Source: Streptomyces sp. Go-475 (GTDB lineage Bacteria; Actinomycetota; Actinomycetes; Streptomycetales; Streptomycetaceae). From it: a DNA stretch of 64,000 nt. How positions within the stretch are numbered: the first letter of the stretch is position 1; every line of letters starts with the position of its first letter. The stretch is taken from positions 7,731,501 through 7,795,500 of the forward strand of contig NZ_CP026121.1 of assembly GCF_003330845.1 (NCBI RefSeq). The letters are read 5' to 3'. The notes under the pieces were generated by a model. That model saw only the letters and a program-made list of their open reading frames with translations. It had not been told where the DNA came from and did not search any database. Position numbers and translations under genes: made by a program. Positions 1-64,000 of this stretch are shown piece after piece.

Positions 1-263
1 TCCAGTTTGAGGTACAGGGCCTCGACCAGGCCGTCCAGGAGGGCGTCCTTGCTCGCCGCGTACCGGTAGAGCGCCATCGCCTCCACGCCGAGCTCGGCGC
101 CCAGACGGCGCATGCTCAGCGCGCCCAGTCCCTCCCGGTCCACCAGTTCCAGGGCGCTGGCCAGCACGCGCTCCCGGCTCAGCCGGCCGTAGCGCCCGCG
201 GTCGCTCGCCCGGCGCGCCGGGCCGCTCCCCGTCCGCCGTACCCCGGCCTCTTCTTCGGCCAT
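1..263 (-). CDS. TetR-family regulator, N-terminal part (gene runs off the left edge)
   Basis: Only the first 87 or so codons are in the window. The reverse complement opens at the ATG at 263-261, preceded by GGAGG with 6-7 bases spacing, and reads MAEEEAGVRR, then a helix-turn-helix. The stretch LSMRRLGAELGVEAMALYRY is typical of the TetR DNA-binding domain, with the recognition helix near VEAMALYRYAASK. The ligand-binding half is missing here. It is divergent from the polysaccharide operon at 409, and a 23-bp inverted repeat lies between the two genes. Because that repeat recurs at all other operon starts of the cluster, this protein is the best candidate for the cluster regulator. The family call is firm; the regulatory link is inference from position. 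Confidence 0.88.
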   Translation of the reverse strand, partial: MAEEEAGVRRTGSGPARRASDRGRYGRLSRERVLASALELVDREGLGALSMRRLGAELGVEAMALYRYAASKDALLDGLVEALYLKL

Positions 264-337
264 GCGTTGCCTCCAGCAGGTCTGCCCGAACGGTGGTCGT
301 GCTGCTGTTGACTCTACGCAGCAACCGGAGGAATCTG

Positions 338-360
338 TACGTATACGTCGTAAACATACG
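338..360. promoter_or_regulatory. EPS-cluster operator/promoter element, copy 1
   Basis: This is a 23-bp imperfect inverted repeat with core TATACGTCGTAAA and outer arms GTAC and ATAC; 9 of 11 arm positions pair. It lies between the divergent TetR gene (start 263) and the aminotransferase (start 409). The copy at 14421-14443 differs at one base; two further relatives lie at 10528-10550 and 23241-23263. Symmetry, spacing (23-84 bp from starts) and repetition at operon starts indicate a binding site for a dimeric regulator. Confidence 0.75.
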
Positions 361-408
361 GGATAGGGGCGGGCTGGATCCCGAAAAGGCAGCACAGGGG
401 AGTACGCC

Positions 409-1731
409 ATGACCATCCACAGGCTGCGGCCCCGGCAGCGACCGGTCGGACGCGGCCGACCCCCCGCTCTCGACGGCGCGCCGCCAAAACCGGAGTCCGC
501 AGTCGAGAAGGTGCCCTTCGCGGTGACGTGGATCAGTCCGGAAGCCCGGCGAGCGGCGCAGGACGTGCTCGCCTCGGGCTGGGTGACCACCGGTCATGAG
601 ACGGAACTCTTCGAGAGCGACTTCGCGGCGCACGTCGAAGCCGAACACGCCATCGCGGTGAGTTCGTGCACGGCAGCGCTCGAACTGGCGCTGCGTGCCC
701 TGCGGCTCCCGCCCGGCGCGACGGTGCTGGTCCCGGCGGTGACCTTCTGCGGCGCGGCCCACGCGGTCCTGCACGCCGGGCTCCGGCCGGTGCTGGTCGA
801 CATCGATCCGCGCACAGCGACCCCGACTCCGGCCACGGTCGCCCATGCGGTCCGGAGCTGCGGACGTCCCCAGGCGATGATGGTCCTGCACTACGCAGGG
901 GCCCCGGCACCGGTGGCCGCGCTGGCGGAGGCCGCGCGGCTGCCCCTGGCGCGGGTCGTCGAGGACGCCGCCCACGCCCTGGGCACCTCTGTGGGCGACC
1001 TGCCGGTGGGAAGCCTGTCCAGAGCGACCTGCTTCAGTTTCTACGCCACCAAGAACCTGCCCATCGGAGAGGGCGGCATGGTGACCACGGACGACGCGGA
1101 ACTCGCCGCGGGGATCCGTCGCGCCAGGCTCCACGGCATGTCCGCCGACGCCTGGCGGCGCATGCTGCCGGGCGGACGCTGGCGGTACACCGTCGAGGAG
1201 GCCGGCCTGAAGGCCAACATGACGGATGTACAGGCTGCCATCGGTCGGGCCCAGCTCCAGCACTTCGCGGAGTGGCAGCGACGGCGGCACGCCTTGGCCG
1301 CACGGTACGACAAGGCGCTCGCGGCCGTTCCCGGGATCGAGCCGCTGGACGTCCCCGCCCCGGGGCGGCACGCCCGTCACCTGTACGTGGTGCGGGTGCT
1401 GGCGGAGTACGGGACCGGCCGTGACGAACTGGTCGAGGCGCTGGCGGCGCACGGCATCGGTACCTCCGTCCACTTCATTCCCCTGCACCACTTGCCGCAC
1501 TTCCAGCGCACTGCCCTCACCCCGCCCGGTGGCCTGCCGGGAGCCGACCTGCTCTTCCCCCAGTTGCTGTCCCTCCCTCTGCACCCCTTCCTCAGCGACG
1601 CGGCGGTCGACCGGGTCTGCGGGGAACTCGCCGGGCTCAGGCCTGATCGGCCCACCGGACCACCCGCTCACCCGAGCAGGCCGACTCGGCCTGCTACCGC
1701 CCTGGCCCACCCGTACGCGGAAGGCCGCTGA
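409..1731 (+). CDS. DegT/DnrJ/EryC1-family PLP-dependent sugar aminotransferase
   Basis: A 440-residue protein of the DegT/DnrJ/EryC1/StrS family, which transfers an amino group from glutamate or glutamine to keto-sugar nucleotides using PLP. Visible landmarks are SSCTAAL (85-91) for phosphate binding, EDAAHALG (185-192) with the aspartate that contacts the PLP pyridine nitrogen, the Schiff-base lysine K215 in FYATKNLPIGEGG, and NMTDVQAAIGRAQL. The start has AGGGGAG six bases upstream. The last 35 or so residues are Pro/Arg-rich and look non-conserved. It is first in an operon running to about 7675, with the next ATG sharing one base with its stop. RmlA and RmlB are present without RmlC/RmlD, so a dTDP-4-keto-6-deoxyglucose-type substrate is a reasonable inference, giving an amino-deoxy sugar for the polysaccharide. 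The family is certain, the substrate is not. Confidence 0.9.
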   Translation: MTIHRLRPRQRPVGRGRPPALDGAPPKPESAVEKVPFAVTWISPEARRAAQDVLASGWVTTGHETELFESDFAAHVEAEHAIAVSSCTAALELALRALRLPPGATVLVPAVTFCGAAHAVLHAGLRPVLVDIDPRTATPTPATVAHAVRSCGRPQAMMVLHYAGAPAPVAALAEAARLPLARVVEDAAHALGTSVGDLPVGSLSRATCFSFYATKNLPIGEGGMVTTDDAELAAGIRRARLHGMSADAWRRMLPGGRWRYTVEEAGLKANMTDVQAAIGRAQLQHFAEWQRRRHALAARYDKALAAVPGIEPLDVPAPGRHARHLYVVRVLAEYGTGRDELVEALAAHGIGTSVHFIPLHHLPHFQRTALTPPGGLPGADLLFPQLLSLPLHPFLSDAAVDRVCGELAGLRPDRPTGPPAHPSRPTRPATALAHPYAEGR

Positions 1732-2789
1732 TGTTCACGCGCCGTCGGCGGGACCAGCGGCCGCCCGGAGAGGCTCCGGGAAGCGGCGGACGGCCGCGCC
1801 GCCGGCTGCGGACCCTGCTGGTGTGCCTGGTGATCGCGGTGGCCGGTCTGCTGGCGCTCGGTGCCGGCGGCGTGTGGTGGGCCACCAACCACTACGGCGA
1901 CCAGGTGGAGCGGATTCCCCACGCGCTCCCCGACGGCCCGCGGCCCCCGAAGCCGGACGATCCGGAGGGCAAGAACAACCACGGCACCACTTTCCTGCTC
2001 GCCGGGCTCGACAGTCGCTCCGCGAAACCCACCACCGGGGGCAACGCCGTGGCCGATCTCTGGAAGGCCGGAGCCCAGCGAAGTGACACCCTGATGCTGG
2101 TTCACCTCGGCCCCGGCGAGCGCACGTCGTACACCGTGTCGATACCCCGTGACAGCTGGGTGCCCATCCCCGGACACGGATCGGCGAAGATCAACGCAGC
2201 CTTCTCCTGGGGTGGCCCGCGGCTCCTCGTCGAGACGGTCGAGCAGCTCACGCGCGTGAGGGTCGACCACTTCGCCGTCATCGACTGGCATGGCTTCAGG
2301 TCGCTCACCGACGCCGTGGGCGGTGTGCCGATCACCGTGCCCGCGGATTCCTACGACCCGGAGCAGAAACGGCACTTCACAGCGGGAACCCACACGATGA
2401 ACGGCGAGGAGGCGCTCTCCTACGTCCGGCAGCGCCATGGTCTGCCCGGTGGAGAGCTGGACCGGATCAAACGGCAGCAGCAGTTCCTGCGGGCCCTCAT
2501 CGGTGAGATACGCGACGACGTGAGCATCACCAACCCCCTGAAGATCGACCGGGTGCTCGACGCCATCACCGGGACCGTGAGCGTGGACGACCAGTTGTCC
2601 AACGGCGACCTGCGGGACCTCGTCCTCGGCCTGCGGCACCTGGACTCGGCGGACGCCTACTTCACCACCGCACCGATCGTCCGGTCCGACTTCATCGACC
2701 GCCAGTACGTCCTGATCCTCGACCGGGCCGGCCTGCGATCGCTGTGCCACGGGATCGAGACCGGAAACCCGCCAGGGACAAGGAAGTGA
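1731..2789 (+). CDS. LytR-CpsA-Psr (LCP) family glycopolymer transferase
   Basis: A 352-residue membrane-anchored protein: a basic cytoplasmic N-terminus, one transmembrane helix at about 28-50, then an extracellular LCP domain. Family hallmarks are RSDTLMLVHL (117-126), SIPRDSW (137-143) with the Arg/Asp pair that binds the pyrophosphate head group, KINAAF (153-158), and the later YVRQRHG and DRIKRQQQF motifs. LCP enzymes move lipid-linked glycopolymers onto peptidoglycan or other wall acceptors. The ATG overlaps the previous stop by one base (TGATG) and has GGAAGG six bases upstream, so it is translationally coupled. In this polysaccharide operon it suggests that the product is anchored to the wall rather than only released. 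Confidence 0.9.
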   Translation: MFTRRRRDQRPPGEAPGSGGRPRRRLRTLLVCLVIAVAGLLALGAGGVWWATNHYGDQVERIPHALPDGPRPPKPDDPEGKNNHGTTFLLAGLDSRSAKPTTGGNAVADLWKAGAQRSDTLMLVHLGPGERTSYTVSIPRDSWVPIPGHGSAKINAAFSWGGPRLLVETVEQLTRVRVDHFAVIDWHGFRSLTDAVGGVPITVPADSYDPEQKRHFTAGTHTMNGEEALSYVRQRHGLPGGELDRIKRQQQFLRALIGEIRDDVSITNPLKIDRVLDAITGTVSVDDQLSNGDLRDLVLGLRHLDSADAYFTTAPIVRSDFIDRQYVLILDRAGLRSLCHGIETGNPPGTRK

Positions 2790-2798
2790 GGCGGTCAC

Positions 2799-4388
2799 GT
2801 GCGCCTCCGCCGCCATGCGAAGCCGTTCCCGGGCCCCCGGGGCACGCCCGGACCCGGAGAGGCGGCCCACCCGCGGGCTCCCGCCGGCCAGGGCCGGACT
2901 CTCGTCTCCGGCATGGGCTTCAGCGCACTCGCGCAGAGCGCGCCGCTGCTCACCAACCTGGCGCTGACGCCCGTCCTGATCCATCGGCTGGGACTCGACC
3001 GGTTCGGTGTCTGGTCGCTGATCCTGGTGTTCCTGGCCACCCTCACCGTGCTGGACGGGGGAGTCGGCGCATCGCTCGCGCGTTTCTACGCCTACCACGG
3101 CGCCCGCGGCGACCGGGACGGCACAGGGCGACTGGTCGTCGGGTCGGTGGCGGTTTTCCTGGCGCTCGGCGCCCTCGTCACCGGACTCTGCGCGCTGCTC
3201 GGACCCGTCGTGGTGAGCGCCCTCGACGTGCCACCGCGGCTGACGGAGGAAGCCGAGCAACTGCTGCTGATCCTCGGCCCGCTCCTCACCCTGGCCCTGG
3301 TCTCCAACTCCGCCATCGCGCTGCTCCAGGCGAACGCCCGCTTCCGCAGCCTGGCCTCCGTCAGCGCGGGATCCTGTCTGACCTACGCGGTCGCGGTGGT
3401 CGTACTCGTCGACGGCGGGCAAGACCTGCTGCTGCTCGCTGTTCTGACCACCATGAGATACGCCCTGGTGACGGTCGGGGGCTTCTGCGCGGGGGCCCGG
3501 CACATCCGCATCCGGCGACCGCTGCTGCCGGAGCCGGCCGAGCGGCGCGACTTCATCGGCTACGCCTCCCGCATGCAGTTGTCGGGCTTCACCGTCTTCC
3601 TCAACGGAGAGATCGACGCCCTGGTGATCGCCGCGCTGCTGCCCGTGCGGTACGTCGGCATCTTCGCGGCCGGGTACCAGGCGGCGACCGCACTGCGCAG
3701 CCTGCCGCTCTACGCCTTCCCCCCGATCCTCACCCGGATGACGCACGTCTACGCCGCCGGCGGACTCGCCGGAGCAGTACGGGAGTTCCATGTCCTGCAG
3801 GCCCGCTGGCTGCCGGCGGTCCTCACCTACGGGGCGGTGACGACCACGGCGGTCGGACCGGCGGTCGTGGTGTGGCTGGGGCCCGATCTCGCACTCAGCG
3901 GAGCTGTGGCCGCCGTTCTGCTGGCCGGATACGCCGTGCAGGTGGCGTTCACGGGGATGCGTACCTGCTTCGTCCGGGCGATCGGCCGCCCAGGGCTGGA
4001 AACCCGGTACTCCTGGTGTTCGACGGTGGTGAACCTGGCGCTCACGGTGCCTCTGACCTTGTTGTTCGGAGTCATCGGTGTGGTGGTGGCGACTTCGATC
4101 GGAATCGTCGCGGGTTCCCTCTACCTCGTCGTCCTCTGCCGGCGGCTGGCGCGTCTGCGTGACCGGCGCCTGCCGCGGCGCTGGGTGCCGGCGACCGCGT
4201 CGGCCGTCCTCACCGCCGGTGTCGGAGAGCTCCTGGTGCTGAGGCTGGGGTGGCACGGCGCGCTGCCGCTGCTGCTGGCGGGGCTCCCCGTGCTCGCCGG
4301 CCTCGGGATCGCGTGGTCGCTCATGGCCCGCGCCCTCACCGAAGCCCCGCACACGCCGGAGCGAGTGCCTGTGAAGGAGGAAGCATGA
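2799..4388 (+). CDS. Wzx-type polysaccharide flippase (MOP superfamily)
   Basis: A 529-residue integral membrane protein with about 12-14 hydrophobic segments between residue 30 and the C-terminus. The pattern (an initial segment around FSALAQSAPLLTNLALTP, a long alternation of Leu/Val/Ala-rich helices and short Arg-rich loops) fits Wzx/MATE-like oligosaccharide flippases, which turn undecaprenyl-PP-linked repeat units to the outer membrane face. The start is GTG with GAGG seven bases upstream. It lies nine bases after the LCP gene and overlaps the next gene (ATGATG). The polymerase-like gene at 7633-9006 and the Wzz-like gene at 9024-10469 complete a Wzx/Wzy set. Substrate cannot be read from sequence. 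Confidence 0.85.
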   Translation: MRLRRHAKPFPGPRGTPGPGEAAHPRAPAGQGRTLVSGMGFSALAQSAPLLTNLALTPVLIHRLGLDRFGVWSLILVFLATLTVLDGGVGASLARFYAYHGARGDRDGTGRLVVGSVAVFLALGALVTGLCALLGPVVVSALDVPPRLTEEAEQLLLILGPLLTLALVSNSAIALLQANARFRSLASVSAGSCLTYAVAVVVLVDGGQDLLLLAVLTTMRYALVTVGGFCAGARHIRIRRPLLPEPAERRDFIGYASRMQLSGFTVFLNGEIDALVIAALLPVRYVGIFAAGYQAATALRSLPLYAFPPILTRMTHVYAAGGLAGAVREFHVLQARWLPAVLTYGAVTTTAVGPAVVVWLGPDLALSGAVAAVLLAGYAVQVAFTGMRTCFVRAIGRPGLETRYSWCSTVVNLALTVPLTLLFGVIGVVVATSIGIVAGSLYLVVLCRRLARLRDRRLPRRWVPATASAVLTAGVGELLVLRLGWHGALPLLLAGLPVLAGLGIAWSLMARALTEAPHTPERVPVKEEA

Positions 4389-5587
4389 TGACCCCGACCA
4401 CTTCGGAAAGGCCCGGTGAGCGGCAGCGCAAGCGGGTCCTGATCGTGGCTCAGCTGGACGGGTACGCCAACAGCGTCAAGCCCCTTGCCATCGAGCGGTT
4501 CCTGAGGGAACTCGGTCACGACGTGCGCCTGGTGGACACCAACTACCTGTCCCGGGCGTCCAGTACCCCTGGTTCCCCCGGCCGGATGCTCCCCGGATCC
4601 CTGCGCCCGGCGAAGCTGGCCCTGTACGCGAACGACATCGCGTCCAGGGTGCTCACCCGGCGGTGGGGTTTCGGACGGCGTCACCTCTCGTACTACGTGC
4701 TGCTGAGCGACCACCGTCTGCGTCGGCGCATCCTCCGGACCGACCTGGCACTCGACGACTTCGACCTCGTCATCTGTGAGACCCCTTTCGACGCCGGCGT
4801 CCTCACGACGGGCACCTCGGCCGAGACCCTGTACGACTGCCCCAACCCCTGGGCCGACGAGGTGTTTCACGAGGGCCGGCTCACGGGTCGGCAGCACCGG
4901 AGGTTCCGCGGCTGGGAAAAGGACTTCCTGGAAGGAATGGAGCACCTCTCGTTCTCCTGGGAGACCTACGGCCGGTACGCCCAGAAGCACTACGGGCTCA
5001 GCGGGGACAACTTCCTCCAGCTCAACTGGGGCTGCACCCCCTCGGACACCCGGGCGCGGTTCGCACGTCCGGCGCGCGTGGCCTACGTCGGCTCCCTCAG
5101 CGGAGAGTTCATCAACCTCCCCCTGCTGGGACGGCTCAGCCGGCTGTACCCCCACATCGATGTCTACGGCGGCCCGCCTCCGGACCCGTCCCTCGGCATC
5201 CGGTACCGCGGCTACGCGTCACCGGATGTCCTGAGCGACTATCAGTTCGGGCTGATCACCTGTACGCGGGACCCGATCCGGGAGGAGGGCTTCTCGGCCA
5301 AGCATCTGCACTATCTGGCCCACGGGCTTCCCGTCCTGGTCCCGGCCTGGCGACGACACCTCGACCTTCTCCGCGGAGCGGTGCCCTACACAGAGGAGGA
5401 CTTCACCACCGTCATCGACGCGCTGAGTGACGAAACGCGGTGGACCGCGGTCAGCGACGCGGCTTACGAACAGGGACGGCGACTGGACTGGAACCGGACC
5501 CTGGAGCCGCTGCGACAGCTGCTCGACGGATCGCCCGGGCGACCGGAGCGGGACTCCGCGGCGGCAGGCAGGCACGGGTTCGCATGA
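4385..5587 (+). CDS. glycosyltransferase, GT-B-like
   Basis: A 400-residue cytoplasmic protein. The N-terminal half opens with a Rossmann-like strand (KRVLIVAQLDGYANSVKP) and the C-terminal half has VAYVGSLSGEF and FSAKHLHYLAHGLPVLVP, which resembles the donor-binding Glu/Leu-rich region of GT-B transferases of the GT1/GT4 type. The length suits that fold. The first ATG of ATGATG at 4385 is used here; AAGGAGG precedes it, and it overlaps the flippase stop. The second ATG at 4388 is almost equally possible. It ends by ATGA overlap with the next glycosyltransferase. Presumed role: adding one sugar of the repeat unit; donor and linkage unknown. Confidence 0.75.
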   Translation: MMTPTTSERPGERQRKRVLIVAQLDGYANSVKPLAIERFLRELGHDVRLVDTNYLSRASSTPGSPGRMLPGSLRPAKLALYANDIASRVLTRRWGFGRRHLSYYVLLSDHRLRRRILRTDLALDDFDLVICETPFDAGVLTTGTSAETLYDCPNPWADEVFHEGRLTGRQHRRFRGWEKDFLEGMEHLSFSWETYGRYAQKHYGLSGDNFLQLNWGCTPSDTRARFARPARVAYVGSLSGEFINLPLLGRLSRLYPHIDVYGGPPPDPSLGIRYRGYASPDVLSDYQFGLITCTRDPIREEGFSAKHLHYLAHGLPVLVPAWRRHLDLLRGAVPYTEEDFTTVIDALSDETRWTAVSDAAYEQGRRLDWNRTLEPLRQLLDGSPGRPERDSAAAGRHGFA

Positions 5588-6621
5588 CCACCCCGGGGCG
5601 GCATCTCACGGCCGACATCGTGATCGTCAACTGGAACGCCGGACGTCACCTCCAGAACTGTCTGCGCTCCATCGCCCGAGCCGACCGGTCGGTGCTCCGC
5701 GTCCGCAGGGTGGTGATCGTCGACAACGCGTCGAGCGACGGCTCGGAGCGGGACCCGCACGTCCCCGGTCTGCCCGTCCGGTGGGTGCGCAACGACGAGA
5801 ACCTCGGCTTCGCCCGGGCCTGCAACCAGGGCGCGGCCTTGTGCGACTCGGAGTTCCTGCTCTTCCTGAACCCGGACACCGAGCTCTGTCCGGACACGCT
5901 GCGGATCACCGGTGAGTTTCTGCGGACCCCCGCCGCGGCAGGCTTCGGGATCTTCGGGGCACGCATGGTGGACGAACAGGGACGTCCGCAGCTCTCCTGC
6001 TCCCGGTTCCCCAGCCCGCGTATACTCGCCGGCCGGATGACAGGGCTCGACCGGCTGGCGCCCGCCGTCTTCCCGCCCCAGCACATGCGGCCGGAGGAAC
6101 TGTCCCGCTCGGGCCCGGTCGATCAGGTCATCGGCGCGTTCTTCCTGGTGCGCCGCTCCCTGTTCACCGAACTGAACGGTTTCGACGACGGCTACTTCCT
6201 GTATCTGGAGGAGGTCGACTTCGCCTTGCGGGCGCGGCGGTTGAACTGGCCCTCGTACCACATCAAGGAAGCGCGGGTGTATCACGCCGGACGTGTCAGT
6301 TCGTCCCAACTCGGACCGTGGCGGCATTATCTGCTGCTGTGCAGCCGCACCCGCTTCATGTTCCGGAACTGGCCGAAACGCCAGGCATGGCTGCTGACGG
6401 TCATGAGCCTGTCCGTGGAACCGGTGGCCCGGCTGGTGGGGGCGGCACTGCGGGGACAACGCCCGGAACTCCGGGCCACGATCACCGTGTACCGGGAATT
6501 CCTGCGGTGGTTTCGCCGTGGTCCCGAGCTGCCTCCGACTCCGCCCGAGATCGCACGGCGTCGTCAGTCGGGCGACACCGCGGTACGCGCGCCCAAGCGT
6601 GAAAGGCGTCTGACGGCATGA
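5584..6621 (+). CDS. family 2 glycosyltransferase (rhamnosyltransferase-like)
   Basis: A 345-residue GT-A fold enzyme. It begins with DIVIVNWNAGRHL (11-23), has VIVDNASSDGS (44-54) for nucleotide binding and FLNPDTE (94-100) as the metal-binding DxD-like motif. Further on, FFLVRRSLFTELNGFDDGYFLYLEEVDF is the acceptor-side ED motif common in GT2 rhamnosyltransferases. The C-terminal 80 residues contain a hydrophobic patch (AWLLTVMSLSVEPVARLVGAAL) that may associate with the membrane. The start overlaps the previous stop (ATGA), so expression is coupled. Family assignment is strong; the sugar is not determined, and dTDP-L-rhamnose enzymes RmlC and RmlD were not seen in the window. Confidence 0.88.
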   Translation: MTTPGRHLTADIVIVNWNAGRHLQNCLRSIARADRSVLRVRRVVIVDNASSDGSERDPHVPGLPVRWVRNDENLGFARACNQGAALCDSEFLLFLNPDTELCPDTLRITGEFLRTPAAAGFGIFGARMVDEQGRPQLSCSRFPSPRILAGRMTGLDRLAPAVFPPQHMRPEELSRSGPVDQVIGAFFLVRRSLFTELNGFDDGYFLYLEEVDFALRARRLNWPSYHIKEARVYHAGRVSSSQLGPWRHYLLLCSRTRFMFRNWPKRQAWLLTVMSLSVEPVARLVGAALRGQRPELRATITVYREFLRWFRRGPELPPTPPEIARRRQSGDTAVRAPKRERRLTA

Positions 6622-6682
6622 AAGAACTCATCGCACCGAGTCCCGGTATGCGTAACCGATGAAACGGTCGGAAGGCAAGAAA

Positions 6683-7675
6683 ATGAAGATCACACGGGTT
6701 CTCGTCACGGGCGGGCAAGGTTATCTGGGTTCTCTCGTCAACGAGACGCTGTCCCGCAGTGGACTCGAGGTGGTGTCACTGGACAGCGGTCACGTGTCGG
6801 ACACGCGGGCCGCCCTGCCTCATGTGACGTACGAGCAGGGAGACGTGCTGGAACCGGCCTCCTGGCAGACGGCTCTGACGGGTGTCGACGCGGTGGTCCA
6901 CCTTGCCGCGATCGTCGGAGACCCCGCGTGCGGGGTGGACGAGGATCTGGCCATGCGGACGAACTACCTGGGGACGATCCGGGTCGTGGAGGCGTGCAGA
7001 AGGTTCGGCGTCGGCCGGATCGTCTTCGCGTCCACCTGCAGCAACTACGGGAGCACCGAAGGAGGTCAGGCCGACGTCTGGTCTCCCCTCAATCCCCAGT
7101 CGGTGTACGCGCAGACCAAAGTGCTGGCGGAGCACTACCTTCTCTCACCGCACGCGAACGGGCCGGAGCCCTGCATCCTGCGCTTCGCGACCCTGTACGG
7201 GCTGTCTCCCCGCATGCGCTTCGACCTGGCCGTGAACATCATGACGGCCAGTGCCGTCGCTCAGGGGCACCTCGTGGTCCACGGAGGGTCCCAGTGGCGG
7301 CCCTTCCTCCATGTGCGTGACGCTGCTGCGGCGATCCTCAAGTGTGTTCACAAGAAGCCGGGTTCGCCGGCCGCGGTGTACAACTGTGGCTCGAACAACG
7401 AGAACTATCTGATCAAGGACCTCGCCGAGCTGATCCAGCAGGAGGTGCCAGGTTCGGTCGCCGATGTTCTCGGGGAGTCACTGGACCCGCGGAACTACCG
7501 AGTGGATTTCTCCCTCATCCGGCAGGACCTTTCGTTCACCAACCGTTTCCGGGTGGTCGACGGCATACGCGAGATACGCCAAGCGATGATGAACGGCGCG
7601 TACGAGGACTACCTGTCGCCTCGGTACAGCAACTATCTGCGAGCCGTTGACCTGTCGAAGCAAGGCGTTTCGTGA
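6683..7675 (+). CDS. NAD-dependent epimerase/dehydratase (extended SDR)
   Basis: A 330-residue extended SDR. GGQGYLG (10-16) is the dinucleotide-binding glycine motif, FASTCSNYG carries the catalytic Ser/Thr region, and Y142-xxx-K146 (YAQTK) is the catalytic pair. Start chosen at 6683 because GGAAGG lies seven bases before it; an in-frame ATG at 6659 has no good ribosome site. It is the last gene of the 409-7675 operon. SDRs of this type act as NDP-sugar 4-epimerases, 4,6-dehydratases or 4-ketoreductases, and here it may process the keto sugar made by RmlB. Its 3' end overlaps the convergent polymerase gene by 43 bases. Confidence 0.85.
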   Translation: MKITRVLVTGGQGYLGSLVNETLSRSGLEVVSLDSGHVSDTRAALPHVTYEQGDVLEPASWQTALTGVDAVVHLAAIVGDPACGVDEDLAMRTNYLGTIRVVEACRRFGVGRIVFASTCSNYGSTEGGQADVWSPLNPQSVYAQTKVLAEHYLLSPHANGPEPCILRFATLYGLSPRMRFDLAVNIMTASAVAQGHLVVHGGSQWRPFLHVRDAAAAILKCVHKKPGSPAAVYNCGSNNENYLIKDLAELIQQEVPGSVADVLGESLDPRNYRVDFSLIRQDLSFTNRFRVVDGIREIRQAMMNGAYEDYLSPRYSNYLRAVDLSKQGVS

Positions 7676-9006
7676 CGCGTGCCGACCGGAGGCACTCGCC
7701 CCCGGGATCCGGTCGGGACGAGCGTGGCCGCAAGGAGGGTGAACGTCAGCGCATTGCTGATGTCGAAGGCCCACGGGCGTTCCATGACCGAGCTCAGCAG
7801 GACGGGGAACAGGACGCAGGCAATGGTGGGTATTCCCCTGGTTCCGTCCCGGAAGACGAGATAGGCCAGCAGGATGAGGAAGAGAACGACTCCGATGAGG
7901 CCGCCGGCGTACGCCACGTCGATCCATTCGTTGTGCAGGGAGGGCGAGACGGCGGCGGGAATCTCGCCCTGCGGGTACTTGGCCGACCAGGCCTTGCCTC
8001 CGTACCCGACCAGTGGTGAGGCGGCCCACTCCTCCTTCGCCATGTCCCAGATGGCGGCACGCAGCCTCAGGTCGCCGAACATCGCGTGACGCAGCGGCAC
8101 GACGACACCGAGGGCGGCCGCCGGGAGAAGGACGGACACGGCCAGGAGGCTGCGTCCGGGCATACCGCGTGGGACCCCTGGGGTCTCCTCGTCACGGAGT
8201 CGGGGACGCAGCACGGCCAGCAGTACCACGGTGGCGACGGCCGCTGTTCCGGCGAGCACACTCCCGGTGGCGGCCGCGAGAAAGGCGAGGTAGCACGCCA
8301 GGACGATCCGTACTCTGCCGCGCAGACTCAGCCAGGCGAAGGGGATGCACAGGAGCAGCATCAGGCCCAGGATGTTCTCGTTGGTGAAGACGCCCGCGTA
8401 GTGGATTCCGAGAACATTGCACGCGTTGTCGGCGCGGCAGGGGCGTAGGACGTCGGCTGGTTCCATGAGTGCCTGGATCCCGCCCATCGTGGTGTACACC
8501 ATGGCGACGGCGGTGCCACCGAGGAGCGCCGAGCGTCCTGGACGTCCGACCGCTGCCGCGAGCAGGGCCGCCAGCAGCGTGAGCTGTCTGGGACTCCACA
8601 GGGGCTCACCGTTGAGGCCGTCGGACGCTCCGAGGGCCAGGACGATCGTGAAGGCGATGAGCGGCGCGGCGTTGATCCGGGCGCGTGCGACCAGCAGCCG
8701 GTAGAGGACGAAGGCCACACACACGGCCAGCAGCAGGCCGTTGGAGACCACGGCGATCTGGTGCACCCACCCCGGAGAACCGATCACGGTGCGGCCCAGG
8801 GGGTCCAGTTGCTCCTGCCGGCCCGAGCCGATCACGTACGCCGCGGCGTCCACGTTGGCGAGCACTCCGACCAGCAGGACCACAGTCGCGGTGAGGTCCC
8901 AGTCCCTGAAGGTGCGGGCCCTGAGGAAGGCTGCCGCCCACGGGATCAGGGCCAGCAGGGACAGCAGGCCGATGATCAGCACCGAGGTGGACTGCTCCTG
9001 CGACAT
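7633..9006 (-). CDS. Wzy-like polysaccharide polymerase / O-antigen-ligase-like membrane protein
   Basis: A 457-residue protein with roughly 10-12 transmembrane helices (for example VLIIGLLSLLALIPWAAAF, LTATVVLLVGVLANV, LGLMLLLCIPFAWLSLRG). A large polar loop with VGYGGKAW and HNEWIDVAYAGGLIGVVLFLILL matches the O-antigen ligase/polymerase (Wzy_C) signature, in which the HNxxxxxxxxxGxxG stretch is diagnostic. Predicted role: polymerising lipid-linked repeat units on the outer face. AGGGAGG precedes the ATG. It is the second gene of a leftward operon with the Wzz-like protein, 17 bases downstream of it. Sequence conservation in Wzy is low, so the call rests on topology, the HN motif and context. 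Confidence 0.82.
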   Translation of the reverse strand: MSQEQSTSVLIIGLLSLLALIPWAAAFLRARTFRDWDLTATVVLLVGVLANVDAAAYVIGSGRQEQLDPLGRTVIGSPGWVHQIAVVSNGLLLAVCVAFVLYRLLVARARINAAPLIAFTIVLALGASDGLNGEPLWSPRQLTLLAALLAAAVGRPGRSALLGGTAVAMVYTTMGGIQALMEPADVLRPCRADNACNVLGIHYAGVFTNENILGLMLLLCIPFAWLSLRGRVRIVLACYLAFLAAATGSVLAGTAAVATVVLLAVLRPRLRDEETPGVPRGMPGRSLLAVSVLLPAAALGVVVPLRHAMFGDLRLRAAIWDMAKEEWAASPLVGYGGKAWSAKYPQGEIPAAVSPSLHNEWIDVAYAGGLIGVVLFLILLAYLVFRDGTRGIPTIACVLFPVLLSSVMERPWAFDISNALTFTLLAATLVPTGSRGRVPPVGTRHETPCFDRSTARR

Positions 9007-9023
9007 GCGGAGCCTCCCTGTGC

Positions 9024-10469
9024 CTAACGGCGGTGCCCGGCCGGGGAACGGACACCAGCGGACACCCGTGCCGGTTCGCCGTCGGGAACCGGCGCCGGCC
9101 GGCGGTCGGAGACCGGAGCGTGGCTTCGCTCCCTCGCCTCGCTGCCAGGGCGCCGTCCTGGGAACCTCTCGGCGGGCACGCCGGTGAGAACGGCACCCAC
9201 CACGCGCGCGTGGACGGAGGTCAGGCTTTCGAGCGCACGGTGCGCCAGGTCGTGGCGGATCTTGCCGGCGCGGAGGACGAGGAGCACGGCCTCGGTCGCC
9301 GGGGCGAGGATCGCCGCATCGGCGTAGGGGAGCAGCGGAGGGCTGTCCACCACCACGAGATCCGCCTCGGACTCGAGAGTCCGCAACAGCTGCGTCATGT
9401 GCGGGGACGAGAGCAGTGCGCTGGGGTCCGGTGCCGGAGTGCCGGCTGCCAGCACCCGCAGCAGCCCGTCGCCCCAGCTCTGGAGGGCCCCGTCCGGTGA
9501 TGCCTCACCGGTGAGGACGTCCGACAGTCCGGCTGTTCCGGACAGGCCGAGTGTCCGAGCCAGCTGCGGTCGGCGCAGATCCGCCTCGACGAGGACAACG
9601 CGTCGGCCGGTCCGCGCGACGTTGGCCGCCAGGTCGAGGGCGGTCTCGGTCCTGCCCTCTCGGGGCAGGGCGCTCGCGATCAGCAGCGAACGCGGCACGC
9701 GCCCGTCGGAGGAGGAGAAGGGAAGACGGGCGCGAAGCTGGCTCAGCGCCTCGTCCCGGGGCGTTCCGCCGGCGAGCGGGCCGGTGTGAGCGCCTCGCCG
9801 GACGGGTTTCGGCAGTGCGCCTACCTCCGGCAGTCCCAGGCGGCGGCGGACGTCGCCGGCCGATCGGACGGTGGTGTCGAGCGACTGACGCAGTACGGCG
9901 CCGGTGATACCGACGACGAGACCGCAGAGCAGCCCGATCGCCAGGTTCAGCGCCGGACGCGGGCTCGTGGGCGCCGACGGCGGCACGGGGTCACCGACGA
10001 CGCTGGCCTTGATCACGGGTGGCGCGTCGCTGGCCGCCTTCTCGATGCTGTCGATGTACTTCGTGAACTGGACGGCGGTCTCGTCGGCGATCGCCTGTGC
10101 GCGTGCGGCGGACCCTTCCTGCACCCGGATGTCGACCAGGGTCGTGTCGAGTGGCGCCTGCGCGCTGATCTTCTTCGCGAGTTGCCCGGTCGTGGTCTTG
10201 AGGTCCAACTCGGCGATGACGGCCTCGAGCACCGTGGGGCTGTTCGCGATCCTCGTGTACGACTTCACCCGCTGCTGTGTGAACAGACCGCCCGCGTAGG
10301 CGTCGGCGCTGTCCTTGTCATTGGTGGCGACGAACAGCTGCGCCTTCGCCGTGTACGTGGGTGGCGTCATGACTGTCACGGCGACGGCCGCGGCCAGTCC
10401 CAGCAGGCCGCACACCACGACGACCCTCCACCGCCGGCGCAGCACGTCGATGAATTCCCGGAGGTCCAT
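9024..10469 (-). CDS. Wzz/BY-kinase-like polysaccharide co-polymerase with degenerate Walker A
   Basis: A 481-residue protein joining a Wzz chain-length domain (two transmembrane helices, about 15-34 and 172-193) to a cytoplasmic ATPase domain resembling CpsD/CapB tyrosine kinases. Start chosen at 10469 because GGAGG sits five bases upstream; in-frame ATGs further upstream lack this. The Walker A' aspartate is present (VVLVEADLRRP, D297) and Walker B is present (LVVVDSPP, D375). The Walker A loop reads ALPREGRTET (268-276): the canonical lysine of GEGKT is arginine (R273) and the preceding Gly is Arg (R270). The C-terminal tail has no tyrosine cluster. It may therefore act as a structural co-polymerase rather than an active autokinase. 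First gene of a leftward operon with the polymerase. Confidence 0.85.
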   Translation of the reverse strand: MDLREFIDVLRRRWRVVVVCGLLGLAAAVAVTVMTPPTYTAKAQLFVATNDKDSADAYAGGLFTQQRVKSYTRIANSPTVLEAVIAELDLKTTTGQLAKKISAQAPLDTTLVDIRVQEGSAARAQAIADETAVQFTKYIDSIEKAASDAPPVIKASVVGDPVPPSAPTSPRPALNLAIGLLCGLVVGITGAVLRQSLDTTVRSAGDVRRRLGLPEVGALPKPVRRGAHTGPLAGGTPRDEALSQLRARLPFSSSDGRVPRSLLIASALPREGRTETALDLAANVARTGRRVVLVEADLRRPQLARTLGLSGTAGLSDVLTGEASPDGALQSWGDGLLRVLAAGTPAPDPSALLSSPHMTQLLRTLESEADLVVVDSPPLLPYADAAILAPATEAVLLVLRAGKIRHDLAHRALESLTSVHARVVGAVLTGVPAERFPGRRPGSEARERSHAPVSDRRPAPVPDGEPARVSAGVRSPAGHRR

Positions 10470-10527
10470 GGAAGCCTCCATCCGTCCGGACGGCCGCCTT
10501 GACTCACAGGTGGACGACAAGGCATAT

Positions 10528-10550
10528 TTTGGTTTACGGCGTAAATGTAC
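10528..10550. promoter_or_regulatory. EPS-cluster operator/promoter element, copy 4
   Basis: Contains the perfect 13-bp palindrome TTTACGGCGTAAA flanked by GTAC on one side. It lies between the divergent Wzz-like gene (start 10469) and the glycosyltransferase (start 10582). It aligns with the other three copies on the consensus GTAYRTWTACRYCGTAAAY, read on the minus strand here; the outer arm AAA is the most diverged part. Confidence 0.68.
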
Positions 10551-10581
10551 GATATCAGCGTCGAGCGTGGAATGTGAAGCC

Positions 10582-11643
10582 ATGGACGGTCATCCGAGCC
10601 ACTGCGCGGTCACTCCCTACAGCCGCAGAGCCGGCAGCTCACGGGTCCGTGTCTTCGAATGGCTGGACCGCGTCGACGCGGACTTCACCGTGAGCGCCTA
10701 CGCCTCGCTGGCCGACGCCGCGCCCTCCCGTCTGGCCCGCCATCCCCTGGCCGTGGCACGGGCGGAACTGCGCCTGCACCGGCTCGTGACCGCGCGTCCG
10801 AGGCGCCTGCTGCTGCACCGGGAGGCATCCCCGCTCAGCCGCGGCTGGTGGGAGCGGCGCCTGTTGTCGAGCGCGGAGTTCGCCGTGTACGACTTCGACG
10901 ACGCCCTCCAGTGGGACCAAGGCGGCGGTCTGGCGCGCAGGCTGGCGCCCAAGGCCGCCAAGGCGCGGGCGGCCGTGCGTCACGCCGACCGTGTCATCGC
11001 GGGCAACGACATCCTCGGGGACTGGGCCGCGCACCACCATCGCGACGTCGTGGTGATCCCCAGTTGCGTGGAGCCGGAGGACTACGCGCCCAAGACTTCC
11101 TACGCCCTGCATGACCCACCGCGGCTCGGCTGGATCGGCTCCCGGGACAACGAGGCGTACCTGCTCCTGGTGGCCGGAGCGCTCGAAGAGATCCACCGGC
11201 GCAGCGGCGCCCGCCTGACGCTCGTCGGCACGACGCGGCGCTCACTCGGCCGCCTGGAGGCCTTCGTCGACCGGGTCGCCTGGAGCCCGCACACCGAGCG
11301 AACCGTGCTGGCCGGCATCGACATCGGCCTGATGCCGCTGCCGGCGACCCGTTACAGCCTGGGCAAGTGCGGCTACAAGCTGCTCCAGTACGGTGCCGCG
11401 GGGGTGCCGTCGGTGGCCAGCCCCCTCGGGGTGAACGCCGACATCCTGCGCCGGTTCCGGATGCCGGGCGCCCGCGACGACGGTGAATGGACCGAAGCGA
11501 TCCTGGGGCTGCTGGACGGCTCGGACGCCGTCCGGGAGCGGCTGGGGCGCGGTGCCCGGGCCGTCGTGAGACGGCGCTACTCCTACGACGCCTGGCTGTC
11601 CCGCTGGACGGCGGCTCTGGAACTTCCCGCGGCGGCGTCATGA
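10582..11643 (+). CDS. glycosyltransferase, GT4-like
   Basis: A 353-residue protein with features of GT-B glycosyltransferases: YDFDDALQWDQ near residue 95, DRVIAGNDILGDW, PRLGWIGSRDN at the start of the C-terminal Rossmann domain, and the donor-binding region LMPLPATRYSLGKCGYKLLQYGAAGVPSVASP. The start at 10582 is chosen because it lies downstream of the operator at 10528-10550; the reading frame stays open far upstream but would run through the operator. The ribosome site is weak. It ends in an ATGA overlap with the priming transferase, which fits early repeat-unit assembly. Donor unknown. Confidence 0.78.
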   Translation: MDGHPSHCAVTPYSRRAGSSRVRVFEWLDRVDADFTVSAYASLADAAPSRLARHPLAVARAELRLHRLVTARPRRLLLHREASPLSRGWWERRLLSSAEFAVYDFDDALQWDQGGGLARRLAPKAAKARAAVRHADRVIAGNDILGDWAAHHHRDVVVIPSCVEPEDYAPKTSYALHDPPRLGWIGSRDNEAYLLLVAGALEEIHRRSGARLTLVGTTRRSLGRLEAFVDRVAWSPHTERTVLAGIDIGLMPLPATRYSLGKCGYKLLQYGAAGVPSVASPLGVNADILRRFRMPGARDDGEWTEAILGLLDGSDAVRERLGRGARAVVRRRYSYDAWLSRWTAALELPAAAS

Positions 11644-12413
11644 CGACGGCAGCCATGAAGGGACCCCCCATGGACACCACTGGTCACCCGGACACCACTG
11701 GTCACCTGAAGCAGCAGGTTCTCCCGCACATGACGCCGGTGCCTCTCACCGTGCCGCGCCGCGCCCAGGACGTCGTCGTGTCGCTGGTGCTGCTCGTCCT
11801 CCTGTCACCGCTGCTGCTGGTCCTGTGCGTCCTGGTGCGCAGCACGAGCGGCGGACCGGTGATCTTCCGGCAGCGGCGCATGGGGGAGGGGGCGCTCGAG
11901 TTCACTCTCTACAAGTTCCGCACCATGCGGCAGGACGCCGCGGGCCCCGGCCTCACCGGGATGTCGGACCCCCGTGTGACCGCTACGGGCCGGCTGCTGA
12001 GGCGCTTCGGCCTGGACGAACTGCCGCAACTGTTCAACGTCCTGCGCGGTGACATGACGCTGGTGGGCCCGCGCCCCGAGGCCGCCGAACTGGCTCACCG
12101 CTACCCGCCCCAGTACCACTGGGTGTTCCGTCACCGCCCCGGACTCACAGGGCCGTGCCAGCTTCGCTCACGTTCCGACGCGGTGCTGCTGGACGGCAGG
12201 CCTGATCCGGAGAGGTACTACCTCGAGGTCATGCTCCCGCGCCGGGCCGCGATGGACGCGGAGCTGCTGGCGCACATCACCCCCTTCACCGTGCTGCGCC
12301 TTGCCGCGCGCACACCGTGGTATCTCCTGTCCGCCGCCTGGGACCGGCCCCGGAGTTCTCGCGCCGGGGCGGCCGGTGACGTGGCGCGGTGCACCGAGGG
12401 AGGCCGATCCTGA
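11640..12413 (+). CDS. undecaprenyl-phosphate sugar phosphotransferase (priming enzyme)
   Basis: A 257-residue monotopic phosphoglycosyltransferase of the small WcaJ/PglC catalytic-domain type. It transfers a sugar 1-phosphate to undecaprenyl phosphate and so starts repeat-unit synthesis. One hydrophobic re-entrant segment (VVVSLVLLVLLSPLLLVLCVLV) precedes the family motifs PVIFRQRRMG, LYKFRTM, GRLLRRFGLDELPQLFNVLRGDM (with the catalytic Asp-Glu pair in LDELPQL) and LVGPRPE. The ATG at 11640 overlaps the previous stop; in-frame ATGs at 11655 and 11670 are alternatives, the last with AAGGGA upstream. The N-terminus contains a duplicated DTTGH segment from a tandem DNA repeat. The substrate (glucose, galactose or other) is not evident. 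Confidence 0.92.
   Translation: MTTAAMKGPPMDTTGHPDTTGHLKQQVLPHMTPVPLTVPRRAQDVVVSLVLLVLLSPLLLVLCVLVRSTSGGPVIFRQRRMGEGALEFTLYKFRTMRQDAAGPGLTGMSDPRVTATGRLLRRFGLDELPQLFNVLRGDMTLVGPRPEAAELAHRYPPQYHWVFRHRPGLTGPCQLRSRSDAVLLDGRPDPERYYLEVMLPRRAAMDAELLAHITPFTVLRLAARTPWYLLSAAWDRPRSSRAGAAGDVARCTEGGRS
11672..11706 (+). repeat. two-copy 17-bp direct repeat inside the priming transferase
   Basis: GGACACCACTGGTCACC occurs at 11672-11688 and again at 11690-11706, a period of 18 bp, so the frame is kept and DTTGH is duplicated in the poorly conserved N-terminus. It may be a simple slippage product. Confidence 0.9.
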
Positions 12414-13360
12414 TGCGTGCCGTCGTGACCGGGGCAGCCGGATTCATCGGCTCCCATCTCTGCGAGCACCTGCTGTCCTGCGGCGACGACGTGACGGGCG
12501 TCGATGCCCTCACGGACTTCTACGACCCCGAGCGCAAGCGGCAGAACCTCCGCCCCCTGCTCGGCCGGGACCGTTTCACCTTCCGGCAGGACGATCTGCT
12601 GGCGGTGCCGCTGGAGCCGCTCTTCGCCGATGCCGACGCGGTCTTCCACCTCGCGGGGCAGCCCGGAGTACGAGGCTCCTGGGGGCCGGAGTTCGCCGTC
12701 TACGTGGAGCGCAACATCCTCGTCACCCAGCGCGTCCTGGAAACGGCGCGCGCCACACAGCTGGGACGGCTCGTGTACGCCTCCAGCTCTTCGGTCTACG
12801 GGAACGCCGAGGCGTACCCGACCGGAGAGGCGGTGCGCCCCAGACCGGTGTCTCCGTACGGCGTGACCAAACTGGCCGCAGAGCACCTCTGCGAGACGTA
12901 TCGCACCGCTTTCGGGGTGCCCGCCGTCTCCCTTCGCCTGTTCAGCGTCTACGGTCCCGGGCAACGACCCGACATGGCGTTCTCCCGGCTGATCACCGCG
13001 GCCCTCGCACATCAGACCTTCACCCTGTACGGAGACGGTGAGCAGAGCCGGGACTTCACCTACGTCGCGGATGTGGTGACCGCCATGCGCGACGCCGCGT
13101 ACTCCTCGTGGAGCGGTGTGGCGAACGTGGGAGGCGGATCCGAGGTGACGATGAATCAGGTCATCGGGCTGCTTCGGCTGCTGGGCGCCTCCGTACGTGT
13201 GGTGCGGGCACCTCGTGCACCCGGAGACGCCCGTCGCACTGCCGCTGACATCACGGTCGCCCGCGAGGCCTTCGGCTTCCGGCCCTCGACGGGCGTACGG
13301 GACGGTCTCGCGGCGATGATCGCGGCCGCCGCCGCGCGTCAGCCGGTGCCTTCCCTGTGA
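12413..13360 (+). CDS. NAD-dependent epimerase/dehydratase (UDP-sugar epimerase-like SDR)
   Basis: A 315-residue extended SDR. GAAGFIGSHLCEHLL (6-20) is the NAD-binding motif, followed by GVDALTDFYDPERKRQNL (a UDP-glucuronate/UDP-glucose epimerase-like specificity loop), YASSSSVYGNAEAYPT and YGVTKLAAEH with the catalytic Tyr and Lys. Start 12413 is preceded by GAGGGAGG and shares one base with the previous stop. It resembles UDP-glucuronate or UDP-glucose 4-epimerases in the FYDPERK region; this would fit the UDP-glucuronate made by the dehydrogenase at 15861. Substrate is an inference. It ends 14 bases before the convergent methyltransferase stop, with a small CCGCC/GGCGG hairpin between. 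Confidence 0.85.
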   Translation: MRAVVTGAAGFIGSHLCEHLLSCGDDVTGVDALTDFYDPERKRQNLRPLLGRDRFTFRQDDLLAVPLEPLFADADAVFHLAGQPGVRGSWGPEFAVYVERNILVTQRVLETARATQLGRLVYASSSSVYGNAEAYPTGEAVRPRPVSPYGVTKLAAEHLCETYRTAFGVPAVSLRLFSVYGPGQRPDMAFSRLITAALAHQTFTLYGDGEQSRDFTYVADVVTAMRDAAYSSWSGVANVGGGSEVTMNQVIGLLRLLGASVRVVRAPRAPGDARRTAADITVAREAFGFRPSTGVRDGLAAMIAAAAARQPVPSL

Positions 13361-13374
13361 CCGCCGAGGCGGCG

Positions 13375-14337
13375 TCAGGACTGTGCTCCGCGGTAGTAGG
13401 TCAGGATCTCCGCGGCCGGCATCTCGCCGTCCCGCTTGCGCCCCAGGAAGTAGAAGGCGGTGGCATCGTCCATCGCGTAGCGCTCGGGCACCAAGGCGTC
13501 CAGGGCGCGCAGCCAGAACAGCAACGCCCGCGTCGCGCGGCCCGCGAGAGCCGAACGAGTCAGTCCGCGGACCAAGTGGTCGACGCTCAAGAGCAGTTGG
13601 GTGCCGGGTCCGGTGATGGGGCCGGCGGCGAGTTCCTCGAAGCGGCGGAAGAGGTAACGGTGGCCGCTCGCGGTGAACCGCGTGAAGTCGTGGGCACCGG
13701 CGTGAACTTGCTGCAGGAACGGGGTTTCGGCGTACACGAGCCCACGGTCCCGCAGGACCCGGTGGATCTCCGCGACGACCCGGGGCGGATCGAGTACGTG
13801 CTCCAGTACGGCCTGGACGAGCACCGCGTCGACGCTCGCCGGGGGCAGCGGAATCTGGTGGGCGTCCGCGATCAACTGCGTGACGGGACCGCCCACGATG
13901 TCGAAACCGATCACTTGCACGCGCGGATCCCGGTAGATGGCGCCCACGCCGTTGCCGACGGTGGCCCCGCCCACGACGAGCAGCCGCGACGCCTGGCCGG
14001 GAAGTCCGCGCAGCAGGAGATCGACGTTCCGGGCCGCTGCGCGATTGGGCGGTTTGAGGATGCGGCGCAGCGGCGCCGGAAGTCCGTCGGCGCCGGAGGG
14101 GCGCGCCCCTCGGGAACTCGTGCCGCCGGACGTCGCGATGAGCGCCTCGCGGTCGACGACACTGCGCTCGAAGTCGACGAGCACCGGCCACCGGCCGGCG
14201 ACGGGAAACGCCAGGGGTGCGTGGTAGAGGCAGTCGGGCCTGGCGCAGTGGAAGCCGCCGGGCCGCGCCAGCAGCGGTGCCAGGCAACGAGGGCAGACCA
14301 GGAGACGCTCGATCGCGCTCACGTCGGCGAGGACCAT
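13375..14337 (-). CDS. SAM-dependent methyltransferase with N-terminal zinc-ribbon-like segment
   Basis: A 320-residue class I methyltransferase. The N-terminus has a four-cysteine motif (LLVCPRCLAPLLARPGGFHC then ARPDC), a Trm112-like zinc ribbon seen in many actinobacterial methyltransferases. The core shows LLVVGGATVGNGVG as motif I, VIGFDIVGG as motif II, DAHQIPLPPASVDAVLVQAVLEHVLDPPRVVAEIHRVLRDRGLVYAETPF for the remaining motifs, typical of Methyltransf_11. It is a single leftward gene divergent from the glycosyltransferase at 14466, with operator copy 2 between them. Likely role: methylating a sugar of the repeat unit or a lipid-linked end group; the acceptor is not known. Confidence 0.85.
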   Translation of the reverse strand: MVLADVSAIERLLVCPRCLAPLLARPGGFHCARPDCLYHAPLAFPVAGRWPVLVDFERSVVDREALIATSGGTSSRGARPSGADGLPAPLRRILKPPNRAAARNVDLLLRGLPGQASRLLVVGGATVGNGVGAIYRDPRVQVIGFDIVGGPVTQLIADAHQIPLPPASVDAVLVQAVLEHVLDPPRVVAEIHRVLRDRGLVYAETPFLQQVHAGAHDFTRFTASGHRYLFRRFEELAAGPITGPGTQLLLSVDHLVRGLTRSALAGRATRALLFWLRALDALVPERYAMDDATAFYFLGRKRDGEMPAAEILTYYRGAQS

Positions 14338-14420
14338 GGGCGCTCCTCCGGCGCACTTCTGGTGGGTGTCATATGACCAGCTTCTGATGGATTGACCCCT
14401 GATGCCCGATGAGCGATGAT

Positions 14421-14443
14421 GTACGTATACGTCGTAAATATAC
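14421..14443. promoter_or_regulatory. EPS-cluster operator/promoter element, copy 2
   Basis: Identical to copy 1 (338-360) over 23 bases except one C-to-T change; core TATACGTCGTAAA. It lies in the divergent region between the methyltransferase (start 14337) and the glycosyltransferase (start 14466), which decides the latter's start because an upstream in-frame ATG at 14409 would place the element inside the gene. Confidence 0.75.
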
Positions 14444-14465
14444 GCATCCGAGGCGGTGGTCGATC

Positions 14466-15806
14466 ATGACGAAGGGGACGCTCGTGACCGGCTCGGGGCG
14501 GTCCGCCGCAGGAGCCGCCGCGAGCTGGCCCGCCGCGCCCCCGCAGGTGGCCCCGGTGGTGACGCTGCCGACACCACCGCCGCTGCCCCGCATCAAGGTC
14601 CTGCACGTGATCACCCGCTTCACGGCGGGAGCGGGTGGCAACACCCTGCTGTCGGCAGAGGGAATGGACCCCGAGCGGTACGAGGTGTGGATCGCCGGGG
14701 TCCCGGGGGGTGACCTCTGGGACCGGGCGCGCGCCGCCGGACTGCGCACGGTCCAGGTGCCGGGATTCCGGCACACCCTGACCCCCGTGGACCTTCTGGT
14801 GCTCTGGAGACTGGTGCGTCTCATACGCCGCGAGCGGTTCACCGTCGTGCACACCCACTCGGGCAAAGGCGGATTCCTGGGGCGCGCCGCCGCACGGCTG
14901 TCCCGCACACCGGTGGTGGTGCACACCTTCCACGGCTTCAGCTTCCACCCGTACATGTCCCGCCGCAGGCGGACGGCGTACCGCTGGCTGGAGCGGGCGA
15001 CACGGCGCTTCACCCATCGGTTTCTCGCCGTCGCGCCGCGTGTGGCGCGGGAGGCGGTCGAAGAGCGACTGGCCCCGCCGGGCCGCGTCCATGTCGTGCC
15101 GTCAGCCGTGGACCTGGGGCACATCCCCGAGCGTTTCGATCCTGCCGCCCGCCATGAGCTGGGCGTGCCGCGCGACAAGCCCCTCGTCGGCACCGTCGGC
15201 AGGATCGACTACCAGAAGGCACCTTGGGACTTCATCCGCATGGCGGCCGCGATCCGTGCCGATCACCCGGGCACCGCGTTCGTCATGATCGGCGACGGGC
15301 CGCTGGAGGGCGAGGTCCGGCGGCTCGCCGCGGAACTGGACGTCGACGTGACCTTCGGCGGGTACCGGCCGGATGCCTCCTGGCTGGTGGCAGGGCTGGA
15401 CGTCTTCGTGACGACGTCGCTCTACGAAGGCCTCGGCCGAGCGCTCACCGAAGCGCTGGCCACCGCTCGTCCGGTCGTCGCCACGGCTGTGAACGGTGTC
15501 CCCGATCTGGTCGAGCACGGTGCCACGGGCCTGCTCGTGCCACCCGCCGACCCCGAGCGCGAGGCACGGGCGGTCACCTGGCTGCTCGACCATCCCGCGG
15601 AGGCCGCCGAGATGGGGCAGCAGGGCCGCCGTCGGGTCCGTACCTCCTTCGCGCCCCGCGCGATGTGCGCGGCCGTCGACGACTGCTACCGCGACCTGCT
15701 CGGCCTGCCGCCCCTCCCGGAGCGGGCGGCCGGCGTCCCCGGCCCGGCCCAGGGGGCCACGCCAGGACCGTTGAACCGAGCATCAGGATCCTCGCCCCCT
15801 GACTGA
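14466..15806 (+). CDS. family 4 glycosyltransferase
   Basis: A 446-residue GT-B enzyme of family GT4. The N-terminal domain holds KVLHVITRFTAGAGGNTLL and VVHTHSGKGGFLGRAAARL, then VVVHTFHGFSFHPYMS. The C-terminal domain holds VGTVGRIDYQKAPWDFIRMAAAI, MIGDGPLEGEV and FVTTSLYEGLGRALTEALATARPVVATAVNGVPDLVEHGATGLLVPP with the EX7E donor motif (E at SLYEGLGRALTE). The start at 14466 lies 23 bases after operator copy 2. It is the first gene of the largest rightward operon (14466-22092). It probably adds a sugar to the lipid-linked repeat unit. The 20-30 residues at the C-terminus are Pro/Gly-rich and not conserved. Confidence 0.88.
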   Translation: MTKGTLVTGSGRSAAGAAASWPAAPPQVAPVVTLPTPPPLPRIKVLHVITRFTAGAGGNTLLSAEGMDPERYEVWIAGVPGGDLWDRARAAGLRTVQVPGFRHTLTPVDLLVLWRLVRLIRRERFTVVHTHSGKGGFLGRAAARLSRTPVVVHTFHGFSFHPYMSRRRRTAYRWLERATRRFTHRFLAVAPRVAREAVEERLAPPGRVHVVPSAVDLGHIPERFDPAARHELGVPRDKPLVGTVGRIDYQKAPWDFIRMAAAIRADHPGTAFVMIGDGPLEGEVRRLAAELDVDVTFGGYRPDASWLVAGLDVFVTTSLYEGLGRALTEALATARPVVATAVNGVPDLVEHGATGLLVPPADPEREARAVTWLLDHPAEAAEMGQQGRRRVRTSFAPRAMCAAVDDCYRDLLGLPPLPERAAGVPGPAQGATPGPLNRASGSSPPD

Positions 15807-15860
15807 ACCCGAGCGTCGACCGGCGACATGCCCCCCGACGCGCCCACCACGGAGACCGAC

Positions 15861-17186
15861 ATGCGCCTGACTGTCATCGGCACCGGATACGTAGGGGCGG
15901 TCCACGCCGCTTGCATGGCGGAGATCGGGCACGAAGTGCTCGGCGTGGACATCGACGCGGAGCGGATCGGCGCCCTCGCCGCCGGCCGGCCACCGTTCTA
16001 CGAGCCCGGCCTGCCCGGCCTGCTCAAGCGGATGGTCGACACGGGCCGGCTGCGCTTCACCACCTCACTGGTCGAAGCCGCATGGTTCGCCGACACCCAC
16101 TTCGTCTGCGTCGGCACCCCGCAGCAGGCTGGTTCGGGTGCCTCCGATCTCAGGGATTTCGAGGCCGTCAGGGACGGTCTGGCCCCGTATCTCCACGACA
16201 GCGGATACGAGGAAGTCCTGGTCGTCGGCAAGTCCACGGTGCCCGTCGGGACCGCCGCCCGGCTGGCCGTGCTCCTGCGCGCCGTCGCCCCCGCTGCCGA
16301 CGTGGCCTGGAACCCGGAGTTTCTGCGCGAGGGCTGCGCGATCCGTGACACCCTGCGGCCGGAACGCATCGTGGTGGGCGTCCGCTCGGAGCACGCCGAA
16401 GCACGGTTGCGGGCCGTCTACGCGCCTCTCCTGGCGGCCGGCACACCGTTCATCGTGACCGACACCGCGACCGCCGAACTCGTCAAAGGGGCCTCGAACT
16501 CCTTCCTCGCCACCAAGATCTCCTTCATCAACGCCATGGCCGAGATCTGCGACGCCACGGGCGCGGACGTGCTCACCCTCGCCCGGGCGATGGGCGCCGA
16601 CTCCCGTATCGGCCCTCGGTTCCTGGCCCCGGGGCTCGGGTTCGGCGGCAGCTGCCTGCCCAAGGACATCAGGGCCTTCGCCGCGCGGGCCGAGGAACTC
16701 GGCTTGGGCGAGTCGGTGGCCTTCCTCCACGAGATCGACGAGATCAACACACGCCAGCGCGAACGCACCATCGCCCTCGCGCAGAAGGCCCTCGGCGGGA
16801 CGTTCAAGAATCGGAACGTCGCGGTCCTCGGCGCCGCCTTCAAGCCCCGCAGCGACGACGTCCGGGACTCGCCGGCGCTCGCCGTGGCGCACGCGATCCG
16901 CCGCAGGGGAGCACAGGTCCGCGTCCACGACCCCGAGGCGATCGACAACGCCCGGGCGGCGTACCCCGCGCTCCAGTTCGCACTGGACGTGACCAAGGCA
17001 TGCGAGCAGGCCGATGTCGTCCTGCACCTGACCGAATGGCCCCAGTACCGGGAGATCGACCCCGTGGCCCTCGCCGCGGTGGTGCGCACCCCGGCCATCG
17101 TCGACGCGCGCAACGCCCTCGACCCGGCGGACTGGTGCGCCGCGGGCTGGACGCTGTGCGCGCCGGGCAGACCGAACCTCGGCTGA
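15861..17186 (+). CDS. UDP-glucose 6-dehydrogenase
   Basis: A 441-residue UDP-glucose/GDP-mannose dehydrogenase. The N-terminal Rossmann motif is VIGTGYVGAVHAACMAEIGHEVLGVDID, followed by FVCVGTPQ, KSTVPVGTA, NPEFLREG, LVKGASNSFLATKISFINAMAEIC, and the catalytic cysteine in GFGGSCLPKDI. The C-terminal domain has LGAAFKPRSDDVRDSPAL and DARNALDP. These are the standard motifs for oxidation of UDP-glucose to UDP-glucuronate with NAD. Start 15861 is chosen on GGAGA six bases upstream; an ATG at 15828 is in frame but lacks support. The next gene, a UDP-glucuronate decarboxylase-like SDR, would convert the product to UDP-xylose. Confidence 0.93.
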   Translation: MRLTVIGTGYVGAVHAACMAEIGHEVLGVDIDAERIGALAAGRPPFYEPGLPGLLKRMVDTGRLRFTTSLVEAAWFADTHFVCVGTPQQAGSGASDLRDFEAVRDGLAPYLHDSGYEEVLVVGKSTVPVGTAARLAVLLRAVAPAADVAWNPEFLREGCAIRDTLRPERIVVGVRSEHAEARLRAVYAPLLAAGTPFIVTDTATAELVKGASNSFLATKISFINAMAEICDATGADVLTLARAMGADSRIGPRFLAPGLGFGGSCLPKDIRAFAARAEELGLGESVAFLHEIDEINTRQRERTIALAQKALGGTFKNRNVAVLGAAFKPRSDDVRDSPALAVAHAIRRRGAQVRVHDPEAIDNARAAYPALQFALDVTKACEQADVVLHLTEWPQYREIDPVALAAVVRTPAIVDARNALDPADWCAAGWTLCAPGRPNLG

Positions 17187-17203
17187 CTGGCGGGAGAGAG
17201 ATC

Positions 17204-18181
17204 ATGCGCGTCGTGGTGTCCGGCGGGAGCGGCTTCCTGGGATCCCATCTGTGCGAAGCGCTGCTGCGCCGCGGGGACCGGGTCTGCTGCCTGGACAACT
17301 TCTCCTCGGGCCGGGTGCTCAACCTCGCTCCTATGGTGAGCAACTCCGGGTTCGAATGCATCCCGGGCGATGTGACCGAGCCGCTGAGGGTCCACGGCGA
17401 CGTCGACGCCGTGGTGCACCTGGCAAGTCCGGCCTCCCCGCTCGACTACGCCCGCCGCCCGCTGCAGACGCTGGCCACCGGCAGCCGGGGCACCGAGAAC
17501 CTGCTGGAGCTGGCGGTCCGGCACCGGGCCCGCTTCGTCCTGGCGTCCACCAGCGAGGTCTACGGAGATCCGGAGATACACCCGCAGCACGAGGACTACT
17601 GGGGGCACGTCAATCCCGTCGGGCCCCGCAGCGTCTACGACGAGGCCAAGCGCTTCGCCGAGGCCCTCACCATGGCCTACCGGCGCAGCAAGGGCGCGGA
17701 CACCGGGATCGTGCGGATCTTCAACACGTACGGCCCGCGGATGCGCGCGGACGACGGACGGGTGGTGTCCACCTTCATCACGCAGGCCCTGGACGGGGAG
17801 GAACTGACCGTCTTCGGGGACGGCGCCCAGACCCGCAGCCTCTGCTACGTCGACGACATGGTCCGGGGTCTGCTGGCCATGGTGGACGCCGATCTGCCCG
17901 GCCCGGTCAACCTCGGCAACCCCTGCGAGCGGACCGTGCGGGAACTCGCGGAACTCGTGTTGATGATCACCGGCTCCGACAGCGGACTGTGCTTCCTGCC
18001 GCTGCCCGTCGACGACCCCGTCCGCAGACGCCCCGTCATCACGCGGGCCTTCGAAACACTCGGCTGGCAGCCGCAGGTGCCGCTGGAAGAAGGGCTGCGC
18101 CGCACCGTCGCCTGGTTCGCCGCGCGGTCGGACACGTCCGTACAGCCTCCCGATTCCTACGCAGTGGGGTGGCCCTCATGA
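17204..18181 (+). CDS. UDP-glucuronate decarboxylase (UDP-xylose synthase)
   Basis: A 325-residue extended SDR. GGSGFLGSHLCEALL (7-21) binds NAD. The catalytic region STSEVYGDPEIHPQHEDYWG and SVYDEAKRFAEAL, with Tyr and Lys in YDEAK, is the characteristic UXS pattern, as is VRIFNTYGPRMRADDGRVVSTFI. UXS enzymes oxidise and decarboxylate UDP-glucuronate to UDP-xylose; the adjacent UDP-glucose dehydrogenase supplies the substrate. The start has GGGAGAGAG upstream and is 17 bases after the previous stop. Its end overlaps rmlA (ATGA). UDP-xylose would therefore be one donor for the glycosyltransferases of this cluster, giving a pentose in the repeat unit. Confidence 0.88.
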   Translation: MRVVVSGGSGFLGSHLCEALLRRGDRVCCLDNFSSGRVLNLAPMVSNSGFECIPGDVTEPLRVHGDVDAVVHLASPASPLDYARRPLQTLATGSRGTENLLELAVRHRARFVLASTSEVYGDPEIHPQHEDYWGHVNPVGPRSVYDEAKRFAEALTMAYRRSKGADTGIVRIFNTYGPRMRADDGRVVSTFITQALDGEELTVFGDGAQTRSLCYVDDMVRGLLAMVDADLPGPVNLGNPCERTVRELAELVLMITGSDSGLCFLPLPVDDPVRRRPVITRAFETLGWQPQVPLEEGLRRTVAWFAARSDTSVQPPDSYAVGWPS

Positions 18182-19245
18182 AAGCACTCGTCCTGTGCGG
18201 CGGCGCCGGCACACGGCTCCGCCCCATCACCCACACCTCGGCCAAGCAACTGGTCCCGGTGGCCAACAAACCCGTCCTCTTCTACGGCCTGGAGGCCATC
18301 GCCGCCGCCGGGGTCCGGGAGACCGGCATCATCGTCGGGGACACGGCACCGGAGATCCGGGCGGCCGTCGGCGACGGTTCCCGCTTCGGCCTGGACGTGA
18401 CCTACCTCCACCAGGAGGCGCCGCTCGGTCTCGCCCACGCCGTGCTGATCGCCCGGGACTTCCTCGGCGACGACGACTTCGTGATGTACCTCGGTGACAA
18501 CTTCATCGTCGGCGGCATCTCCGGCGTGGTCGACGACTTCCGCCGCGAACGCCCCGACGCCCGCATCCTGCTGACCCACGTCTCCGAACCCGCGTCCTTC
18601 GGCATCGCCGAACTGGACGCGGCGGGCCGGGTGGTGGGCCTGGAGGAGAAGCCCCGGCAGCCCCGCAGCGACCTCGCCCTGGTCGGCGTCTACCTCTTCA
18701 CCGCCGCCGTGCACGAGGCGGTGCGTGCCATACGGCCCTCCCGGCGCGGCGAGCTGGAGATCACCGACGCGATCCAGTGGCTGATCGACGCCGGCCGGCA
18801 CGTGCGTGCCACGACGATCTCCGGCTACTGGAAGGACACCGGCAACGTCACCGACATGCTGGAGGTCAACCGGTCGGTCCTGGAGAGCGTCGAGCCGTGG
18901 ACCGGCGGCAGCGTCGACGCGGCGAGCGAGATCATCGGCCGGGTCCGGATCGAGGACGGGGCCAAGGTGTTCGGCAGCCGTGTCGTCGGTCCGGCCGTCA
19001 TCGGCGCCGGTACCGTCATCACCGACTCCTACGTGGGACCGTTCACCTCGATCGCCGAGAACTGCCGCATCGAGGACAGCGAGATCGAGTACTCCATCGT
19101 GCTGGGGCGCTCGACCGTCAGCGGCACCCACCGCGTCGAGGTCTCGCTCATCGGCCACGACGTCGAGGTGACCCCCGCTCCGCGCACCCCTGCCGTACAC
19201 CGGCTCGTGCTCGGCGATCACAGCAAGGTGCAGATCCCGTCATGA
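18178..19245 (+). CDS. rmlA: glucose-1-phosphate thymidylyltransferase, long form
   Basis: A 355-residue nucleotidyltransferase. It opens with ALVLCGGAGTRLRPITHTSAKQLVPVANKPVLFYGLE, the signature loop for nucleotide binding and catalysis, followed by YLGDNFIVGG and KPRQPRSDLALVGVYLF. A C-terminal left-handed beta-helix region (IIGRVRIEDGAKVFGSRVVGPAVIGAGTVITDSYVGPFTSIAENCRIEDSEIEYSIVL, about 240-320) marks the long StrD-like form rather than the short 290-residue RmlA. It makes dTDP-glucose from glucose 1-phosphate and dTTP. ATGA overlaps on both sides couple it to UXS and rmlB. Confidence 0.92.
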   Translation: MKALVLCGGAGTRLRPITHTSAKQLVPVANKPVLFYGLEAIAAAGVRETGIIVGDTAPEIRAAVGDGSRFGLDVTYLHQEAPLGLAHAVLIARDFLGDDDFVMYLGDNFIVGGISGVVDDFRRERPDARILLTHVSEPASFGIAELDAAGRVVGLEEKPRQPRSDLALVGVYLFTAAVHEAVRAIRPSRRGELEITDAIQWLIDAGRHVRATTISGYWKDTGNVTDMLEVNRSVLESVEPWTGGSVDAASEIIGRVRIEDGAKVFGSRVVGPAVIGAGTVITDSYVGPFTSIAENCRIEDSEIEYSIVLGRSTVSGTHRVEVSLIGHDVEVTPAPRTPAVHRLVLGDHSKVQIPS

Positions 19246-20252
19246 CCACGACCCGCATCCTGGTGACCGGCGGAGCCGGCTTCATCGGCTCGGCCTACGT
19301 CCGCGCGCTGCTCGGCCCGAACGGTCCGCCCGACGTCGCGGTGACCGTGCTCGACAAGCTCACCTACGCGGGCAACCCCGCCAATCTGGCCGACGTCCGC
19401 GCCGCCGACGGCTTCGCGTTCGTCCGGGGCGACATCTGCGACGCGAACCTCGTCGACGAACTGGTGGCGGCCCACGACCAGATCGTGCACTTCGCCGCCG
19501 AGACCCACGTCGACCGCTCCCTCTTCGGAGCCGGCGTCTTCGTCCGGACGAACGTCCTGGGCACCCAGACCCTGTTGGACGCGGCCCTGCGGCACGCACC
19601 GAAGATCTTCATCCACATCTCCTCCGACGAGGTGTACGGCTCCATCCGCGACGGCTCCTGGCCGGAGACCGACCCGCTGCGGCCCAACTCGCCCTACTCC
19701 GCCTCCAAGGCCGCCTCGGACCTCATCGCGCTGTCCTACCACCGCACCCACGGTCTGGAAGTCCGCGTCACCCGGTGCTCCAACAACTACGGCCCCCACC
19801 AGTACCCCGAGAAGATCGTCCCGCTGTTCATCACCCGGCTGCTGGACGGCCGGCCGGTGCCGCTGTACGGCGACGGCCACAACATCCGCGACTGGATCCA
19901 CGTCGACGACCACGTGCGCGGTATCGAACTCGTCCGCACCCGCGGCCGGCCGGGCGAGGTCTACAACATCGGCGCCGGTGACGAACTGTCCAACCTGGAC
20001 CTGACCGGGCTGCTGCTCCGCGCATGCGGCGCCGACTGGGCGGACGTGCGGTTCGTCGAGGACCGCAAGGGCCATGACCGGCGTTACTCGGTCGACTCCA
20101 CGAAGATCCGCACGGAACTCGGGTTCGTACCGCTCAAGGACCTGGCCACGGGGCTCACGGAGACCGTCGCCTGGTACCGGACGCACCGCTCCTGGTGGGA
20201 GCCGCTGCAACGGCGGGCGGACCGGCAGGAGAGGTTGCCTCTCCTGCCCTGA
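19242..20252 (+). CDS. rmlB: dTDP-glucose 4,6-dehydratase
   Basis: A 336-residue extended SDR of the RmlB type. GGAGFIGSAYVRALL binds NAD; HFAAETHVDRSL is the dehydratase-specific stretch; HISSDEVYGSI and YSASKAASDL hold the catalytic Thr/Ser, Asp-Glu and Tyr-xxx-Lys; RCSNNYGPHQYPEKIVPLFI and RDWIHVDDH complete the family pattern. The product, dTDP-4-keto-6-deoxyglucose, is a branch point for rhamnose, amino sugars and other 6-deoxysugars. RmlC and RmlD are not in the window, so either they lie elsewhere or the DegT aminotransferase and the SDR at 6683 take the intermediate. The start overlaps the rmlA stop (ATGA). Confidence 0.93.
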   Translation: MTTTRILVTGGAGFIGSAYVRALLGPNGPPDVAVTVLDKLTYAGNPANLADVRAADGFAFVRGDICDANLVDELVAAHDQIVHFAAETHVDRSLFGAGVFVRTNVLGTQTLLDAALRHAPKIFIHISSDEVYGSIRDGSWPETDPLRPNSPYSASKAASDLIALSYHRTHGLEVRVTRCSNNYGPHQYPEKIVPLFITRLLDGRPVPLYGDGHNIRDWIHVDDHVRGIELVRTRGRPGEVYNIGAGDELSNLDLTGLLLRACGADWADVRFVEDRKGHDRRYSVDSTKIRTELGFVPLKDLATGLTETVAWYRTHRSWWEPLQRRADRQERLPLLP

Positions 20253-20280
20253 TAGCCAAGAAGGCCTTGAGGGACCAGCC

Positions 20281-22092
20281 ATGAGCCCACCCATCGAGGA
20301 CTACGCCCTCATCAGCGACCTGGAGACAGCCGCCATGGTCGGCCGGGACGGCTCCGTCGACTGGCTGTGTCTGCCCCGGTTCGACTCGCCGGCCTGCCTC
20401 GCGGCCCTGGTGGGCACCGAGGCCAACGGCTTCTGGCGGATCGCGCCCGTCGGCTCAGTCGCCGGTGGTCCTTGCACCCGCCGCGCCTACCGGCCCGACA
20501 CGCTGGTCCTGGACACCGTGTGGGAGACCCCGACCGGGACGGCCCGGGTCACCGACTTCATGCCGCCCCGGACACAACTGCCCTGCGTCGTCCGCGTGGT
20601 GGAGGGCCTGTCGGGTTCCGTGCGCATGCGCAGCGAACTGCGGCTGCGTTTCCACCAGGGCCGCGTCGTGCCGTGGGTGAGGGGCGACGGACACCGCACC
20701 GTCGCGGTCGCCGGGCCGGACGCCGTCTGGCTGGACACCGACGGCCCGGTGCGGGTGAACGGTGGCGTGGACGCCACGGTCTGGGATGTCACCGTCCAGG
20801 CCGGCCGGCGGCTGGCGCTGACGCTGACCTGGTCGCCCTCGCACCAGCCCGAGCCGCCGACGCCGCTGTCCGTACCGGCGGAGACGTCGCTGAAGGAGAC
20901 CGCCGGCTTCTGGCGGCGCTGGAGCGCCCAGTGCCGCTACCGAGGGCCCTGGCGGGAGGCCGTGGTGCGGTCCCTGATCACCCTGAAGGCCCTCACCTAC
21001 GCGCCTACCGGCGGCATCGTGGCCGCGCCGACCACCTCGCTGCCGGGCTGCATCGGTGGTACCCGCAACTGGGACCACCGGTACTGCTGGCTGCGCGACT
21101 CCACGCTGACCCTGTCCTGCCTGCTGCGCAGCGGCTACCGGGAGGAGGCCACGGCCTGGCTGGACTGGCTCGTCCGGGCCATCGCGGGCGACCCCGACGA
21201 CCTGCAGACCATGTACGGCGTCGCCGGGCAGCGGCTGATGCCCGAGACCGAGGCGCCGTGGCTCGCCGGTTACGAGGGGTCCCGTCCGGTGCGGTTCGGG
21301 AACTCGGCGGTGGGCCAGTTCCAGCTGGACGTCTACGGCGAGGTCCTGGACACGCTCTGCCTGTCGCTGCGGGCCGGTATCCCCATGCCCGCCCATGTGT
21401 GGGAACTCGTGGAGGCCCTGATGGGCTTCCTGCAGCGGCACTGGCGGGAACCCGACCAGGGACTGTGGCAGGTGCGGGGGCCGCGGCGGCAGTTCGTGCA
21501 CTCCAAGGTGATGGCGTGGGTGGCCGCGGATCGCGCCCTTCGCATGGGGCGGCTGCTCGGCCGCACCGGGTCGTCGGGCGAGTGGCGGGCCATGCGCGCG
21601 GAGGTGCACCGGCAGGTCTGCCGGCACGGCTGGGACGGGGACCGGCGGTCCTTCGTGCAGGCTTACGGCTCTTCGGCGCTGGACGCCTCGGCCCTGCTGA
21701 TTCCCCGGGTCGGCTTCCTCCCGGCCCGCGACGAGCGGGTACGGGGCACCGTCCGCGCGATGTCCGGACTCGGCCAGGGCGGCTTCGTGCGGCGGTTCGC
21801 GTCCTACGGCCCCGGCGGGGACGGAATGCCCGGCCGGGAGGGTGCCTTCGTGGCGTGCTCGCTCTGGTACGCCGACGCCCTGGCCGCGACCGGCCACCCG
21901 GGGCAGGCCCAGGAGGTGTTCGAGCGCGTCCTCGCCATCCGCAACGACGTCGGGCTGCTCGCCGAGCAGTGGGACCCGGAGGCGGGCCGCCAACTCGGCA
22001 ACGCTCCACAGGCGTGCAGTCACATCGCCCTGGTCGAAACGGCGTTCGCCTTGTCGGCACCACCCGGCGTCCGTCCCGGGTCACGTCGCTGA
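20281..22092 (+). CDS. GH15 glycoside hydrolase (glucoamylase/trehalase family)
   Basis: A 603-residue protein with no signal peptide. The N-terminal beta domain starts with PIEDYALISDLETAAMVGRDGSVDWLCLPRFDSPACLAALVG, typical of actinobacterial GH15. The catalytic (alpha/alpha)6 barrel contains GTRNWDHRYCWLRDST (the family usually has Tyr where His stands after Asp), GVAGQRLMPETE, EGSRPVRFGNSAVGQFQLDVYGE, and near the end EGAFVACSLWYADALA and LAEQWDPEAGRQLGNAPQACSHIAL with acidic residues in catalytic positions. The start has GAGGGACC upstream and follows rmlB by 28 bases. Location in a polysaccharide operon suggests trimming or recycling of the glycan or a stored glucan, or trehalose hydrolysis; activity cannot be decided from sequence. 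Confidence 0.88.
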   Translation: MSPPIEDYALISDLETAAMVGRDGSVDWLCLPRFDSPACLAALVGTEANGFWRIAPVGSVAGGPCTRRAYRPDTLVLDTVWETPTGTARVTDFMPPRTQLPCVVRVVEGLSGSVRMRSELRLRFHQGRVVPWVRGDGHRTVAVAGPDAVWLDTDGPVRVNGGVDATVWDVTVQAGRRLALTLTWSPSHQPEPPTPLSVPAETSLKETAGFWRRWSAQCRYRGPWREAVVRSLITLKALTYAPTGGIVAAPTTSLPGCIGGTRNWDHRYCWLRDSTLTLSCLLRSGYREEATAWLDWLVRAIAGDPDDLQTMYGVAGQRLMPETEAPWLAGYEGSRPVRFGNSAVGQFQLDVYGEVLDTLCLSLRAGIPMPAHVWELVEALMGFLQRHWREPDQGLWQVRGPRRQFVHSKVMAWVAADRALRMGRLLGRTGSSGEWRAMRAEVHRQVCRHGWDGDRRSFVQAYGSSALDASALLIPRVGFLPARDERVRGTVRAMSGLGQGGFVRRFASYGPGGDGMPGREGAFVACSLWYADALAATGHPGQAQEVFERVLAIRNDVGLLAEQWDPEAGRQLGNAPQACSHIALVETAFALSAPPGVRPGSRR

Positions 22093-22108
22093 TCCGGACG
22101 GGGGCTGA

Positions 22109-23209
22109 TCAGTGCTTGCTGTTCGGCCGTCGGGCGGAATCGTCGTAGCCGTGCGGGTTGAGCTCCTGGAAGTGCCAGGCGTCGCGGCACATGTCGGACA
22201 GGTCACGCGTGGGACGCCAACTCCAGGCGCGGGCCACCGCGGTCGCGTCGGCGACGAGTTCGGCGACGTCCCCCGGCCGCCTGGGCGCGACCTCGTACGG
22301 AATGCTCCGGCCGCACGCCTCGGAGAACGCGGCGACGACCTCCAGGACCGAACTGCCTTTGCCGACGCCGAGGTTGTACACGTGCATGCCCGGGGCGTCG
22401 GCGACATGATCGAGCGCGAGGCGGTGCGCCTCCACGGTGTCCAGGACGTGGAGGTAGTCACGGATCGCCGTTCCGTCGGGCGTGGGGTAGTCGTCGCCGA
22501 AGACGTGCAGCCGTTCCCGGCGGCCGACGGCGACCTGGGCGACGTACGGCATGAGGTTGTCGGGCGTGCCGCGCGGGTCCTCGCCGAGCAGGCCGCTGGG
22601 ATGGGCGCCGGCCGGGTTGAAGTACCGCAGGCACAGCACCGTGTACTCGGGGCGCCGGTCGCAGACGTCGGCGAGGATCTGCTCGCAGAGCCACTTGGAG
22701 GCCGCGTACGGGTTGGTGGGGCGGGCCGGGGCGGTCTCGGCGATCGGGCCGGGGTCCGCGTCGCCGTAGACCGAGCAGGAGGAGGAGTACACCATCCGGT
22801 GCACGCCGTGGTCGTGCATGGTGCGCAGCAGTGCCGTGGTGCCGCCGACGTTCGTATCGTAGTACTCGACGGGCATCGCGGCCGACTTGCTCACCGACTT
22901 GTGCGCCGCGAGGTGCACGACGGCGTCCACGGAGTGTCGGTCGAAGACGGCCGAGAGGGCGTGCCGATCACGGATGTCCAGTTCGTACACCGCGCCGACG
23001 AAGCGGCCGGCGATGCGTTCCACCCGGGCGAACACCTGAGGGGTGCTGTTGGAGTAGTTGTCGACCACGATCACTTCGTAGCCGTGGTCGAGCAGTTCCA
23101 CGCAGGTGTGGCTGCCGATGAAACCGGCCCCGCCCGTGACGAGGACGGTCGAGGGAGCCCAGGAGGATCCGGCTCCTCGAGCGGTCGGCGACTGGTTCCT
23201 GCGGGCCAT
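22109..23209 (-). CDS. galE: UDP-glucose 4-epimerase
   Basis: A 366-residue extended SDR. After about 20 non-conserved residues, VLVTGGAGFIGSHTCVELLDHGYEVIVVDNYSNS is the classic GalE N-terminus, followed by VVHLAAHKSVSKSAAMPVEYYDTNVGGT, YSSSCSVYGD, NPYAASKWLCEQIL (catalytic Tyr and Lys) and LRYFNPAGAHPSGLLGEDPRGTPDNLMPYVAQVA. It interconverts UDP-glucose and UDP-galactose. The N-terminal extension could mean a later start, but no better ATG was seen before VLVTGG. It is transcribed leftward alone, converging with the GH15 operon (16-base gap); operator copy 3 lies 32 bases before its start, so it appears to belong to the same regulon. Confidence 0.93.
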   Translation of the reverse strand: MARRNQSPTARGAGSSWAPSTVLVTGGAGFIGSHTCVELLDHGYEVIVVDNYSNSTPQVFARVERIAGRFVGAVYELDIRDRHALSAVFDRHSVDAVVHLAAHKSVSKSAAMPVEYYDTNVGGTTALLRTMHDHGVHRMVYSSSCSVYGDADPGPIAETAPARPTNPYAASKWLCEQILADVCDRRPEYTVLCLRYFNPAGAHPSGLLGEDPRGTPDNLMPYVAQVAVGRRERLHVFGDDYPTPDGTAIRDYLHVLDTVEAHRLALDHVADAPGMHVYNLGVGKGSSVLEVVAAFSEACGRSIPYEVAPRRPGDVAELVADATAVARAWSWRPTRDLSDMCRDAWHFQELNPHGYDDSARRPNSKH

Positions 23210-23240
23210 GCCAGACTCCCGCGACGGGTGCGGCGAAACC

Positions 23241-23263
23241 GTATGTTTACGGTGTATATATAC
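23241..23263. promoter_or_regulatory. EPS-cluster operator/promoter element, copy 3
   Basis: Read on the minus strand this contains CACCGTAAACATAC after an alternating TA-rich arm, matching copy 1 at 18 of 23 positions, including the full right half-site. It lies just upstream of galE (start 23209) and downstream of the GntR gene stop (23291), so it marks the right border of the polysaccharide regulon. Confidence 0.7.
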
Positions 23264-23290
23264 GACTTTGCACCCGGCTTCGGACTCCGG

Positions 23291-24076
23291 TCAAGCCCTG
23301 ACCAGCAACTGGAAGTCGAACGTGTACCGCGACGCCCGGTAGATGTGCGTCCCGTACTCCACCGCCCGCCCGGTGTCGTCATACGCCGTGCGCCGCATCG
23401 TGAGCAGGGCCGCGCCCTCCTCCTCGTCCAGCCGGGCGGCCTCCTGAGCCGTGGCCGCGCGGGCGCCGATGGTCTGGCGGGCGCTGTGCAGGGTGATGCC
23501 CGCCGAGCGCATCATCCGGTACAGGCCCGTCGATTCCAGGCGGGCGTCGTCGAGGTCCAGCAGGGTCGGTGGGAGGTAGTTGCAGAGGAGGGCCACCGGC
23601 CGGCCGTGCGTGCGGCGCAGCCGTTCCAGGGCGGTGACCTCGCTGCCCTCGGGTACGCCCAGGGCCGCCGCCACCTCGCAGGACGCCGGGACGGCCTCGT
23701 GGCGCACGACCTGCGTGGTCGGGCCCTGCCCGGCCGCCTCCAGGTCGTCGTAGAGGCTGCTCAGCTCCAGGGGGCGCTTGACCTGGCTGTGCACCACCTG
23801 TGTGCCCACCCCGCGCCGCCGGACCAGCAGCCCCTTGTCGACGAGGGACTGGATGGCCTGGCGGACGGTGGGGCGGGACAGGCCGAGACGGACCGAGAGG
23901 TCGACCTCGTTGCCCAGGAGGTCGCCCGGGGCGAGGACCCCGTGCTCGATCGCCGCCTCCAGCTGCTGCGCGAGCTGGTGGTACAGCGGCACGGGAGTGG
24001 ACCGGTCCAGGGCGAAGTCCAGTGCGGCCAGCGCCGGGGCGGCCGCCGTGCGGGCACGGTCACCGGTCTTCGCCAT
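23291..24076 (-). CDS. GntR-family (HutC-type) regulator, probable inositol operon regulator
   Basis: A 261-residue regulator. The winged helix-turn-helix occupies about residues 28-95 (VPLYHQLAQQLEAAIEHGVLAPGDLLGNEVDLSVRLGLSRPTVRQAIQSLVDKGLLVRRRGVGTQV), and a UTRA effector domain of the HutC class follows (about 115-258, including RLRRTHGRPVALLCNYLP and EYGTHIYRASRYTFDFQL). HutC-type regulators usually respond to sugar phosphates or related small molecules. It is the last gene of the leftward inositol operon, 24 bases after mmsA. It is therefore the leading candidate, with the LacI protein at 39522, to bind the TGTNAGTACAAAC element in the inositol promoters. Confidence 0.9.
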   Translation of the reverse strand: MAKTGDRARTAAAPALAALDFALDRSTPVPLYHQLAQQLEAAIEHGVLAPGDLLGNEVDLSVRLGLSRPTVRQAIQSLVDKGLLVRRRGVGTQVVHSQVKRPLELSSLYDDLEAAGQGPTTQVVRHEAVPASCEVAAALGVPEGSEVTALERLRRTHGRPVALLCNYLPPTLLDLDDARLESTGLYRMMRSAGITLHSARQTIGARAATAQEAARLDEEEGAALLTMRRTAYDDTGRAVEYGTHIYRASRYTFDFQLLVRA

Positions 24077-24100
24077 GGATCGAACCCCCCTTTCCGGACG

Positions 24101-25594
<1,494 letters not shown>

Positions 25595-25649
25595 GGTGCG
25601 CAGGGGCCTTTCGGGGAGCCAGGGATCAACGGAGGGGGTCAGAAGGGGA

Positions 25650-27521
25650 TCAGAGGTGACGGCGGCGGGCGGCCACCTGGCGGTCGTAGCGCTCGCGGGC
25701 CTCGACGGCGGCCTCACGGGAGGCCGTCTCGGCGACCGGCACGTCCCACCAGGCCTCGGCCGGGGGAGCGGTCGGCGCCGGGTCGGTCTCGACGTACACG
25801 CACGTCGGCCGGTCGGAGGCGCGGGCGGCGGCGAGGGCCTCGCGCAGCTCGCGCACGGTCTTGGCGCGCAGCACGTCCATGCCGAGGCTCGCGGCGTTCG
25901 CGGCCAGGTCGACGGGGAGCGGGGCGCCGGTGAAGGTGCCGTCGGCGGCCCGGAAGCGGTAGGCGGTGCCGAAGCGCTCGCCGCCGGTCTCCTCCGACAG
26001 GCCGCCGATGGAGGCGTAGCCGTGGTTCTGGATGAGGACGATGTTGAGCGGCAGGCCCTCCTGGACGGCCGTGACGATCTCCGTCGGCATCATCAGGTAG
26101 GTGCCGTCGCCGACCAGCGCCCACACCGGCGTGCCCGGCGCTGCCTGCTGGACGCCGATGCCCGCCGGGATCTCGTAGCCCATGCAGGAGTAGCCGTACT
26201 CCAGGTGGTACTGGCGCGGGCTGCGCGAGCGCCACAGCTTGTGCAGGTCGCCGGGGAGCGAACCGGCCGCGTTGATCACCACGTCGTCGTCGCCGACGGC
26301 CGCGTCCAGCGCGCCGAGCACCTGCGTCTGGGTCGGGACGGCGTTCTCGTCGCCGGCGCGGTAGGCGGCCTCGACGACCTCGTCCCAGCGGGCCTTGCCG
26401 GCGCGGTACTCGGCTTCGTAGGAAGCCTCCACCCGGTGGCCGGCGAGCGCCTCGCGGAGCAGTTCCAGACCGGCCCGCGCGTCGCAGACCAGCGTCCGTG
26501 CCGCCAGCTTGTGCGCGTCGAAGCCGGTGATGTTGAGGTTGAGGAACCGCACGTCCGGGTGCTGGAAGAGCGTGCCGGAGGCCGTGGTGAAGTCGGTGTG
26601 GCGGGTGCCGACGCCGATCACGAGGTCGGCCGTGCGGGCGAGGTCGTCGCTGACGGCCGTGCCGGTGTGGCCGATGCCGCCGAGGTCGGCGGGGTGGTCG
26701 TGGCGCAGCGAGCCCTTGCCGGCCTGGGTGGAGGCGACCGGGATGCCCGTGGCCTCCACGAACGCCTTCAGGGCCGCCTCGGCCTCGCTGTGGTGGACGC
26801 CGCCGCCCGCCACGATCAGCGGTCGCCGCGCCGACCGGACGGCCTCGACGGCCGCCGCCAGCTCCACCGGGTCGGGCGCGGGACGCCGTACGGACCAGAC
26901 GCGCTCGCCGAAGAACTCCTCCGGCCAGTCGTACGCCTCCGCCTGCACGTCCTGGGGGAGGGCGAGCGTGACGGCGCCGGTCTCGGCCGGGTCGGCCAGC
27001 ACGCGCATCGCCTGGAGTGCCGAGGGGATCAGCGCCTCGGGGCGGGTGATGCGGTCGAAGTAGCGCGAGACCGGGCGCAGGGTGTCGTTGACGGACACGT
27101 CGGCCTCGACCGGGTGCTCCAGCTGCTGGAGCAGCGGGTCGGCGGAGTGCGTGGCGAAGTAGTCGCCGGGCAGGAGCAGCACCGGGAGGCGGTTGATCGT
27201 CGCGAGCGCGGCGCCGGTGACCAGGTTGGTGGCGCCCGGGCCGATGGAGGTCGTCACGGCCTGCGCGGACAGGCGGTTGAGCTGGCGGGCGTAGCCGACC
27301 GCCGCGTGCACCATGGACTGCTCGTTGCGGCCCTGGTGGAACGGCATCACATCGGCGTACTCGACCAGCGCCTGGCCGACCCCGGCGACGTTGCCGTGGC
27401 CGAAGATGCCCCAGGTCCCCGCGATCAGCCGGCGGCGTACGCCGTCCCGCTCGGTGTACTGGGCGGACAGGAACCGCACCAGGGCCTGGGCGGTCGTCAG
27501 TCGGCGGGTGCGGGCGCTCAT
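25650..27521 (-). CDS. iolD: 3D-(3,5/4)-trihydroxycyclohexane-1,2-dione hydrolase
   Basis: A 623-residue thiamine-diphosphate enzyme. N-terminal domain LTTAQALVRFLSAQYTERDGVRRRLIAGTWGIFGHGNVAGVGQALVEY with the invariant-Glu type region; GPGATNLVTGAALATINRLPVLLLPGDYF; central domain RPLIVAGGGVHHSEAE; C-terminal TPP domain EYGYSCMGYEIPAGIGVQQAAPGTPVWALVGDGTYLMMPTEIVTAVQEGLPLNIVLIQNHGYASIG, in which GDGTYLMMPTE is the TPP/Mg motif. It opens the inositol ring by hydrolysing trihydroxycyclohexane-dione to 5-deoxy-glucuronate. The start overlaps the iolB stop by four bases (ATGA), indicating coupling. Confidence 0.95.
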   Translation of the reverse strand: MSARTRRLTTAQALVRFLSAQYTERDGVRRRLIAGTWGIFGHGNVAGVGQALVEYADVMPFHQGRNEQSMVHAAVGYARQLNRLSAQAVTTSIGPGATNLVTGAALATINRLPVLLLPGDYFATHSADPLLQQLEHPVEADVSVNDTLRPVSRYFDRITRPEALIPSALQAMRVLADPAETGAVTLALPQDVQAEAYDWPEEFFGERVWSVRRPAPDPVELAAAVEAVRSARRPLIVAGGGVHHSEAEAALKAFVEATGIPVASTQAGKGSLRHDHPADLGGIGHTGTAVSDDLARTADLVIGVGTRHTDFTTASGTLFQHPDVRFLNLNITGFDAHKLAARTLVCDARAGLELLREALAGHRVEASYEAEYRAGKARWDEVVEAAYRAGDENAVPTQTQVLGALDAAVGDDDVVINAAGSLPGDLHKLWRSRSPRQYHLEYGYSCMGYEIPAGIGVQQAAPGTPVWALVGDGTYLMMPTEIVTAVQEGLPLNIVLIQNHGYASIGGLSEETGGERFGTAYRFRAADGTFTGAPLPVDLAANAASLGMDVLRAKTVRELREALAAARASDRPTCVYVETDPAPTAPPAEAWWDVPVAETASREAAVEARERYDRQVAARRRHL

Positions 27522-28411
27522 ACGGAGGTCTCCGGGGCGGTGTAGAGGGGGAGGCGGGGGTCGACCGGCTGGTCCGGCCAGGTGTCGCGGACCCAGGCGT
27601 GGTCGGGGTGGTCGCAGATCAGCCAGGCGCGCTCGGCCTCCGGGCCCGCCATGACGTTGAGGTAGTACATGTGGTGGCCGGGCGTGGCCATCGACGGGCC
27701 GTGCCAGCCGTCCGGGATGAGGACGACGTCGCCGTCGCGGACCTCCGCGAGCACGTCGGTGTCGCGGCCCGGGCCGGAGGGGGTCACGCGCTGGTAGCCG
27801 AGGCCGGGGACGCCGTCGTGGCCGGCGAACTCGAAGTAGTAGATCTCCTCCAGCACGGACTCCTCGCCCGGCCGGTGCTCGTCGTGCTTGTGCGGCGGGA
27901 ACGACGACCAGTTGCCGCCCGGGGTGATCACCTCGACCGCGATGAGCTTGTCGCACTCGAAGACCCCGGCCGCGCCGAAGTTGTTGACCTGCCGCGAGCA
28001 GTTCCCGGTGCCGCGCAGCTCGACGGGGACCTCGGAGGCCGGGCCGTAGCGGGCGGGCAGGCGGCGGGTGCAGCGCGCGCCGGTCAGCGCGAACCGGCCG
28101 CCGGCGGCGGAGGTCACGGTCGTCCGGGCGTCGCGCGGCACGTAGGCGAAGTCGCTCACCGCGCTGAACACGTCGGGGCGGCCGTGCAGGTCGAAGCTGT
28201 CCTGGCCGAAGTCGTCGGCGGACGCGACCGTGCAGGCACCGCTCAGCGGGACGACGATCCATTCGCTGTCACCGGTGTCGAAGGTGTGGGAGCCGCCCGG
28301 CGGCAGCTCCAGCACCCGCAGGCTCGAATGGCCCCAGCCGGCCTTCTCGGGCGTGACGTCGACGACGTAGGGGCCGCCGAGCGCCTTGCCGGCGGGAAGG
28401 TGGTACGTCAT
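27518..28411 (-). CDS. iolB: 5-deoxy-glucuronate isomerase
   Basis: A 297-residue cupin-fold isomerase. It begins MTYHLPAGKALGGPYVVDVTPEKAGWGHSSLRVLELPPGG and carries metal-ligand rich segments GGNWSSFPPHKHDEHRPGEESVLEEIYYFEF and VLIPDGWHGPSMATPGHHMYYLNVMAG, which are standard for IolB. It isomerises 5-deoxy-glucuronate to 5-dehydro-2-deoxygluconate (DKG), the substrate of the kinase IolC. GGAGGATGAC precedes the ATG. It sits between the aldolase (14-base gap) and iolD (4-base overlap) in the leftward operon. Confidence 0.94.
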   Translation of the reverse strand: MTYHLPAGKALGGPYVVDVTPEKAGWGHSSLRVLELPPGGSHTFDTGDSEWIVVPLSGACTVASADDFGQDSFDLHGRPDVFSAVSDFAYVPRDARTTVTSAAGGRFALTGARCTRRLPARYGPASEVPVELRGTGNCSRQVNNFGAAGVFECDKLIAVEVITPGGNWSSFPPHKHDEHRPGEESVLEEIYYFEFAGHDGVPGLGYQRVTPSGPGRDTDVLAEVRDGDVVLIPDGWHGPSMATPGHHMYYLNVMAGPEAERAWLICDHPDHAWVRDTWPDQPVDPRLPLYTAPETSV

Positions 28412-28425
28412 GTCATCCTCCGCAA

Positions 28426-29304
28426 TCACAACAGGCCGACGGCCGTGTCCACCGCTTCTTCCACGCTGCCCTCGGCCGGGTAGAGCAGCGACCGCCCGAC
28501 GACCATGCCCTGGACGGTGGGCAGGCGCAGGGCCTTGCGCCAGCGTTCGTAGGCGCCCTCCTGGTCGTCGCCGACCTCGCCGCCGAGCAGCACGACGGGC
28601 AGCGTGGAGGTCTCCAGGACCTCGGCCATGTCGTCCGGGTCGTCGGTGACGGGCAGCTTCAGCCAGGTGTAGGCGGAGGTGCCGCCCAGGCCCGAGGCGA
28701 TCGCGATCGACTTGGTGACGGCCTCGGCGGACAGGTCGTTGCGGACCCTGCCGTCGACCCGCCGGGAGAGGAACGGCTCGACGAACAGGGGGAGCCGGAG
28801 GGCGGCCATGGCGTCGATCGCCCGCGCGGTGGACTCCAGCGTGGTCAGCGAGCCCGGGTCGTCGTAGTCGATGCGGACCAGGAGCTTGCCCGCGTCGAAG
28901 CGGAGCCGGGCGATGTCCTCGGCGCGGTGGCCGGTGAAGCGGTCGTCCATCTCGAAGGCGGCCCCGGCGAGGCCGCCGCGGTTCATCGAGCCCATGACGA
29001 CCTTGTTCTCCAGCACGCCGAGCAGGAGCAGGTCCTCCAGGATGTCGGCGGTGGCGAGCACCCCGTCGACGCCCGGCCGGGACAGCGCGGTGCACAGGCG
29101 CTGCAGCAGGTCCGCGCGGTGGGCCATGGCCAGGCGCCGGTCGCCGACCCCCAGGGCGCCCCGTGCCGGGTGGTCGGCGGCCACGATCATCAGCCGGCCG
29201 CTGTCGCCGATCAGCGGGCGGCGCGCCCGGCGGGCCGCCGCCTCGGCGACGGCCTCGGGGTGCCGGGCTCTGACCGTGGTGAGGTCGGGGATGCCGATGT
29301 TCAA
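28426..29304 (-). CDS. class I aldolase-fold protein, probable DKGP aldolase of inositol pathway
   Basis: A 292-residue predicted TIM-barrel protein that is common beside iolC in actinobacterial inositol operons (Cgl0158-like (beta/alpha)8 barrel, DeoC/FbaB/LacD-related). Visible motifs include MIVAADHPARGALGVG, GVDGVLATADILEDLLLLGVLENKVVMGSMNRGG, AEDIARLRFDAGKLLVRIDYDDPGS, and TSAYTWLKLPVT with a lysine in the strand-6 Schiff-base region. In the pathway, cleavage of 6-phospho-5-dehydro-2-deoxygluconate to DHAP and malonic semialdehyde is needed between IolC and MmsA, and no IolJ-type FBA is seen here. The start is TTG with GGAG six bases upstream; no ATG or GTG fits. The aldolase role is inference from operon content. 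Confidence 0.75.
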   Translation of the reverse strand: MNIGIPDLTTVRARHPEAVAEAAARRARRPLIGDSGRLMIVAADHPARGALGVGDRRLAMAHRADLLQRLCTALSRPGVDGVLATADILEDLLLLGVLENKVVMGSMNRGGLAGAAFEMDDRFTGHRAEDIARLRFDAGKLLVRIDYDDPGSLTTLESTARAIDAMAALRLPLFVEPFLSRRVDGRVRNDLSAEAVTKSIAIASGLGGTSAYTWLKLPVTDDPDDMAEVLETSTLPVVLLGGEVGDDQEGAYERWRKALRLPTVQGMVVGRSLLYPAEGSVEEAVDTAVGLL

Positions 29305-29317
29305 GGAAGGCTCCGTT

Positions 29318-30295
29318 TCAGTGGCTCGGGCTCGGCGACGGCACTCCGGCGAGGAGGTCCTCGACCTCGGACTCGGTGGGCATCGCGGAGGAGCAGGCGA
29401 GGCGGGAGGCGACGAGGGCGCCGGCGGCGTTGGCGTGCCGCATGGTCCGCTCCAGGTCCCAGCCGGCGAGCAGGCCGTGGCAGAGGGAGCCGCCGAAGGC
29501 GTCGCCCGCCCCGAGGCCGTTGACGACCTCGACCGGCACCGGCGGCACCTCGGCCCGGGTGCCGTCGCGGTGCACGGCCAGCACGCCCTTGGGGCCCTGC
29601 TTGACGACGGCCAGCTCCACGCCCGCCTCCAGCAGGGCGTCCGCGCAGGCCTGCGGCTCGCGCACGCCGGTGGCGATCTCGCACTCGTCGAGGTTGCCGA
29701 CCGCGACCGTGGCGTGCCGCAGGGCCTCGCGGTAGTACGGGCGGGCCTCCTCGGGGTCGCCCCAGAACATCGGGCGCCAGTCGAGGTCGAAGACGGTGAT
29801 CCCGGACTTGTCGCGGGCCTTGAGGGCGGCGAGCGTGGCGGAGCGGCTGGGCTCCTCGCTCAGGCCGGTGCCGGTGATCCAGAAGATCCGGGCCCCGCGG
29901 ATGCCGAAGAAGTCCAGCTCGTCGGTGTGGATCTCCAGGTCCGGGGCCTTGGGGCGGCGGTAGAAGTACAGCGGGAAGTCGTCCGGCGGGAAGATCTCGC
30001 AGAAGGTGATCGGCGTCGGGTACGCGGCGACCGGGGTCACCCAGCGGTCGTCGACCCCGAAGTTCCGCAGCTCCTGGTGCAGATACGTGCCGAAGGGGTC
30101 GTCGCCGGTGCGCGTGATCACGGCCGTGCGGCGGCCGAGGCGGGCTGCGGCGACCGCCACATTGGCCGCAGAACCTCCCAGGAATTTCCCGAACGTCTCC
30201 ACCTGGGCCAGGGGCACGCCGGTCTGCAGGGGATAGAGGTCGACCCCGATGCGGCCCATCGTGATCACATCGAAATACTGGGCTGGCTCGGCCAT
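29318..30295 (-). CDS. iolC: 5-dehydro-2-deoxygluconokinase (PfkB family)
   Basis: A 325-residue PfkB sugar kinase. FDVITMGRIGVDLYPLQTGVPLAQVETFGKFLGGSAANVAVAAARLGR is the N-terminal substrate-binding signature typical of IolC, and VVNGLGAGDAFGGSLCHGLL is the C-terminal PfkB signature with the catalytic aspartate in GAGDAF. It phosphorylates DKG to DKG-6-phosphate. The start at 30295 is preceded by GAGGAGG; upstream in-frame codons lack a ribosome site. It is the first gene of the leftward inositol operon, with a recognisable promoter at 30384-30413. Confidence 0.93.
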   Translation of the reverse strand: MAEPAQYFDVITMGRIGVDLYPLQTGVPLAQVETFGKFLGGSAANVAVAAARLGRRTAVITRTGDDPFGTYLHQELRNFGVDDRWVTPVAAYPTPITFCEIFPPDDFPLYFYRRPKAPDLEIHTDELDFFGIRGARIFWITGTGLSEEPSRSATLAALKARDKSGITVFDLDWRPMFWGDPEEARPYYREALRHATVAVGNLDECEIATGVREPQACADALLEAGVELAVVKQGPKGVLAVHRDGTRAEVPPVPVEVVNGLGAGDAFGGSLCHGLLAGWDLERTMRHANAAGALVASRLACSSAMPTESEVEDLLAGVPSPSPSH

Positions 30296-30383
30296 GCGCG
30301 ACCTCCTCGGGAAGCTGGGGATGCGGGTCCCGGGGCGCCCTGACACGGTGGGGGCGTGGATCCACGGGACCTGCCGCCCCCCA

Positions 30384-30413
30384 GGTGTAGGTCTCGGAGG
30401 GCAGCCCTGTCAA
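30384..30413 (-). promoter_or_regulatory. sigma-70-type promoter of the leftward iol operon
   Basis: On the minus strand TTGACA (30413-30408) and TACACC (30389-30384) are separated by 18 bp. The predicted start lies about 80 nt before iolC. The operator-like TGTACTTACA lies immediately upstream of the -35. The 30296-30617 gap of 322 bp is otherwise occupied by this promoter, the operator and the divergent promoter at 30466. Confidence 0.6.
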
Positions 30414-30418
30414 TAGTT

Positions 30419-30428
30419 TGTACTTACA
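30419..30428. promoter_or_regulatory. putative inositol-regulator operator, copy 1
   Basis: TGTACTTACA is an inverted repeat (TGTA, two bases, TACA) and is part of GTTTGTACTTACA. The same element, as TTGTCAGTACAAAC on the other strand, lies in the second inositol divergent region at 39457. It sits between the two divergent -35 elements, a position suited to control of both operons. Confidence 0.55.
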
Positions 30429-30465
30429 TTCGGACCTGCTTGTGAAATGATGTCTTAACAAAGTA

Positions 30466-30494
30466 TTGACAGCGGGCGCGGCAGGGACTTGGAT
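30466..30494 (+). promoter_or_regulatory. sigma-70-type promoter of the inositol transporter operon
   Basis: TTGACA at 30466-30471 and TTGGAT at 30489-30494 with 17 bp spacing. The -35 lies in TATTGACAG, which is an inverted copy of the -35 region of the leftward promoter. Predicted transcription starts about 117 nt before the lipoprotein gene. Confidence 0.6.
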
Positions 30495-30617
30495 CCCGTG
30501 CCATCGCAACAGTCGGTTTGCGGCATCATGATCCGGACTCCGTAAGGCTCCGGGACCACGGATCCTCGTGATCCCCTCCCCTTTCCCCCGCAGTAGCACA
30601 GTGAGGTGCCAGGAAAG

Positions 30618-31637
30618 ATGGACCGCTCTTCTCACCCCCGCTCCCGCCGGTTCGCGCCCGTCGTCGCCGTGGCCGCAGCAGCGGCCCTGACCCTCGCCGG
30701 CTGCTCCAGCAGTTCCGGGGGCAAGAAGGCCGAGGAAGGCGCCGCGAACGCCTCCGCCGGCAAGGCGACCACGCCGCGCATGACCGTCGCCCTCGTCACC
30801 CACCAGGCTCCCGGCGACACCTTCTGGGACACCGTCCGCAAGGGTGCCGAGGCCGCGGCCGCCAAGGACAACATCAAGCTCGTCTACTCCGCCGACCCGA
30901 ACGCGGGCAACCAGGCCAACCTGGTCCAGACCGCGATCGACCAGAAGGTCGACGGCATCGCGGTCACCCTCGCCAAGCCGGACGCGCTCAAGGGCGTCAT
31001 CGGCAAGGCCGAGCAGGCCGGCATACCCGTCGTCGGCCTCAACTCCGGCCTGAGCGACTGGAAGAAGCTCAACCTGCTGGAGTTCTTCGGCCAGGACGAG
31101 TCCGTCGCGGGCGAGGCCTTCGGCAAGAAGCTCAACGAGGTCGGTGCGAAGCACGCCCTCTGTGTCATCCAGGAGCAGGGCAACGTGGGTCTCACCCAGC
31201 GCTGCGACGGCGTGGAGAAGACCTTCGACGGCAAGCTCGACGTCCAGAACGTCAACGGCGCGGACAAGCCGTCGGTGAAGTCGACGCTCACCGCCAAGCT
31301 GAAGCAGGACTCCTCCATCGACTACGTCGTCACGCTCGGGGCCCCGTTCGCGCTGACCGCGGTGCAGTCGGTGAGTGATGCCGGCAGCAAGGCGAAGGTC
31401 GCGACCTTCGACCTCAACAAGGAACTCATCGGCGCCGTCAAGAGCGGCGACATCCAGTTCGCGGTGGACCAGCAGCCCTACCTGCAGGGTTACCTGGCCG
31501 TCGACGGTCTGTGGCTCTACAAGAACAACGGCAACTACAGCGGCGGCGGCGAGCAGCCCGTGCTGACCGGCCCGGCCTTCGTCGACAAGTCCAACGTCGA
31601 CAAGATCGCCGAGTTCGCCGCGAAGGGTACCCGGTGA
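30618..31637 (+). CDS. sugar ABC transporter solute-binding lipoprotein (probable inositol)
   Basis: A 339-residue periplasmic-binding-protein-like receptor of the ribose/galactose family (type 1). The N-terminus is a lipoprotein signal with LAGC at the lipobox (VAAAAALTLAGCSSSSGG). The mature part has MTVALVTHQAPGDTFWDTVRKGAEAAAAKDN, ANLVQTAIDQKVDGIAVTLAKPDALKGVIGKAEQAGIPVVGLNSG and QPYLQGYLAVDGLWLYKN, typical of family members binding inositol or pentoses/hexoses. The ATG at 30618 is chosen with GAGGTG upstream; a GTG at 30606 is also in frame. It leads an operon with permease, ATPase and two inositol enzymes, so myo-inositol is the likely ligand. Confidence 0.9.
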   Translation: MDRSSHPRSRRFAPVVAVAAAAALTLAGCSSSSGGKKAEEGAANASAGKATTPRMTVALVTHQAPGDTFWDTVRKGAEAAAAKDNIKLVYSADPNAGNQANLVQTAIDQKVDGIAVTLAKPDALKGVIGKAEQAGIPVVGLNSGLSDWKKLNLLEFFGQDESVAGEAFGKKLNEVGAKHALCVIQEQGNVGLTQRCDGVEKTFDGKLDVQNVNGADKPSVKSTLTAKLKQDSSIDYVVTLGAPFALTAVQSVSDAGSKAKVATFDLNKELIGAVKSGDIQFAVDQQPYLQGYLAVDGLWLYKNNGNYSGGGEQPVLTGPAFVDKSNVDKIAEFAAKGTR

Positions 31638-32716
31638 TGAGCATGACCCAGCAGGCTGAGCCGGCGGTGACTTCACCGCCGGTCTCCGGCCCGGGCAAGG
31701 AGAAGGACGGGCGGACCCGGCAGCGCTCCCTGGTGCTGAGACTGCTCGCTCGACCCGAGGTGGGCGTCTTCCTCGGCGCCCTGGCCATCCTGGTCTTCTT
31801 CCTGATCATGGCGCCGACATTGCGCCAGGGCAGTTCGATGTCGACGGTCCTCTACCAGTCGTCGACCATCGGGATCATGGTCCTGCCCGTGGCGCTGCTG
31901 ATGATCGGCGGCGAGTTCGACCTGTCCTCCGGCGTCGCGCCGGTCGCCTCGGCGCTGACGGCGAGCATGACCGCCTTCGAGCTGACCCTGAACGTCTGGG
32001 TCGGCGTGATCGCGGCCCTGGTGGTGTCGCTTGCGATCGGCTTCTTCAACGGCTGGCTGCTGGTGAAGACCGGGCTGCCGAGCTTCCTGGTCACCCTGGG
32101 CACGTTCATGGGTCTGCAGGGCGTGAACCTGGCGGTGACCAAGCTGGTCACCGGCAACGTCGCCACGGACGACATCAGCGACATGGACGGCTTCGACCAG
32201 GCCAGGGCCGTGTTCGCCTCGTCCTTCGACGTCGGCGGAGTCAACGTCAAGATCACTGTCTTGTGGTGGCTGGCTTTCGCGGCGCTGGCCACGTGGGTCC
32301 TGCTGCGCACCAAGTACGGCAACTGGATCTTCGCGGTCGGCGGCAACAAGGACAGCGCCCGCGCCGTCGGCGTCCCGGTGAACTTCACCAAGATCTCGCT
32401 GTTCGTGCTGGTCGGTTTCGGCGCCTGGTTCGTCGGCATGCACAACCTGTTCCAGTACAACACCGTGCAGTCCGGTGAGGGCGTGGGCAACGAGCTGATC
32501 TACATCGCCGCGGCGGTGGTCGGCGGCTGTCTGCTGACCGGCGGTTACGGCACGATCATCGGCCCGGTCTTCGGCGCGTTCATGTTCGGCCTGGTCCAGT
32601 TGGGCATCGTCTACGCCACCTGGAACCCCGACTGGTTCAAGACCTTCCTCGGCGTGATGCTCGTGGGCGCCACCCTCGTCAATCTGTGGGTCCGCAAGCA
32701 AGCGACCCGGAGGTGA
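31637..32716 (+). CDS. sugar ABC transporter permease (RbsC family)
   Basis: A 359-residue membrane protein with about 8-10 helices, beginning with a polar 40-residue tail, then [23 protein letters not shown] and [33 protein letters not shown], the characteristic GGEFDLS motif of RbsC-type permeases, and [19 protein letters not shown]. Further on [19 protein letters not shown] is the coupling-region EAA-like loop of this family. The start at 31637 shares a base with the lipoprotein stop (TGATG). It forms the membrane channel with the ATPase at 32722. Confidence 0.92.
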
Positions 32717-32721
32717 TCGGA

Positions 32722-33633
32722 ATGACAAGCAACTCCACCGGCACCCACGGGGCCGTTCTGAAGGACACCCGGCCCGCGGACGAGCGGCCCGTGATCGAGC
32801 TGAAGGCCGCCGGCAAGTCCTACGGCAACATCCGCGCCCTGCACGGCGTCGACCTCACCGTCCACCCCGGCAAGGTGACCTGCGTCCTCGGCGACAACGG
32901 CGCCGGCAAGTCCACCCTCATCAAGATCATCTCGGGGCTGCACCAGCACACCGAGGGCGAGTTCCTCGTCGACGGCGAACCGGTGCGGTTCTCCACCCCC
33001 CGCGAGGCCCTCGACAAGGGCATCGCCACCGTCTACCAGGACCTCGCGGTCGTCCCTCTGATGCCGGTGTGGCGGAACTTCTTCCTCGGCTCGGAGATGA
33101 CCAAGGGCCCCTGGCCCGTGCGCCGTCTCGACATCGAGCAGATGAAGAAGACCGCGGACGAAGAGCTGCGCAACATGGGCATCGTCCTGGACGACCTGGA
33201 GCAGCCCATCGGCACGCTCTCCGGCGGCCAGCGCCAGTGCGTCGCCATCGCCCGCGCCGTCTACTTCGGCGCCCGCGTCCTCATCCTGGACGAGCCGACC
33301 GCCGCCCTCGGCGTCAAGCAGTCCGGCGTGGTCCTGAAGTACATCGCCGCCGCCCGCGAGAAGGGCCTCGGCGTCATCTTCATCACCCACAACCCCCACC
33401 ACGCCTACATGGTCGGCGACCACTTCAGCGTCCTGCGCCTCGGCACCATGGAACTCTCCGCGGCCCGCAGCGACGTCTCCCTCGAAGAGCTGACCAACCA
33501 CATGGCCGGCGGCGCCGAACTCGCCTCGCTCAAGCACGAGTTGGCGCAGGTCCGCGGCGTCGACGTCGAAGAGCTCCCCGAGGAGGGGGACCTCACCGCT
33601 CCCGTAGCCACGTCCTCGGAAGGAAAGTCCTGA
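32722..33633 (+). CDS. sugar ABC transporter ATP-binding protein, single-domain
   Basis: A 303-residue ABC ATPase. Walker A is GDNGAGKST, the Q-loop lies in [20 protein letters not shown], the signature is LSGGQRQ, Walker B is [11 protein letters not shown] and the H-loop is IFITHN. Unlike RbsA (about 500 residues, two cassettes), it has one cassette, as often seen in actinobacterial inositol/FrcA-type importers, so it probably works as a homodimer. The start at 32722 has GGAGGTGAT upstream. It is separated by one base from the next gene. Confidence 0.93.
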
Positions 33634-33634
33634 C

Positions 33635-34537
33635 ATGGCCCTCGCGCTCGACCGCATCCGGGTCGGCTCCGCCCCCGACTCCTGGGGCGTCTGGTTCCCC
33701 GACGACCCCCAGCAGGTGCCCTGGGAACGCTTCCTCGACGAGGTCGCCGAGGCCGGCTACTCCTGGATCGAACTCGGCCCCTACGGCTACCTGCCCACGG
33801 ACCCGGCCAAGCTCACCGACGAGGTGGCCAAGCGGAACCTCAAGGTCTCCGCCGGCACGATCTTCTGCGGACTGCACCGCGGCCCCTCCGAGTGGGACTC
33901 CACCTGGGAGCAGGTCAGCAGGGTCGCCGCCCTCACCCAGGCCATGGACGCCAAGCACCTCGTCGTCATCCCGTCCTTCTGGCGCGACGACAAGACCGCC
34001 GAGATCCTGGAGCCGCCGGAGCTCACCACCGAGCAGTGGCGCAACCTCACCACCGGCATGGAGCGCCTCGGCCGCGAGGTGAAGGACCGGTACGGCCTGG
34101 ACATCGTCGTCCACCCGCACGCCGACACCCACATCGACACCGAGGAGCACGTCGAGCAGTTCCTCGACTCGACCGACTCCGACCACGTCAACCTCTGCCT
34201 GGACACCGGGCACTACGCCTACTGCGGCGGCGACAGCGTCAAGCTCATCGAGACTTACGGCGAGCGCATCGGCTACCTGCACCTGAAGCAGGTCGACCCG
34301 GAGATCCTCGCCGACGTCGTCAAGAACGAGATCCCCTTCGGCCCGGCCGTCGCACGCGGCGTGATGTGCGAACCGCCCGCCGGTGTCCCCGAGTTGGGTC
34401 CCGTCCTCGCGGCCGCGCAGAAGCTCGGCGTGGACCTCTTCGCCATCGTCGAGCAGGACATGTACCCCTGCGAGCCGGACAAGCCGCTGCCGATCGCGGT
34501 GCGCACCCGCAAGTTCCTGAGGTCCTGCGGCGCCTGA
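33635..34537 (+). CDS. iolE: TIM-barrel sugar isomerase/dehydratase, probable inosose dehydratase
   Basis: A 300-residue xylose-isomerase-like TIM barrel. It begins LDRIRVGSAPDSWGVWFPDDPQQVPWERFLDEVAEAGYSWIELGPYGYLPTD and carries metal-ligand candidates in VVHPHADTHIDTEE, LCLDTGHYAYCGGD, YLHLKQVD and IVEQDMYPCEPDKP. The length and motifs fit the IolE/IolH/IolI group. IolE dehydrates 2-keto-myo-inositol to trihydroxycyclohexane-dione, a step otherwise missing between the dehydrogenases and IolD in this locus, which is the reason for the symbol. IolH or an IolI isomerase is an alternative. Located between the transporter ATPase (one base) and an inositol dehydrogenase (18 bases). Confidence 0.78.
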   Translation: MALALDRIRVGSAPDSWGVWFPDDPQQVPWERFLDEVAEAGYSWIELGPYGYLPTDPAKLTDEVAKRNLKVSAGTIFCGLHRGPSEWDSTWEQVSRVAALTQAMDAKHLVVIPSFWRDDKTAEILEPPELTTEQWRNLTTGMERLGREVKDRYGLDIVVHPHADTHIDTEEHVEQFLDSTDSDHVNLCLDTGHYAYCGGDSVKLIETYGERIGYLHLKQVDPEILADVVKNEIPFGPAVARGVMCEPPAGVPELGPVLAAAQKLGVDLFAIVEQDMYPCEPDKPLPIAVRTRKFLRSCGA

Positions 34538-34555
34538 CGACCCGAAAGGACGGCC

Positions 34556-35575
34556 ATGAGCGAGCGCGCCACTCTGGGAGTCGCAGTCGTCGGTACGGGC
34601 AGGATGGGCGCCGACCACGTGCGCCGCCTCCACGAAGTCGTCAGCGGAGCGCGGGTCGTGGCCGTCGCCGACGTCGACGCGGAGCGCGCGAAGGCCGTCG
34701 CCGCCCGCGTCGACGGCTGCACCGCCCACACCGACCCGGCCGCCGCGCTGGCGGCGGACGGCGTCGACGCCGTCCTGATCGCCTCCCCGGGCCCGGCCCA
34801 CGAGGCCACCCTGCTCGCGGCGTTCGAGCGCGATCTGCCCGTCCTGTGCGAGAAGCCGCTCACCCCCGACGCGGCCTCCGCCCTGCGCGTCCTCGAAGCC
34901 GAACTGCGCCTCGGCCACCGCCGGGTCCAGGTCGGCTTCATGCGCCGCTACGACCCCGAGTACGAGAAGCTGAAGGCCCTGCTGGCGACCGGCCAGCTGG
35001 GCCGTCCGCTGATGCTGCACAACCGGCACCGCAACGTGGCCAGCCCGCCCTTCTTCACCAGCTCCATGCTCATCAGCGACTCCGTCGCCCACGAGGCCGA
35101 CGCGACCCGCTGGCTGCTGGGCCACGAGATCACGGCCGTCACGGTGCTGCGCCCGACGCCGTCCGCCAACGCCCCCGACGGGCTGCGCGACCCGCAGTTC
35201 GTCGTCTTCGAGACGGACGGCGGCGCCCTCTCCGACGTGGAGATCTTCGTCAACTGCGGCTTCGGCTACCAGGTCCAGGCCGAGATCGTCTGCGAACGCG
35301 GCACCGCCCGCATCGGCGACGGCCACGCCCTGGTCACCAACATGGCCGGCCGCTGGGGCGGCACCATCGCCCAGGACTGGACGGAACGCTTCGAGGCGGC
35401 CTACGACCGGGAGCTCCAGGCCTGGGTCGACGCCACGCGCCGCGGCGAGGTCACCGGCCCGAGCGTCTGGGACGGCTACGCCGCGGCGGCGGTGTGCGAA
35501 GCGGGCGTGCGGGCACTTCAGGACGGGGGCCGCGTAGAGGTGGCGTTGGTGGAGAAGCCCGCCCTGTACCGGTGA
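34556..35575 (+). CDS. Gfo/Idh/MocA oxidoreductase, probable inositol 2-dehydrogenase
   Basis: A 339-residue NAD(P)-dependent dehydrogenase. The N-terminal Rossmann domain reads [71 protein letters not shown] with the catalytic-site lysine in [21 protein letters not shown], and [16 protein letters not shown] with conserved Asp and His residues. These match myo-inositol dehydrogenases, but the family is broad (scyllo-inositol and other sugars). GAAAGGA lies just upstream. It is the last gene of the rightward operon, followed by a strong hairpin at 35612-35648. A second family member at 36419-37423 lies in the facing operon, suggesting two substrates or stereoisomers. Confidence 0.82.
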
Positions 35576-35611
35576 GTCCCGCTTGGTCAAGCCCCGTCTC
35601 ACGCCTCTTAC

Positions 35612-35648
35612 GACTTTCCGCCCCGACTCCCGGTCGGGGCGGAAAGTC
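35612..35648. terminator. perfect 16-bp stem hairpin terminator
   Basis: Arms 35612-35627 and 35633-35648 are perfectly complementary with a 5-base loop (TCCCG). It follows the stop at 35575 and precedes the convergent small gene ending at 35694, so it can act for both. No U-tract, as usual in Streptomyces. Confidence 0.8.
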
Positions 35649-35693
35649 CGCAATCATCGTGGAGTGCGCCGCGCCAGGCGGGGCTTTACTCCA

Positions 35694-36080
35694 TCACCAG
35701 TTCTTGCAGGCAGTTCCGAGGTTCTGCTGGTTGTCGACACGCTTGATCGACCCGCAGCTTCGGATTCCGACTCCCTTGGCGTATGTGGCATTGATCGTGA
35801 ATTTGTGACTGCAGCTGCCCCCCGTGCTGCTGCCACCGCAAATCATGGTGTACGTCTTGGTCGGCGAGGTGGTGGCGAAATAGGTGAACTGATACTGGGC
35901 AGGGCCTTGGGGTTCCGGGATCCCGTGGATAGTGACCGAGCTGACGTGCGTACCGCTGCCGAAAATCACCATTTCCACGTTGCCGCCGGTGACCGCCTCA
36001 TCGGCACTTGCCGGTGCGGTTGCCATGGCCGTCATCGCGACTGCTGCGACCCCGGCGCCGATCAGTCTCCTGACCTTCAC
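35694..36080 (-). CDS. small secreted protein, unknown function
   Basis: A 128-residue protein not recognised as a named family. It starts at a GTG with AAGGAGG seven bases upstream and has a clear Sec signal peptide (KVRRLIGAGVAAVAMTAMATAPASA, cleavage after ASA near residue 26). The mature 100 residues are rich in Gly, Ser, Thr and Tyr, contain four cysteines (in ICGG, GSC, RSCG and TAC) that could form two disulfides, and end KNW. Codon use is more AT-rich than the neighbours. It stands alone between two inositol operons, facing the terminator at 35612-35648, and seems to be an insertion. Its function cannot be guessed from the sequence. Confidence 0.8.
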   Translation of the reverse strand: MKVRRLIGAGVAAVAMTAMATAPASADEAVTGGNVEMVIFGSGTHVSSVTIHGIPEPQGPAQYQFTYFATTSPTKTYTMICGGSSTGGSCSHKFTINATYAKGVGIRSCGSIKRVDNQQNLGTACKNW

Positions 36081-36387
36081 GTTGCTGCCTCCTTGTTCCC
36101 CCTGACGCCACTTCCTGTGGCGTGCGGTCAATTGGAGGCTACATGAAATGATCTGCTGGGCGGCTGGTTCTCGTGAAGATTGCGGGTGCCTTTTCGAGGG
36201 TAGGTTCGCCAATTCTTCTCATTAACCCCGGAGGGTTTGATCAAATTTCTGGAGTGTCCGGTATTTCCTTCACATTCAGGATTCAAAGTGCGTATTCGGA
36301 GTTGATTCTGAGGTGCCGGCGGCGAGTGCCGCCGGCTACGCGGGCCATGTGTCCATCAGGGCGCCGCCGGTAGTTGAAGCCCTCTGC
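36081..36387. other. AT-richer intergenic stretch upstream of the small secreted protein
   Basis: About 300 bases with no convincing gene. It is noticeably richer in A and T than the rest of the window (runs such as TTCGCCAATTCTTCTCATTAA) and contains the leftward promoter region of the small secreted protein, in which CAATTGACC could serve as a -35. Together with the gene it forms a compositional island of about 650 bases. Confidence 0.5.
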
Positions 36388-36411
36388 GGGCCTGCCCTTC
36401 AGGGCAGGCCC
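36388..36411. terminator. hairpin terminator after the leftward dioxygenase-SDR-iolG operon
   Basis: GGGCCTGCCC (36388-36397) pairs with GGGCAGGCCC (36402-36411) over a TTCA loop, eight bases after the stop of the iolG-like gene at 36419. Confidence 0.75.
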
Positions 36412-36418
36412 GGCTCGT

Positions 36419-37423
36419 TCATGCCTGCCGTACCTCCTCGATGGTCACCGGACGGTGCTCGTGCAGCGACAGGGTGCACGCGTCGGCGATCCAGCCCGCC
36501 TCCAGGGCGTCCTCGATCGTGCAGGGGGAGGGGCGGGTGCCGGCCACGACCTCGGTGAACGCGGTCAGTTCGGCGCGGTAGGCCGCCGTGAAGCGGTCCA
36601 TGAAGAAGTCGTGCGGGGTGCCCGCCGGGAAGGTCACGCCCGGCTCGACCGAGCGCAGCGGCAGCTTGTCCTCCAGGCCGACGGCGATGGAGTCCTGGAA
36701 GCCGTGGATCTCCATGCGGACGTCGTAACCGCGGGCGTTGTGACGGGAGTTGGAGACCACCGCGATCGTGCCGTCGTCCAGGGTGAGGATCGCGCCGGTG
36801 GTGTCGGCGTCGCCCGCCTCCTTGATGTACTCGGCGCCCCGGTTGCCGCCCACGGCGTACACCTCGGTCACCTCGCGCCCGGTCACCCAGCGGATGATGT
36901 CGAAGTCGTGCACGGAGCAGTCGCGGAAGATGCCGCCGGAGGCTGCGATGTACGCGGCCGGCGGCGGCGCCGGGTCCAGCGTGGTGGAGCGGACCGTGTG
37001 CAGCGCGCCGAGCTCGCCGCTCCGCACGGCGGCGCGGGCGTTGACGAAGCCGGTGTCGAAGCGGCGGTTGTAGCCGATCTGGATCGGCACACCCTTGCCC
37101 TGGACGGCCTTCAGTACCTCGACGCCCTCGGCCATGGTCTTGGCGACGGGCTTCTCGCAGAAGACCGGCACTCCGGCCTCGACACCGGCGAGGATCAGCG
37201 CGGGGTGGGCGTCCGTGGCGGCCGCGACGACGATCCCGTCGACACCGGCGGCCAGCAGCGCCTCCGGCGAGTCCACGACATCGGCCCCGAACCGCTCGGC
37301 GGCGGCCTTGGCGGCGTCCGCGAACGGGTCGGTGACGACGAGCGACTCGACGGCGTCGAGCCCGGACAGGGTCTCGGCGTGGAAGGCGCCGATGCGGCCG
37401 AGGCCGAGGATTCCGATACGCAT
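36419..37423 (-). CDS. iolG: inositol 2-dehydrogenase (Gfo/Idh/MocA)
   Basis: A 334-residue dehydrogenase. MRIGILGLGRIGAFHAETLSGLDAVESLVVTDPF is the NAD-binding start, followed by DGIVVAAATDAHPALILAGVEAGVPVFCEKPVAKTMAEGVEVL (CEKP), IQIGYNRRFDTGF and GGIFRDCSVHDFDIIRWVTGREV with conserved Asp and His, as in bacterial IolG. It oxidises myo-inositol (or a related cyclitol) at C2 with NAD. It is the third gene of a leftward operon after the SDR (46-base gap), ending in a hairpin terminator. Which of this gene and 34556 acts on myo-inositol cannot be told from sequence, but the match to IolG is better here. Confidence 0.86.
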   Translation of the reverse strand: MRIGILGLGRIGAFHAETLSGLDAVESLVVTDPFADAAKAAAERFGADVVDSPEALLAAGVDGIVVAAATDAHPALILAGVEAGVPVFCEKPVAKTMAEGVEVLKAVQGKGVPIQIGYNRRFDTGFVNARAAVRSGELGALHTVRSTTLDPAPPPAAYIAASGGIFRDCSVHDFDIIRWVTGREVTEVYAVGGNRGAEYIKEAGDADTTGAILTLDDGTIAVVSNSRHNARGYDVRMEIHGFQDSIAVGLEDKLPLRSVEPGVTFPAGTPHDFFMDRFTAAYRAELTAFTEVVAGTRPSPCTIEDALEAGWIADACTLSLHEHRPVTIEEVRQA

Positions 37424-37469
37424 GGGGGTGTTGCTCCTAGAGAGAGGGGAGGGTTTCTTGCGGGAGGTC

Positions 37470-38246
37470 TCAGTCGAGTCCGCCGAGCACGTTCTGGTCC
37501 CAGTCGATCACCGACCCGGTGACCACCCCGGACCGGTCCGACAGCAGGAAGACCACGAAGTCGGCGATCTCGTCCGGCTGGCCCAGCTTGCCCATCGGCA
37601 GTTTCGCGGCGGCTTCCTCGCGCCAGTCGTCCCCGGCCCCGTGGAACGCCTTCTGCGTGGCGTCCTCACCCTCGGTCGCCGTCCAGCCGATGTTCAGCCC
37701 GTTGATCCGCACCCGGTCCCACCGGTGCGCGTGCGCCGCGTTCCGGGTCAGCCCGATCAGCCCCGCCTTGGCGGCGACGTACGGCGCCAGGAACGGCTGG
37801 CCCCCGTGCGCCGACGACGTGATGATGTTGACGACCGTGCCGGGCGCCTTGCGCGCCACCATGTCCGCGACCGCGGCCTGCATCGCGAAGAACGGCGCCT
37901 TGAGGTTGATCGCGATGTGCTGGTCGAACAGCTCGGGCGTGGTGTCCAGCAGCGTCCCCCGGGACGTCAGCCCCGCCGAGTTGACCAGGCAGTCGATCCG
38001 GCCGAACGCGTCGACGACCTCGGCGACGGACGCCTTCGCCTGCTCGGCGTCCGCGAGGTCGGCCCGGACGAACATCGCCTTGCCCCCGGCGGCGGCCAGC
38101 TCGGCCACCAGCGCCTCACCGGGTTCCGGCCGCCGCCCGGTGACGGCCACGACCGCCCCCTCACGGACCGCGGCCCGCGCGATGGCCGCGCCGACGCCCT
38201 GACTGCCGCCGTTGACCAGGACGACCTTGTCGTGGAGAAGTCCCAT
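37470..38246 (-). CDS. short-chain dehydrogenase/reductase
   Basis: A 258-residue classical SDR. KVVLVNGGSQGVGAAIARAAV carries a GGSQGVG variant of the TGxxxGxG cofactor motif, NSAGL the NNAG-like motif, NIITSSAHGG the catalytic serine region and YVAAKAG the catalytic Tyr-xxx-Lys. MGKLGQPDEIADFVVFLLSDRSGVVTGSVIDWDQN completes the fold. Position between the dioxygenase (8 bases away) and iolG suggests oxidation or reduction of a cyclitol or its derivative; substrate unknown. An asparagine-rich end of the active site (DWDQNVLGG) is typical of SDRs in inositol loci. Confidence 0.85.
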   Translation of the reverse strand: MGLLHDKVVLVNGGSQGVGAAIARAAVREGAVVAVTGRRPEPGEALVAELAAAGGKAMFVRADLADAEQAKASVAEVVDAFGRIDCLVNSAGLTSRGTLLDTTPELFDQHIAINLKAPFFAMQAAVADMVARKAPGTVVNIITSSAHGGQPFLAPYVAAKAGLIGLTRNAAHAHRWDRVRINGLNIGWTATEGEDATQKAFHGAGDDWREEAAAKLPMGKLGQPDEIADFVVFLLSDRSGVVTGSVIDWDQNVLGGLD

Positions 38247-38254
38247 GGAGTTCC

Positions 38255-39412
38255 TCAGCTCTCTCGCCGCTCGGCACCGGCCCGCAGCTCCGCCCGGAGC
38301 ACCTCCGGCGTCCACTCCTCGCGCAGCGCCCGCCGCAGCAGATCCGCCTGCGAGGGCGGGGCCAGGCCGTCGACCGGCGGGTCGCTGTCGAGGTTGGTCG
38401 GGAAGGGGTAGCCCTCGGCGCTCGCCGCGATCACGCGGTCCAGCCACGCCTGGTCGGCACCCTCGGCCCGGCGCTTGAGCAGCACCGGGTACACGGCGTT
38501 GGCGACGGCCTCCCGGTCCACCGTCTCCATCGCCCGCCCGAACGCCGACGACACCTGGAGCAGGTTGGCCATGCGCCGGATGTCCGCCGAGCGGTTGGTG
38601 CCGGCGGCGTGGAACAGCGCCGGGTTGAAGAAGACCGCGTCGCCCTTCGCGAGCGGCAGTTGCACGTGGCGCGCCTCGAAGTACGCCCGGAACTCCGGGA
38701 GCCGCCAGGCGAGATAGCCCGGCTCGTACTTCTGCGAGTGCGGCAGGTACATCGTCGGCCCGGACTCCACCGGCATGTCGCAGTGCGCGACCGCGCCCTG
38801 GAGGGTCAGCACGGGGGAGAGGCGGTGCACGTGCGCCGGGTAGGCGGCGGCCGTCTCGTTGGACAGGAAGCCCAGGTGGTAGTCGCGGTGCGCGGTCTGG
38901 GCGGCGCCGCCCGGGTTGACCACGTTGAGCTGGGAGGTGACCTGGTAGCCGGGGCCCAGCCAGGCCGTGGAGACCAGCGCGAGCACCTCGTTGGCGTAGT
39001 AGTCGGCGAACGTCTCCGCGTCGTAGAGGGCCGCCTTCTCCAGCGCGTTCCACACCCGGTCGTTGGCGCCGGGCGCGGCGAAGTGGTCGCCGGCCGTCGC
39101 GCCCGAGGCACGCTGCTCGGCGATCAGCCCTTCGAACACCGCGGTGGCCCGGTCCACGACCTCCGGGTCGGGGAAGGCGCCGCGGAAGACGACGATGCCC
39201 GGCCCGTCGGCGAGCGCCCGCACCAGCTCGGCCTGGACCACACGGTCGCCTTCGACCAGGCCGGCGTCGTAGACCGGCACGTTCCGCTCGACCGTGGAGG
39301 CGTGCGGATAGTCGGCGGGGTCCGTCGCCTGCTCGACCAGCGCGCGGAACGCGTCGAGGTCGCAGTCGTGCTCGGACAGCCAGGCGCGGCGGGATAGGGA
39401 AGTGATGGACAT
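38255..39412 (-). CDS. phytanoyl-CoA dioxygenase (PhyH)-like Fe(II)/2-oxoglutarate oxygenase
   Basis: A 385-residue protein. The iron-binding facial triad is visible: HRD in AHRDYHLGFLS, and a distal His in FFNPALFHAAGTNRSADIRRMANLLQ with the following Arg probably binding 2-oxoglutarate. LQGAVAHCDMPVESGPTMYLPHSQKYEPGYLAW is typical of PhyH-like hydroxylases. It is the first gene of the leftward operon with an SDR and iolG, divergent from the LacI gene. A dioxygenase is not part of standard inositol breakdown, so it may demethylate or hydroxylate a modified cyclitol to feed the pathway. That function is inference. Confidence 0.85.
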   Translation of the reverse strand: MSITSLSRRAWLSEHDCDLDAFRALVEQATDPADYPHASTVERNVPVYDAGLVEGDRVVQAELVRALADGPGIVVFRGAFPDPEVVDRATAVFEGLIAEQRASGATAGDHFAAPGANDRVWNALEKAALYDAETFADYYANEVLALVSTAWLGPGYQVTSQLNVVNPGGAAQTAHRDYHLGFLSNETAAAYPAHVHRLSPVLTLQGAVAHCDMPVESGPTMYLPHSQKYEPGYLAWRLPEFRAYFEARHVQLPLAKGDAVFFNPALFHAAGTNRSADIRRMANLLQVSSAFGRAMETVDREAVANAVYPVLLKRRAEGADQAWLDRVIAASAEGYPFPTNLDSDPPVDGLAPPSQADLLRRALREEWTPEVLRAELRAGAERRES

Positions 39413-39456
39413 CGTCGTCCCTTCGGGGGTCACGGACCGACGCAGCCCTGCCATTC

Positions 39457-39468
39457 TTGTCAGTACAA
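39457..39468. promoter_or_regulatory. putative inositol-regulator operator, copy 2
   Basis: TTGTCAGTACAA is an inverted repeat (TTGT, four bases, ACAA) continuing as CAAAC. It shares TGTNAGTACAAAC with the minus strand of the site at 30419-30428 and lies between the divergent dioxygenase (start 39412) and LacI (start 39522) genes. Confidence 0.55.
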
Positions 39469-39521
39469 ACCCCTCGAACAACCAGCAGCGAGCCATCAAA
39501 AACCCCTCAAGGAGGCGAGGC

Positions 39522-40553
39522 GTGGGCCACCCCTTCCCGATCCGGGAGATCGCACGTCAGGCGGGTCTGAGCGAGGCCACCGTGGACCGGGTCCTGAACG
39601 GCAGGGGCGGCGTGCGCGAGAGCACCGCGCGGGAGGTCCACCAGGCCATCGCGGACCTCGACCGGCAGCGCACCCAGGTCCGGCTCGTGGGCCGGACCTT
39701 CATGGTCGACATCGTGATGCAGGCGCCGGAACGCTTCACGACCGCGATCCGGGCCGCCCTGGAGGCGGAGCTGCCGGCACTGCACCCGGCGGTGCTGCGC
39801 TCCCGCTTCCACTTCCGCGAGACCGGCCCGGTCGGCGAGCTGGTGCGGACCTTGGACCGGATCGCCCGGCGCGGCTCGCAGGGCGTGATCCTCAAGGCGC
39901 CGGACGTCCCCGAGGTCACCGCCGCCGTCGGCCGGCTCGCCACCGCCGGCATCCCGGTCGTGACGCTGGTGACGGACCTGCCCGCCAGCGCGCGCCTCGC
40001 CTACGTCGGCATCGACGACCGGGCGGCGGGCGCGACGGCCGCGTACCTCATGGGGCAGTGGCTGGGGGAGCGGCCGGGCAACATCCTCACGAGCCTCAGC
40101 AGCGGCTTCTTCCGCAACGAGGAGGAGCGCGAGATGGGCTTCCGCAGCGCCATGCGCGCCCGGCACCCCGAGCGCACGCTGGTCGAGATCGCCGAGGGGC
40201 AGGGCCTGGACGCCACCCAGTACGACCTCGTCCGGGCCGCGCTGGAACGCGACCCGGACATCCGCGCCGTGTACTCGATCGGCGGCGGCAACATCGCCAC
40301 GCTGCGGGCCTTCGACGACCTCGGCCGGGCGTGCGCGGTGTTCGTCGCGCACGACCTCGACCACGACAACACCCGGCTGCTGCGCGAGCACCGCCTGTCC
40401 GCCGTGCTCCACCACGACCTCCGCCAGGACGTGCGCGAGGCCTGCCACACCGTCATGCGCGCCCACGGCGCCCTGCCCCCGGCGGGGCCGACCCTGCCGT
40501 CGGCGATCCAGGTGGTGACGCCGTACAACATGCCGCCGCAGGCGGCCGTGTGA
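39522..40553 (+). CDS. LacI-family regulator
   Basis: A 343-residue regulator. The N-terminal helix-turn-helix reads FPIREIARQAGLSEATVDRVLNGRGGVRESTAREVHQAI with the hinge region DRQRTQV; a periplasmic-binding-like effector domain follows (FMVDIVMQAPERF, GVILKAPDVPEV, AYVGIDDRAAGATAAYLMGQWL, IRAVYSIGGGN, VFVAHDLDHDN). Start GTG 39522 is chosen because AAGGAGG lies six bases upstream. The reading frame is open further upstream but that would overlap the divergent gene. It probably controls the dioxygenase/SDR/iolG operon in response to an inositol-like sugar. Confidence 0.9.
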   Translation: MGHPFPIREIARQAGLSEATVDRVLNGRGGVRESTAREVHQAIADLDRQRTQVRLVGRTFMVDIVMQAPERFTTAIRAALEAELPALHPAVLRSRFHFRETGPVGELVRTLDRIARRGSQGVILKAPDVPEVTAAVGRLATAGIPVVTLVTDLPASARLAYVGIDDRAAGATAAYLMGQWLGERPGNILTSLSSGFFRNEEEREMGFRSAMRARHPERTLVEIAEGQGLDATQYDLVRAALERDPDIRAVYSIGGGNIATLRAFDDLGRACAVFVAHDLDHDNTRLLREHRLSAVLHHDLRQDVREACHTVMRAHGALPPAGPTLPSAIQVVTPYNMPPQAAV

Positions 40554-40618
40554 TCCGGGTACGGGGGCCGGGCGTGGGTCCTGGGGAAGGCGCGCCCGGG
40601 CCCCTACGGTCGGGGCCC

Positions 40619-41230
40619 ATGTGGACCTCGCGACCGGACGGCGGACCCGAACGGCTGGTGACCCTGGTCGACGGTGTGTTCGCCATCGCCATCACGCTGC
40701 TCGTCCTCGACCTCTCGGTGGCCCGGGACCTCGATACCGCCGCCTACCGCGCGGCCCTGCGCGAGCTCCTGCCCGACCTCGGGGCCTACGCGCTGAGCGT
40801 CGCGGTGCTGGGGAGCTACTGGCGCGACCACCGCCGGATCTTCCAGGACGTACGGGAGATCGACGGGCAGGTGATCACCCTCTCGATGGCCGGCCTCGGC
40901 GTCGCGGCGCTGGTCCCCTTCCCCACCCGGCTGCTCGCCGAGTACGGGGACCAGCCCGTGTCCGTCGCCGTCTACGCGGGGGCGGTCGCCGCGCTCGGCG
41001 CCTCCCACCTGGCGGTGGCCGCCGTCCTGGCCCGACGCCCCTGGCTGCGCCACGACCGGCCCTCAGAGGCCGCCCGCACGCTCTATCTTCTGGATGGTGC
41101 CGCCTCCGTGGTGGTCTTCCTCGTCACCGTCCCGCTGGTGTTCGTGACCGGCCCCCGGATCATGTGGGGGTGGCTGGTCCTCGTCCCGCTGCGGGTCTAC
41201 CTGGGCCGACGGCTCCAGGCCCGGGGCTGA
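40619..41230 (+). CDS. TMEM175-like (DUF1211) potassium channel family protein
   Basis: A 203-residue membrane protein with about six helices. PERLVTLVDGVFAIAITLLVLDLSVA is the family signature around the pore helix, in which the usual FSD is LVD; YALSVAVLGSYWRDHRRIFQDVREIDGQVITLSMAGLGVAALVPFPTRLLAEYG and the last two helices follow. Prokaryotic members form K+-selective channels as tetramers. It is a single gene 66 bases after the LacI stop, convergent with the oxidoreductase at 41274 (43-base gap). No functional link to inositol is visible. Confidence 0.8.
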   Translation: MWTSRPDGGPERLVTLVDGVFAIAITLLVLDLSVARDLDTAAYRAALRELLPDLGAYALSVAVLGSYWRDHRRIFQDVREIDGQVITLSMAGLGVAALVPFPTRLLAEYGDQPVSVAVYAGAVAALGASHLAVAAVLARRPWLRHDRPSEAARTLYLLDGAASVVVFLVTVPLVFVTGPRIMWGWLVLVPLRVYLGRRLQARG

Positions 41231-41273
41231 CGGCTCAGGGCTCCAGGCCCGGGCGCTGACGGCGGGCGGCGCG

Positions 41274-42437
41274 TCACGCCGGGCCGCCCACCTCCGCCCA
41301 GGTGCCGCTCGCGGCCGACCGCGCCATCGCGTCCAGCGCGGCCGCACTGTGCACCGCGTCTTCCAGGGTCGCCCCGTGCGGGGTGCCCTCGGCGACGGAG
41401 CGCAGGAAGCGGTACGCCTCGATGACCTTCAGGTCGTCGTACCCCATGGCGTTCGCCGCGCCCGGCTGGAACGCGGCGAACTCGCCGTGCCCCGGGCCGA
41501 CGTACACCGTGCTGACGGACTGGTCCTGGTACGTCGTGCCGCGGCTGATCCCCAGCTCGTTCATGCGCCGGAAGTCCCAGAAGACCGCCCCCTTGGTGCC
41601 GTGCACCTCGAAGCCGTAGTTGTTCTGCTCGCCGACCGAGACCCGGCAGGCCTCCAGCACCCCGCGCGCCCCGGAGGCGAAGCGCAGCAGGCAGCTGACG
41701 TAGTCCTCGTTCTCGACCGGGCCGAGTTCACCGCCCGAGGCGCGGCTGTGGCCCGCCGTCGCACCGGTCGGGCGGGCCCGCTCCGGGAGGAAGATCGCCG
41801 TGTCGGCCGTGAGGGACGTGATGTCGCCGAGCAGGAACCGGGCCAGGTCCGCGCCGTGCGAGGCCAGGTCGCCCAGCACCCCGCTGCCCCCGCGCTCCCG
41901 CTCGTACCGCCAGGTCAGGGCGCCCTCGGGATGGGCGGCGTAGTCGCTGAACAGCCGGACGCGGACGTGGGTGACCGTGCCGATCTCGCCGGAGGCGATC
42001 AGCTCGCGGGCCGCCTCCACGGCCGGCGCGTTGCGGTAGTTGAAGCCGACCGTGCCCTGCACGCCCGCCCCGGCCACCGCGTCCGCCACCGCGCGGGCGT
42101 CCTCGGCGGTCAGTCCCACCGGCTTCTCGATCCAGATGTGCTTGCCCGCCTCGGCCATGGCGACGCCGATCTCGCGGTGCAGGAAGTTCGGCGCGGTGAT
42201 GCTGACCGCCTTCACGCGCGGGTCGGCGGCCACCTCGCGCCAGTCGCGGGTCGTCGAGGCGAAGCCGAACTGCGCGGCGGCCTCCTCCGCCCGGCCCGGC
42301 ACCTCCTCGGCGACCGTCACCAGCCCCGGAACGAGGGGCAGCCGCGGGAAGTGGTGCCGCACGCGCGCGTACGCCTGGGTGTGCACCCGCCCCATCCAGC
42401 CGAAACCGACGACGGCGACGCCGAGCGTGTCCACCAT
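41274..42437 (-). CDS. Gfo/Idh/MocA-family oxidoreductase
   Basis: A 387-residue dehydrogenase. LGVAVVGFGWMGRVHTQAYARVRHHFP is the NAD-binding start, then AVSITAPNFLHREIGVAMAEAGKHIWIEKPVGLTAEDARAVADA (EKP), GFNYRNAPAVEAARELIASGEIG, and GGSGVLGDLASHGADLARFLLGD with conserved Asp and His residues. GAGGGGC precedes the ATG. It differs from the two inositol dehydrogenases in length and motifs, so the substrate is likely another sugar or cyclitol. It is divergent from the LacI gene at 42549 with matching palindromes between, so sugar-induced expression is likely. Confidence 0.85.
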   Translation of the reverse strand: MVDTLGVAVVGFGWMGRVHTQAYARVRHHFPRLPLVPGLVTVAEEVPGRAEEAAAQFGFASTTRDWREVAADPRVKAVSITAPNFLHREIGVAMAEAGKHIWIEKPVGLTAEDARAVADAVAGAGVQGTVGFNYRNAPAVEAARELIASGEIGTVTHVRVRLFSDYAAHPEGALTWRYERERGGSGVLGDLASHGADLARFLLGDITSLTADTAIFLPERARPTGATAGHSRASGGELGPVENEDYVSCLLRFASGARGVLEACRVSVGEQNNYGFEVHGTKGAVFWDFRRMNELGISRGTTYQDQSVSTVYVGPGHGEFAAFQPGAANAMGYDDLKVIEAYRFLRSVAEGTPHGATLEDAVHSAAALDAMARSAASGTWAEVGGPA

Positions 42438-42450
42438 GAGAGCCCCTCTT

Positions 42451-42462
42451 TGGACCGTTCCA
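42451..42462. promoter_or_regulatory. LacI-type operator palindrome, copy 1
   Basis: TGGACCGTTCCA is a near-perfect palindrome 13 bases before the oxidoreductase start. Its reverse complement, TGGAACGGTCCA, is exactly copy 2 at 42533-42544. Confidence 0.75.
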
Positions 42463-42532
42463 GAACCTGTCCAGGCCACCCTGGGACGTGGTTTCCGCTG
42501 GTGTCAACCCTTTGACAAGCCGGAGCCCTCCG

Positions 42533-42544
42533 TGGAACGGTCCA
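42533..42544. promoter_or_regulatory. LacI-type operator palindrome, copy 2
   Basis: TGGAACGGTCCA, overlapping the region just before the LacI start at 42549. A small TGTCAA/TTGACA inverted pair (42502-42507, 42512-42517) between the two copies supplies back-to-back -35-like hexamers. Confidence 0.75.
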
Positions 42545-42548
42545 TGCC

Positions 42549-43550
42549 ATGAGACCACCGACCATCCGAGACGTCGCCGAACGGGCCGGCGTCTCCAAGT
42601 CGCTGGTCTCGCTGGTGCTGCGCGGCTCCGACCAGGTGCGCCCCGAGAAGCGGGACGCCGTGCTCCGGGCCGCCCGGGAACTCGGCTACCGGCCCAACGC
42701 CGCCGCGCGCTCCCTCAGCGAACGGCGCACCCGCACCGTCGGCGTCCTCCTGAACGACCTGCGCAACCCCTGGTTCGTCGACCTCCTCGACGGCCTGAAC
42801 TCCCTCCTGCGCGAGCGCGGCCTGCACATGCTGCTGGCCGACGCCCGCCTCAACCGCCGCACCGGCCAGGACCCGGCCGACCCGCTGCTGGACCTGCGCG
42901 TCGACGGCCTGGTCGTGGTCGGCACCCTGCCCGATCCGGCGGCCCTCGGCGCGGCCGCCGAGCGCATGCCGGTCGTCCTGGCCGGTGCCCGCGAGCCGGT
43001 GCCGCCCGGGGTGGACCAGGTCGCGGGCGACGACGAGCGGGGCGCCCGGCTGGTCACCGAGCACCTCATCGGCCTCGGCCACCGCCGCATCGCGCACCTG
43101 GCCGGCTTCGGAGCCGTGGGCGAGCTGCGCCGCCGCAGCTTCGAGGCGACGATGCGGGCGCACGGTCTGGCGGACCGGGCCGTCGTCGAGAACGGCGACA
43201 TGACCGAGGAGGGCGGCTACCGCGCCACGGTCCGCCTCCTGAGCCGGCCCGACCGTCCCACCGCCGTCTTCGCCGCCAACGACATCACCTGCGTCGGCGC
43301 CCTGTCGGCGGCGGAGGAACTCGGACTGCGCGTCCCGCACGACGTGTCCGTCGTCGGCTACGACAACACGAGCGTCTCCCGGCTGCGCCACCTGTGGCTC
43401 ACCACCGTCGACAACGCCGGCCACGAGGTCGGCCGCCGAGCCGCCCGCTTCCTCCTCGACCGCTTCGAACGGCCCGGGGGCGAGGGACGGCTCCACCTGG
43501 CCGCGCCGACGCTGGAGATCCGGGGGACGACGACGGCGCCGCCGGCTTGA
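42549..43550 (+). CDS. LacI-family regulator
   Basis: A 333-residue regulator. It starts MRPPTIRDVAERAGVSKSLVSLVLRGSDQVRPEKRDAVLRAARELGYRPNAAARSLSERRTRTVGVLLNDLRNPWF, with a standard LacI helix-turn-helix and hinge. The effector domain includes VDGLVVVGTLPDP, GARLVTEHLIGLGHRRIAHLAG, TAVFAANDITCVGALSAAEELGLRVPHDVSVVGYDNT and ends LEIRGTTTAPPA. It is divergent from the oxidoreductase, and its own start overlaps operator copy 2, so it is presumably autoregulated and represses the divergent pair until its ligand appears. Confidence 0.93.
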   Translation: MRPPTIRDVAERAGVSKSLVSLVLRGSDQVRPEKRDAVLRAARELGYRPNAAARSLSERRTRTVGVLLNDLRNPWFVDLLDGLNSLLRERGLHMLLADARLNRRTGQDPADPLLDLRVDGLVVVGTLPDPAALGAAAERMPVVLAGAREPVPPGVDQVAGDDERGARLVTEHLIGLGHRRIAHLAGFGAVGELRRRSFEATMRAHGLADRAVVENGDMTEEGGYRATVRLLSRPDRPTAVFAANDITCVGALSAAEELGLRVPHDVSVVGYDNTSVSRLRHLWLTTVDNAGHEVGRRAARFLLDRFERPGGEGRLHLAAPTLEIRGTTTAPPA

Positions 43551-43738
43551 TCCGGTGGCGCGGCAGCGGTGATCTACGCGACCTCGGTGGCCAGTTGGCC
43601 ACTGTACGGCGGTCGGTGTCCGTCTCAACCCCTATGCCCTGGTCGGGAGTTCCCGCCGACTCGCGTATTGTTTGCGGCATATGCCCGGCAGTTGGGAATT
43701 CCGGGGCATACGAGCGCGCGGCGAAGGGGGAGCAACAG

Positions 43739-44035
43739 GTGGACGAGACGCGGCACCGACCCGTCAGGCGAGCCGGACCGACCGGAGGAGCCGTCCCGGC
43801 ACTCCTGGCCGTCGTGGCCTGCGCCGGACACGCGACCAAGGCGGAACTGCCCTGGTGGGCCGTCCTCGCCGTCGCCGTCTCGACGGTGGGCCTCGCCGGC
43901 TGGACCGGCGCCCGGATCGGCCGCCGGCGAGGACCCGGGGACGAACCCTTCGAGCCGGGCGAGCAGGTCCTCGGCACGTGCGCGCTGCGCGCCTCACACC
44001 CCGAACACATGCCGCCCCCAGGTCCGCGAGGCTGA
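43739..44035 (+). CDS. small membrane protein, unknown function
   Basis: A 98-residue protein. The GTG at 43739 has GGGAG seven bases before it; upstream in-frame codons have none. After a basic tail come two hydrophobic stretches (GAVPALLAVVACAGHA and LPWWAVLAVAVSTVGLAGWTGARIG), then a hydrophilic C-terminus with FEPGEQVLGTCALR. It looks like a short two-helix membrane protein of the kind common in Streptomyces. It follows the LacI gene by 188 bases and precedes tRNA-Pro. No family is recognised and no function is proposed. Confidence 0.65.
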   Translation: MDETRHRPVRRAGPTGGAVPALLAVVACAGHATKAELPWWAVLAVAVSTVGLAGWTGARIGRRRGPGDEPFEPGEQVLGTCALRASHPEHMPPPGPRG

Positions 44036-44100
44036 TCCCCGCTCCGCACATGCGGTAGGGTTGACCTGCGCGATCACGCGGTTCACCCCGCGGGACGCGG

Positions 44101-44174
<74 letters not shown>

Positions 44175-44206
44175 CTGGAGACAGTCGCACATCGGGCTCG
44201 GTAGCG

Positions 44207-44245
44207 AGGCGCCCGGGTCCGTCAGGCCGACGGACCCGGGCGCCT
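44207..44245. terminator. 17-bp stem bidirectional hairpin
   Basis: Arms 44207-44223 and 44229-44245 are fully complementary with a 5-base AGGCC loop. It lies between tRNA-Pro and the stop of the leftward glycosidase (44251), so it can end both transcripts. Confidence 0.85.
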
Positions 44246-44250
44246 CCTCG

Positions 44251-47200
44251 TCACCGCACCTTCCTCGCGTACGGCGCGACCGTGATCCGGTCGATCAGAG
44301 GCGCGTAGCGGGAGCGGAGCAGCACCCCGGGGAAGGTTTCCGAGGCGTAGGTCGTGCCGTCGAAGTTCGGCAGTTCCTCGGAGCGGAAGCTCAGCGTGTT
44401 CTCTCCCTTCCTGAGCTCGACCGGGACGGTCAGCTCCCAGAAGTTGTTCTGGTGGAAGGTGTGCGGGAAGCCGACGCGCCGCGGCTCGCCGCCGTTGACG
44501 GTGAGATCGGCGTGCCGGGCCAGCGGGTCCGGGTTGTAGTGGGTGGCCGGGGACTGTTCGGGGTTGGAGTAGCGGATCCGCAGCGCGTACAGGCCCGCCT
44601 TGTCCGCGGCGACGGTGAACGTGGCCGTGTTGCCGTTGCCCGGGGCACCGCCGATGCCGGTGATCGCGGTGCCGTCCGTGGCCAGCGACAGCGGGCTGAG
44701 CTCGGCCGAACCGGCGAGGGTGGCGTCCCGCGCCTCGTACGTACGCGTCGTGAGGGTGCCCTCGGTCGGCGTGACCGTCAGGCGGTCGACGAGGGTGGTC
44801 GGCGAACCCCCGGTCACCGTCACCTTGTTCACGCCGCCGGACAGGGAGACCGCGACGCTGTTCCCGCCCTTGTCCAGGCGCAGCACACTCCGGCCGTTGA
44901 CGGAGACGCGGGCGTCCGCGCCGCCGAGGGTGTCGATCCTGAGGGTGGCTTCGCGGTCGGCGGGGGAGGAGACCCAGAAGGTGGCGGTCTGGCCCTTCTT
45001 GAGCCGGGCCGCGCCCGATCCCGTGGCCGCCCGCTTCGGCAGGTCGTAGACGGGCCGGGCCCCGCCGCCCAGCCAGGCCAGTTCACCCTCGTACACCTGG
45101 GTGCTCGAGGACGCCTCGGGGAGGGAGAGCGTGAGGCGGTCGACGATGGCGTCGCCCTTGGTGACGCCCTTGCCGTCGGCGCTCTTCGCGGCGAGCGTCA
45201 GGGTGTGCTTGCCCTTGGTGAGCTTCACCTTGGTGTCGGTGTGGTCCCAGACCACCCACTTGTAGCCGAGGGGCAGGTACAGCTCCCGCTCGCTGTCCGC
45301 CTTGCCGTCCACGCGCAGGAAGACGTTCGTGGGGCCCTGCTCCTTCACCCTGTCGAAGGTGTTGAGGGAGTTGGCGAAGACGCTCAGGTCGTAGGTGCCG
45401 TCCTCGGGCACGTCCACGGTGAAGTCGAGGGTGACGTCCGAACCGGTGCGCAGGCCGCCGACGTCGTAGCCGCCGGAGGTGTAGAACTTCGACACGTCAC
45501 GCGGCGAGCCCTCCGGGCCGTTCTTCGACCAGCCGGACCCGGTGTGGGCGGCGTCCTCCGCCTCGTAGGAGCCCTGCCAGCGCACGGGCGGTGACTGGGT
45601 GCCCTTCGCCTTTCCGGCCGGACTGAGGACGATCTCGTACGCCGAGGACTCCTTGAGCGCCGGCAGCGTGCCGTCGCCGAAGCCGAGGGAGACCGTGCCG
45701 TCGCGCGCGACGTCCACGGTCCGTTCGGCCAGCAGCTTCGGGCCGGAGGAATCGCCCACCTGCCCGGTCCACTCGATCTCCCGCACCCAGGCGTGCACGC
45801 TCTTCCCGAAGAGCTTCCGCGGAACGCCCGCGAAGGTGATGTGGCCCTTGCCGGTGGAGCCGCCGAAGATCAGCCGTGCCTGCTTCTTCTTCTCGTCGAG
45901 GGTGGCGACGCCCTGCATGGTGTAGTTCTCGCCGGGGAACGGAGGGTTCACCGCCACCGTGTGCCCGCTCATCGAGGCGTACGAGTGCAGCAGCCACCAT
46001 TGGCCGTTGCCGCGGTTCGACTGCACGGCGGAGTCGGAGAGGTTGCCGTCGATGTTCCAGTACGCGATGTCGGCGTCCACCTTGGACTCCTCGATCGCGG
46101 ACACCCACTGGATCATCTGGCCGGGGACCGATGTGTGGTAGTTGAAGGCGTACTCGTTGATGTTGATGGGGAGTTGGCTGCCCGCACGGTCGGTGCCCTC
46201 GAACAGCTCCTTCTCCCACGCCCGGTACTTGGCGACGCTCGCGCGCACCGCCTCGGGGTGGCTCAGTTCGTGCCAGGTGATCACCTGGGGGACGGTGCCG
46301 GCGGCCAGGGTGTGTGCGAGGAAGCCCTTCACCTGGTCGTAGAGGACGCTGGTGTTGGGGCCGGCGACGCGCGCGTCGGGCATCTTGCCCTTGATGAGCC
46401 TGTAGGCGCTGTCCCAGGCGGCGAAGAAGTCGTCGGGGTCGTTGAGCCAGCTGACCTTGTTGTAGCTCCACTGACCGGTGCCGAACATGTTGCCCTCGGG
46501 CTCGTTGAACGGCACGAAGACGATGTTGTCCTGGTACTGCTCCGGCAGCCGCAGGACCTGGTCCACCTGCTTGGCGATCTTCTCCTCGTAGAGCTTGAGC
46601 TTCTCCGCGGGGGAGTCGCCCGGCCACTCGTACGGGAACCCGCGGTGGATGTCGGTCATGTAGATGTAGACGTCCCCGTCGGTGGAGTCGGCCAGCGGCT
46701 TCACCACCTCCAGCGCGTCGGCACCGGGGTGTTGCGGGCCGTCCTGCGCCTTGGTGGAGACCGTGCGCAGGCCCATGCCCTCGATGAGGTTGTCGCTGGG
46801 GACGTCCGGTCCGTACACGCCGTAGAGCGTGCCGGAGGCGCCGCCGTGGAACGCGCCGGTGTCCGCGCCCAGGTCGACGGTGAGCTGCCCCTCGCGGACC
46901 ACGGTGACCGTCGCCTTGACGTCCCGTCCGGCTGCCGTGCCCGACACGGTGAAGGAACCCGGCCGGGCGTACTGGTCGGACGGTACGGCGTCCCAGGTGA
47001 TCGGCAGATCGCGGTCGTAGCCGTCGGAGAAGGAGGCGCGGACGGCGGTGGGGAGGGACGGAGCGGTCCCGGTGGTCGTACGGACCTCGAAGGACGTCTT
47101 CGAGAGATCCAGGACCGTCGGCACGGCTCCGGCCGTACCGGCCACCTGCTCGGCGCTCAGCGCCGCGTGCCACACCGTGAAGTCGTCGATCGCGCCCTTG

Positions 47201-47904
47201 AGCAGCGGATCCGGCCAGAACGACTTGCCTATGTAGCCGGCGGCCGTGGCCGAGGCGTCCAGCAGTTCCCGGGCCTTGATGGGTGTCGCGGCGGAGGAGA
47301 CCGCCACGCCGTCGAGGTAGGTGGTGAGCCGGCCGGCGGCGGTGTCGAGGGTGACGGTGACCGTCCGCCACTCGTTCGCGGGCAGCGCCGCGTAGCCGCG
47401 CACCTGGTCCTCCGCGCCCCCTCCGCCGGTGGTCACGGAGGTCTGGAGCAGCCCGTTGCCGTTGTACGGGGTGCTGAAGAGGTACTTGGTGGTGTTGGTG
47501 CCCAGGTCGAAGATCCGTTGCCAGGACGACGGGTCGCCGCTCCACTTCACGCGGGCGGACACGGTCAGGTCGGTCGCGTCGCCGACCACCTCGCGGGGCA
47601 GGCGGACGTACGCGCCGTCGGAGGTGGGCGCCCCGCCGGGCAGGGCGAGCGCCTTGCCGCCGTTCGGGCCCTCGACGGACCGGGCGGTGGCGCCGTTCAC
47701 CAGGCTCGCGGTCAGACCGTTGCCGGACGAGTCGGTGATCTTCCCGGTCGCGAGGTCGTCCTCGTCGAAGGTGTAGCGGGCCGTGGGCCGGGGCGTGTCG
47801 GCCGCCTGTGCGGGGACGGCCGGCGCGACCAGTACGCCGGCGCCGAGCGCCAGGGCCACGGCGGCCGGGGCCCGGCGCCGGGCGGATCTGTCAGCGGATG
47901 GCAT
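44251..47904 (-). CDS. secreted multimodular glycoside hydrolase (GH39-like) with LamG and CBM domains
   Basis: A 1217-residue secreted protein. A signal peptide (MPSADRSARRRAPAAVALALGAGVLVAPAVPAQAA) is followed by a LamG/concanavalin-like module (about 40-245, with WQRIFDLG and AIDDFTVWHAALSAEQVAG), a bacterial-Ig-like module (about 255-330, LPITWDAVPSDQYARPGSFTVSG), a TIM-barrel catalytic domain (about 345-720) and three C-terminal CBM6/35-like modules starting YEAED, YEGEL and YEARD. In the barrel, FVPFNEPEGN supplies the likely acid/base glutamate and PININEYAF the likely nucleophile, an arrangement like GH39/clan A. GAGGA precedes the ATG. It is divergent from a LacI gene with four operators and close to an importer and another hydrolase. 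Target polysaccharide unknown. Confidence 0.82.
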   Translation of the reverse strand: MPSADRSARRRAPAAVALALGAGVLVAPAVPAQAADTPRPTARYTFDEDDLATGKITDSSGNGLTASLVNGATARSVEGPNGGKALALPGGAPTSDGAYVRLPREVVGDATDLTVSARVKWSGDPSSWQRIFDLGTNTTKYLFSTPYNGNGLLQTSVTTGGGGAEDQVRGYAALPANEWRTVTVTLDTAAGRLTTYLDGVAVSSAATPIKARELLDASATAAGYIGKSFWPDPLLKGAIDDFTVWHAALSAEQVAGTAGAVPTVLDLSKTSFEVRTTTGTAPSLPTAVRASFSDGYDRDLPITWDAVPSDQYARPGSFTVSGTAAGRDVKATVTVVREGQLTVDLGADTGAFHGGASGTLYGVYGPDVPSDNLIEGMGLRTVSTKAQDGPQHPGADALEVVKPLADSTDGDVYIYMTDIHRGFPYEWPGDSPAEKLKLYEEKIAKQVDQVLRLPEQYQDNIVFVPFNEPEGNMFGTGQWSYNKVSWLNDPDDFFAAWDSAYRLIKGKMPDARVAGPNTSVLYDQVKGFLAHTLAAGTVPQVITWHELSHPEAVRASVAKYRAWEKELFEGTDRAGSQLPININEYAFNYHTSVPGQMIQWVSAIEESKVDADIAYWNIDGNLSDSAVQSNRGNGQWWLLHSYASMSGHTVAVNPPFPGENYTMQGVATLDEKKKQARLIFGGSTGKGHITFAGVPRKLFGKSVHAWVREIEWTGQVGDSSGPKLLAERTVDVARDGTVSLGFGDGTLPALKESSAYEIVLSPAGKAKGTQSPPVRWQGSYEAEDAAHTGSGWSKNGPEGSPRDVSKFYTSGGYDVGGLRTGSDVTLDFTVDVPEDGTYDLSVFANSLNTFDRVKEQGPTNVFLRVDGKADSERELYLPLGYKWVVWDHTDTKVKLTKGKHTLTLAAKSADGKGVTKGDAIVDRLTLSLPEASSSTQVYEGELAWLGGGARPVYDLPKRAATGSGAARLKKGQTATFWVSSPADREATLRIDTLGGADARVSVNGRSVLRLDKGGNSVAVSLSGGVNKVTVTGGSPTTLVDRLTVTPTEGTLTTRTYEARDATLAGSAELSPLSLATDGTAITGIGGAPGNGNTATFTVAADKAGLYALRIRYSNPEQSPATHYNPDPLARHADLTVNGGEPRRVGFPHTFHQNNFWELTVPVELRKGENTLSFRSEELPNFDGTTYASETFPGVLLRSRYAPLIDRITVAPYARKVR

Positions 47905-48009
47905 GGATCGCGTCCTCAATCCTTGAGTAACGGTCCCGGTCGGCCCGCCTCGGCCGGATGCTCGTGCGCGTGCCGGCACCGGCGAGGAGGCTCCGGGATG
48001 ACGTGGGGT

Positions 48010-48021
48010 CGAACCGGATCG
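48010..48021. promoter_or_regulatory. LacI operator, imperfect copy
   Basis: CGAACCGGATCG, one mismatch from the palindrome CGAACCGGTTCG found three more times in this 485-bp gap (47905-48389). Nearest the glycosidase start, on the leftward side. Confidence 0.7.
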
Positions 48022-48128
48022 ATCACGTGGGCCCCTAGGGAAGGGGCTCGTCCAGGTGGCAGTGGCGGCGCTCCGCGCGGCAAGGGGTGTGGAGGAGCGG
48101 GCCCCGGTCGCCGGAAGGATCACTTCGT

Positions 48129-48140
48129 CGAACCGGTTCG
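48129..48140. promoter_or_regulatory. LacI operator, perfect palindrome
   Basis: CGAACCGGTTCG, a perfect 12-bp palindrome in the divergent region between the glycosidase and the LacI gene. Confidence 0.85.
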
Positions 48141-48244
48141 CAGGAAGCTAGCACCGGGGGAATCTCCCAGCAATGCCTCTGACGTAAGCGCGGTCCCGGA
48201 TCATCCGGATTCCGGGGGCTGTACGGGAAGTGTCGTTCGAGGTG

Positions 48245-48273
48245 TTGACAGGCGTCCGGCTTGTTCCTACCTT
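48245..48273 (+). promoter_or_regulatory. sigma-70-type promoter of the LacI gene
   Basis: TTGACA at 48245-48250 and TACCTT at 48268-48273 with 17 bp spacing. The perfect operator at 48282-48293 begins eight bases after the -10, over the probable start site, which fits autorepression. Confidence 0.7.
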
Positions 48274-48281
48274 CACTTCAC

Positions 48282-48293
48282 CGAACCGGTTCG
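48282..48293. promoter_or_regulatory. LacI operator, perfect palindrome at the transcription start
   Basis: CGAACCGGTTCG, immediately downstream of the promoter at 48245-48273. Confidence 0.87.
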
Positions 48294-48362
48294 ACGACCG
48301 GTGATGGTCATCTCCTCACCCCTGCATCCCCGCGAGTCGGACGCTCTGCCCCCCGGGAGCAT

Positions 48363-48374
48363 CGAACCGGTTCG
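48363..48374. promoter_or_regulatory. LacI operator, perfect palindrome beside the ribosome site
   Basis: CGAACCGGTTCG, about 15 bases before the TTG start of the LacI gene, ending just before AAGGAG. Confidence 0.85.
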
Positions 48375-48389
48375 AGGAAGGAGTTCTCC

Positions 48390-49406
48390 TTGAACATCGG
48401 TGAGATCGCCCGGCGGGCCGGTGTCTCGCGGAGCACCGTGTCCTACGCGCTGAGCGGCAAGCGCCCGGTGTCGGACGAGACCCGCGCGAAGATCCAGCGG
48501 GTCATCGACGAACTGGGCTACCGGCCCAACGCGAGCGCCCGCGCCCTCGCCAACGGCCGCACCAGCACGATCGGCCTGGTCTTCCCGCCGGCCGGCAACC
48601 ACTACACCGGCATGCAGCTCGATTTCATCGGCAGTGTGGTGGAGGCCGCCGCGGCGTACGACTACGACGTGCTGCTGTCGCCGAGCGGAGTGGACAGCGA
48701 CCGCTCGTTCCAGCGGCTGCTGGGGGAGCGGCGGGTGGACGGCGCCATCCTGATGGAGATCAGGCTGGACGACGACCGGGTCGATCACCTGGCCGCGCTG
48801 GACTTCCCGTCCGTCGCCATCGGCCGCACCGCACACCCGGAGAACGGCTGGTGGGTGGGCCTGGACCACACCGCGCTGGTGGAGGCGTGCGTGCACCACC
48901 TGGCGGACCTCGGCCACCGCAGGGTCGCCTTCGTCAACCGGCCGGAGCAACTCCTGCGGGCGGGGTACGAGTCCGCGCACCGGGGTCTCGACGGCTTCAC
49001 CAAGGCCGCGGCCGAGCGCGGGCTGACGGTGCGGACGTACTGCTGCGGGGACGACGCCGCCTCGGGCCAGGCCTGCCTGGAGCGGATCCTGTACGACGAC
49101 CCGGCCACCACGGCCCTGGTCACGCTGAACGAGGCCGCCGTGGGCGGCCTGTACCGGGGGCTCGCGCAGGCGGGCCGCCATGTGCCGCGCGACTTCTCCG
49201 TCACCGGCGTCGTGGCCGGCCGCTGGGCGGAGACGGTGACCCCGCAGCTCACCGCGGCGGACGTACCGGCGGAGGACATGGGACGCCGCGCCGTCGACCT
49301 CCTCGTCGAGCGGCTCGACCACCCCGACGCGGCGCCCCGGCACCACCTGCTCGCGCCGCCGATCTCCCTGCGGGCCAGCACCGGACCCGTACTCGGCACC
49401 TGCTGA
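48390..49406 (+). CDS. LacI-family regulator of the glycosidase/importer locus
   Basis: A 338-residue regulator starting at TTG with AAGGAG six bases upstream; no ATG or GTG fits as well, because the helix-turn-helix begins at NIGEIARRAGVSRSTVSYALSGKRPVSDETRAKIQRVIDELGYRPNASARALANGRTSTIGLVFP. The effector domain includes QLDFIGSVVEAAAAYDYDVLLSPSG, VDGAILMEIRLDDDRVDHLAALDFPSVAIGR, GLDHTALVEACVHHLADLGHRRVAFVNRP and TALVTLNEAAVGGLYRGL. Four operator copies lie upstream, three perfect. It would control the secreted glycosidase and itself; the importer genes follow directly. Confidence 0.92.
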   Translation: MNIGEIARRAGVSRSTVSYALSGKRPVSDETRAKIQRVIDELGYRPNASARALANGRTSTIGLVFPPAGNHYTGMQLDFIGSVVEAAAAYDYDVLLSPSGVDSDRSFQRLLGERRVDGAILMEIRLDDDRVDHLAALDFPSVAIGRTAHPENGWWVGLDHTALVEACVHHLADLGHRRVAFVNRPEQLLRAGYESAHRGLDGFTKAAAERGLTVRTYCCGDDAASGQACLERILYDDPATTALVTLNEAAVGGLYRGLAQAGRHVPRDFSVTGVVAGRWAETVTPQLTAADVPAEDMGRRAVDLLVERLDHPDAAPRHHLLAPPISLRASTGPVLGTC

Positions 49407-49443
49407 AGCCCAGCCCTCCGCCCCACTTCCCACCACGACACAC

Positions 49444-49455
49444 GGAAACGTTCCC
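49444..49455. promoter_or_regulatory. weak palindrome before the importer operon
   Basis: GGAAACGTTCCC is a near-palindrome about 130 bases before the lipoprotein start. It does not match CGAACCGGTTCG, so if real it would bind a different regulator. Single occurrence. Confidence 0.3.
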
Positions 49456-49581
49456 GGCCCCGGCTCCACGGGCGTCGGGTGACCAGCGCACCCGAATCCC
49501 TCACCGCCGCCGTCCGGCGTGCCCGGCTTCCCCCCGTCATCCCTCCCACGGCACACCGCTGCCAAAAACGAAGGACCCACC

Positions 49582-50829
49582 ATGCACAGCACCTCCAGAC
49601 AACGCCGTCTGACCGCCGTGGCGCTGACCGCCCTGGCCGTGGCGGCCGGCGCCACCGCCTGCTCCTCGGGCTCGGGCAGCGCCACGGCCAAGGACTCCGA
49701 CGGCGGCACGTACACCATCTGGGACCCCTACCCGCAGTTCGCCAAGGGCTCGGCGTGGGTGAAGCTGCTGGACGACTGCGGCACCGAGGCCGGCGTGAAG
49801 ATCAAGCGGACCGGCTTCGACACCAGCGACCTGGCCAACAAGACACTGCTGGCGGCGCAGCAGGACAACTCCCCGGACGTCCTCATCGTCGACAACCCGG
49901 TGGTGTCGACCCTGGCCGACGCGGGCGTGCTCACCACGACCGACGACAACAAGCTCGACACCACCAAGGCGGACCCCAACCTCCTCGCGGCCGGCCAGTC
50001 GGGCGGCAAGACCTACGGCACGCCGATCGGGGCCAACACCCTCGCCCTCTACTACAACAAGGACGTGCTGAAGAAGGCCGGGGTGGACATCGCCTCGGTC
50101 AAGGACTGGAAATCGCTGACGGCGGCCCTGGCGAAGGTCAAGGAGGCGGGCAAGAAGGGCATCACCTTCTCCGCCATCGGCACGGAGGAGGGCAGCTTCC
50201 AGTTCCTGCCGTGGTTCTGGGGCTCGGGCGCGCAGCTCACCCGGCTCGACTCCGCGCAGGGCGTCTCCGCGCTGTCCCTGTGGAAGGGCTGGCTCGACAA
50301 GGGCTACGCCCCCAACTCGGTCATCAACAACACCCAGACCACCAGCTGGCAGGAGTTCGCGAGCGGCGACTACGCCTTCGCAGAGAACGGCACCTGGCAG
50401 CTCGCGAACGCCGAGAAGGCCGGCTTCGACTACGGCGTCCTGCCCATCCCCGCCTCCGGCGGAGGCAACGCCGCGGCCCCGACCGGCGGCGAGTTCGTCA
50501 CCATCCCGGTCCAGGGCGACACCGGCCGCTACACCACCTCCCAGAAGCTGGTGTCCTGCCTGACCAGCACCGAGAACCTGTACGACACCGACACCACCCT
50601 CTCCTACGTGGCCCCCACCAGCGAGGTCCAGGACAAGCAGGTGGCCGCGAAGCCCGAGCTGAAGCCCTGGGTCGACGCGGTCAAGGCGGCCAAGGGACGC
50701 ACCAGCGACGACCTCGGCACCAAGTACCCCAAGATCTCCGAGCAGATGTGGAAGGCCGTCCAGTCCGCCCTCAGCGGAGCCGAGTCGCCGAAGGCCGCAC
50801 TGGCCAAGGCGCAGTCGGCCGTCAAGTAA
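49582..50829 (+). CDS. CUT1-type sugar ABC transporter solute-binding lipoprotein
   Basis: A 415-residue extracellular receptor. The signal peptide ends in a lipobox-like GATAC (RRLTAVALTALAVAAGATACSSGSG). The mature protein has YTIWDPYPQFAKGSAWVKLLDDCGTEAGVKIKRTGFDTSDLANKTLLAAQQDNSPDVLIVDNPVVSTLADAGVL and ALYYNKDVLKKAGV, typical of oligosaccharide-binding proteins of the MalE type. The start at 49582 has only a weak AAGGA upstream. It precedes two permeases without an ATPase, so import is probably energised by a shared ATPase such as MsiK, known in Streptomyces. Likely ligands are oligosaccharides released by the secreted glycosidase. Confidence 0.9.
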   Translation: MHSTSRQRRLTAVALTALAVAAGATACSSGSGSATAKDSDGGTYTIWDPYPQFAKGSAWVKLLDDCGTEAGVKIKRTGFDTSDLANKTLLAAQQDNSPDVLIVDNPVVSTLADAGVLTTTDDNKLDTTKADPNLLAAGQSGGKTYGTPIGANTLALYYNKDVLKKAGVDIASVKDWKSLTAALAKVKEAGKKGITFSAIGTEEGSFQFLPWFWGSGAQLTRLDSAQGVSALSLWKGWLDKGYAPNSVINNTQTTSWQEFASGDYAFAENGTWQLANAEKAGFDYGVLPIPASGGGNAAAPTGGEFVTIPVQGDTGRYTTSQKLVSCLTSTENLYDTDTTLSYVAPTSEVQDKQVAAKPELKPWVDAVKAAKGRTSDDLGTKYPKISEQMWKAVQSALSGAESPKAALAKAQSAVK

Positions 50830-50849
50830 CCAAGGTCGCGCGGTCGCAG

Positions 50850-51833
50850 ATGAACGACACGAAACAGTGCTCGGACCGCCGGTCCGCGCAGGACCGGAGC
50901 GGGGCGGCCACCGCCGGCCCGCCCCCGGCCCCGACGCGAGAACGGCGCCGTCCGGCCTCCCGGCAATGGGCCGCCTGGGCCTTCCTGGCACCGGTGACCC
51001 TCTACCTCGTCCTCTTCTACGCCTACCCCCTCTACCGCAACATCGACCTCAGCCTCCGCAACTACACGGTCCGCTCCTTCGTCCAGGGCGACGCCCCCTT
51101 CACCGGCCTGCGGAACTACCTGACCGTCTTCGACGACCCGACCTTCGCCCCGGCCCTGCTCCACACCGTGGTGTTCACCGCCGTCTGCCTGGTCTTCCAG
51201 TACGCCATCGGCCTGGCCCTCGCGGTCTTCTTCAACCAGCACTTCCGGCTCTCGGCCACCCTGCGGGCCCTGTTCCTGGTGCCCTGGCTGCTGCCGCTGA
51301 TCGTGTCGGCCTCCACCTGGTCGTGGATGCTCAACAGCGACTCCGGCATCGTCAACGCCGCCCTGCACGCCGTCGGCATCGGCCCGGTGAACTGGCTGAC
51401 CTCGCCGTCCTGGTCGCTGACCTCCGTGATCATCGCCAACATCTGGATCGGCGTCCCCTTCAACCTGGTCGTGCTCTACAGCGGCCTGCAGTCCATCCCC
51501 GCGAACCTGTACGAGGCCGCGGCCCTCGACGGGGCCAACGCCTGGCAGCGCTTCCGGCGCATCACCTTTCCCCTGCTGCGCCCGGTCTCCGCGATCACCC
51601 TGCTGCTGGGCCTGGTCTACACGCTCAAGGTCTTCGACATCATCTGGATCATGACCAAGGGCGGCCCGGCGGACTCGTCCACCACCTTCGCCACCTGGTC
51701 CTACCAGCTCGGCTTCGGCAACCTCCTGCCGGCCTTCGGTCCCGGCGCGGCCGTCGGCAACCTGCTCGTGGTCGCCGCCCTGGTGTTCGGCCTGATCTAC
51801 CTCCGGGTGCAGAGAAAGCAGGCGCTGTCATGA
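50850..51833 (+). CDS. sugar ABC transporter permease (MalF type)
   Basis: A 327-residue membrane protein with six helices after a polar N-terminal tail of about 45 residues. WAAWAFLAPVTLYLVLFYAYPLYRNIDLSL is the first helix; NLYEAAALDGANAWQRFRRITFPLLRP is the EAA-G coupling motif (EAAALDGA) that contacts the ATPase. It is 20 bases after the receptor gene and overlaps the second permease by four bases (ATGA). Forms the translocation path with the 51830 permease. Confidence 0.92.
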   Translation: MNDTKQCSDRRSAQDRSGAATAGPPPAPTRERRRPASRQWAAWAFLAPVTLYLVLFYAYPLYRNIDLSLRNYTVRSFVQGDAPFTGLRNYLTVFDDPTFAPALLHTVVFTAVCLVFQYAIGLALAVFFNQHFRLSATLRALFLVPWLLPLIVSASTWSWMLNSDSGIVNAALHAVGIGPVNWLTSPSWSLTSVIIANIWIGVPFNLVVLYSGLQSIPANLYEAAALDGANAWQRFRRITFPLLRPVSAITLLLGLVYTLKVFDIIWIMTKGGPADSSTTFATWSYQLGFGNLLPAFGPGAAVGNLLVVAALVFGLIYLRVQRKQALS

Positions 51834-52654
51834 GCCGAAGCCGCGGCCGTACGTGGGGAAGGACCACGATCGGCGTCCTGCTGACCGCCGTCATGCTCTT
51901 CCCGGTCTACTGGATGCTGAACGTCTCCCTCACCCGCGACCAGGACATGCGCAAGAGCCCACCCGAGCTCTTCCCCGCTCATGGCACCCTGGCCGGCTAC
52001 CGCACCGTCCTCGACGAGCAACTGCCCTACCTCGGCACCAGCCTCGTGGTCGCCCTCGGCACCGTCGTCCTCACCGTGGCCCTGGCCGCCCCCGCCGGCT
52101 ACGCCCTGGCCAAGCTGCGCCCACGCGGCGGCGGCCTGTTGAGCTTCGTCCTGCTGGCCGCCCAGATGATCCCCGGCATCATCATGGCGATGGGCTTCTA
52201 CGCCGTCTACCTCCAGCTCGGCCTGCTCCAGTCCGTCCCCGGCCTCATCGTCGCGGACTCCACCCTGGCCGTCCCGTTCGCGGTGCTGATCTTCACCGCC
52301 TTCATGTCGGGCATCCCCGGCGAGCTGCTCCAGGCCGCGCAGATGGACGGCGCGAGGGCCCTGCGCACCTTCTGGTCGATCGTCCTGCCGATGAGCCGCA
52401 ACGCCGTCGTCACGGTGTCCCTGTTCGCCTTCCTGTGGTCCTGGTCCGACTTCGTCTTCGCCAACACCCTGGTCAACGGCGGCACCCACGAGCCGATCAC
52501 CCTCGGCATCTACCACTACATCGGCAACAACAACCAGGAGTGGAACGCCATCATGGCCACCGCCGTCGTGGCGTCCCTGCCCGCCGCGGTCATCCTCGTC
52601 CTCGCCCAGCGCTACGTCGCCGCCGGTGTGACCACCGGTGCCGTCAAGGACTGA
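51830..52654 (+). CDS. sugar ABC transporter permease (MalG type)
   Basis: A 274-residue membrane protein with six helices. It starts VLLTAVMLFPVYWMLNVSLTRDQDMRKSPPELFP and holds the coupling motif ELLQAAQMDGARALRTFWSIVLPM (EAA-G region with QAAQMDGA), followed by VSLFAFLWSWSDFVFANTLVNGGTHEPITLG. It pairs with the MalF-type permease, with which it overlaps by four bases. No ATP-binding gene follows, and the next gene is a hydrolase. Confidence 0.92.
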   Translation: MSRSRGRTWGRTTIGVLLTAVMLFPVYWMLNVSLTRDQDMRKSPPELFPAHGTLAGYRTVLDEQLPYLGTSLVVALGTVVLTVALAAPAGYALAKLRPRGGGLLSFVLLAAQMIPGIIMAMGFYAVYLQLGLLQSVPGLIVADSTLAVPFAVLIFTAFMSGIPGELLQAAQMDGARALRTFWSIVLPMSRNAVVTVSLFAFLWSWSDFVFANTLVNGGTHEPITLGIYHYIGNNNQEWNAIMATAVVASLPAAVILVLAQRYVAAGVTTGAVKD

Positions 52655-52731
52655 GCCCCCCAACCCACCACGACGACCGGCGCGCTGCCACGCCGGCCGG
52701 CGCCCCCTGCTCCAGAAACGAGTCACGCCAC

Positions 52732-54510
52732 ATGACCGCCGCCTCGCCGTCCGGCCCGGCCTTCTCCGTCCACGACATCCCGTTCAGCGCCTACGGCTCC
52801 TGGTTCGACATCTCGCCCGTGGTGGCGGAGAAGACGTACGCCGACGACCTCCACCTCGTGTCGCACCAGAACGGCATGCACGGCGTCCTGCGCCTGGTCC
52901 CCCTGGTCCCGGCGAGAGGCGAGCGGGCCGAGACCCGCGTCGAGGCGACCCCGGGCCTGCTCCGCTGGGCCGCCGGAAGGGGACGCGTCGAGCTCGCCTA
53001 CGAGTCGCCGGACACCGTACGCCTGCGGGGCAGCGGCCTGGACTTCGGCGTCTTCGCCGCCGCGCGGACCCTCACCCCGTTCAGCGGCACGTACTTCTTC
53101 CACGACCCGGCGGCGCACGCGCACGTGTTCACCTCGTACGAGACCGGCCGCCGTTACCGCGTCACCGTGCTGTCCGGCAGCCTCGCCGACACGGCCGGCG
53201 ACCAGGCCCTGGGCGGCAGCGACCGCGGTGTGACCGTGACCGCGCGGGAGGACGGCGTCTGGGAACTCGCGATCGAGGAACTCGGCACCGCCCGCCCGCC
53301 CTACGTGCCCACGGCGGCCTTCGACGACATCGTGGCGGCGGCCCGGGAGGCCTTCGCGGACTTCGTGGACGCCGTGGCACCCTGGCGTTCGCCCGCCACC
53401 CCGGCCGCCGAACTCGCCGCCTACGTCGTCTGGTCGGCGACCGTGGCGGCGAAGGGCCTGGTCACCCGGCCCGGCGTGCTGATGTCCAAGCACTGGATGG
53501 ACAAGGTCTGGAGCTGGGACCACTGCTTCAACGCCCTTGCCCTGGCCCCCGGAGCGCCCGCGCTCGCCTGGGACCAGTTCCTGCTGCCGTTCGACCACCA
53601 GGACGACAGCGGCGCCCTGCCGGACTCGGTCACCCACTCCGAGGTCCTGCACAACTTCGTCAAACCGCCCATCCACGGCTGGGCCCTCGGCCGGCTGCGC
53701 CGCAGCCTGCCGGCACCCCTCGACCCGGCCGAACTGACCGAGGTGTACGAGCGGCTGGAGCGCTGGACCGGCTTCTGGCTCACCGCCCGGCGCGCTCCCG
53801 GCGCCGGACTGCCCTACTACCAGCACGGCAACGACAGCGGCTGGGACAACGCCACCACCTTCGACCCCGGGCGCGTCGTCGTCACCGCCGACCTGGCCGC
53901 CTTCCTCGTCCTTCAGCTCCATGAACTCGCCGCGCTCGCAGCGGAGTTGGACAGGCCGGACGAGGCCGACCGGTGGACGGCGGTCGCCGGGGAGATCCGG
54001 ACGGCGCTGCTCGACCAGCTCTGGTCCGGGGACAGGTTCGTCGCCCGCTCGGCCGGCACCGGGGAGAGCTGGAGCAGCGCCAGCCTCCTCGACCTGATGC
54101 CCATCGCGCTGGGCGAGCACCTGCCCGCCGAGATCGGCAGCACGCTCGCCGACCACATCAAGGCCCACCTGACGCCGTACGGCCTGGCCACCGAACGGCC
54201 CGACTCCCCGCACTACCTCGCCGACGGCTACTGGCGCGGCCCCATCTGGGCCCCCGCCACGGTCCTCATCGAGGACGGCCTGCGCCGCGCCGGCCACCAG
54301 CGGCTCGCCGACGACATCAGCGCCCGCTTCCGCACCCTGTGCGAAACCCACGGCTTCGCCGAGAACTTCGACGCCCTCACCGGCACCGGCCTGCGCGACC
54401 GCGCCTACACCTGGACCGCGAGCAGCTACCTCCTCCTCGCCCGTGACCACCACCTGCGCGAAGACGTGAGGTTCACCGCCCCCGCGCCGGACAGGCCCTG
54501 GGAGCGGTAG
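52732..54510 (+). CDS. GH63-like glycoside hydrolase (MGL/mannosylglycerate hydrolase type)
   Basis: A 592-residue cytoplasmic protein. The beta-sandwich N-terminal part is followed by an (alpha/alpha)6 barrel with SKHWMDKVWSWDHCFNALAL, QDDSGALPDSV, KPPIHGWALGRLRR, YYQHGNDSGWDNATTF, and SPHYLADGYWRGPIWAP, the motifs of the GH63/glycogen-debranching-like clan with acidic residues in HGNDSGWDN and DGYWRG. Family members include mannosyl- and glucosylglycerate hydrolases and alpha-glucosidases. It follows the importer by 77 bases; a cytosolic enzyme next to an importer suggests processing of the imported sugar. Exact substrate unknown. Confidence 0.82.
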   Translation: MTAASPSGPAFSVHDIPFSAYGSWFDISPVVAEKTYADDLHLVSHQNGMHGVLRLVPLVPARGERAETRVEATPGLLRWAAGRGRVELAYESPDTVRLRGSGLDFGVFAAARTLTPFSGTYFFHDPAAHAHVFTSYETGRRYRVTVLSGSLADTAGDQALGGSDRGVTVTAREDGVWELAIEELGTARPPYVPTAAFDDIVAAAREAFADFVDAVAPWRSPATPAAELAAYVVWSATVAAKGLVTRPGVLMSKHWMDKVWSWDHCFNALALAPGAPALAWDQFLLPFDHQDDSGALPDSVTHSEVLHNFVKPPIHGWALGRLRRSLPAPLDPAELTEVYERLERWTGFWLTARRAPGAGLPYYQHGNDSGWDNATTFDPGRVVVTADLAAFLVLQLHELAALAAELDRPDEADRWTAVAGEIRTALLDQLWSGDRFVARSAGTGESWSSASLLDLMPIALGEHLPAEIGSTLADHIKAHLTPYGLATERPDSPHYLADGYWRGPIWAPATVLIEDGLRRAGHQRLADDISARFRTLCETHGFAENFDALTGTGLRDRAYTWTASSYLLLARDHHLREDVRFTAPAPDRPWER

Positions 54511-54552
54511 GTGGTGCTGCCGCTGTCGATGAGGGTGGGTTCTCGCTCGTGA

Positions 54553-54894
54553 GGTCAGGCGCCGGGATCGTCGAGCCCGGTCTTCGTGGTCCTGGACGAC
54601 GCCGACGTCGAGGCCCGCCTCCTGACCGGCGGCAAGCCCCTGCCGGGTGACGCCGTACGGCTCGCGAACGCCACGCCGTACGGGCTCGGCCTGAGCGTCT
54701 GGACGGCCGACCCCGGCCGGGGCGTCGCCCTCGCCCGCCGCATCACCAGCGGAGCGGCCTTCGTCAACGCGATCGTCGCCTCCGACCCCCGCCTGCCCTT
54801 CGGCGGCACCAAGCGCAGCGGCCACGGCCGCGAACCGGCCGCCGTCGGCATCCGCGAGTTCACCAACACCCGCACCTACTGGGTCGCCGCCTGA
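54553..54894 (+). pseudogene. degraded aldehyde dehydrogenase fragment
   Basis: The open stretch reads SSPVFVVLDDADVEA, a motif normally near residue 250 just before the catalytic cysteine, then jumps directly to RLLTGGKPLPG (normally near 340) and DAVRLANATPYGLGLSVWT (near 390), before ending normally with FVNAIVASDPRLPFGGTKRSGHGREPAAVGIREFTNTRTYWVAA. The catalytic cysteine and the first half are missing. An in-frame TGA lies at 54550. This is a remnant of a succinate-semialdehyde-dehydrogenase-like gene that lost at least three segments. A start at GTG 54586 exists but the product cannot be active. Confidence 0.82.
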
Positions 54895-55017
54895 CGGTCT
54901 CGCCGGCCGGCCCCCGCAGCGTGGTCGAGGACGTCACCCACCCCCATGGGCGACGTCCCCGACCGCTCCCCCGGTGCCGGACTGTGGCTCAGGTGTCCGC
55001 GTAGCGCGTGCGTGCCG

Positions 55018-56100
55018 TCACCAGCACATCACCGCCGTCTCGCCGGAACCCCAGGCGGAGTACAGGCGTACGCGGACGACGTAGCGGCGGCCCTTGACGA
55101 GCCGCACGCCGATCGTGGCGTTGTGCGGAGTTCCCCCGTCGTCCTGGCCGGCGAGGTAGCGGGGCTCCCCGTCCCGCTCCTCGAAGACCACGACGACGGC
55201 GTCGCCGTCGCCGAAGGTGCCCAGCGTGTACGTGCGGGTCTCCGGCGGATCGACGACGAAGTCGGCCTGCTCACCCGGGCCGAGCCCGAGCGGCACCGAG
55301 CGGAACGGCACCAGCGCGGGCGGCGCCGGGTCCGCCGGCGGATACCAGCGCAGCGCGAACTCCTTGTCGGCGGCGGACAGGGTGCCGGGCGGGTGCAGAC
55401 CCGCACGGTACCGCTCCGGCTCCAGGACCAGCCCCGACGAGAACGGGAACTCCATGATCGACTGCGGGTCCCAGACGGAGCCGTTCACCTCGTCCGGGTC
55501 GAGCTTGCGCAGGATGTTGTAGTGCGTCCGCTCCCGGCTCCAGTGGTTCGGCGGGCCCGCCAGCTCGGCGTACACGGCCTCGTCGTCCCAGTGGATGCCG
55601 GCGAACGGGCTCTGGTGCTCGTGCACCATGCCGAGCGCGTGCCCGATCTCGTGCAGGGCCGTCGCGCGCTCCCCGGGCGCGGTCAGGTCCCAGCCGAAGT
55701 TCATGGTGCGTTCGTGCAGGCCCGCCCGCAGCGCCTCCCGGCCCACCGCCGACCAGGAGCCGTCGCCGGGCTGGAACCCGATGCGCAGTTCGGCCTCCGA
55801 ACGGTCGTCGACCTCGACGAAGGCGATGCCGATGCCGAGGTCCTGCCACTCGCGGAAGCACCCGCGCACGACGTCCCGCTGCTCCTCGCTGCCGGCCCAG
55901 GACACCCGCCGCGTCATCCCCGTCCCCGGCACGGGGATGACGGACGCGTCGCTGTCACCGTCGAAGAACCAGTAGTGCAGGACGGTGCCGTTGACCCACG
56001 TCCGCCGCCCGCTCGCGAGCGCGCTCAGCCGCTCGGCCGCCAGCCCCGGTGCGAAGGCGGGCGCCGGCGCCTGTGCCAGCGAGCAGTAGCGTGCGGTCAT
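55018..56100 (-). CDS. astacin-like (M12A) zinc metalloprotease
   Basis: A 360-residue protein with the zinc motif HEIGHALGMVHEHQSP (150-165; ligands H150, H154, H160 and catalytic E151) and a Met-turn-like SIMEF, which fit astacins. No clear signal peptide is seen after MTARYCSLAQ, although the C-terminal 100 residues (YTLGTFGDGDAVVVVFEERDG, YVVRVRLYSAWGSGETAVMCW) resemble an extracellular beta-sandwich. The stop is at 55018. It is divergent from the LuxR-type regulator (start 56196). Substrate unknown; the family is clear. Confidence 0.85.
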   Translation of the reverse strand: MTARYCSLAQAPAPAFAPGLAAERLSALASGRRTWVNGTVLHYWFFDGDSDASVIPVPGTGMTRRVSWAGSEEQRDVVRGCFREWQDLGIGIAFVEVDDRSEAELRIGFQPGDGSWSAVGREALRAGLHERTMNFGWDLTAPGERATALHEIGHALGMVHEHQSPFAGIHWDDEAVYAELAGPPNHWSRERTHYNILRKLDPDEVNGSVWDPQSIMEFPFSSGLVLEPERYRAGLHPPGTLSAADKEFALRWYPPADPAPPALVPFRSVPLGLGPGEQADFVVDPPETRTYTLGTFGDGDAVVVVFEERDGEPRYLAGQDDGGTPHNATIGVRLVKGRRYVVRVRLYSAWGSGETAVMCW

Positions 56101-56154
56101 GGACCACAGCCTGCCGTGCGGCCCGTCCCGGCGCCTGAGTCGGGGGCTACTCAA

Positions 56155-56171
56155 GTCGCCCTGTATCAGAA
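56155..56171 (+). promoter_or_regulatory. shared CTGTATCA motif, copy A
   Basis: GTCGCCCTGTATCAGAA, 25 bases before the ATPase-LuxR gene. It matches the 17-bp GTGGCGCTGTATCAAAA at 60945-60961 at 14 positions, on the same strand, before the subtilase/sigma operon. Confidence 0.5.
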
Positions 56172-56195
56172 CTGAGCAGCCGCGCTCATGTCTGT

Positions 56196-57923
56196 GTGAC
56201 GACTTACGAACGGGACGCGACGACGCTGGAGCTGCCCTGGCCGTTCGCCGGGCGGGAGGACGAACTGGAGCTGGTCCGCCGGTCCCTGGCCGGCCCGCAC
56301 CGCGGCGTCGTGGTGACGGGCCCGGCGGGCTGCGGCAAGACCCGCCTCGTCACGGAGGCGATCCGCGGCACCGGCTGCGCCCGGGCGGCGGGCACGCCCG
56401 AGAGCCGCGGCCTGCCCTTCGCGGCGTTCGCGCATCTGCTGCCCGAGTCGGTCACCCTGCACCGCGCGGTCCGGCTGCTGTCCGGTGCCCGCACGCTGCT
56501 GGTCGACGACGCGCACCTGCTCGACGACGCCTCCGCCGCCCTGGTCCACCAGCTCGCCGTGCACGGCCGCACCCGTCTGCTCGTGGTCGCGACGGACGGC
56601 GCCCCGGCGCCCGGCGCGATCTCCCGGCTGTGGACCGGCGAACTCCTGCCGCGCCTCGCCCTGGAGCCGCTGCCCGACGAGGAGACCGCACAGCTCCTCA
56701 CGGCCGGCGCCGGGCCTCTCGATGCGCTCACCGCCCACCGGCTGCTGCGCCTGAGCCGGGGCGACCTGCGGCTGCTGCGCGACTTGCTGGACGCGGTGCG
56801 CGGACTGCTGACCCCCGTCCCGGACACGGAGGAGCGGGCCTGGCGGGGCCCGGTGCCGCTGACCCCGCCCGTGCGCGAGCGCACCGCCCACGTCCTCGGC
56901 CGCACCTGCCCGCTCGAACGCGAGACCCTCGACCGCCTCGCCTTCGCCGAGCCGCTGCCCTCGGATGTGGACGACCTGGACCTCGGGGCCCTCGAAGCCC
57001 TGGAGTCCGACGGCCTGGTCGAGGTCGACGACGTGGGCGGCGTCCGCCTCGCCCATCCCCTGTACGGCCCGGTGCTCAGGGCCGGTGCGGGCCGGTTGCG
57101 GGCGCGGCGGCTGGCCCGGACGCCGGACGCGTACGCCCGCGCCCTCGACGCCGAGGCGGCCGCGCTGTCCCGCCGGATCGACCAGGACGACGTCCGGGCG
57201 ACGCCCACACCGGTGGGGGAGTGGCTGGTCGCCGAGGGCGGGCCGCTGCCGGGCGGGTACGCGGCCGTACGTGCCCGGTTCGCCCGGCTGCGGGGGGAGG
57301 TGCGGGAAGCGGCCGCCTGGGCGAGGGAGGGGCTGCGGGGCGCCCCCGAGGACGCGTCGTGCCGGGAGGAACTCGCCCGCGCCTCAGCGACCGTGGACAG
57401 CCGGGACGACCTCGACCTGGAGGCCCTCACCGACCCCTACGACGCCGTCCGCCTCGGCGCCCCCGAGAAGGTCATCGACCGGCTGAGCGGCGTGTTCGCC
57501 CGGCACGCCGACGCGCTCACCCGGGCCGACGGCCCCGCCCTGGACGAGGTGGCCGGGGAACTGGAGCGACGGGGCTTCACGCTGTTCGCCGCCGAGGCAC
57601 ACGCCCAGGCCGTGGGCGCCCATCGCGATCCGCGCGCCGCCCGGTACGCCCGGACCCGGGCCGTCGCCCTGGCCCGGCGCTGCCAGGGCGCCCGCACACC
57701 CGCGCTGTCCGGGCTGGTCCTCGGCGAACTCACCGCCCGTCAGCGGCAGATCGTCACCCTCGCGGCTGCGGGCCTGAGCAACCGGCAGATCGCCGAACGC
57801 CTCACCCTGTCGATCCGCACCGTCGGCAACCACCTGTACAGCGCCTACGCCCGGCTCGGCGCGAACGACCGCGGCGCCCTGCCATGGCTCCTGACGGAAC
57901 CGCCCCAGGCCCAGCCGGCCTGA
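56196..57923 (+). CDS. AAA ATPase-LuxR regulator (LAL-like, short)
   Basis: A 575-residue protein. Residues 42-49 GPAGCGKT form Walker A, with a Walker B-like TLLVDDAHLLDDA; ATP-binding is thus likely. The C-terminal helix-turn-helix (LTARQRQIVTLAAAGLSNRQIAERLTLSIRTVGNHLYSAYARLG) is a LuxR/NarL domain. The arrangement equals that of large LAL regulators (about 900 residues) but is shorter, lacking most of the central repeat region. Start is GTG at 56196; GTG at 56194 is out of frame. Divergent from the metalloprotease and followed by a repeat-filled gap. It is a candidate controller of the protease genes nearby. Confidence 0.85.
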   Translation: MTTYERDATTLELPWPFAGREDELELVRRSLAGPHRGVVVTGPAGCGKTRLVTEAIRGTGCARAAGTPESRGLPFAAFAHLLPESVTLHRAVRLLSGARTLLVDDAHLLDDASAALVHQLAVHGRTRLLVVATDGAPAPGAISRLWTGELLPRLALEPLPDEETAQLLTAGAGPLDALTAHRLLRLSRGDLRLLRDLLDAVRGLLTPVPDTEERAWRGPVPLTPPVRERTAHVLGRTCPLERETLDRLAFAEPLPSDVDDLDLGALEALESDGLVEVDDVGGVRLAHPLYGPVLRAGAGRLRARRLARTPDAYARALDAEAAALSRRIDQDDVRATPTPVGEWLVAEGGPLPGGYAAVRARFARLRGEVREAAAWAREGLRGAPEDASCREELARASATVDSRDDLDLEALTDPYDAVRLGAPEKVIDRLSGVFARHADALTRADGPALDEVAGELERRGFTLFAAEAHAQAVGAHRDPRAARYARTRAVALARRCQGARTPALSGLVLGELTARQRQIVTLAAAGLSNRQIAERLTLSIRTVGNHLYSAYARLGANDRGALPWLLTEPPQAQPA

Positions 57924-57931
57924 GCCGCGAC

Positions 57932-58113
57932 GAACCACGGACCTCGGCGACGTCCCGGGCCGGCGGCCTCGGCTGTCCCGAACCGCCCACCTCGGCCGCG
58001 TCCGGAACCGCCCACCCCGGCCGCGCCCCGGACCACCGGCCTCGGCCGCGCCCGGACCGCCGGCCTCGGCCGCGCCCGGACCGCCGGCTTCGGCCGCGCC
58101 CCGGACCGGCGGC
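57932..58113. repeat. GC-rich minisatellite of about seven imperfect 24-27 bp units
   Basis: Units follow the pattern GACCGCCGGCCTCGGCCGCG with CCCG or CCCCG ends; two consecutive central units are nearly identical. It fills most of the 371-bp gap between the LuxR stop (57923) and the CHAT stop (58295). No gene was seen in this gap. Confidence 0.85.
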
Positions 58114-58294
58114 CTGACCCGCACAGGGGACGGGCCAGGCCGCCGCACAATCCGCCGAGGCTCGGGCCAGGAAACCCCGAGACCGAAGATGCCCCCGCCG
58201 GGTGGCCCCGGAGACCCGACGAGGCCCCGGCCGGGTGCCCCGTCCCACCCGCTGAGGCCCCGGCCGTGCATCCCCGAAACCCCGCCACGCTCGG

Positions 58295-60904
58295 TCAAGC
58301 CGCCCCGAACGCCGAGAACGCCCAGCCCGTGGCCTGGTGCAGTGCGTCGCCCGGCAGGGCGGCCCGGGCGTCGCGCAGAGCCTCCGCGAGGGACAGCCCG
58401 GCGCCCAGGCCCTTGTGCAGGGCCAGCATCAACGGCACCACCGCCGCGTCGTTGACGGGTGCGCTGCACGCCACCACCCCGGCCGTGCCCAGCGGCAGCA
58501 ACGCCGTGACCAGGCCGAGCAGTTCGTCGGCGCCGACGGACGCGAAGCGGGCGGTGTCGCAGCAGGACAGGATGATCCGGTACGGGCTGCGGGCGAGGCG
58601 CTCGAAGTCGTGCACGACGATCGGCCCGTCCGCCATCCGCAGCGAGGAGAACAGCGGACTGTCCGCGCGGAACGTACCGTGCGCGGCGATGTGCGCCAGC
58701 GCGGCCCCGTCGAGTTCCTCCAGCACCCGCGGCACGCGCGCCCCGCCCTCCTCCAGAACGGTCGCGCACGGGTACCGTCCGGCCAGCTCGGGCACTTCCG
58801 CACCGCCGCTCGCCAGGCCCGGGCCGCGCACCAGCACATGGCAGCCGTCCGGCGGCGGCGCGGTCTCCCGGGCCCGCAGCCAACTGCCCGCCGACGGCGA
58901 CACACTGAGCACCCGCTCCCGCAGCGACGGCAGCAGCGCCCACGGCACCCGGTGCAGCCGCCCCGGCGGCACGATCACCACCGGGCCGCCGCCCAGCTGC
59001 GCCGCCGCCGGCCCCAGCAGCAGCTCCTCCAGCCGCCGCCCCGCCGCCTCCACCACCGGCAGCCGCGCCTCGGCCCCGGGATGGGCCAGCCGCCGCAACC
59101 CGGCCTGGACGTGCTCGGCCTCGGTCTCCGCCTCGGCGAGCAGCCCGGCCTCGAACCGTCGCACCCGCCCCCGCCCGCACAGCAGCACCTGCACCCGCCC
59201 GTCGAGCACGGCGAGTTCCACCAGCAGCACCTCGTCGCCCAGCCGCTCCAGCAGCCGCCCGACGTCGAACCGGTCGCCGCCCCCGGGCGCCTTTCCCCGC
59301 ATGTGCAGGGTCCGGGAGCGGATCCCCCGCTCCAGCCGCCGCTGTTCCCGCTCCAGCGCCGGAACCGGCCGGCCCTCCCTCCGGGCGGCCTCCGCACGCG
59401 AGGCGATCTCCCGGAAGGCGGTCAGGCCGCTGAGCAGCTCCGGGTCGGCCGGCGGCCGGGTCGGCGGCGTGGACAGCACGGTGGCCCGCCAGCGCTCGCT
59501 CCACACCAGCAGCCGCCGCGGCCCGCCCGAGACCAGACTGGCCCGCTGCGCCAACGCCGCCAGTTCCGCGCCCTGTTCGGTGGCGCGGGCACGCAGCTCC
59601 GAGGCGCCCAGTGTCATCCGGTGGTCGTCGAGCACGTCCAGACCGCGCCGGCAGGCCTCCAGAACACCCCGGTTCGACCCGGCCGCCCACGCCCGCAGCG
59701 CCTGCGCCGACCAGCCCGTCAGCCGCGCCAGCGGCGGGCCGCTGTGCCGGCTGCGCGCGGCGACGGCCAGATGCCGCTCCGCGTCCGCCGTCCAGCCCAG
59801 GTCCAGCGCGATCCGGCCCGCCAGCAGCGACGCCTCCGGCGCGGCCGGCGCTCCGAAGGACGCCAGCTTCCCGGCCACCGCGGCGGCGTCCGCGACCAGC
59901 CGCCCCGAGCGGCGCCCGGCCGCGTGCCGCGCCTCGATCAGCACCAGCCGGGCATGCGCCTCCCACCACGTGCGCCGCTGCCCCGCGAACAGCCGTACCG
60001 CGAGGGCGGCACGGGCGATCGCCGTGTGCGGGTCCCCGGCCGGCCGGGCGGCCCGCGCGGCGGCCAGCAGCAACTCGGCCTTGCGGGTGGACTGCCCGCC
60101 GATCCCGTCCAGCTTCCTGATCGCCGCGTCCGCCTCGGCCAGCGCCTCGGGCGCCAGCCCGGCCGCCATCAGCACCTCGCAGCGCCGGATGTTCAGCATG
60201 AACGTCGGCGTGCCCAGCCGGGCGTACCGCTCCTCGGCCTCGTCCAGCAGCCGCAGCGCCGCGGGCACGTCCCCGGACCGGAACGCGGCCAGCCCCCGGC
60301 TCTCCACCGCGTCCGCCTTGTCGTGCTCCTGGCCGGTGGTGTCCCACAGCGCCTCGGCCGCGGTGAAGTCCGCCTCCGCCCGCTCCACCGCACCCAGCGC
60401 CAGGTGCACGGTGGCCCGCAGGGTCAGCGCCCGCGCCGTCCAGATCACGTCGTCCGCCTGCCGCAGCACCGGCACCGCGCGCCGCACGTCCTCCAGCGCC
60501 TCGCGATGACGCCCGAGCACCCACCACACGTACGCCCGCCGGTACAGCACCCGCGCCCGCGTGTGCCCGGCGCCCCGCGCGACCCCCCGCTCGAACGCCG
60601 CCAGCCCCTCCCGGGTGCGGCCCGCGTGCACCAGCGCCACCCCCAGCGTGGCCAGTACGTCCGCCTCCCGGTCAGCCGAGTCCGCGCGCGCCGCGCACTG
60701 GCGGGCCCGCCGCAGATGGCTCAGCGCGAGCCGCAGATCGCCGAAGTCCCGCTGCCAGATGCCGATCACCTGATGCGCGACGGAGGCGTCCAGCGGGGAG
60801 GGACCGGCGTCGAGCAGCGCCCGGGCCCTCGCGAGAGCCTCGCCCGGGTCGGCGAACACCATCGGCAGCAGTGATTCCGTAACCGGCTCGCTTCCCGCTG
60901 TCAC
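58295..60904 (-). CDS. TPR-CHAT (caspase-like) protease
   Basis: An 869-residue protein. The N-terminal two thirds is built of helical TPR-like repeats (ALARARALLDAGPS, GDLRLALSHLRRARQCAARA, GRHREALEDVRRAVPVLRQ, GDVPAALRLLDEAEERYARLG). The C-terminal CHAT domain (about 560-869) has the catalytic pair: H742 in HIAAHGTF and C782 in IILSCCDTAR, followed by GLVTALLPLGTAGVVACSAPVNDAA. Both catalytic residues are intact, so protease activity is likely. GTG 60904 is chosen; its ribosome site is poor, and GTG at 60925 or 60940 is possible. Divergent from the subtilase/sigma operon. CHAT-TPR proteins include separase-like and Csx29 proteases. Confidence 0.88.
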   Translation of the reverse strand: MTAGSEPVTESLLPMVFADPGEALARARALLDAGPSPLDASVAHQVIGIWQRDFGDLRLALSHLRRARQCAARADSADREADVLATLGVALVHAGRTREGLAAFERGVARGAGHTRARVLYRRAYVWWVLGRHREALEDVRRAVPVLRQADDVIWTARALTLRATVHLALGAVERAEADFTAAEALWDTTGQEHDKADAVESRGLAAFRSGDVPAALRLLDEAEERYARLGTPTFMLNIRRCEVLMAAGLAPEALAEADAAIRKLDGIGGQSTRKAELLLAAARAARPAGDPHTAIARAALAVRLFAGQRRTWWEAHARLVLIEARHAAGRRSGRLVADAAAVAGKLASFGAPAAPEASLLAGRIALDLGWTADAERHLAVAARSRHSGPPLARLTGWSAQALRAWAAGSNRGVLEACRRGLDVLDDHRMTLGASELRARATEQGAELAALAQRASLVSGGPRRLLVWSERWRATVLSTPPTRPPADPELLSGLTAFREIASRAEAARREGRPVPALEREQRRLERGIRSRTLHMRGKAPGGGDRFDVGRLLERLGDEVLLVELAVLDGRVQVLLCGRGRVRRFEAGLLAEAETEAEHVQAGLRRLAHPGAEARLPVVEAAGRRLEELLLGPAAAQLGGGPVVIVPPGRLHRVPWALLPSLRERVLSVSPSAGSWLRARETAPPPDGCHVLVRGPGLASGGAEVPELAGRYPCATVLEEGGARVPRVLEELDGAALAHIAAHGTFRADSPLFSSLRMADGPIVVHDFERLARSPYRIILSCCDTARFASVGADELLGLVTALLPLGTAGVVACSAPVNDAAVVPLMLALHKGLGAGLSLAEALRDARAALPGDALHQATGWAFSAFGAA

Positions 60905-60944
60905 TCCTCGGATGGTAGTGGCCACCGAACCGCACCACACAGGG

Positions 60945-60961
60945 GTGGCGCTGTATCAAAA
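60945..60961 (+). promoter_or_regulatory. shared CTGTATCA motif, copy B
   Basis: GTGGCGCTGTATCAAAA, in the divergent region between the CHAT gene (start 60904) and the subtilase (start 61047). It shares GTSGCSCTGTATCARAA with copy A at 56155-56171. Confidence 0.5.
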
Positions 60962-61046
60962 GACCGCAGCGTGACTCTTGTCGGAGAGACTCGACGACCG
61001 CTCCGCGGCACCGGCCGACGCCGTCGCCCCACCGGGAGGACCCGCC

Positions 61047-62477
61047 ATGGCACCTCAGCGATTCCACGAGCAGTTCGACCAGATCCAGCGCTCGATGCCC
61101 GACGTGCCCCTCGCGATGGGCCCGGACGACTCGGCCGAGTTCATGTACGAGAAGGGCGTCGTCCTCGTCCGCGACGGCGAGGAGGCCCGCATCGTGGAGG
61201 ACACGGTACGGGCGCACTTCACGGCGGCACCCGACCTCGACCAGGAGCAGGTCCGCCGGGCCGGCCCGAGCACCAACCGCACCGGGATCACCCGGATCCG
61301 GGTCGGCGACCCCGGCGAGGGCGGCCGCGACGCCGACCGCGCCGTCGCGCACGCCCTGCGCTCCGTACGGGAGCAGGAGGCCCGGGCGGGACACCGGATG
61401 GTCGCCCGCAACCACGTGGTGCACATCGCGGTCAACGCCTGCCCCGGCGACGAACCCGTCCCCGCCCCGCTCGGCGAGCCGCCCAACCCGGCCGCCGCCG
61501 ACACGCCCCACGACCCCGGCACCGCCGTCGGCGTCCTCGTCGTCGACACCGGCCTCACACACGACTACCGCTCCTGCGGCCTGCTGGCCCACACCGAGGG
61601 CGACGCGCAGGTCCAGGAGTGCGACGAGGAGGGCATCCTCCAGCAGTACGTCGGGCACGGCACGTTCATCGCCGGGCTCGTCGCCGCCGTCGCGCCCAAC
61701 ACCGACATCACCGTCCGTGGCACCCTGAACGACGCGGGCGCCGTCCTGGAGTCCGAGTTCGGCGAGAAGCTCTTCGAGGCCGTCGACGCCGGCGGCTGGC
61801 CCGACGTCCTCAGCCTCTCCGCCGGCACCTCCAACGGCCGCGCCGACGGACTGCTCGGCGTCGAGAACTTCATGCGGGAACTGCGCGAGCGGCGCACCCT
61901 GCTCGTCGCCGCCGCCGGCAACAACGGCAGCGCCACGCCCTTCTGGCCCGCCGCCTACGCCGACCTGCCCGGCTGGGAGGACTCCGTGCTCTCCGTCGGC
62001 GCCCTGCGCAGCGACGGCGAGTTCGGCGCCTGCTTCACCAACCACGGCCCCTGGGTGAAGGTCTACGCCCCCGGCGAGCGCCTCACCGGCGCCCTCACCG
62101 GCTTCGACACACCCGTCCCGTACGTGTACCAGCACTCCACGTACGACGCCTGCCGCTACGGCTTCTCCTACGGCTGCACCTGCCGCCACCCCCGCCACAC
62201 CGGTGTGCTGAGCGACGAGAACGCCTCCGCCAAGCCGGACCAGGTGATGTTCGAGGGCTACGCGCAGTGGAGCGGCACCTCCTTCGCCACCCCCGTGACC
62301 GCGGGCATGGTCGCCGCCCACATGACGGCGCACAAGGAGACCGACCCGCGCGCGGCCCGGCGTCACCTGCTCGCGGCGCACGCGGACTTCGCCGAAGTGC
62401 GCGGGGCGCACGTCCCCGCGCTGCGTCCTCCCACGTGGCGCCCGGTCCCGGTCATGCGCCTCACCCCGGGCCTGTGA
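61047..62477 (+). CDS. subtilase-family (S8) serine protease, apparently cytoplasmic
   Basis: A 476-residue S8 protease with an intact catalytic triad: D167 in VLVVDTG, H204 in GHGTFIAGL and S412 in GTSFATPV, with the oxyanion N292 in AAAGNNGS. There is no signal peptide, so it probably acts inside the cell. A cysteine-rich insert (CRYGFSYGCTC) near 370-380 may bind a metal. The ATG has GGGAGGA six bases before it; a TTG at 60978 lies in frame but is less likely. It is divergent from the TPR-CHAT gene and is followed by the sigma factor gene 62 bases on. Confidence 0.88.
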   Translation: MAPQRFHEQFDQIQRSMPDVPLAMGPDDSAEFMYEKGVVLVRDGEEARIVEDTVRAHFTAAPDLDQEQVRRAGPSTNRTGITRIRVGDPGEGGRDADRAVAHALRSVREQEARAGHRMVARNHVVHIAVNACPGDEPVPAPLGEPPNPAAADTPHDPGTAVGVLVVDTGLTHDYRSCGLLAHTEGDAQVQECDEEGILQQYVGHGTFIAGLVAAVAPNTDITVRGTLNDAGAVLESEFGEKLFEAVDAGGWPDVLSLSAGTSNGRADGLLGVENFMRELRERRTLLVAAAGNNGSATPFWPAAYADLPGWEDSVLSVGALRSDGEFGACFTNHGPWVKVYAPGERLTGALTGFDTPVPYVYQHSTYDACRYGFSYGCTCRHPRHTGVLSDENASAKPDQVMFEGYAQWSGTSFATPVTAGMVAAHMTAHKETDPRAARRHLLAAHADFAEVRGAHVPALRPPTWRPVPVMRLTPGL

Positions 62478-62539
62478 CGGCCGAAGCCGCCCCCTCCACG
62501 GCGTACGATGACGTGCCGTACTCGAGGGGTGGGGCTGCC

Positions 62540-63115
62540 GTGGACCGTACTGATGCCGGCTCGCTCGTCCAGGCCGCGGCCGACGGCGACGCGGCGGCCT
62601 GGAAGGCGCTCGTGGAAGGGCTGAGCCCCCTGGTGTGGTCCGTGGTGCGGGCCCACCGGCTCTCCGACGCCGACGCGCACGAGGTGTACCAGACCGCCTG
62701 GTTCCGCTTCGCCCAGTACCTCGGGCGGATCCGGGAACCCGACAAGGCGGGCGCGTGGCTGGCGAGCACCGCGCGCCACGAATGCCTGAAGGTGATCCGC
62801 AGCTCCAGGCGGCTGACCCTGACGGACGATCCGCGGCTCCTGGACCGGGTCAGCGAGGACGGTACGCCGGAGCAGTCGCTGCTCGACTCCGAGGAGGCGG
62901 CCGCCCAGAGCGAACGCGTACGGCGGCTGTGGCAGGAGTTCGAGGAACTGGGCGAGCGGTGCAGGCAGTTGCTGCGCGTTCTCATGACCACGCCACCGCC
63001 CAGCTACCAGGACGTGTCCGCCGCGCTCGGGATCGCGGTGGGCAGCATCGGGCCGCTGCGCCAGCGCTGTCTGCGGCGCCTGCGGGCCCGGCTCGAGGCA
63101 CGGGGGGCGATGTGA
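62540..63115 (+). CDS. ECF-type RNA polymerase sigma factor
   Basis: A 191-residue sigma factor of two-domain (sigma-2/sigma-4) build. Region 2: LVQAAADGDAAAWKALVEGLSPLVWSVVRAHRLSDADAHEVYQTAWFRFAQYLGRIREPDKAGAWLASTARHECLKVIRSSRR. Region 4: RVRRLWQEFEELGERCRQLLRVLMTTPPPSYQDVSAALGIAVGSIGPLRQRCLRRLRARLEA. The GTG at 62540 is chosen with GAGGGG upstream; GTG 62474 is also in frame and would overlap the subtilase stop. The next gene overlaps its end by four bases (GTGA), so the two are translationally coupled, as often seen for sigma/anti-sigma pairs. Confidence 0.9.
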   Translation: MDRTDAGSLVQAAADGDAAAWKALVEGLSPLVWSVVRAHRLSDADAHEVYQTAWFRFAQYLGRIREPDKAGAWLASTARHECLKVIRSSRRLTLTDDPRLLDRVSEDGTPEQSLLDSEEAAAQSERVRRLWQEFEELGERCRQLLRVLMTTPPPSYQDVSAALGIAVGSIGPLRQRCLRRLRARLEARGAM

Positions 63116-63627
63116 ACGGCATGCACGACATGGACGACGTGAACGACAGGGACGACGACGAGGTCTTCGGCGAAGAGGAGCGGGGCGACGACGAGTTCGA
63201 CGCCGGGCTGCTGGAGGAGGAGCTCCGGCAGGCCGCCGCGGTCCTGGACCCCGTGCCGCCGGAGCTGCAGCAGATCGCCGTGGACGCGTACGCGCTGCAC
63301 GACCTCGACGCCCGCGTCGCCGAGCTGACCTTCGACTCGCTGGTCGACTCCCTCCCGGTCCGGGGCGCCACCGACACGCCCCGGATGCTGACGTTCCGGG
63401 CGGGCGAGGTGACCGTCGACGTCGAGGTGACGGAGGACGGGCTGATGGGGCAGGTGCTGCCGCCGCAGCCGGCCCGCATCGAGGTCCTGTGCGGACCCCG
63501 GCCCGGCTCCGCCCTGACCGCCGACGACCTGGGCCGCTTCACCGCCGACGTGCCGCCCTCCGGCCCGTTCGCCCTGCGGTTGCGCACGGGCGGGGACGTG
63601 GTGGTGACGGAGTGGCTGCGGGCCTAG
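63112..63627 (+). CDS. acidic protein coupled to the sigma factor, unknown function
   Basis: A 171-residue protein with a strongly acidic N-terminus (MDDVNDRDDDEVFGEEERGDDEFD), then a folded-looking region with ELRQAAAVLDPVPPELQQIAVDAYALHDLDARVAELTFDSLVDSL and a beta-rich C-terminus (MLTFRAGEVTVDVEVTEDGLMGQVLP, PFALRLRTGGDVVVTEW). No transmembrane helix and no zinc HxxxCxxC motif is seen, so it is not a classical ZAS anti-sigma factor. Its GTG start overlaps the sigma stop. It may bind the sigma factor; this is inference from coupling. No family is recognised with confidence. Confidence 0.75.
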   Translation: MNGMHDMDDVNDRDDDEVFGEEERGDDEFDAGLLEEELRQAAAVLDPVPPELQQIAVDAYALHDLDARVAELTFDSLVDSLPVRGATDTPRMLTFRAGEVTVDVEVTEDGLMGQVLPPQPARIEVLCGPRPGSALTADDLGRFTADVPPSGPFALRLRTGGDVVVTEWLRA

Positions 63628-63646
63628 CCTCCCCGTCACGGCCGCC

Positions 63647-64000
63647 TCACCAGGTGCAGGGCAGGGTCCGCGGCCCCCGGATCATCGTCCGGCGGCGCCA
63701 CGCGACCTGGTCGGCGGGGACCGCGAGGCGCAGGCCGGGCAGCCGGTCCAGCAGGGTGGTGAGCAGCAGCTCGGTCTGGAGGCGGGCGAGGACCGCGCCG
63801 GTGCAGTAGTGCGGTCCGTTGCCGAAGGCCAGATGGGGGTTGGGGGCGCGGCCGGGGTCGATCCGGTCCGGCTCGGGGAAGACGTCCGGGTCGCGGTTGG
63901 CGGCCAGGTAGGAGACGTACACCGGGTCGCCCGCGCGGATGCGGTGTCCCCGCAGGTCGACGTCCTCCAGGGCGATCCGCGCCAGGCCGACGGAGCTGCG
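63647..64000 (-). CDS. cytochrome P450, C-terminal part (cut by the right edge)
   Basis: Only about 117 codons before the stop at 63647 are in the window. HLAFGNGPHYCTGAVLAR is the heme-binding loop with the axial cysteine, and YVSYLAANRDPDVFPEPDRIDPGR is the ERR-triad-side meander. The upstream in-frame codons read SSVGLARIALEDVDLRGHRIRAGDP, as in bacterial CYPs. The substrate cannot be inferred. Confidence 0.9.
   Translation of the reverse strand, partial: RSSVGLARIALEDVDLRGHRIRAGDPVYVSYLAANRDPDVFPEPDRIDPGRAPNPHLAFGNGPHYCTGAVLARLQTELLLTTLLDRLPGLRLAVPADQVAWRRRTMIRGPRTLPCTW

Follow-up and report, generated by a model that had tools for sequence, protein, structure and literature searches.

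A candidate CHAT protease and sigma factor switch outside CRISPR in Streptomyces sp. Go-475

The genes for a TPR-CHAT protease (CHAT), a subtilase (S8), an ECF sigma factor (SIG) and an acidic protein (ACID) form one unit with no CRISPR array nearby, a conclusion supported by their conservation. They lie in the window, a 64,000-nucleotide stretch of DNA from Streptomyces sp. Go-475. The logic of the unit is likely protease, ACID, sigma factor. Chances appear evenly balanced that the unit is a cytoplasmic switch, in which CHAT senses a signal and cuts ACID at R84, freeing SIG to act on its own operon and on absR2. The observations behind this model are linkage, co-occurrence, intact catalytic residues, the invariance of R84, and the conservation and placement of a promoter motif. 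The model further supposes contact between ACID and SIG, the cut, the identity of the cutting protease, the reading of the motif by SIG, and the signal. The preliminary description had regarded the protein partner as unassigned; the gene set is already in print as the context of the ECF54 group, as passages of a review indicate (PMC8999054). The candidate R84 cut site and the absR2 link look new.

Composition and distribution of the gene set

The four genes are arranged as follows.

58295..60940, minus strand: TPR-CHAT protease; PF12770 at 86 bits, plus TPR; start may be 60904; dyad H754/C794
61047..62477, plus strand: cytoplasmic subtilase (S8); ATG at 61047; D167/H204/N292/S412; PF00082 at 74 bits
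62474..63115, plus strand: ECF sigma factor (SIG); TIGR02937 at 71 bits; inner start 62540 also possible
63112..63627, plus strand: ACID; acidic tail; helices at residues 31-45 and 50-78, linker, beta-sandwich from residue 91 (AlphaFold2)

Of 80 Streptomyces loci, 76 contain CHAT, S8, SIG and ACID as a group, and the preliminary description of the four genes as one module is borne out by this linkage. It had also pointed to similar gene sets in actinomycetes, named a neighbourhood search as a check and counted a lack of co-occurrence among the results that would speak against it; the genes do co-occur. Among 394 class-wide genomes, 126 contain both CHAT and ACID, four ACID only, one CHAT only and 263 neither; within the genus of the window, both are present in 14 genomes and one alone in none. 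The association of CHAT with ACID is far beyond chance (Fisher test p 1e-41, with phylogeny ignored and the narrower ACID model A1, 72 genomes, used). ACID lies behind SIG in 118 of the 120 distant loci, which show 12 arrangement patterns, incomplete ones counted; this position makes ACID look like the partner of SIG. In 19 genomes the fetched locus consists of SIG and ACID only, with CHAT elsewhere in 18 and a module-type S8 in 18. As had been proposed, protease and sigma factor are joined here without CRISPR, in that window positions 44000-64000 contain no CRISPR-like array.

The assignment of SIG as an ECF-type sigma factor holds. The TIGR02937 match spans residues 20-185, a profile of SIG aligns with E. 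coli sigma-E (1or7) over residues 6-174, and regions 2 and 4 are thus found across SIG, Pfam itself reporting region 2 only. The start of SIG is probably 62474 rather than 62540, since, of the 73 loci (among 79 examined) in which both positions could be placed, 69 have an in-frame start codon that overlaps the stop of S8. A six-frame scan found no natural SIG-ACID fusion; the sole candidate, L062, reads across assembly N's, and with this stretch as query the best 120 of 324 matches were sigma-only proteins.

ACID, its invariant arginine and the two proteases

The CHAT dyad is intact, as first described. The residues then numbered H742/C782 are the same pair as H754/C794, counted from a start 12 codons downstream. 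Both residues of this clan CD protease are conserved, His in 36/36 and Cys in 35/35 sequences (39 rows drawn from L133-L192, the first 60 of the distant loci, with gaps not counted). The structure model of the 869-aa form predicts a helical TPR solenoid over residues ~12-430, and the catalytic half (731-834) is modelled at pLDDT <50. Human separase occupies ranks 1-8 in a Foldseek search with this model (best E 8.3e-9), although the TM-score is only ~0.37 with an rmsd >11 A, the catalytic half is poorly modelled, and the 50 rows listed by VIA-align cover the TPR part only. Separase cuts with Arg in P1, as is proposed here for CHAT. Arg in P1 is found in several clan CD families, among them separase, metacaspase, paracaspase, clostripain and gingipain R, according to a passage of PMC4357240.

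ACID has 38 D/E, 13 K/R, one Cys and two His; the claim that it is acidic and lacks the usual zinc anti-sigma motif, HxxxCxxC, stands. It has no match up to E = 1 in Pfam, NCBIfam or PADLOC. Where homology to Csx30 is concerned, its profile gives one chance-level match in the PDB. Several of its relatives are named 'carboxypeptidase regulatory-like' in databases. The AlphaFold2 model (pLDDT 79.6, pTM only 0.49) has a low-confidence linker, which contains the candidate cleavage site.

63361..63363, plus strand: codon of ACID R84, candidate P1 residue, in the linker

R84 is kept in 119/119 alignable distant loci (L262 is gapped), in 240/240 database proteins and in 19/19 loci without a linked S8, and it shares the lowest entropy of the ACID alignment with G141. 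The linker of 361 aligned ACID sequences has one Arg and no Lys in 288 and no Arg in one, and the stretch before the Arg ranges from 5 to 42 residues. Such invariance is as expected of a cleavage site, for which R84 is the candidate, and it suggests that SIG is freed by proteolytic cleavage of ACID.

S8 matches its preliminary description as a subtilase with intact D167/H204/S412 and no signal peptide, the residues being present and an N-terminal hydrophobic stretch absent. Asp, His, Asn and Ser are each kept in 35/35 sequences (L133-L192 as above, again with gaps not counted). Across all 146 S8 rows, Streptomyces included, the departures are one R for Asp, one Q for His and two A for Ser, plus gaps, and some of these stem from ORFs cut or picked in the wrong frame. 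The subtilase of S. coelicolor is SCO6995 by synteny, and its overexpression inhibited antibiotics, as stated with data not shown in a passage of PMC2936110. Twenty-one genomes carry CHAT and ACID but show no S8 match above 73 bits at any position, versus at least 148 bits for linked S8; SIG was seen in 19 of these genomes, namely those with fetched loci. S8 thus seems accessory or dispensable, which makes CHAT the better candidate protease.

One alternative is a protease cascade. CHAT could cut and activate S8, which would then cut ACID, the SAVED-CHAT/PCaspase cascade being a comparison case for a CHAT that activates a protease. S8 is co-operonic with SIG in Streptomyces, and where S8 and CHAT lie apart from SIG-ACID they remain adjacent and divergent (20/20 fetched split loci). 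We nevertheless regard this cascade as fairly unlikely, given the 21 low-S8 genomes, in which a diverged, unlinked S8 is possible, and the retention of R84 in all 19 of their fetched loci.

The published interpretation of ECF54 is that no anti-sigma factor exists and that the peptidases degrade SIG itself, keeping the system off, with ACID probably counted as the carboxypeptidase; the passage concerned names ClpXP degradation of AntA as a precedent (PMC8999054). This seems improbable for the gene set described here: ACID matches no peptidase family and its predicted fold combines helices with a beta-sandwich, its position after SIG is that of a partner, and the invariant site lies in ACID, the only protein covered by the site comparison. 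It is similarly doubtful that ACID is a co-activator or scaffold, R84 an interaction residue and something else the target of proteolysis. R84 is close to the start of the folded domain, and a 96% complete genome (G086) keeps SIG, ACID and R84 with no CHAT detected at E<=1e-40. However, the linker varies in length and is modelled with low confidence, and a single unchanging Arg within it is sooner expected of a motif than of a fold.

Promoter motif and the antibiotic repressor absR2

The following features lie upstream of the operon and around absR2.

55018..56100, minus strand: absR1, AbsR1 family (S. coelicolor SCO6992); NF050131 at 737.9 bits, cut-off 650; ATG at 56100; HEIGH motif
56125..56141, no strand: AbsR2-footprint-like sequence, matched by eye to a passage of PMC9628970
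56162..56187, plus strand: predicted SIG-dependent absR2 promoter, TGTATCA-N16-CTC
56196..57923, plus strand: absR2, LAL/LuxR-type regulator (S. coelicolor SCO6993); NF050132 at 986 bits, cut-off 850
60952..60977, plus strand: predicted SIG-dependent autoregulatory promoter of the S8-SIG-ACID operon, TGTATCA-N16-CTC

absR1 is divergent from absR2 and is not part of the four-gene set. The SCO6993 (AbsR2) footprint on its own promoter spans -54 to -37, as given in a passage of PMC9628970.

The motif TGTATCA-N16-CTC precedes the S8-SIG-ACID operon in 73 of 75 intergenic sequences, and 46 of 48 Streptomyces absR2 genes have it upstream. All 127 motif matches in the 80 Streptomyces loci fall at the absR2 or the operon site (124 by script, three by eye). 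A longer form, TGTATCAA-N14-16-CTCT, occurs once in the 8.57 Mb genome. The other exact genome matches, one upstream of a nitronate monooxygenase gene and one inside an acyltransferase gene, are not separable from chance, and a genome-wide search that tolerates one mismatch shows no enrichment of the motif (78 vs 138 in the reversed control). Of the 58 matches in distant loci, 41 fall no more than 850 bp upstream of a module gene, where ~5 are expected by area; the strict motif is missing from this range in 79 of 120 loci. It is upstream of S8 in only 1/20 split S8-CHAT loci; therefore, no sharing of the motif is apparent between the unlinked halves.

Judging from this placement, TGTATCA-N16-CTC may be an ECF-like promoter read by SIG, and absR2 is the predicted output of the module. 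absR2 (E<=1e-60) was found in 12 of 14 module-bearing Streptomyces genomes, versus 0 of 20 tested among the at least 20 that are module-free. Deletion of SCO6993 raised actinorhodin 9-fold, as described in a passage of PMC9628970. Extra copies left pigment unaffected, according to part of PMC9705864, which counts against the preferred model.

The defence role raised in the preliminary description is unsupported, and an anti-phage module like CRISPR-associated Craspase is highly improbable: a TPR-CHAT protease with a sigma factor does resemble Csx29/Csx30/CASP-sigma, but the PADLOC matches are generic (subtilase model to S8, E 3.9e-11) or weak (BovA to CHAT of three of four relatives, E 1e-4 to 3e-3, and none to CHAT of the window), the 44-64 kb region is free of CRISPR-like arrays, and what the module is predicted to switch on is an antibiotic repressor.

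The proposed switch and comparison with known systems

In the preferred model, SIG would be held by ACID, probably through the N-terminal helical part of ACID. The TPR solenoid of CHAT would sense the signal, and CHAT would cut ACID after R84 in the linker, which would part the helices from the beta-sandwich and set SIG free. S8 may help as a second protease acting on the fragments, or may itself be a substrate of CHAT; in lineages seemingly without S8 the switch would work without it. Free SIG would transcribe its own operon from TGTATCA-N16-CTC and, in Streptomyces, also absR2, whose product represses antibiotic regulators.

If correct, the model would explain the control of an uncharacterised sigma factor group and identify the partner of SIG, which is probably what the ECF54 review calls the 'carboxypeptidase'. 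A substrate and a cut site would become known for a CHAT protease of bacteria that acts outside CRISPR. The antibiotic repressor AbsR2/SCO6993 of a model Streptomyces would come under the control of a protease switch, and loss of the switch could release silenced antibiotics.

It is possible, at somewhat less than an even chance, that the set is a CRISPR-free chromosomal counterpart of Csx29-Csx30-sigma, present in about one-third of the class genomes sampled (126/394). It would combine a separase-like, Arg-specific TPR-CHAT protease with a two-domain anti-sigma factor cut at R84, and SIG would act on itself and, in Streptomyces, on a LAL-type antibiotic-silencing repressor. CHAT of the window matches solved CHAT chains (8d9f and others, presumably the Craspase protease) over the CHAT end only, with E 4.7e-5. 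In CalpL/CalpT/CalpS, a protease likewise cuts an anti-sigma factor and thereby frees a sigma factor; that system differs in being CRISPR-linked, with a SAVED-Lon protease and different proteins.

ECF54 sigma factors (Casas-Pastor 2021, Huang 2015, via the review PMC8999054) occur mainly in actinobacteria, with neighbours given in the relevant passages as 'carboxypeptidase, subtilase, and CHAT'. All three kinds of neighbour are found here, with ACID equated to the 'carboxypeptidase' from its database names. What those passages propose for ECF54 is proteolysis with no anti-sigma factor involved (PMC8999054), whereas ACID, which has no zinc anti-sigma motif, is a near-constant partner of SIG. 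ACID as partner, R84, the promoter motif, the dispensable S8 and the absR2 link go beyond what they say of ECF54. The type III-E Csx29/Csx30/CASP-sigma system, as described in part of PMC10028731, resembles the present model in its TPR-CHAT protease, ECF sigma factor, inhibitor and cleavage in a flexible loop. That system is CRISPR-linked, unlike the gene set in window positions 44000-64000. The cut in Csx30 falls at residues 427-429, where no residue is essential, according to the same source (PMC10028731), whereas the candidate site in ACID is marked by one invariant Arg.

Conservation of the four-gene unit

The TPR-CHAT protease gene (CHAT) is divergent from an operon encoding a cytoplasmic subtilase (S8), an ECF sigma factor (SIG) and an acidic protein (ACID). 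The features of the window are as follows.

55018-56100, minus strand: absR1, score over the cut-off of the NCBIfam equivalog model
56196-57923: absR2, score likewise over its NCBIfam equivalog cut-off
58295-60940, minus strand: CHAT, TPR-CHAT gene, divergent from the operon
61047-62477: S8, subtilase, in an operon with SIG and ACID
from 62474 (probable GTG start, overlapping the S8 stop): SIG, sigma factor
63112-63627: ACID, acidic protein, its GTG overlapping the SIG stop

The six genes from absR1 to ACID in this 8.57-Mb genome match S. coelicolor SCO6992–SCO6997 by synteny. The assignments of CHAT to SCO6994 and of ACID to SCO6997 rest on gene order; published papers describe SCO6995 as an intracellular serine protease and SCO6996 as a sigma factor. 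The three operon genes appear to be translationally coupled: the probable SIG start, the GTG at 62474, overlaps the S8 stop, and the ACID GTG overlaps the SIG stop. The in-frame overlap of S8 stop and SIG start is found in 69 of 73 loci. An N-terminal extension of 22 codons (62474-62539) probably begins within the S8 stop codon, and most of the 120 SIG database homologues listed are 212 aa long. The gap between absR2 and CHAT contains imperfect tandem-like repeats of 24-48 bases (57929-58248).

The preliminary description proposed that these four genes form a single module, and their neighborhood is indeed conserved. Of 87 Streptomyces ACID matches, the best 80 defined the loci examined, some of them truncated by contig ends; all 80 contain SIG, 78 contain S8 and 76 contain CHAT. 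Three of the loci lacking CHAT stop at a contig edge (L003, L011, L078). The fourth, L007 of S. lomondensis, is rearranged or misassembled; its S8 match covers only residue 288 onward and no CHAT lies within 20 kb. A class-wide search of 394 genomes (ACID profile A5, E≤1e-4; module-type CHAT profile A2, E≤1e-40) detected ACID in 130 and CHAT in 127; both occur in 126, ACID only in 4, CHAT only in 1 (G084) and neither in 263, counts that are not independent events given the relatedness of the sampled genomes. Two of the ACID-only genomes are incomplete (G253, 75%; G370, 63%), and in G346 a sub-threshold CHAT (140 bits) adjoins ACID. G086, 96% complete and with ACID but no detected CHAT, is a real exception. 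Within the genus of the window, 14 genomes have both genes, none has one alone and at least 20 have neither, a pattern which shows that CHAT and ACID were gained or lost jointly. It is nearly certain that the four genes constitute one gene unit.

Outside Streptomyces, 120 neighborhoods were fetched around ACID matches, several truncated by contig ends. In 118 of them SIG precedes ACID on the same strand, the matched parts being no more than 356 bases apart. Linked CHAT is found in 93 (the matches in L162 and L167 are weak) and linked S8 in 73; 12 arrangement patterns occur, incomplete ones included. Among 19 genomes in which the fetched locus contained just SIG and ACID, CHAT is encoded at another site in 18 and a module-type S8 in 18, with G253 the lone exception. 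S8 is divergent from CHAT in all 20 split S8-CHAT loci fetched (these 18 genomes plus G019 and G028; L284 is truncated by a contig end). Thus, the module consists of two half-units, SIG-ACID and CHAT-S8, that co-occur in genomes even when unlinked. S8 itself seems to be accessory, because the top S8 match in another 21 genomes that carry CHAT and ACID reaches 73 bits, over the catalytic domain, versus at least 148 bits for linked S8. SIG was seen in the 19 of this set with fetched loci; three other genomes searched lie outside it. Alternatively, a diverged, unlinked S8 may be present in the S8-poor genomes. In five loci from genomes of one genus (L268, L270, L271, L272, L279), two tandem module-type subtilases adjoin CHAT.

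A shared predicted promoter motif and absR2

The motif TGTATCA-N16-CTC is found in the CHAT-S8 intergenic region of 73 of 75 Streptomyces sequences. A scan of all 80 Streptomyces loci (1.47 Mb, both strands, spacer 15-17) returned 127 matches: 74 precede S8, 50 precede absR2, and the script labelled 3 as other (L018, L030, L075), although their position and sequence place them at the same two sites; four scrambled controls returned 12, 0, 0 and 0. The absR2 copy, in the absR1-absR2 intergenic region, ends 8 bases short of the absR2 start codon, so the message would be nearly leaderless. Of the Streptomyces genomes compared, absR2 (E≤1e-60) is present in 12 of the 14 that bear the module and in 0 of the 20 listed as module-free. 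In 41 of the 120 distant loci, the motif lies no more than 850 bp upstream of a module gene; the other 79 lack it in that zone. The motif is also absent from 19 of the 20 split S8-CHAT loci. Of the 58 matches in the distant loci, 41 fall in the zone versus ~5 expected by area. Some remaining matches precede module-adjoining LAL-type regulators (L134, L135, L137), with the AAA_16 and LuxR domain tested in those of L134 and L137; the L137 regulator scores 377 bits against the AbsR2 model, under the cut-off of 850. Since motif and module share their distribution, it is quite likely that SIG recognizes this motif and that it drives absR2.

Three side observations concern this motif. In L268-L279, the CHAT-S8 intergenic region lacks the SIG-type motif, whose place may have been taken by a promoter of another type; a block around TGATGCTAGACATGTAG is strongly conserved there. 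In three loci (L182:7012-7437, L184:9293-9673, L185:7000-7434), SIG is adjoined by a small unnamed protein of 126-144 aa, which has a SIG-type motif 36-89 bp upstream and is a possible further SIG target; the L184 protein has no match in Pfam or NCBIfam. Finally, a nitronate monooxygenase gene of the window's own genome (L266:1924-3033; G000:C1 ~319923-321032) has an exact TGTATCA-N16-CTC ~25 bases upstream, and is perhaps a third target or carries the motif by chance.

The acidic protein and its linker arginine

ACID received no name from Pfam, NCBIfam or PADLOC. Some relatives are named carboxypeptidase regulatory-like in databases, and PF13620, the carboxypeptidase regulatory-like domain, is found in 10 of the 120 distant relatives listed. 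An AlphaFold2 model (52 sequences; pLDDT 79.6, pTM 0.49) predicts a disordered acidic tail, helices at 31-45 and 50-78, a linker, in which residues 79-84 fall under pLDDT 50, and a beta-sandwich starting at residue 91. The least variable residues among alignable distant loci are G141 (120/120), within the fold, and R84 (119/119), in the linker, where other positions are variable. All 240 database proteins have R84 as well, including 120 close relatives from Streptomyces; its sole absence is in L262 of G370, in which CHAT was not found. In 288 of 361 sequences, the linker contains a single Arg and lacks Lys, and the neighbors of R84 are mostly V/L/T and S/G/A. This lone invariant arginine, so flanked, resembles a cleavage site, and Arg in P1 is commonly required by clan CD families (PMC4357240, Table 2). 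All 19 loci that lack a linked S8 keep R84, an observation in favor of CHAT as the protease. R84 could instead be a binding hot-spot, whose conservation would look similar, and G086 retains R84 without a detected CHAT. On balance, ACID probably holds SIG, cleavage at R84 is slightly favored, and the chance that CHAT makes the cut is about even.

The AlphaFold2 model of CHAT (31 Streptomyces sequences; pLDDT 71.3, pTM 0.70) is good in the TPR part and poor in the catalytic half (731-834 below pLDDT 50). Human separase occupies Foldseek ranks 1-8 (best E 8.3e-9, TM ~0.37). This predicted likeness is only a lead, because the VIA-align rows listed are TPR solenoids, such as Rap, LGN and MalT.

Relation to known regulation and ECF54

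Deletion of SCO6993 (AbsR2) increased actinorhodin 9-fold, and AbsR2 binds its own promoter as well as those of actII-ORF4 and redD (PMC9628970). SCO6995 is AdpA-dependent; its overexpression is reported, with data not shown, to inhibit the production of antibiotics through an unknown route (PMC2936110). A route from S8/CHAT through SIG to AbsR2 would account for this inhibition; the lack of effect of additional SCO6993 copies (PMC9705864) does not simply fit such a route.

The neighbors of ECF54 sigma factors listed in the review PMC8999054 include carboxypeptidase, subtilase and CHAT proteins, and thus the gene set of the preliminary description was already known; the review also reports a proposal of proteolytic control without an anti-sigma factor. 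In the open-access literature, the tags SCO6994–SCO6997 occur in only two papers, neither of which proposes the present model in the passages covered. Within the open-access literature searched, ACID as a near-constant partner of SIG, the candidate R84 site, the apparent dispensability of S8, the predicted promoter motif TGTATCA-N16-CTC and absR2 as a predicted target are new.
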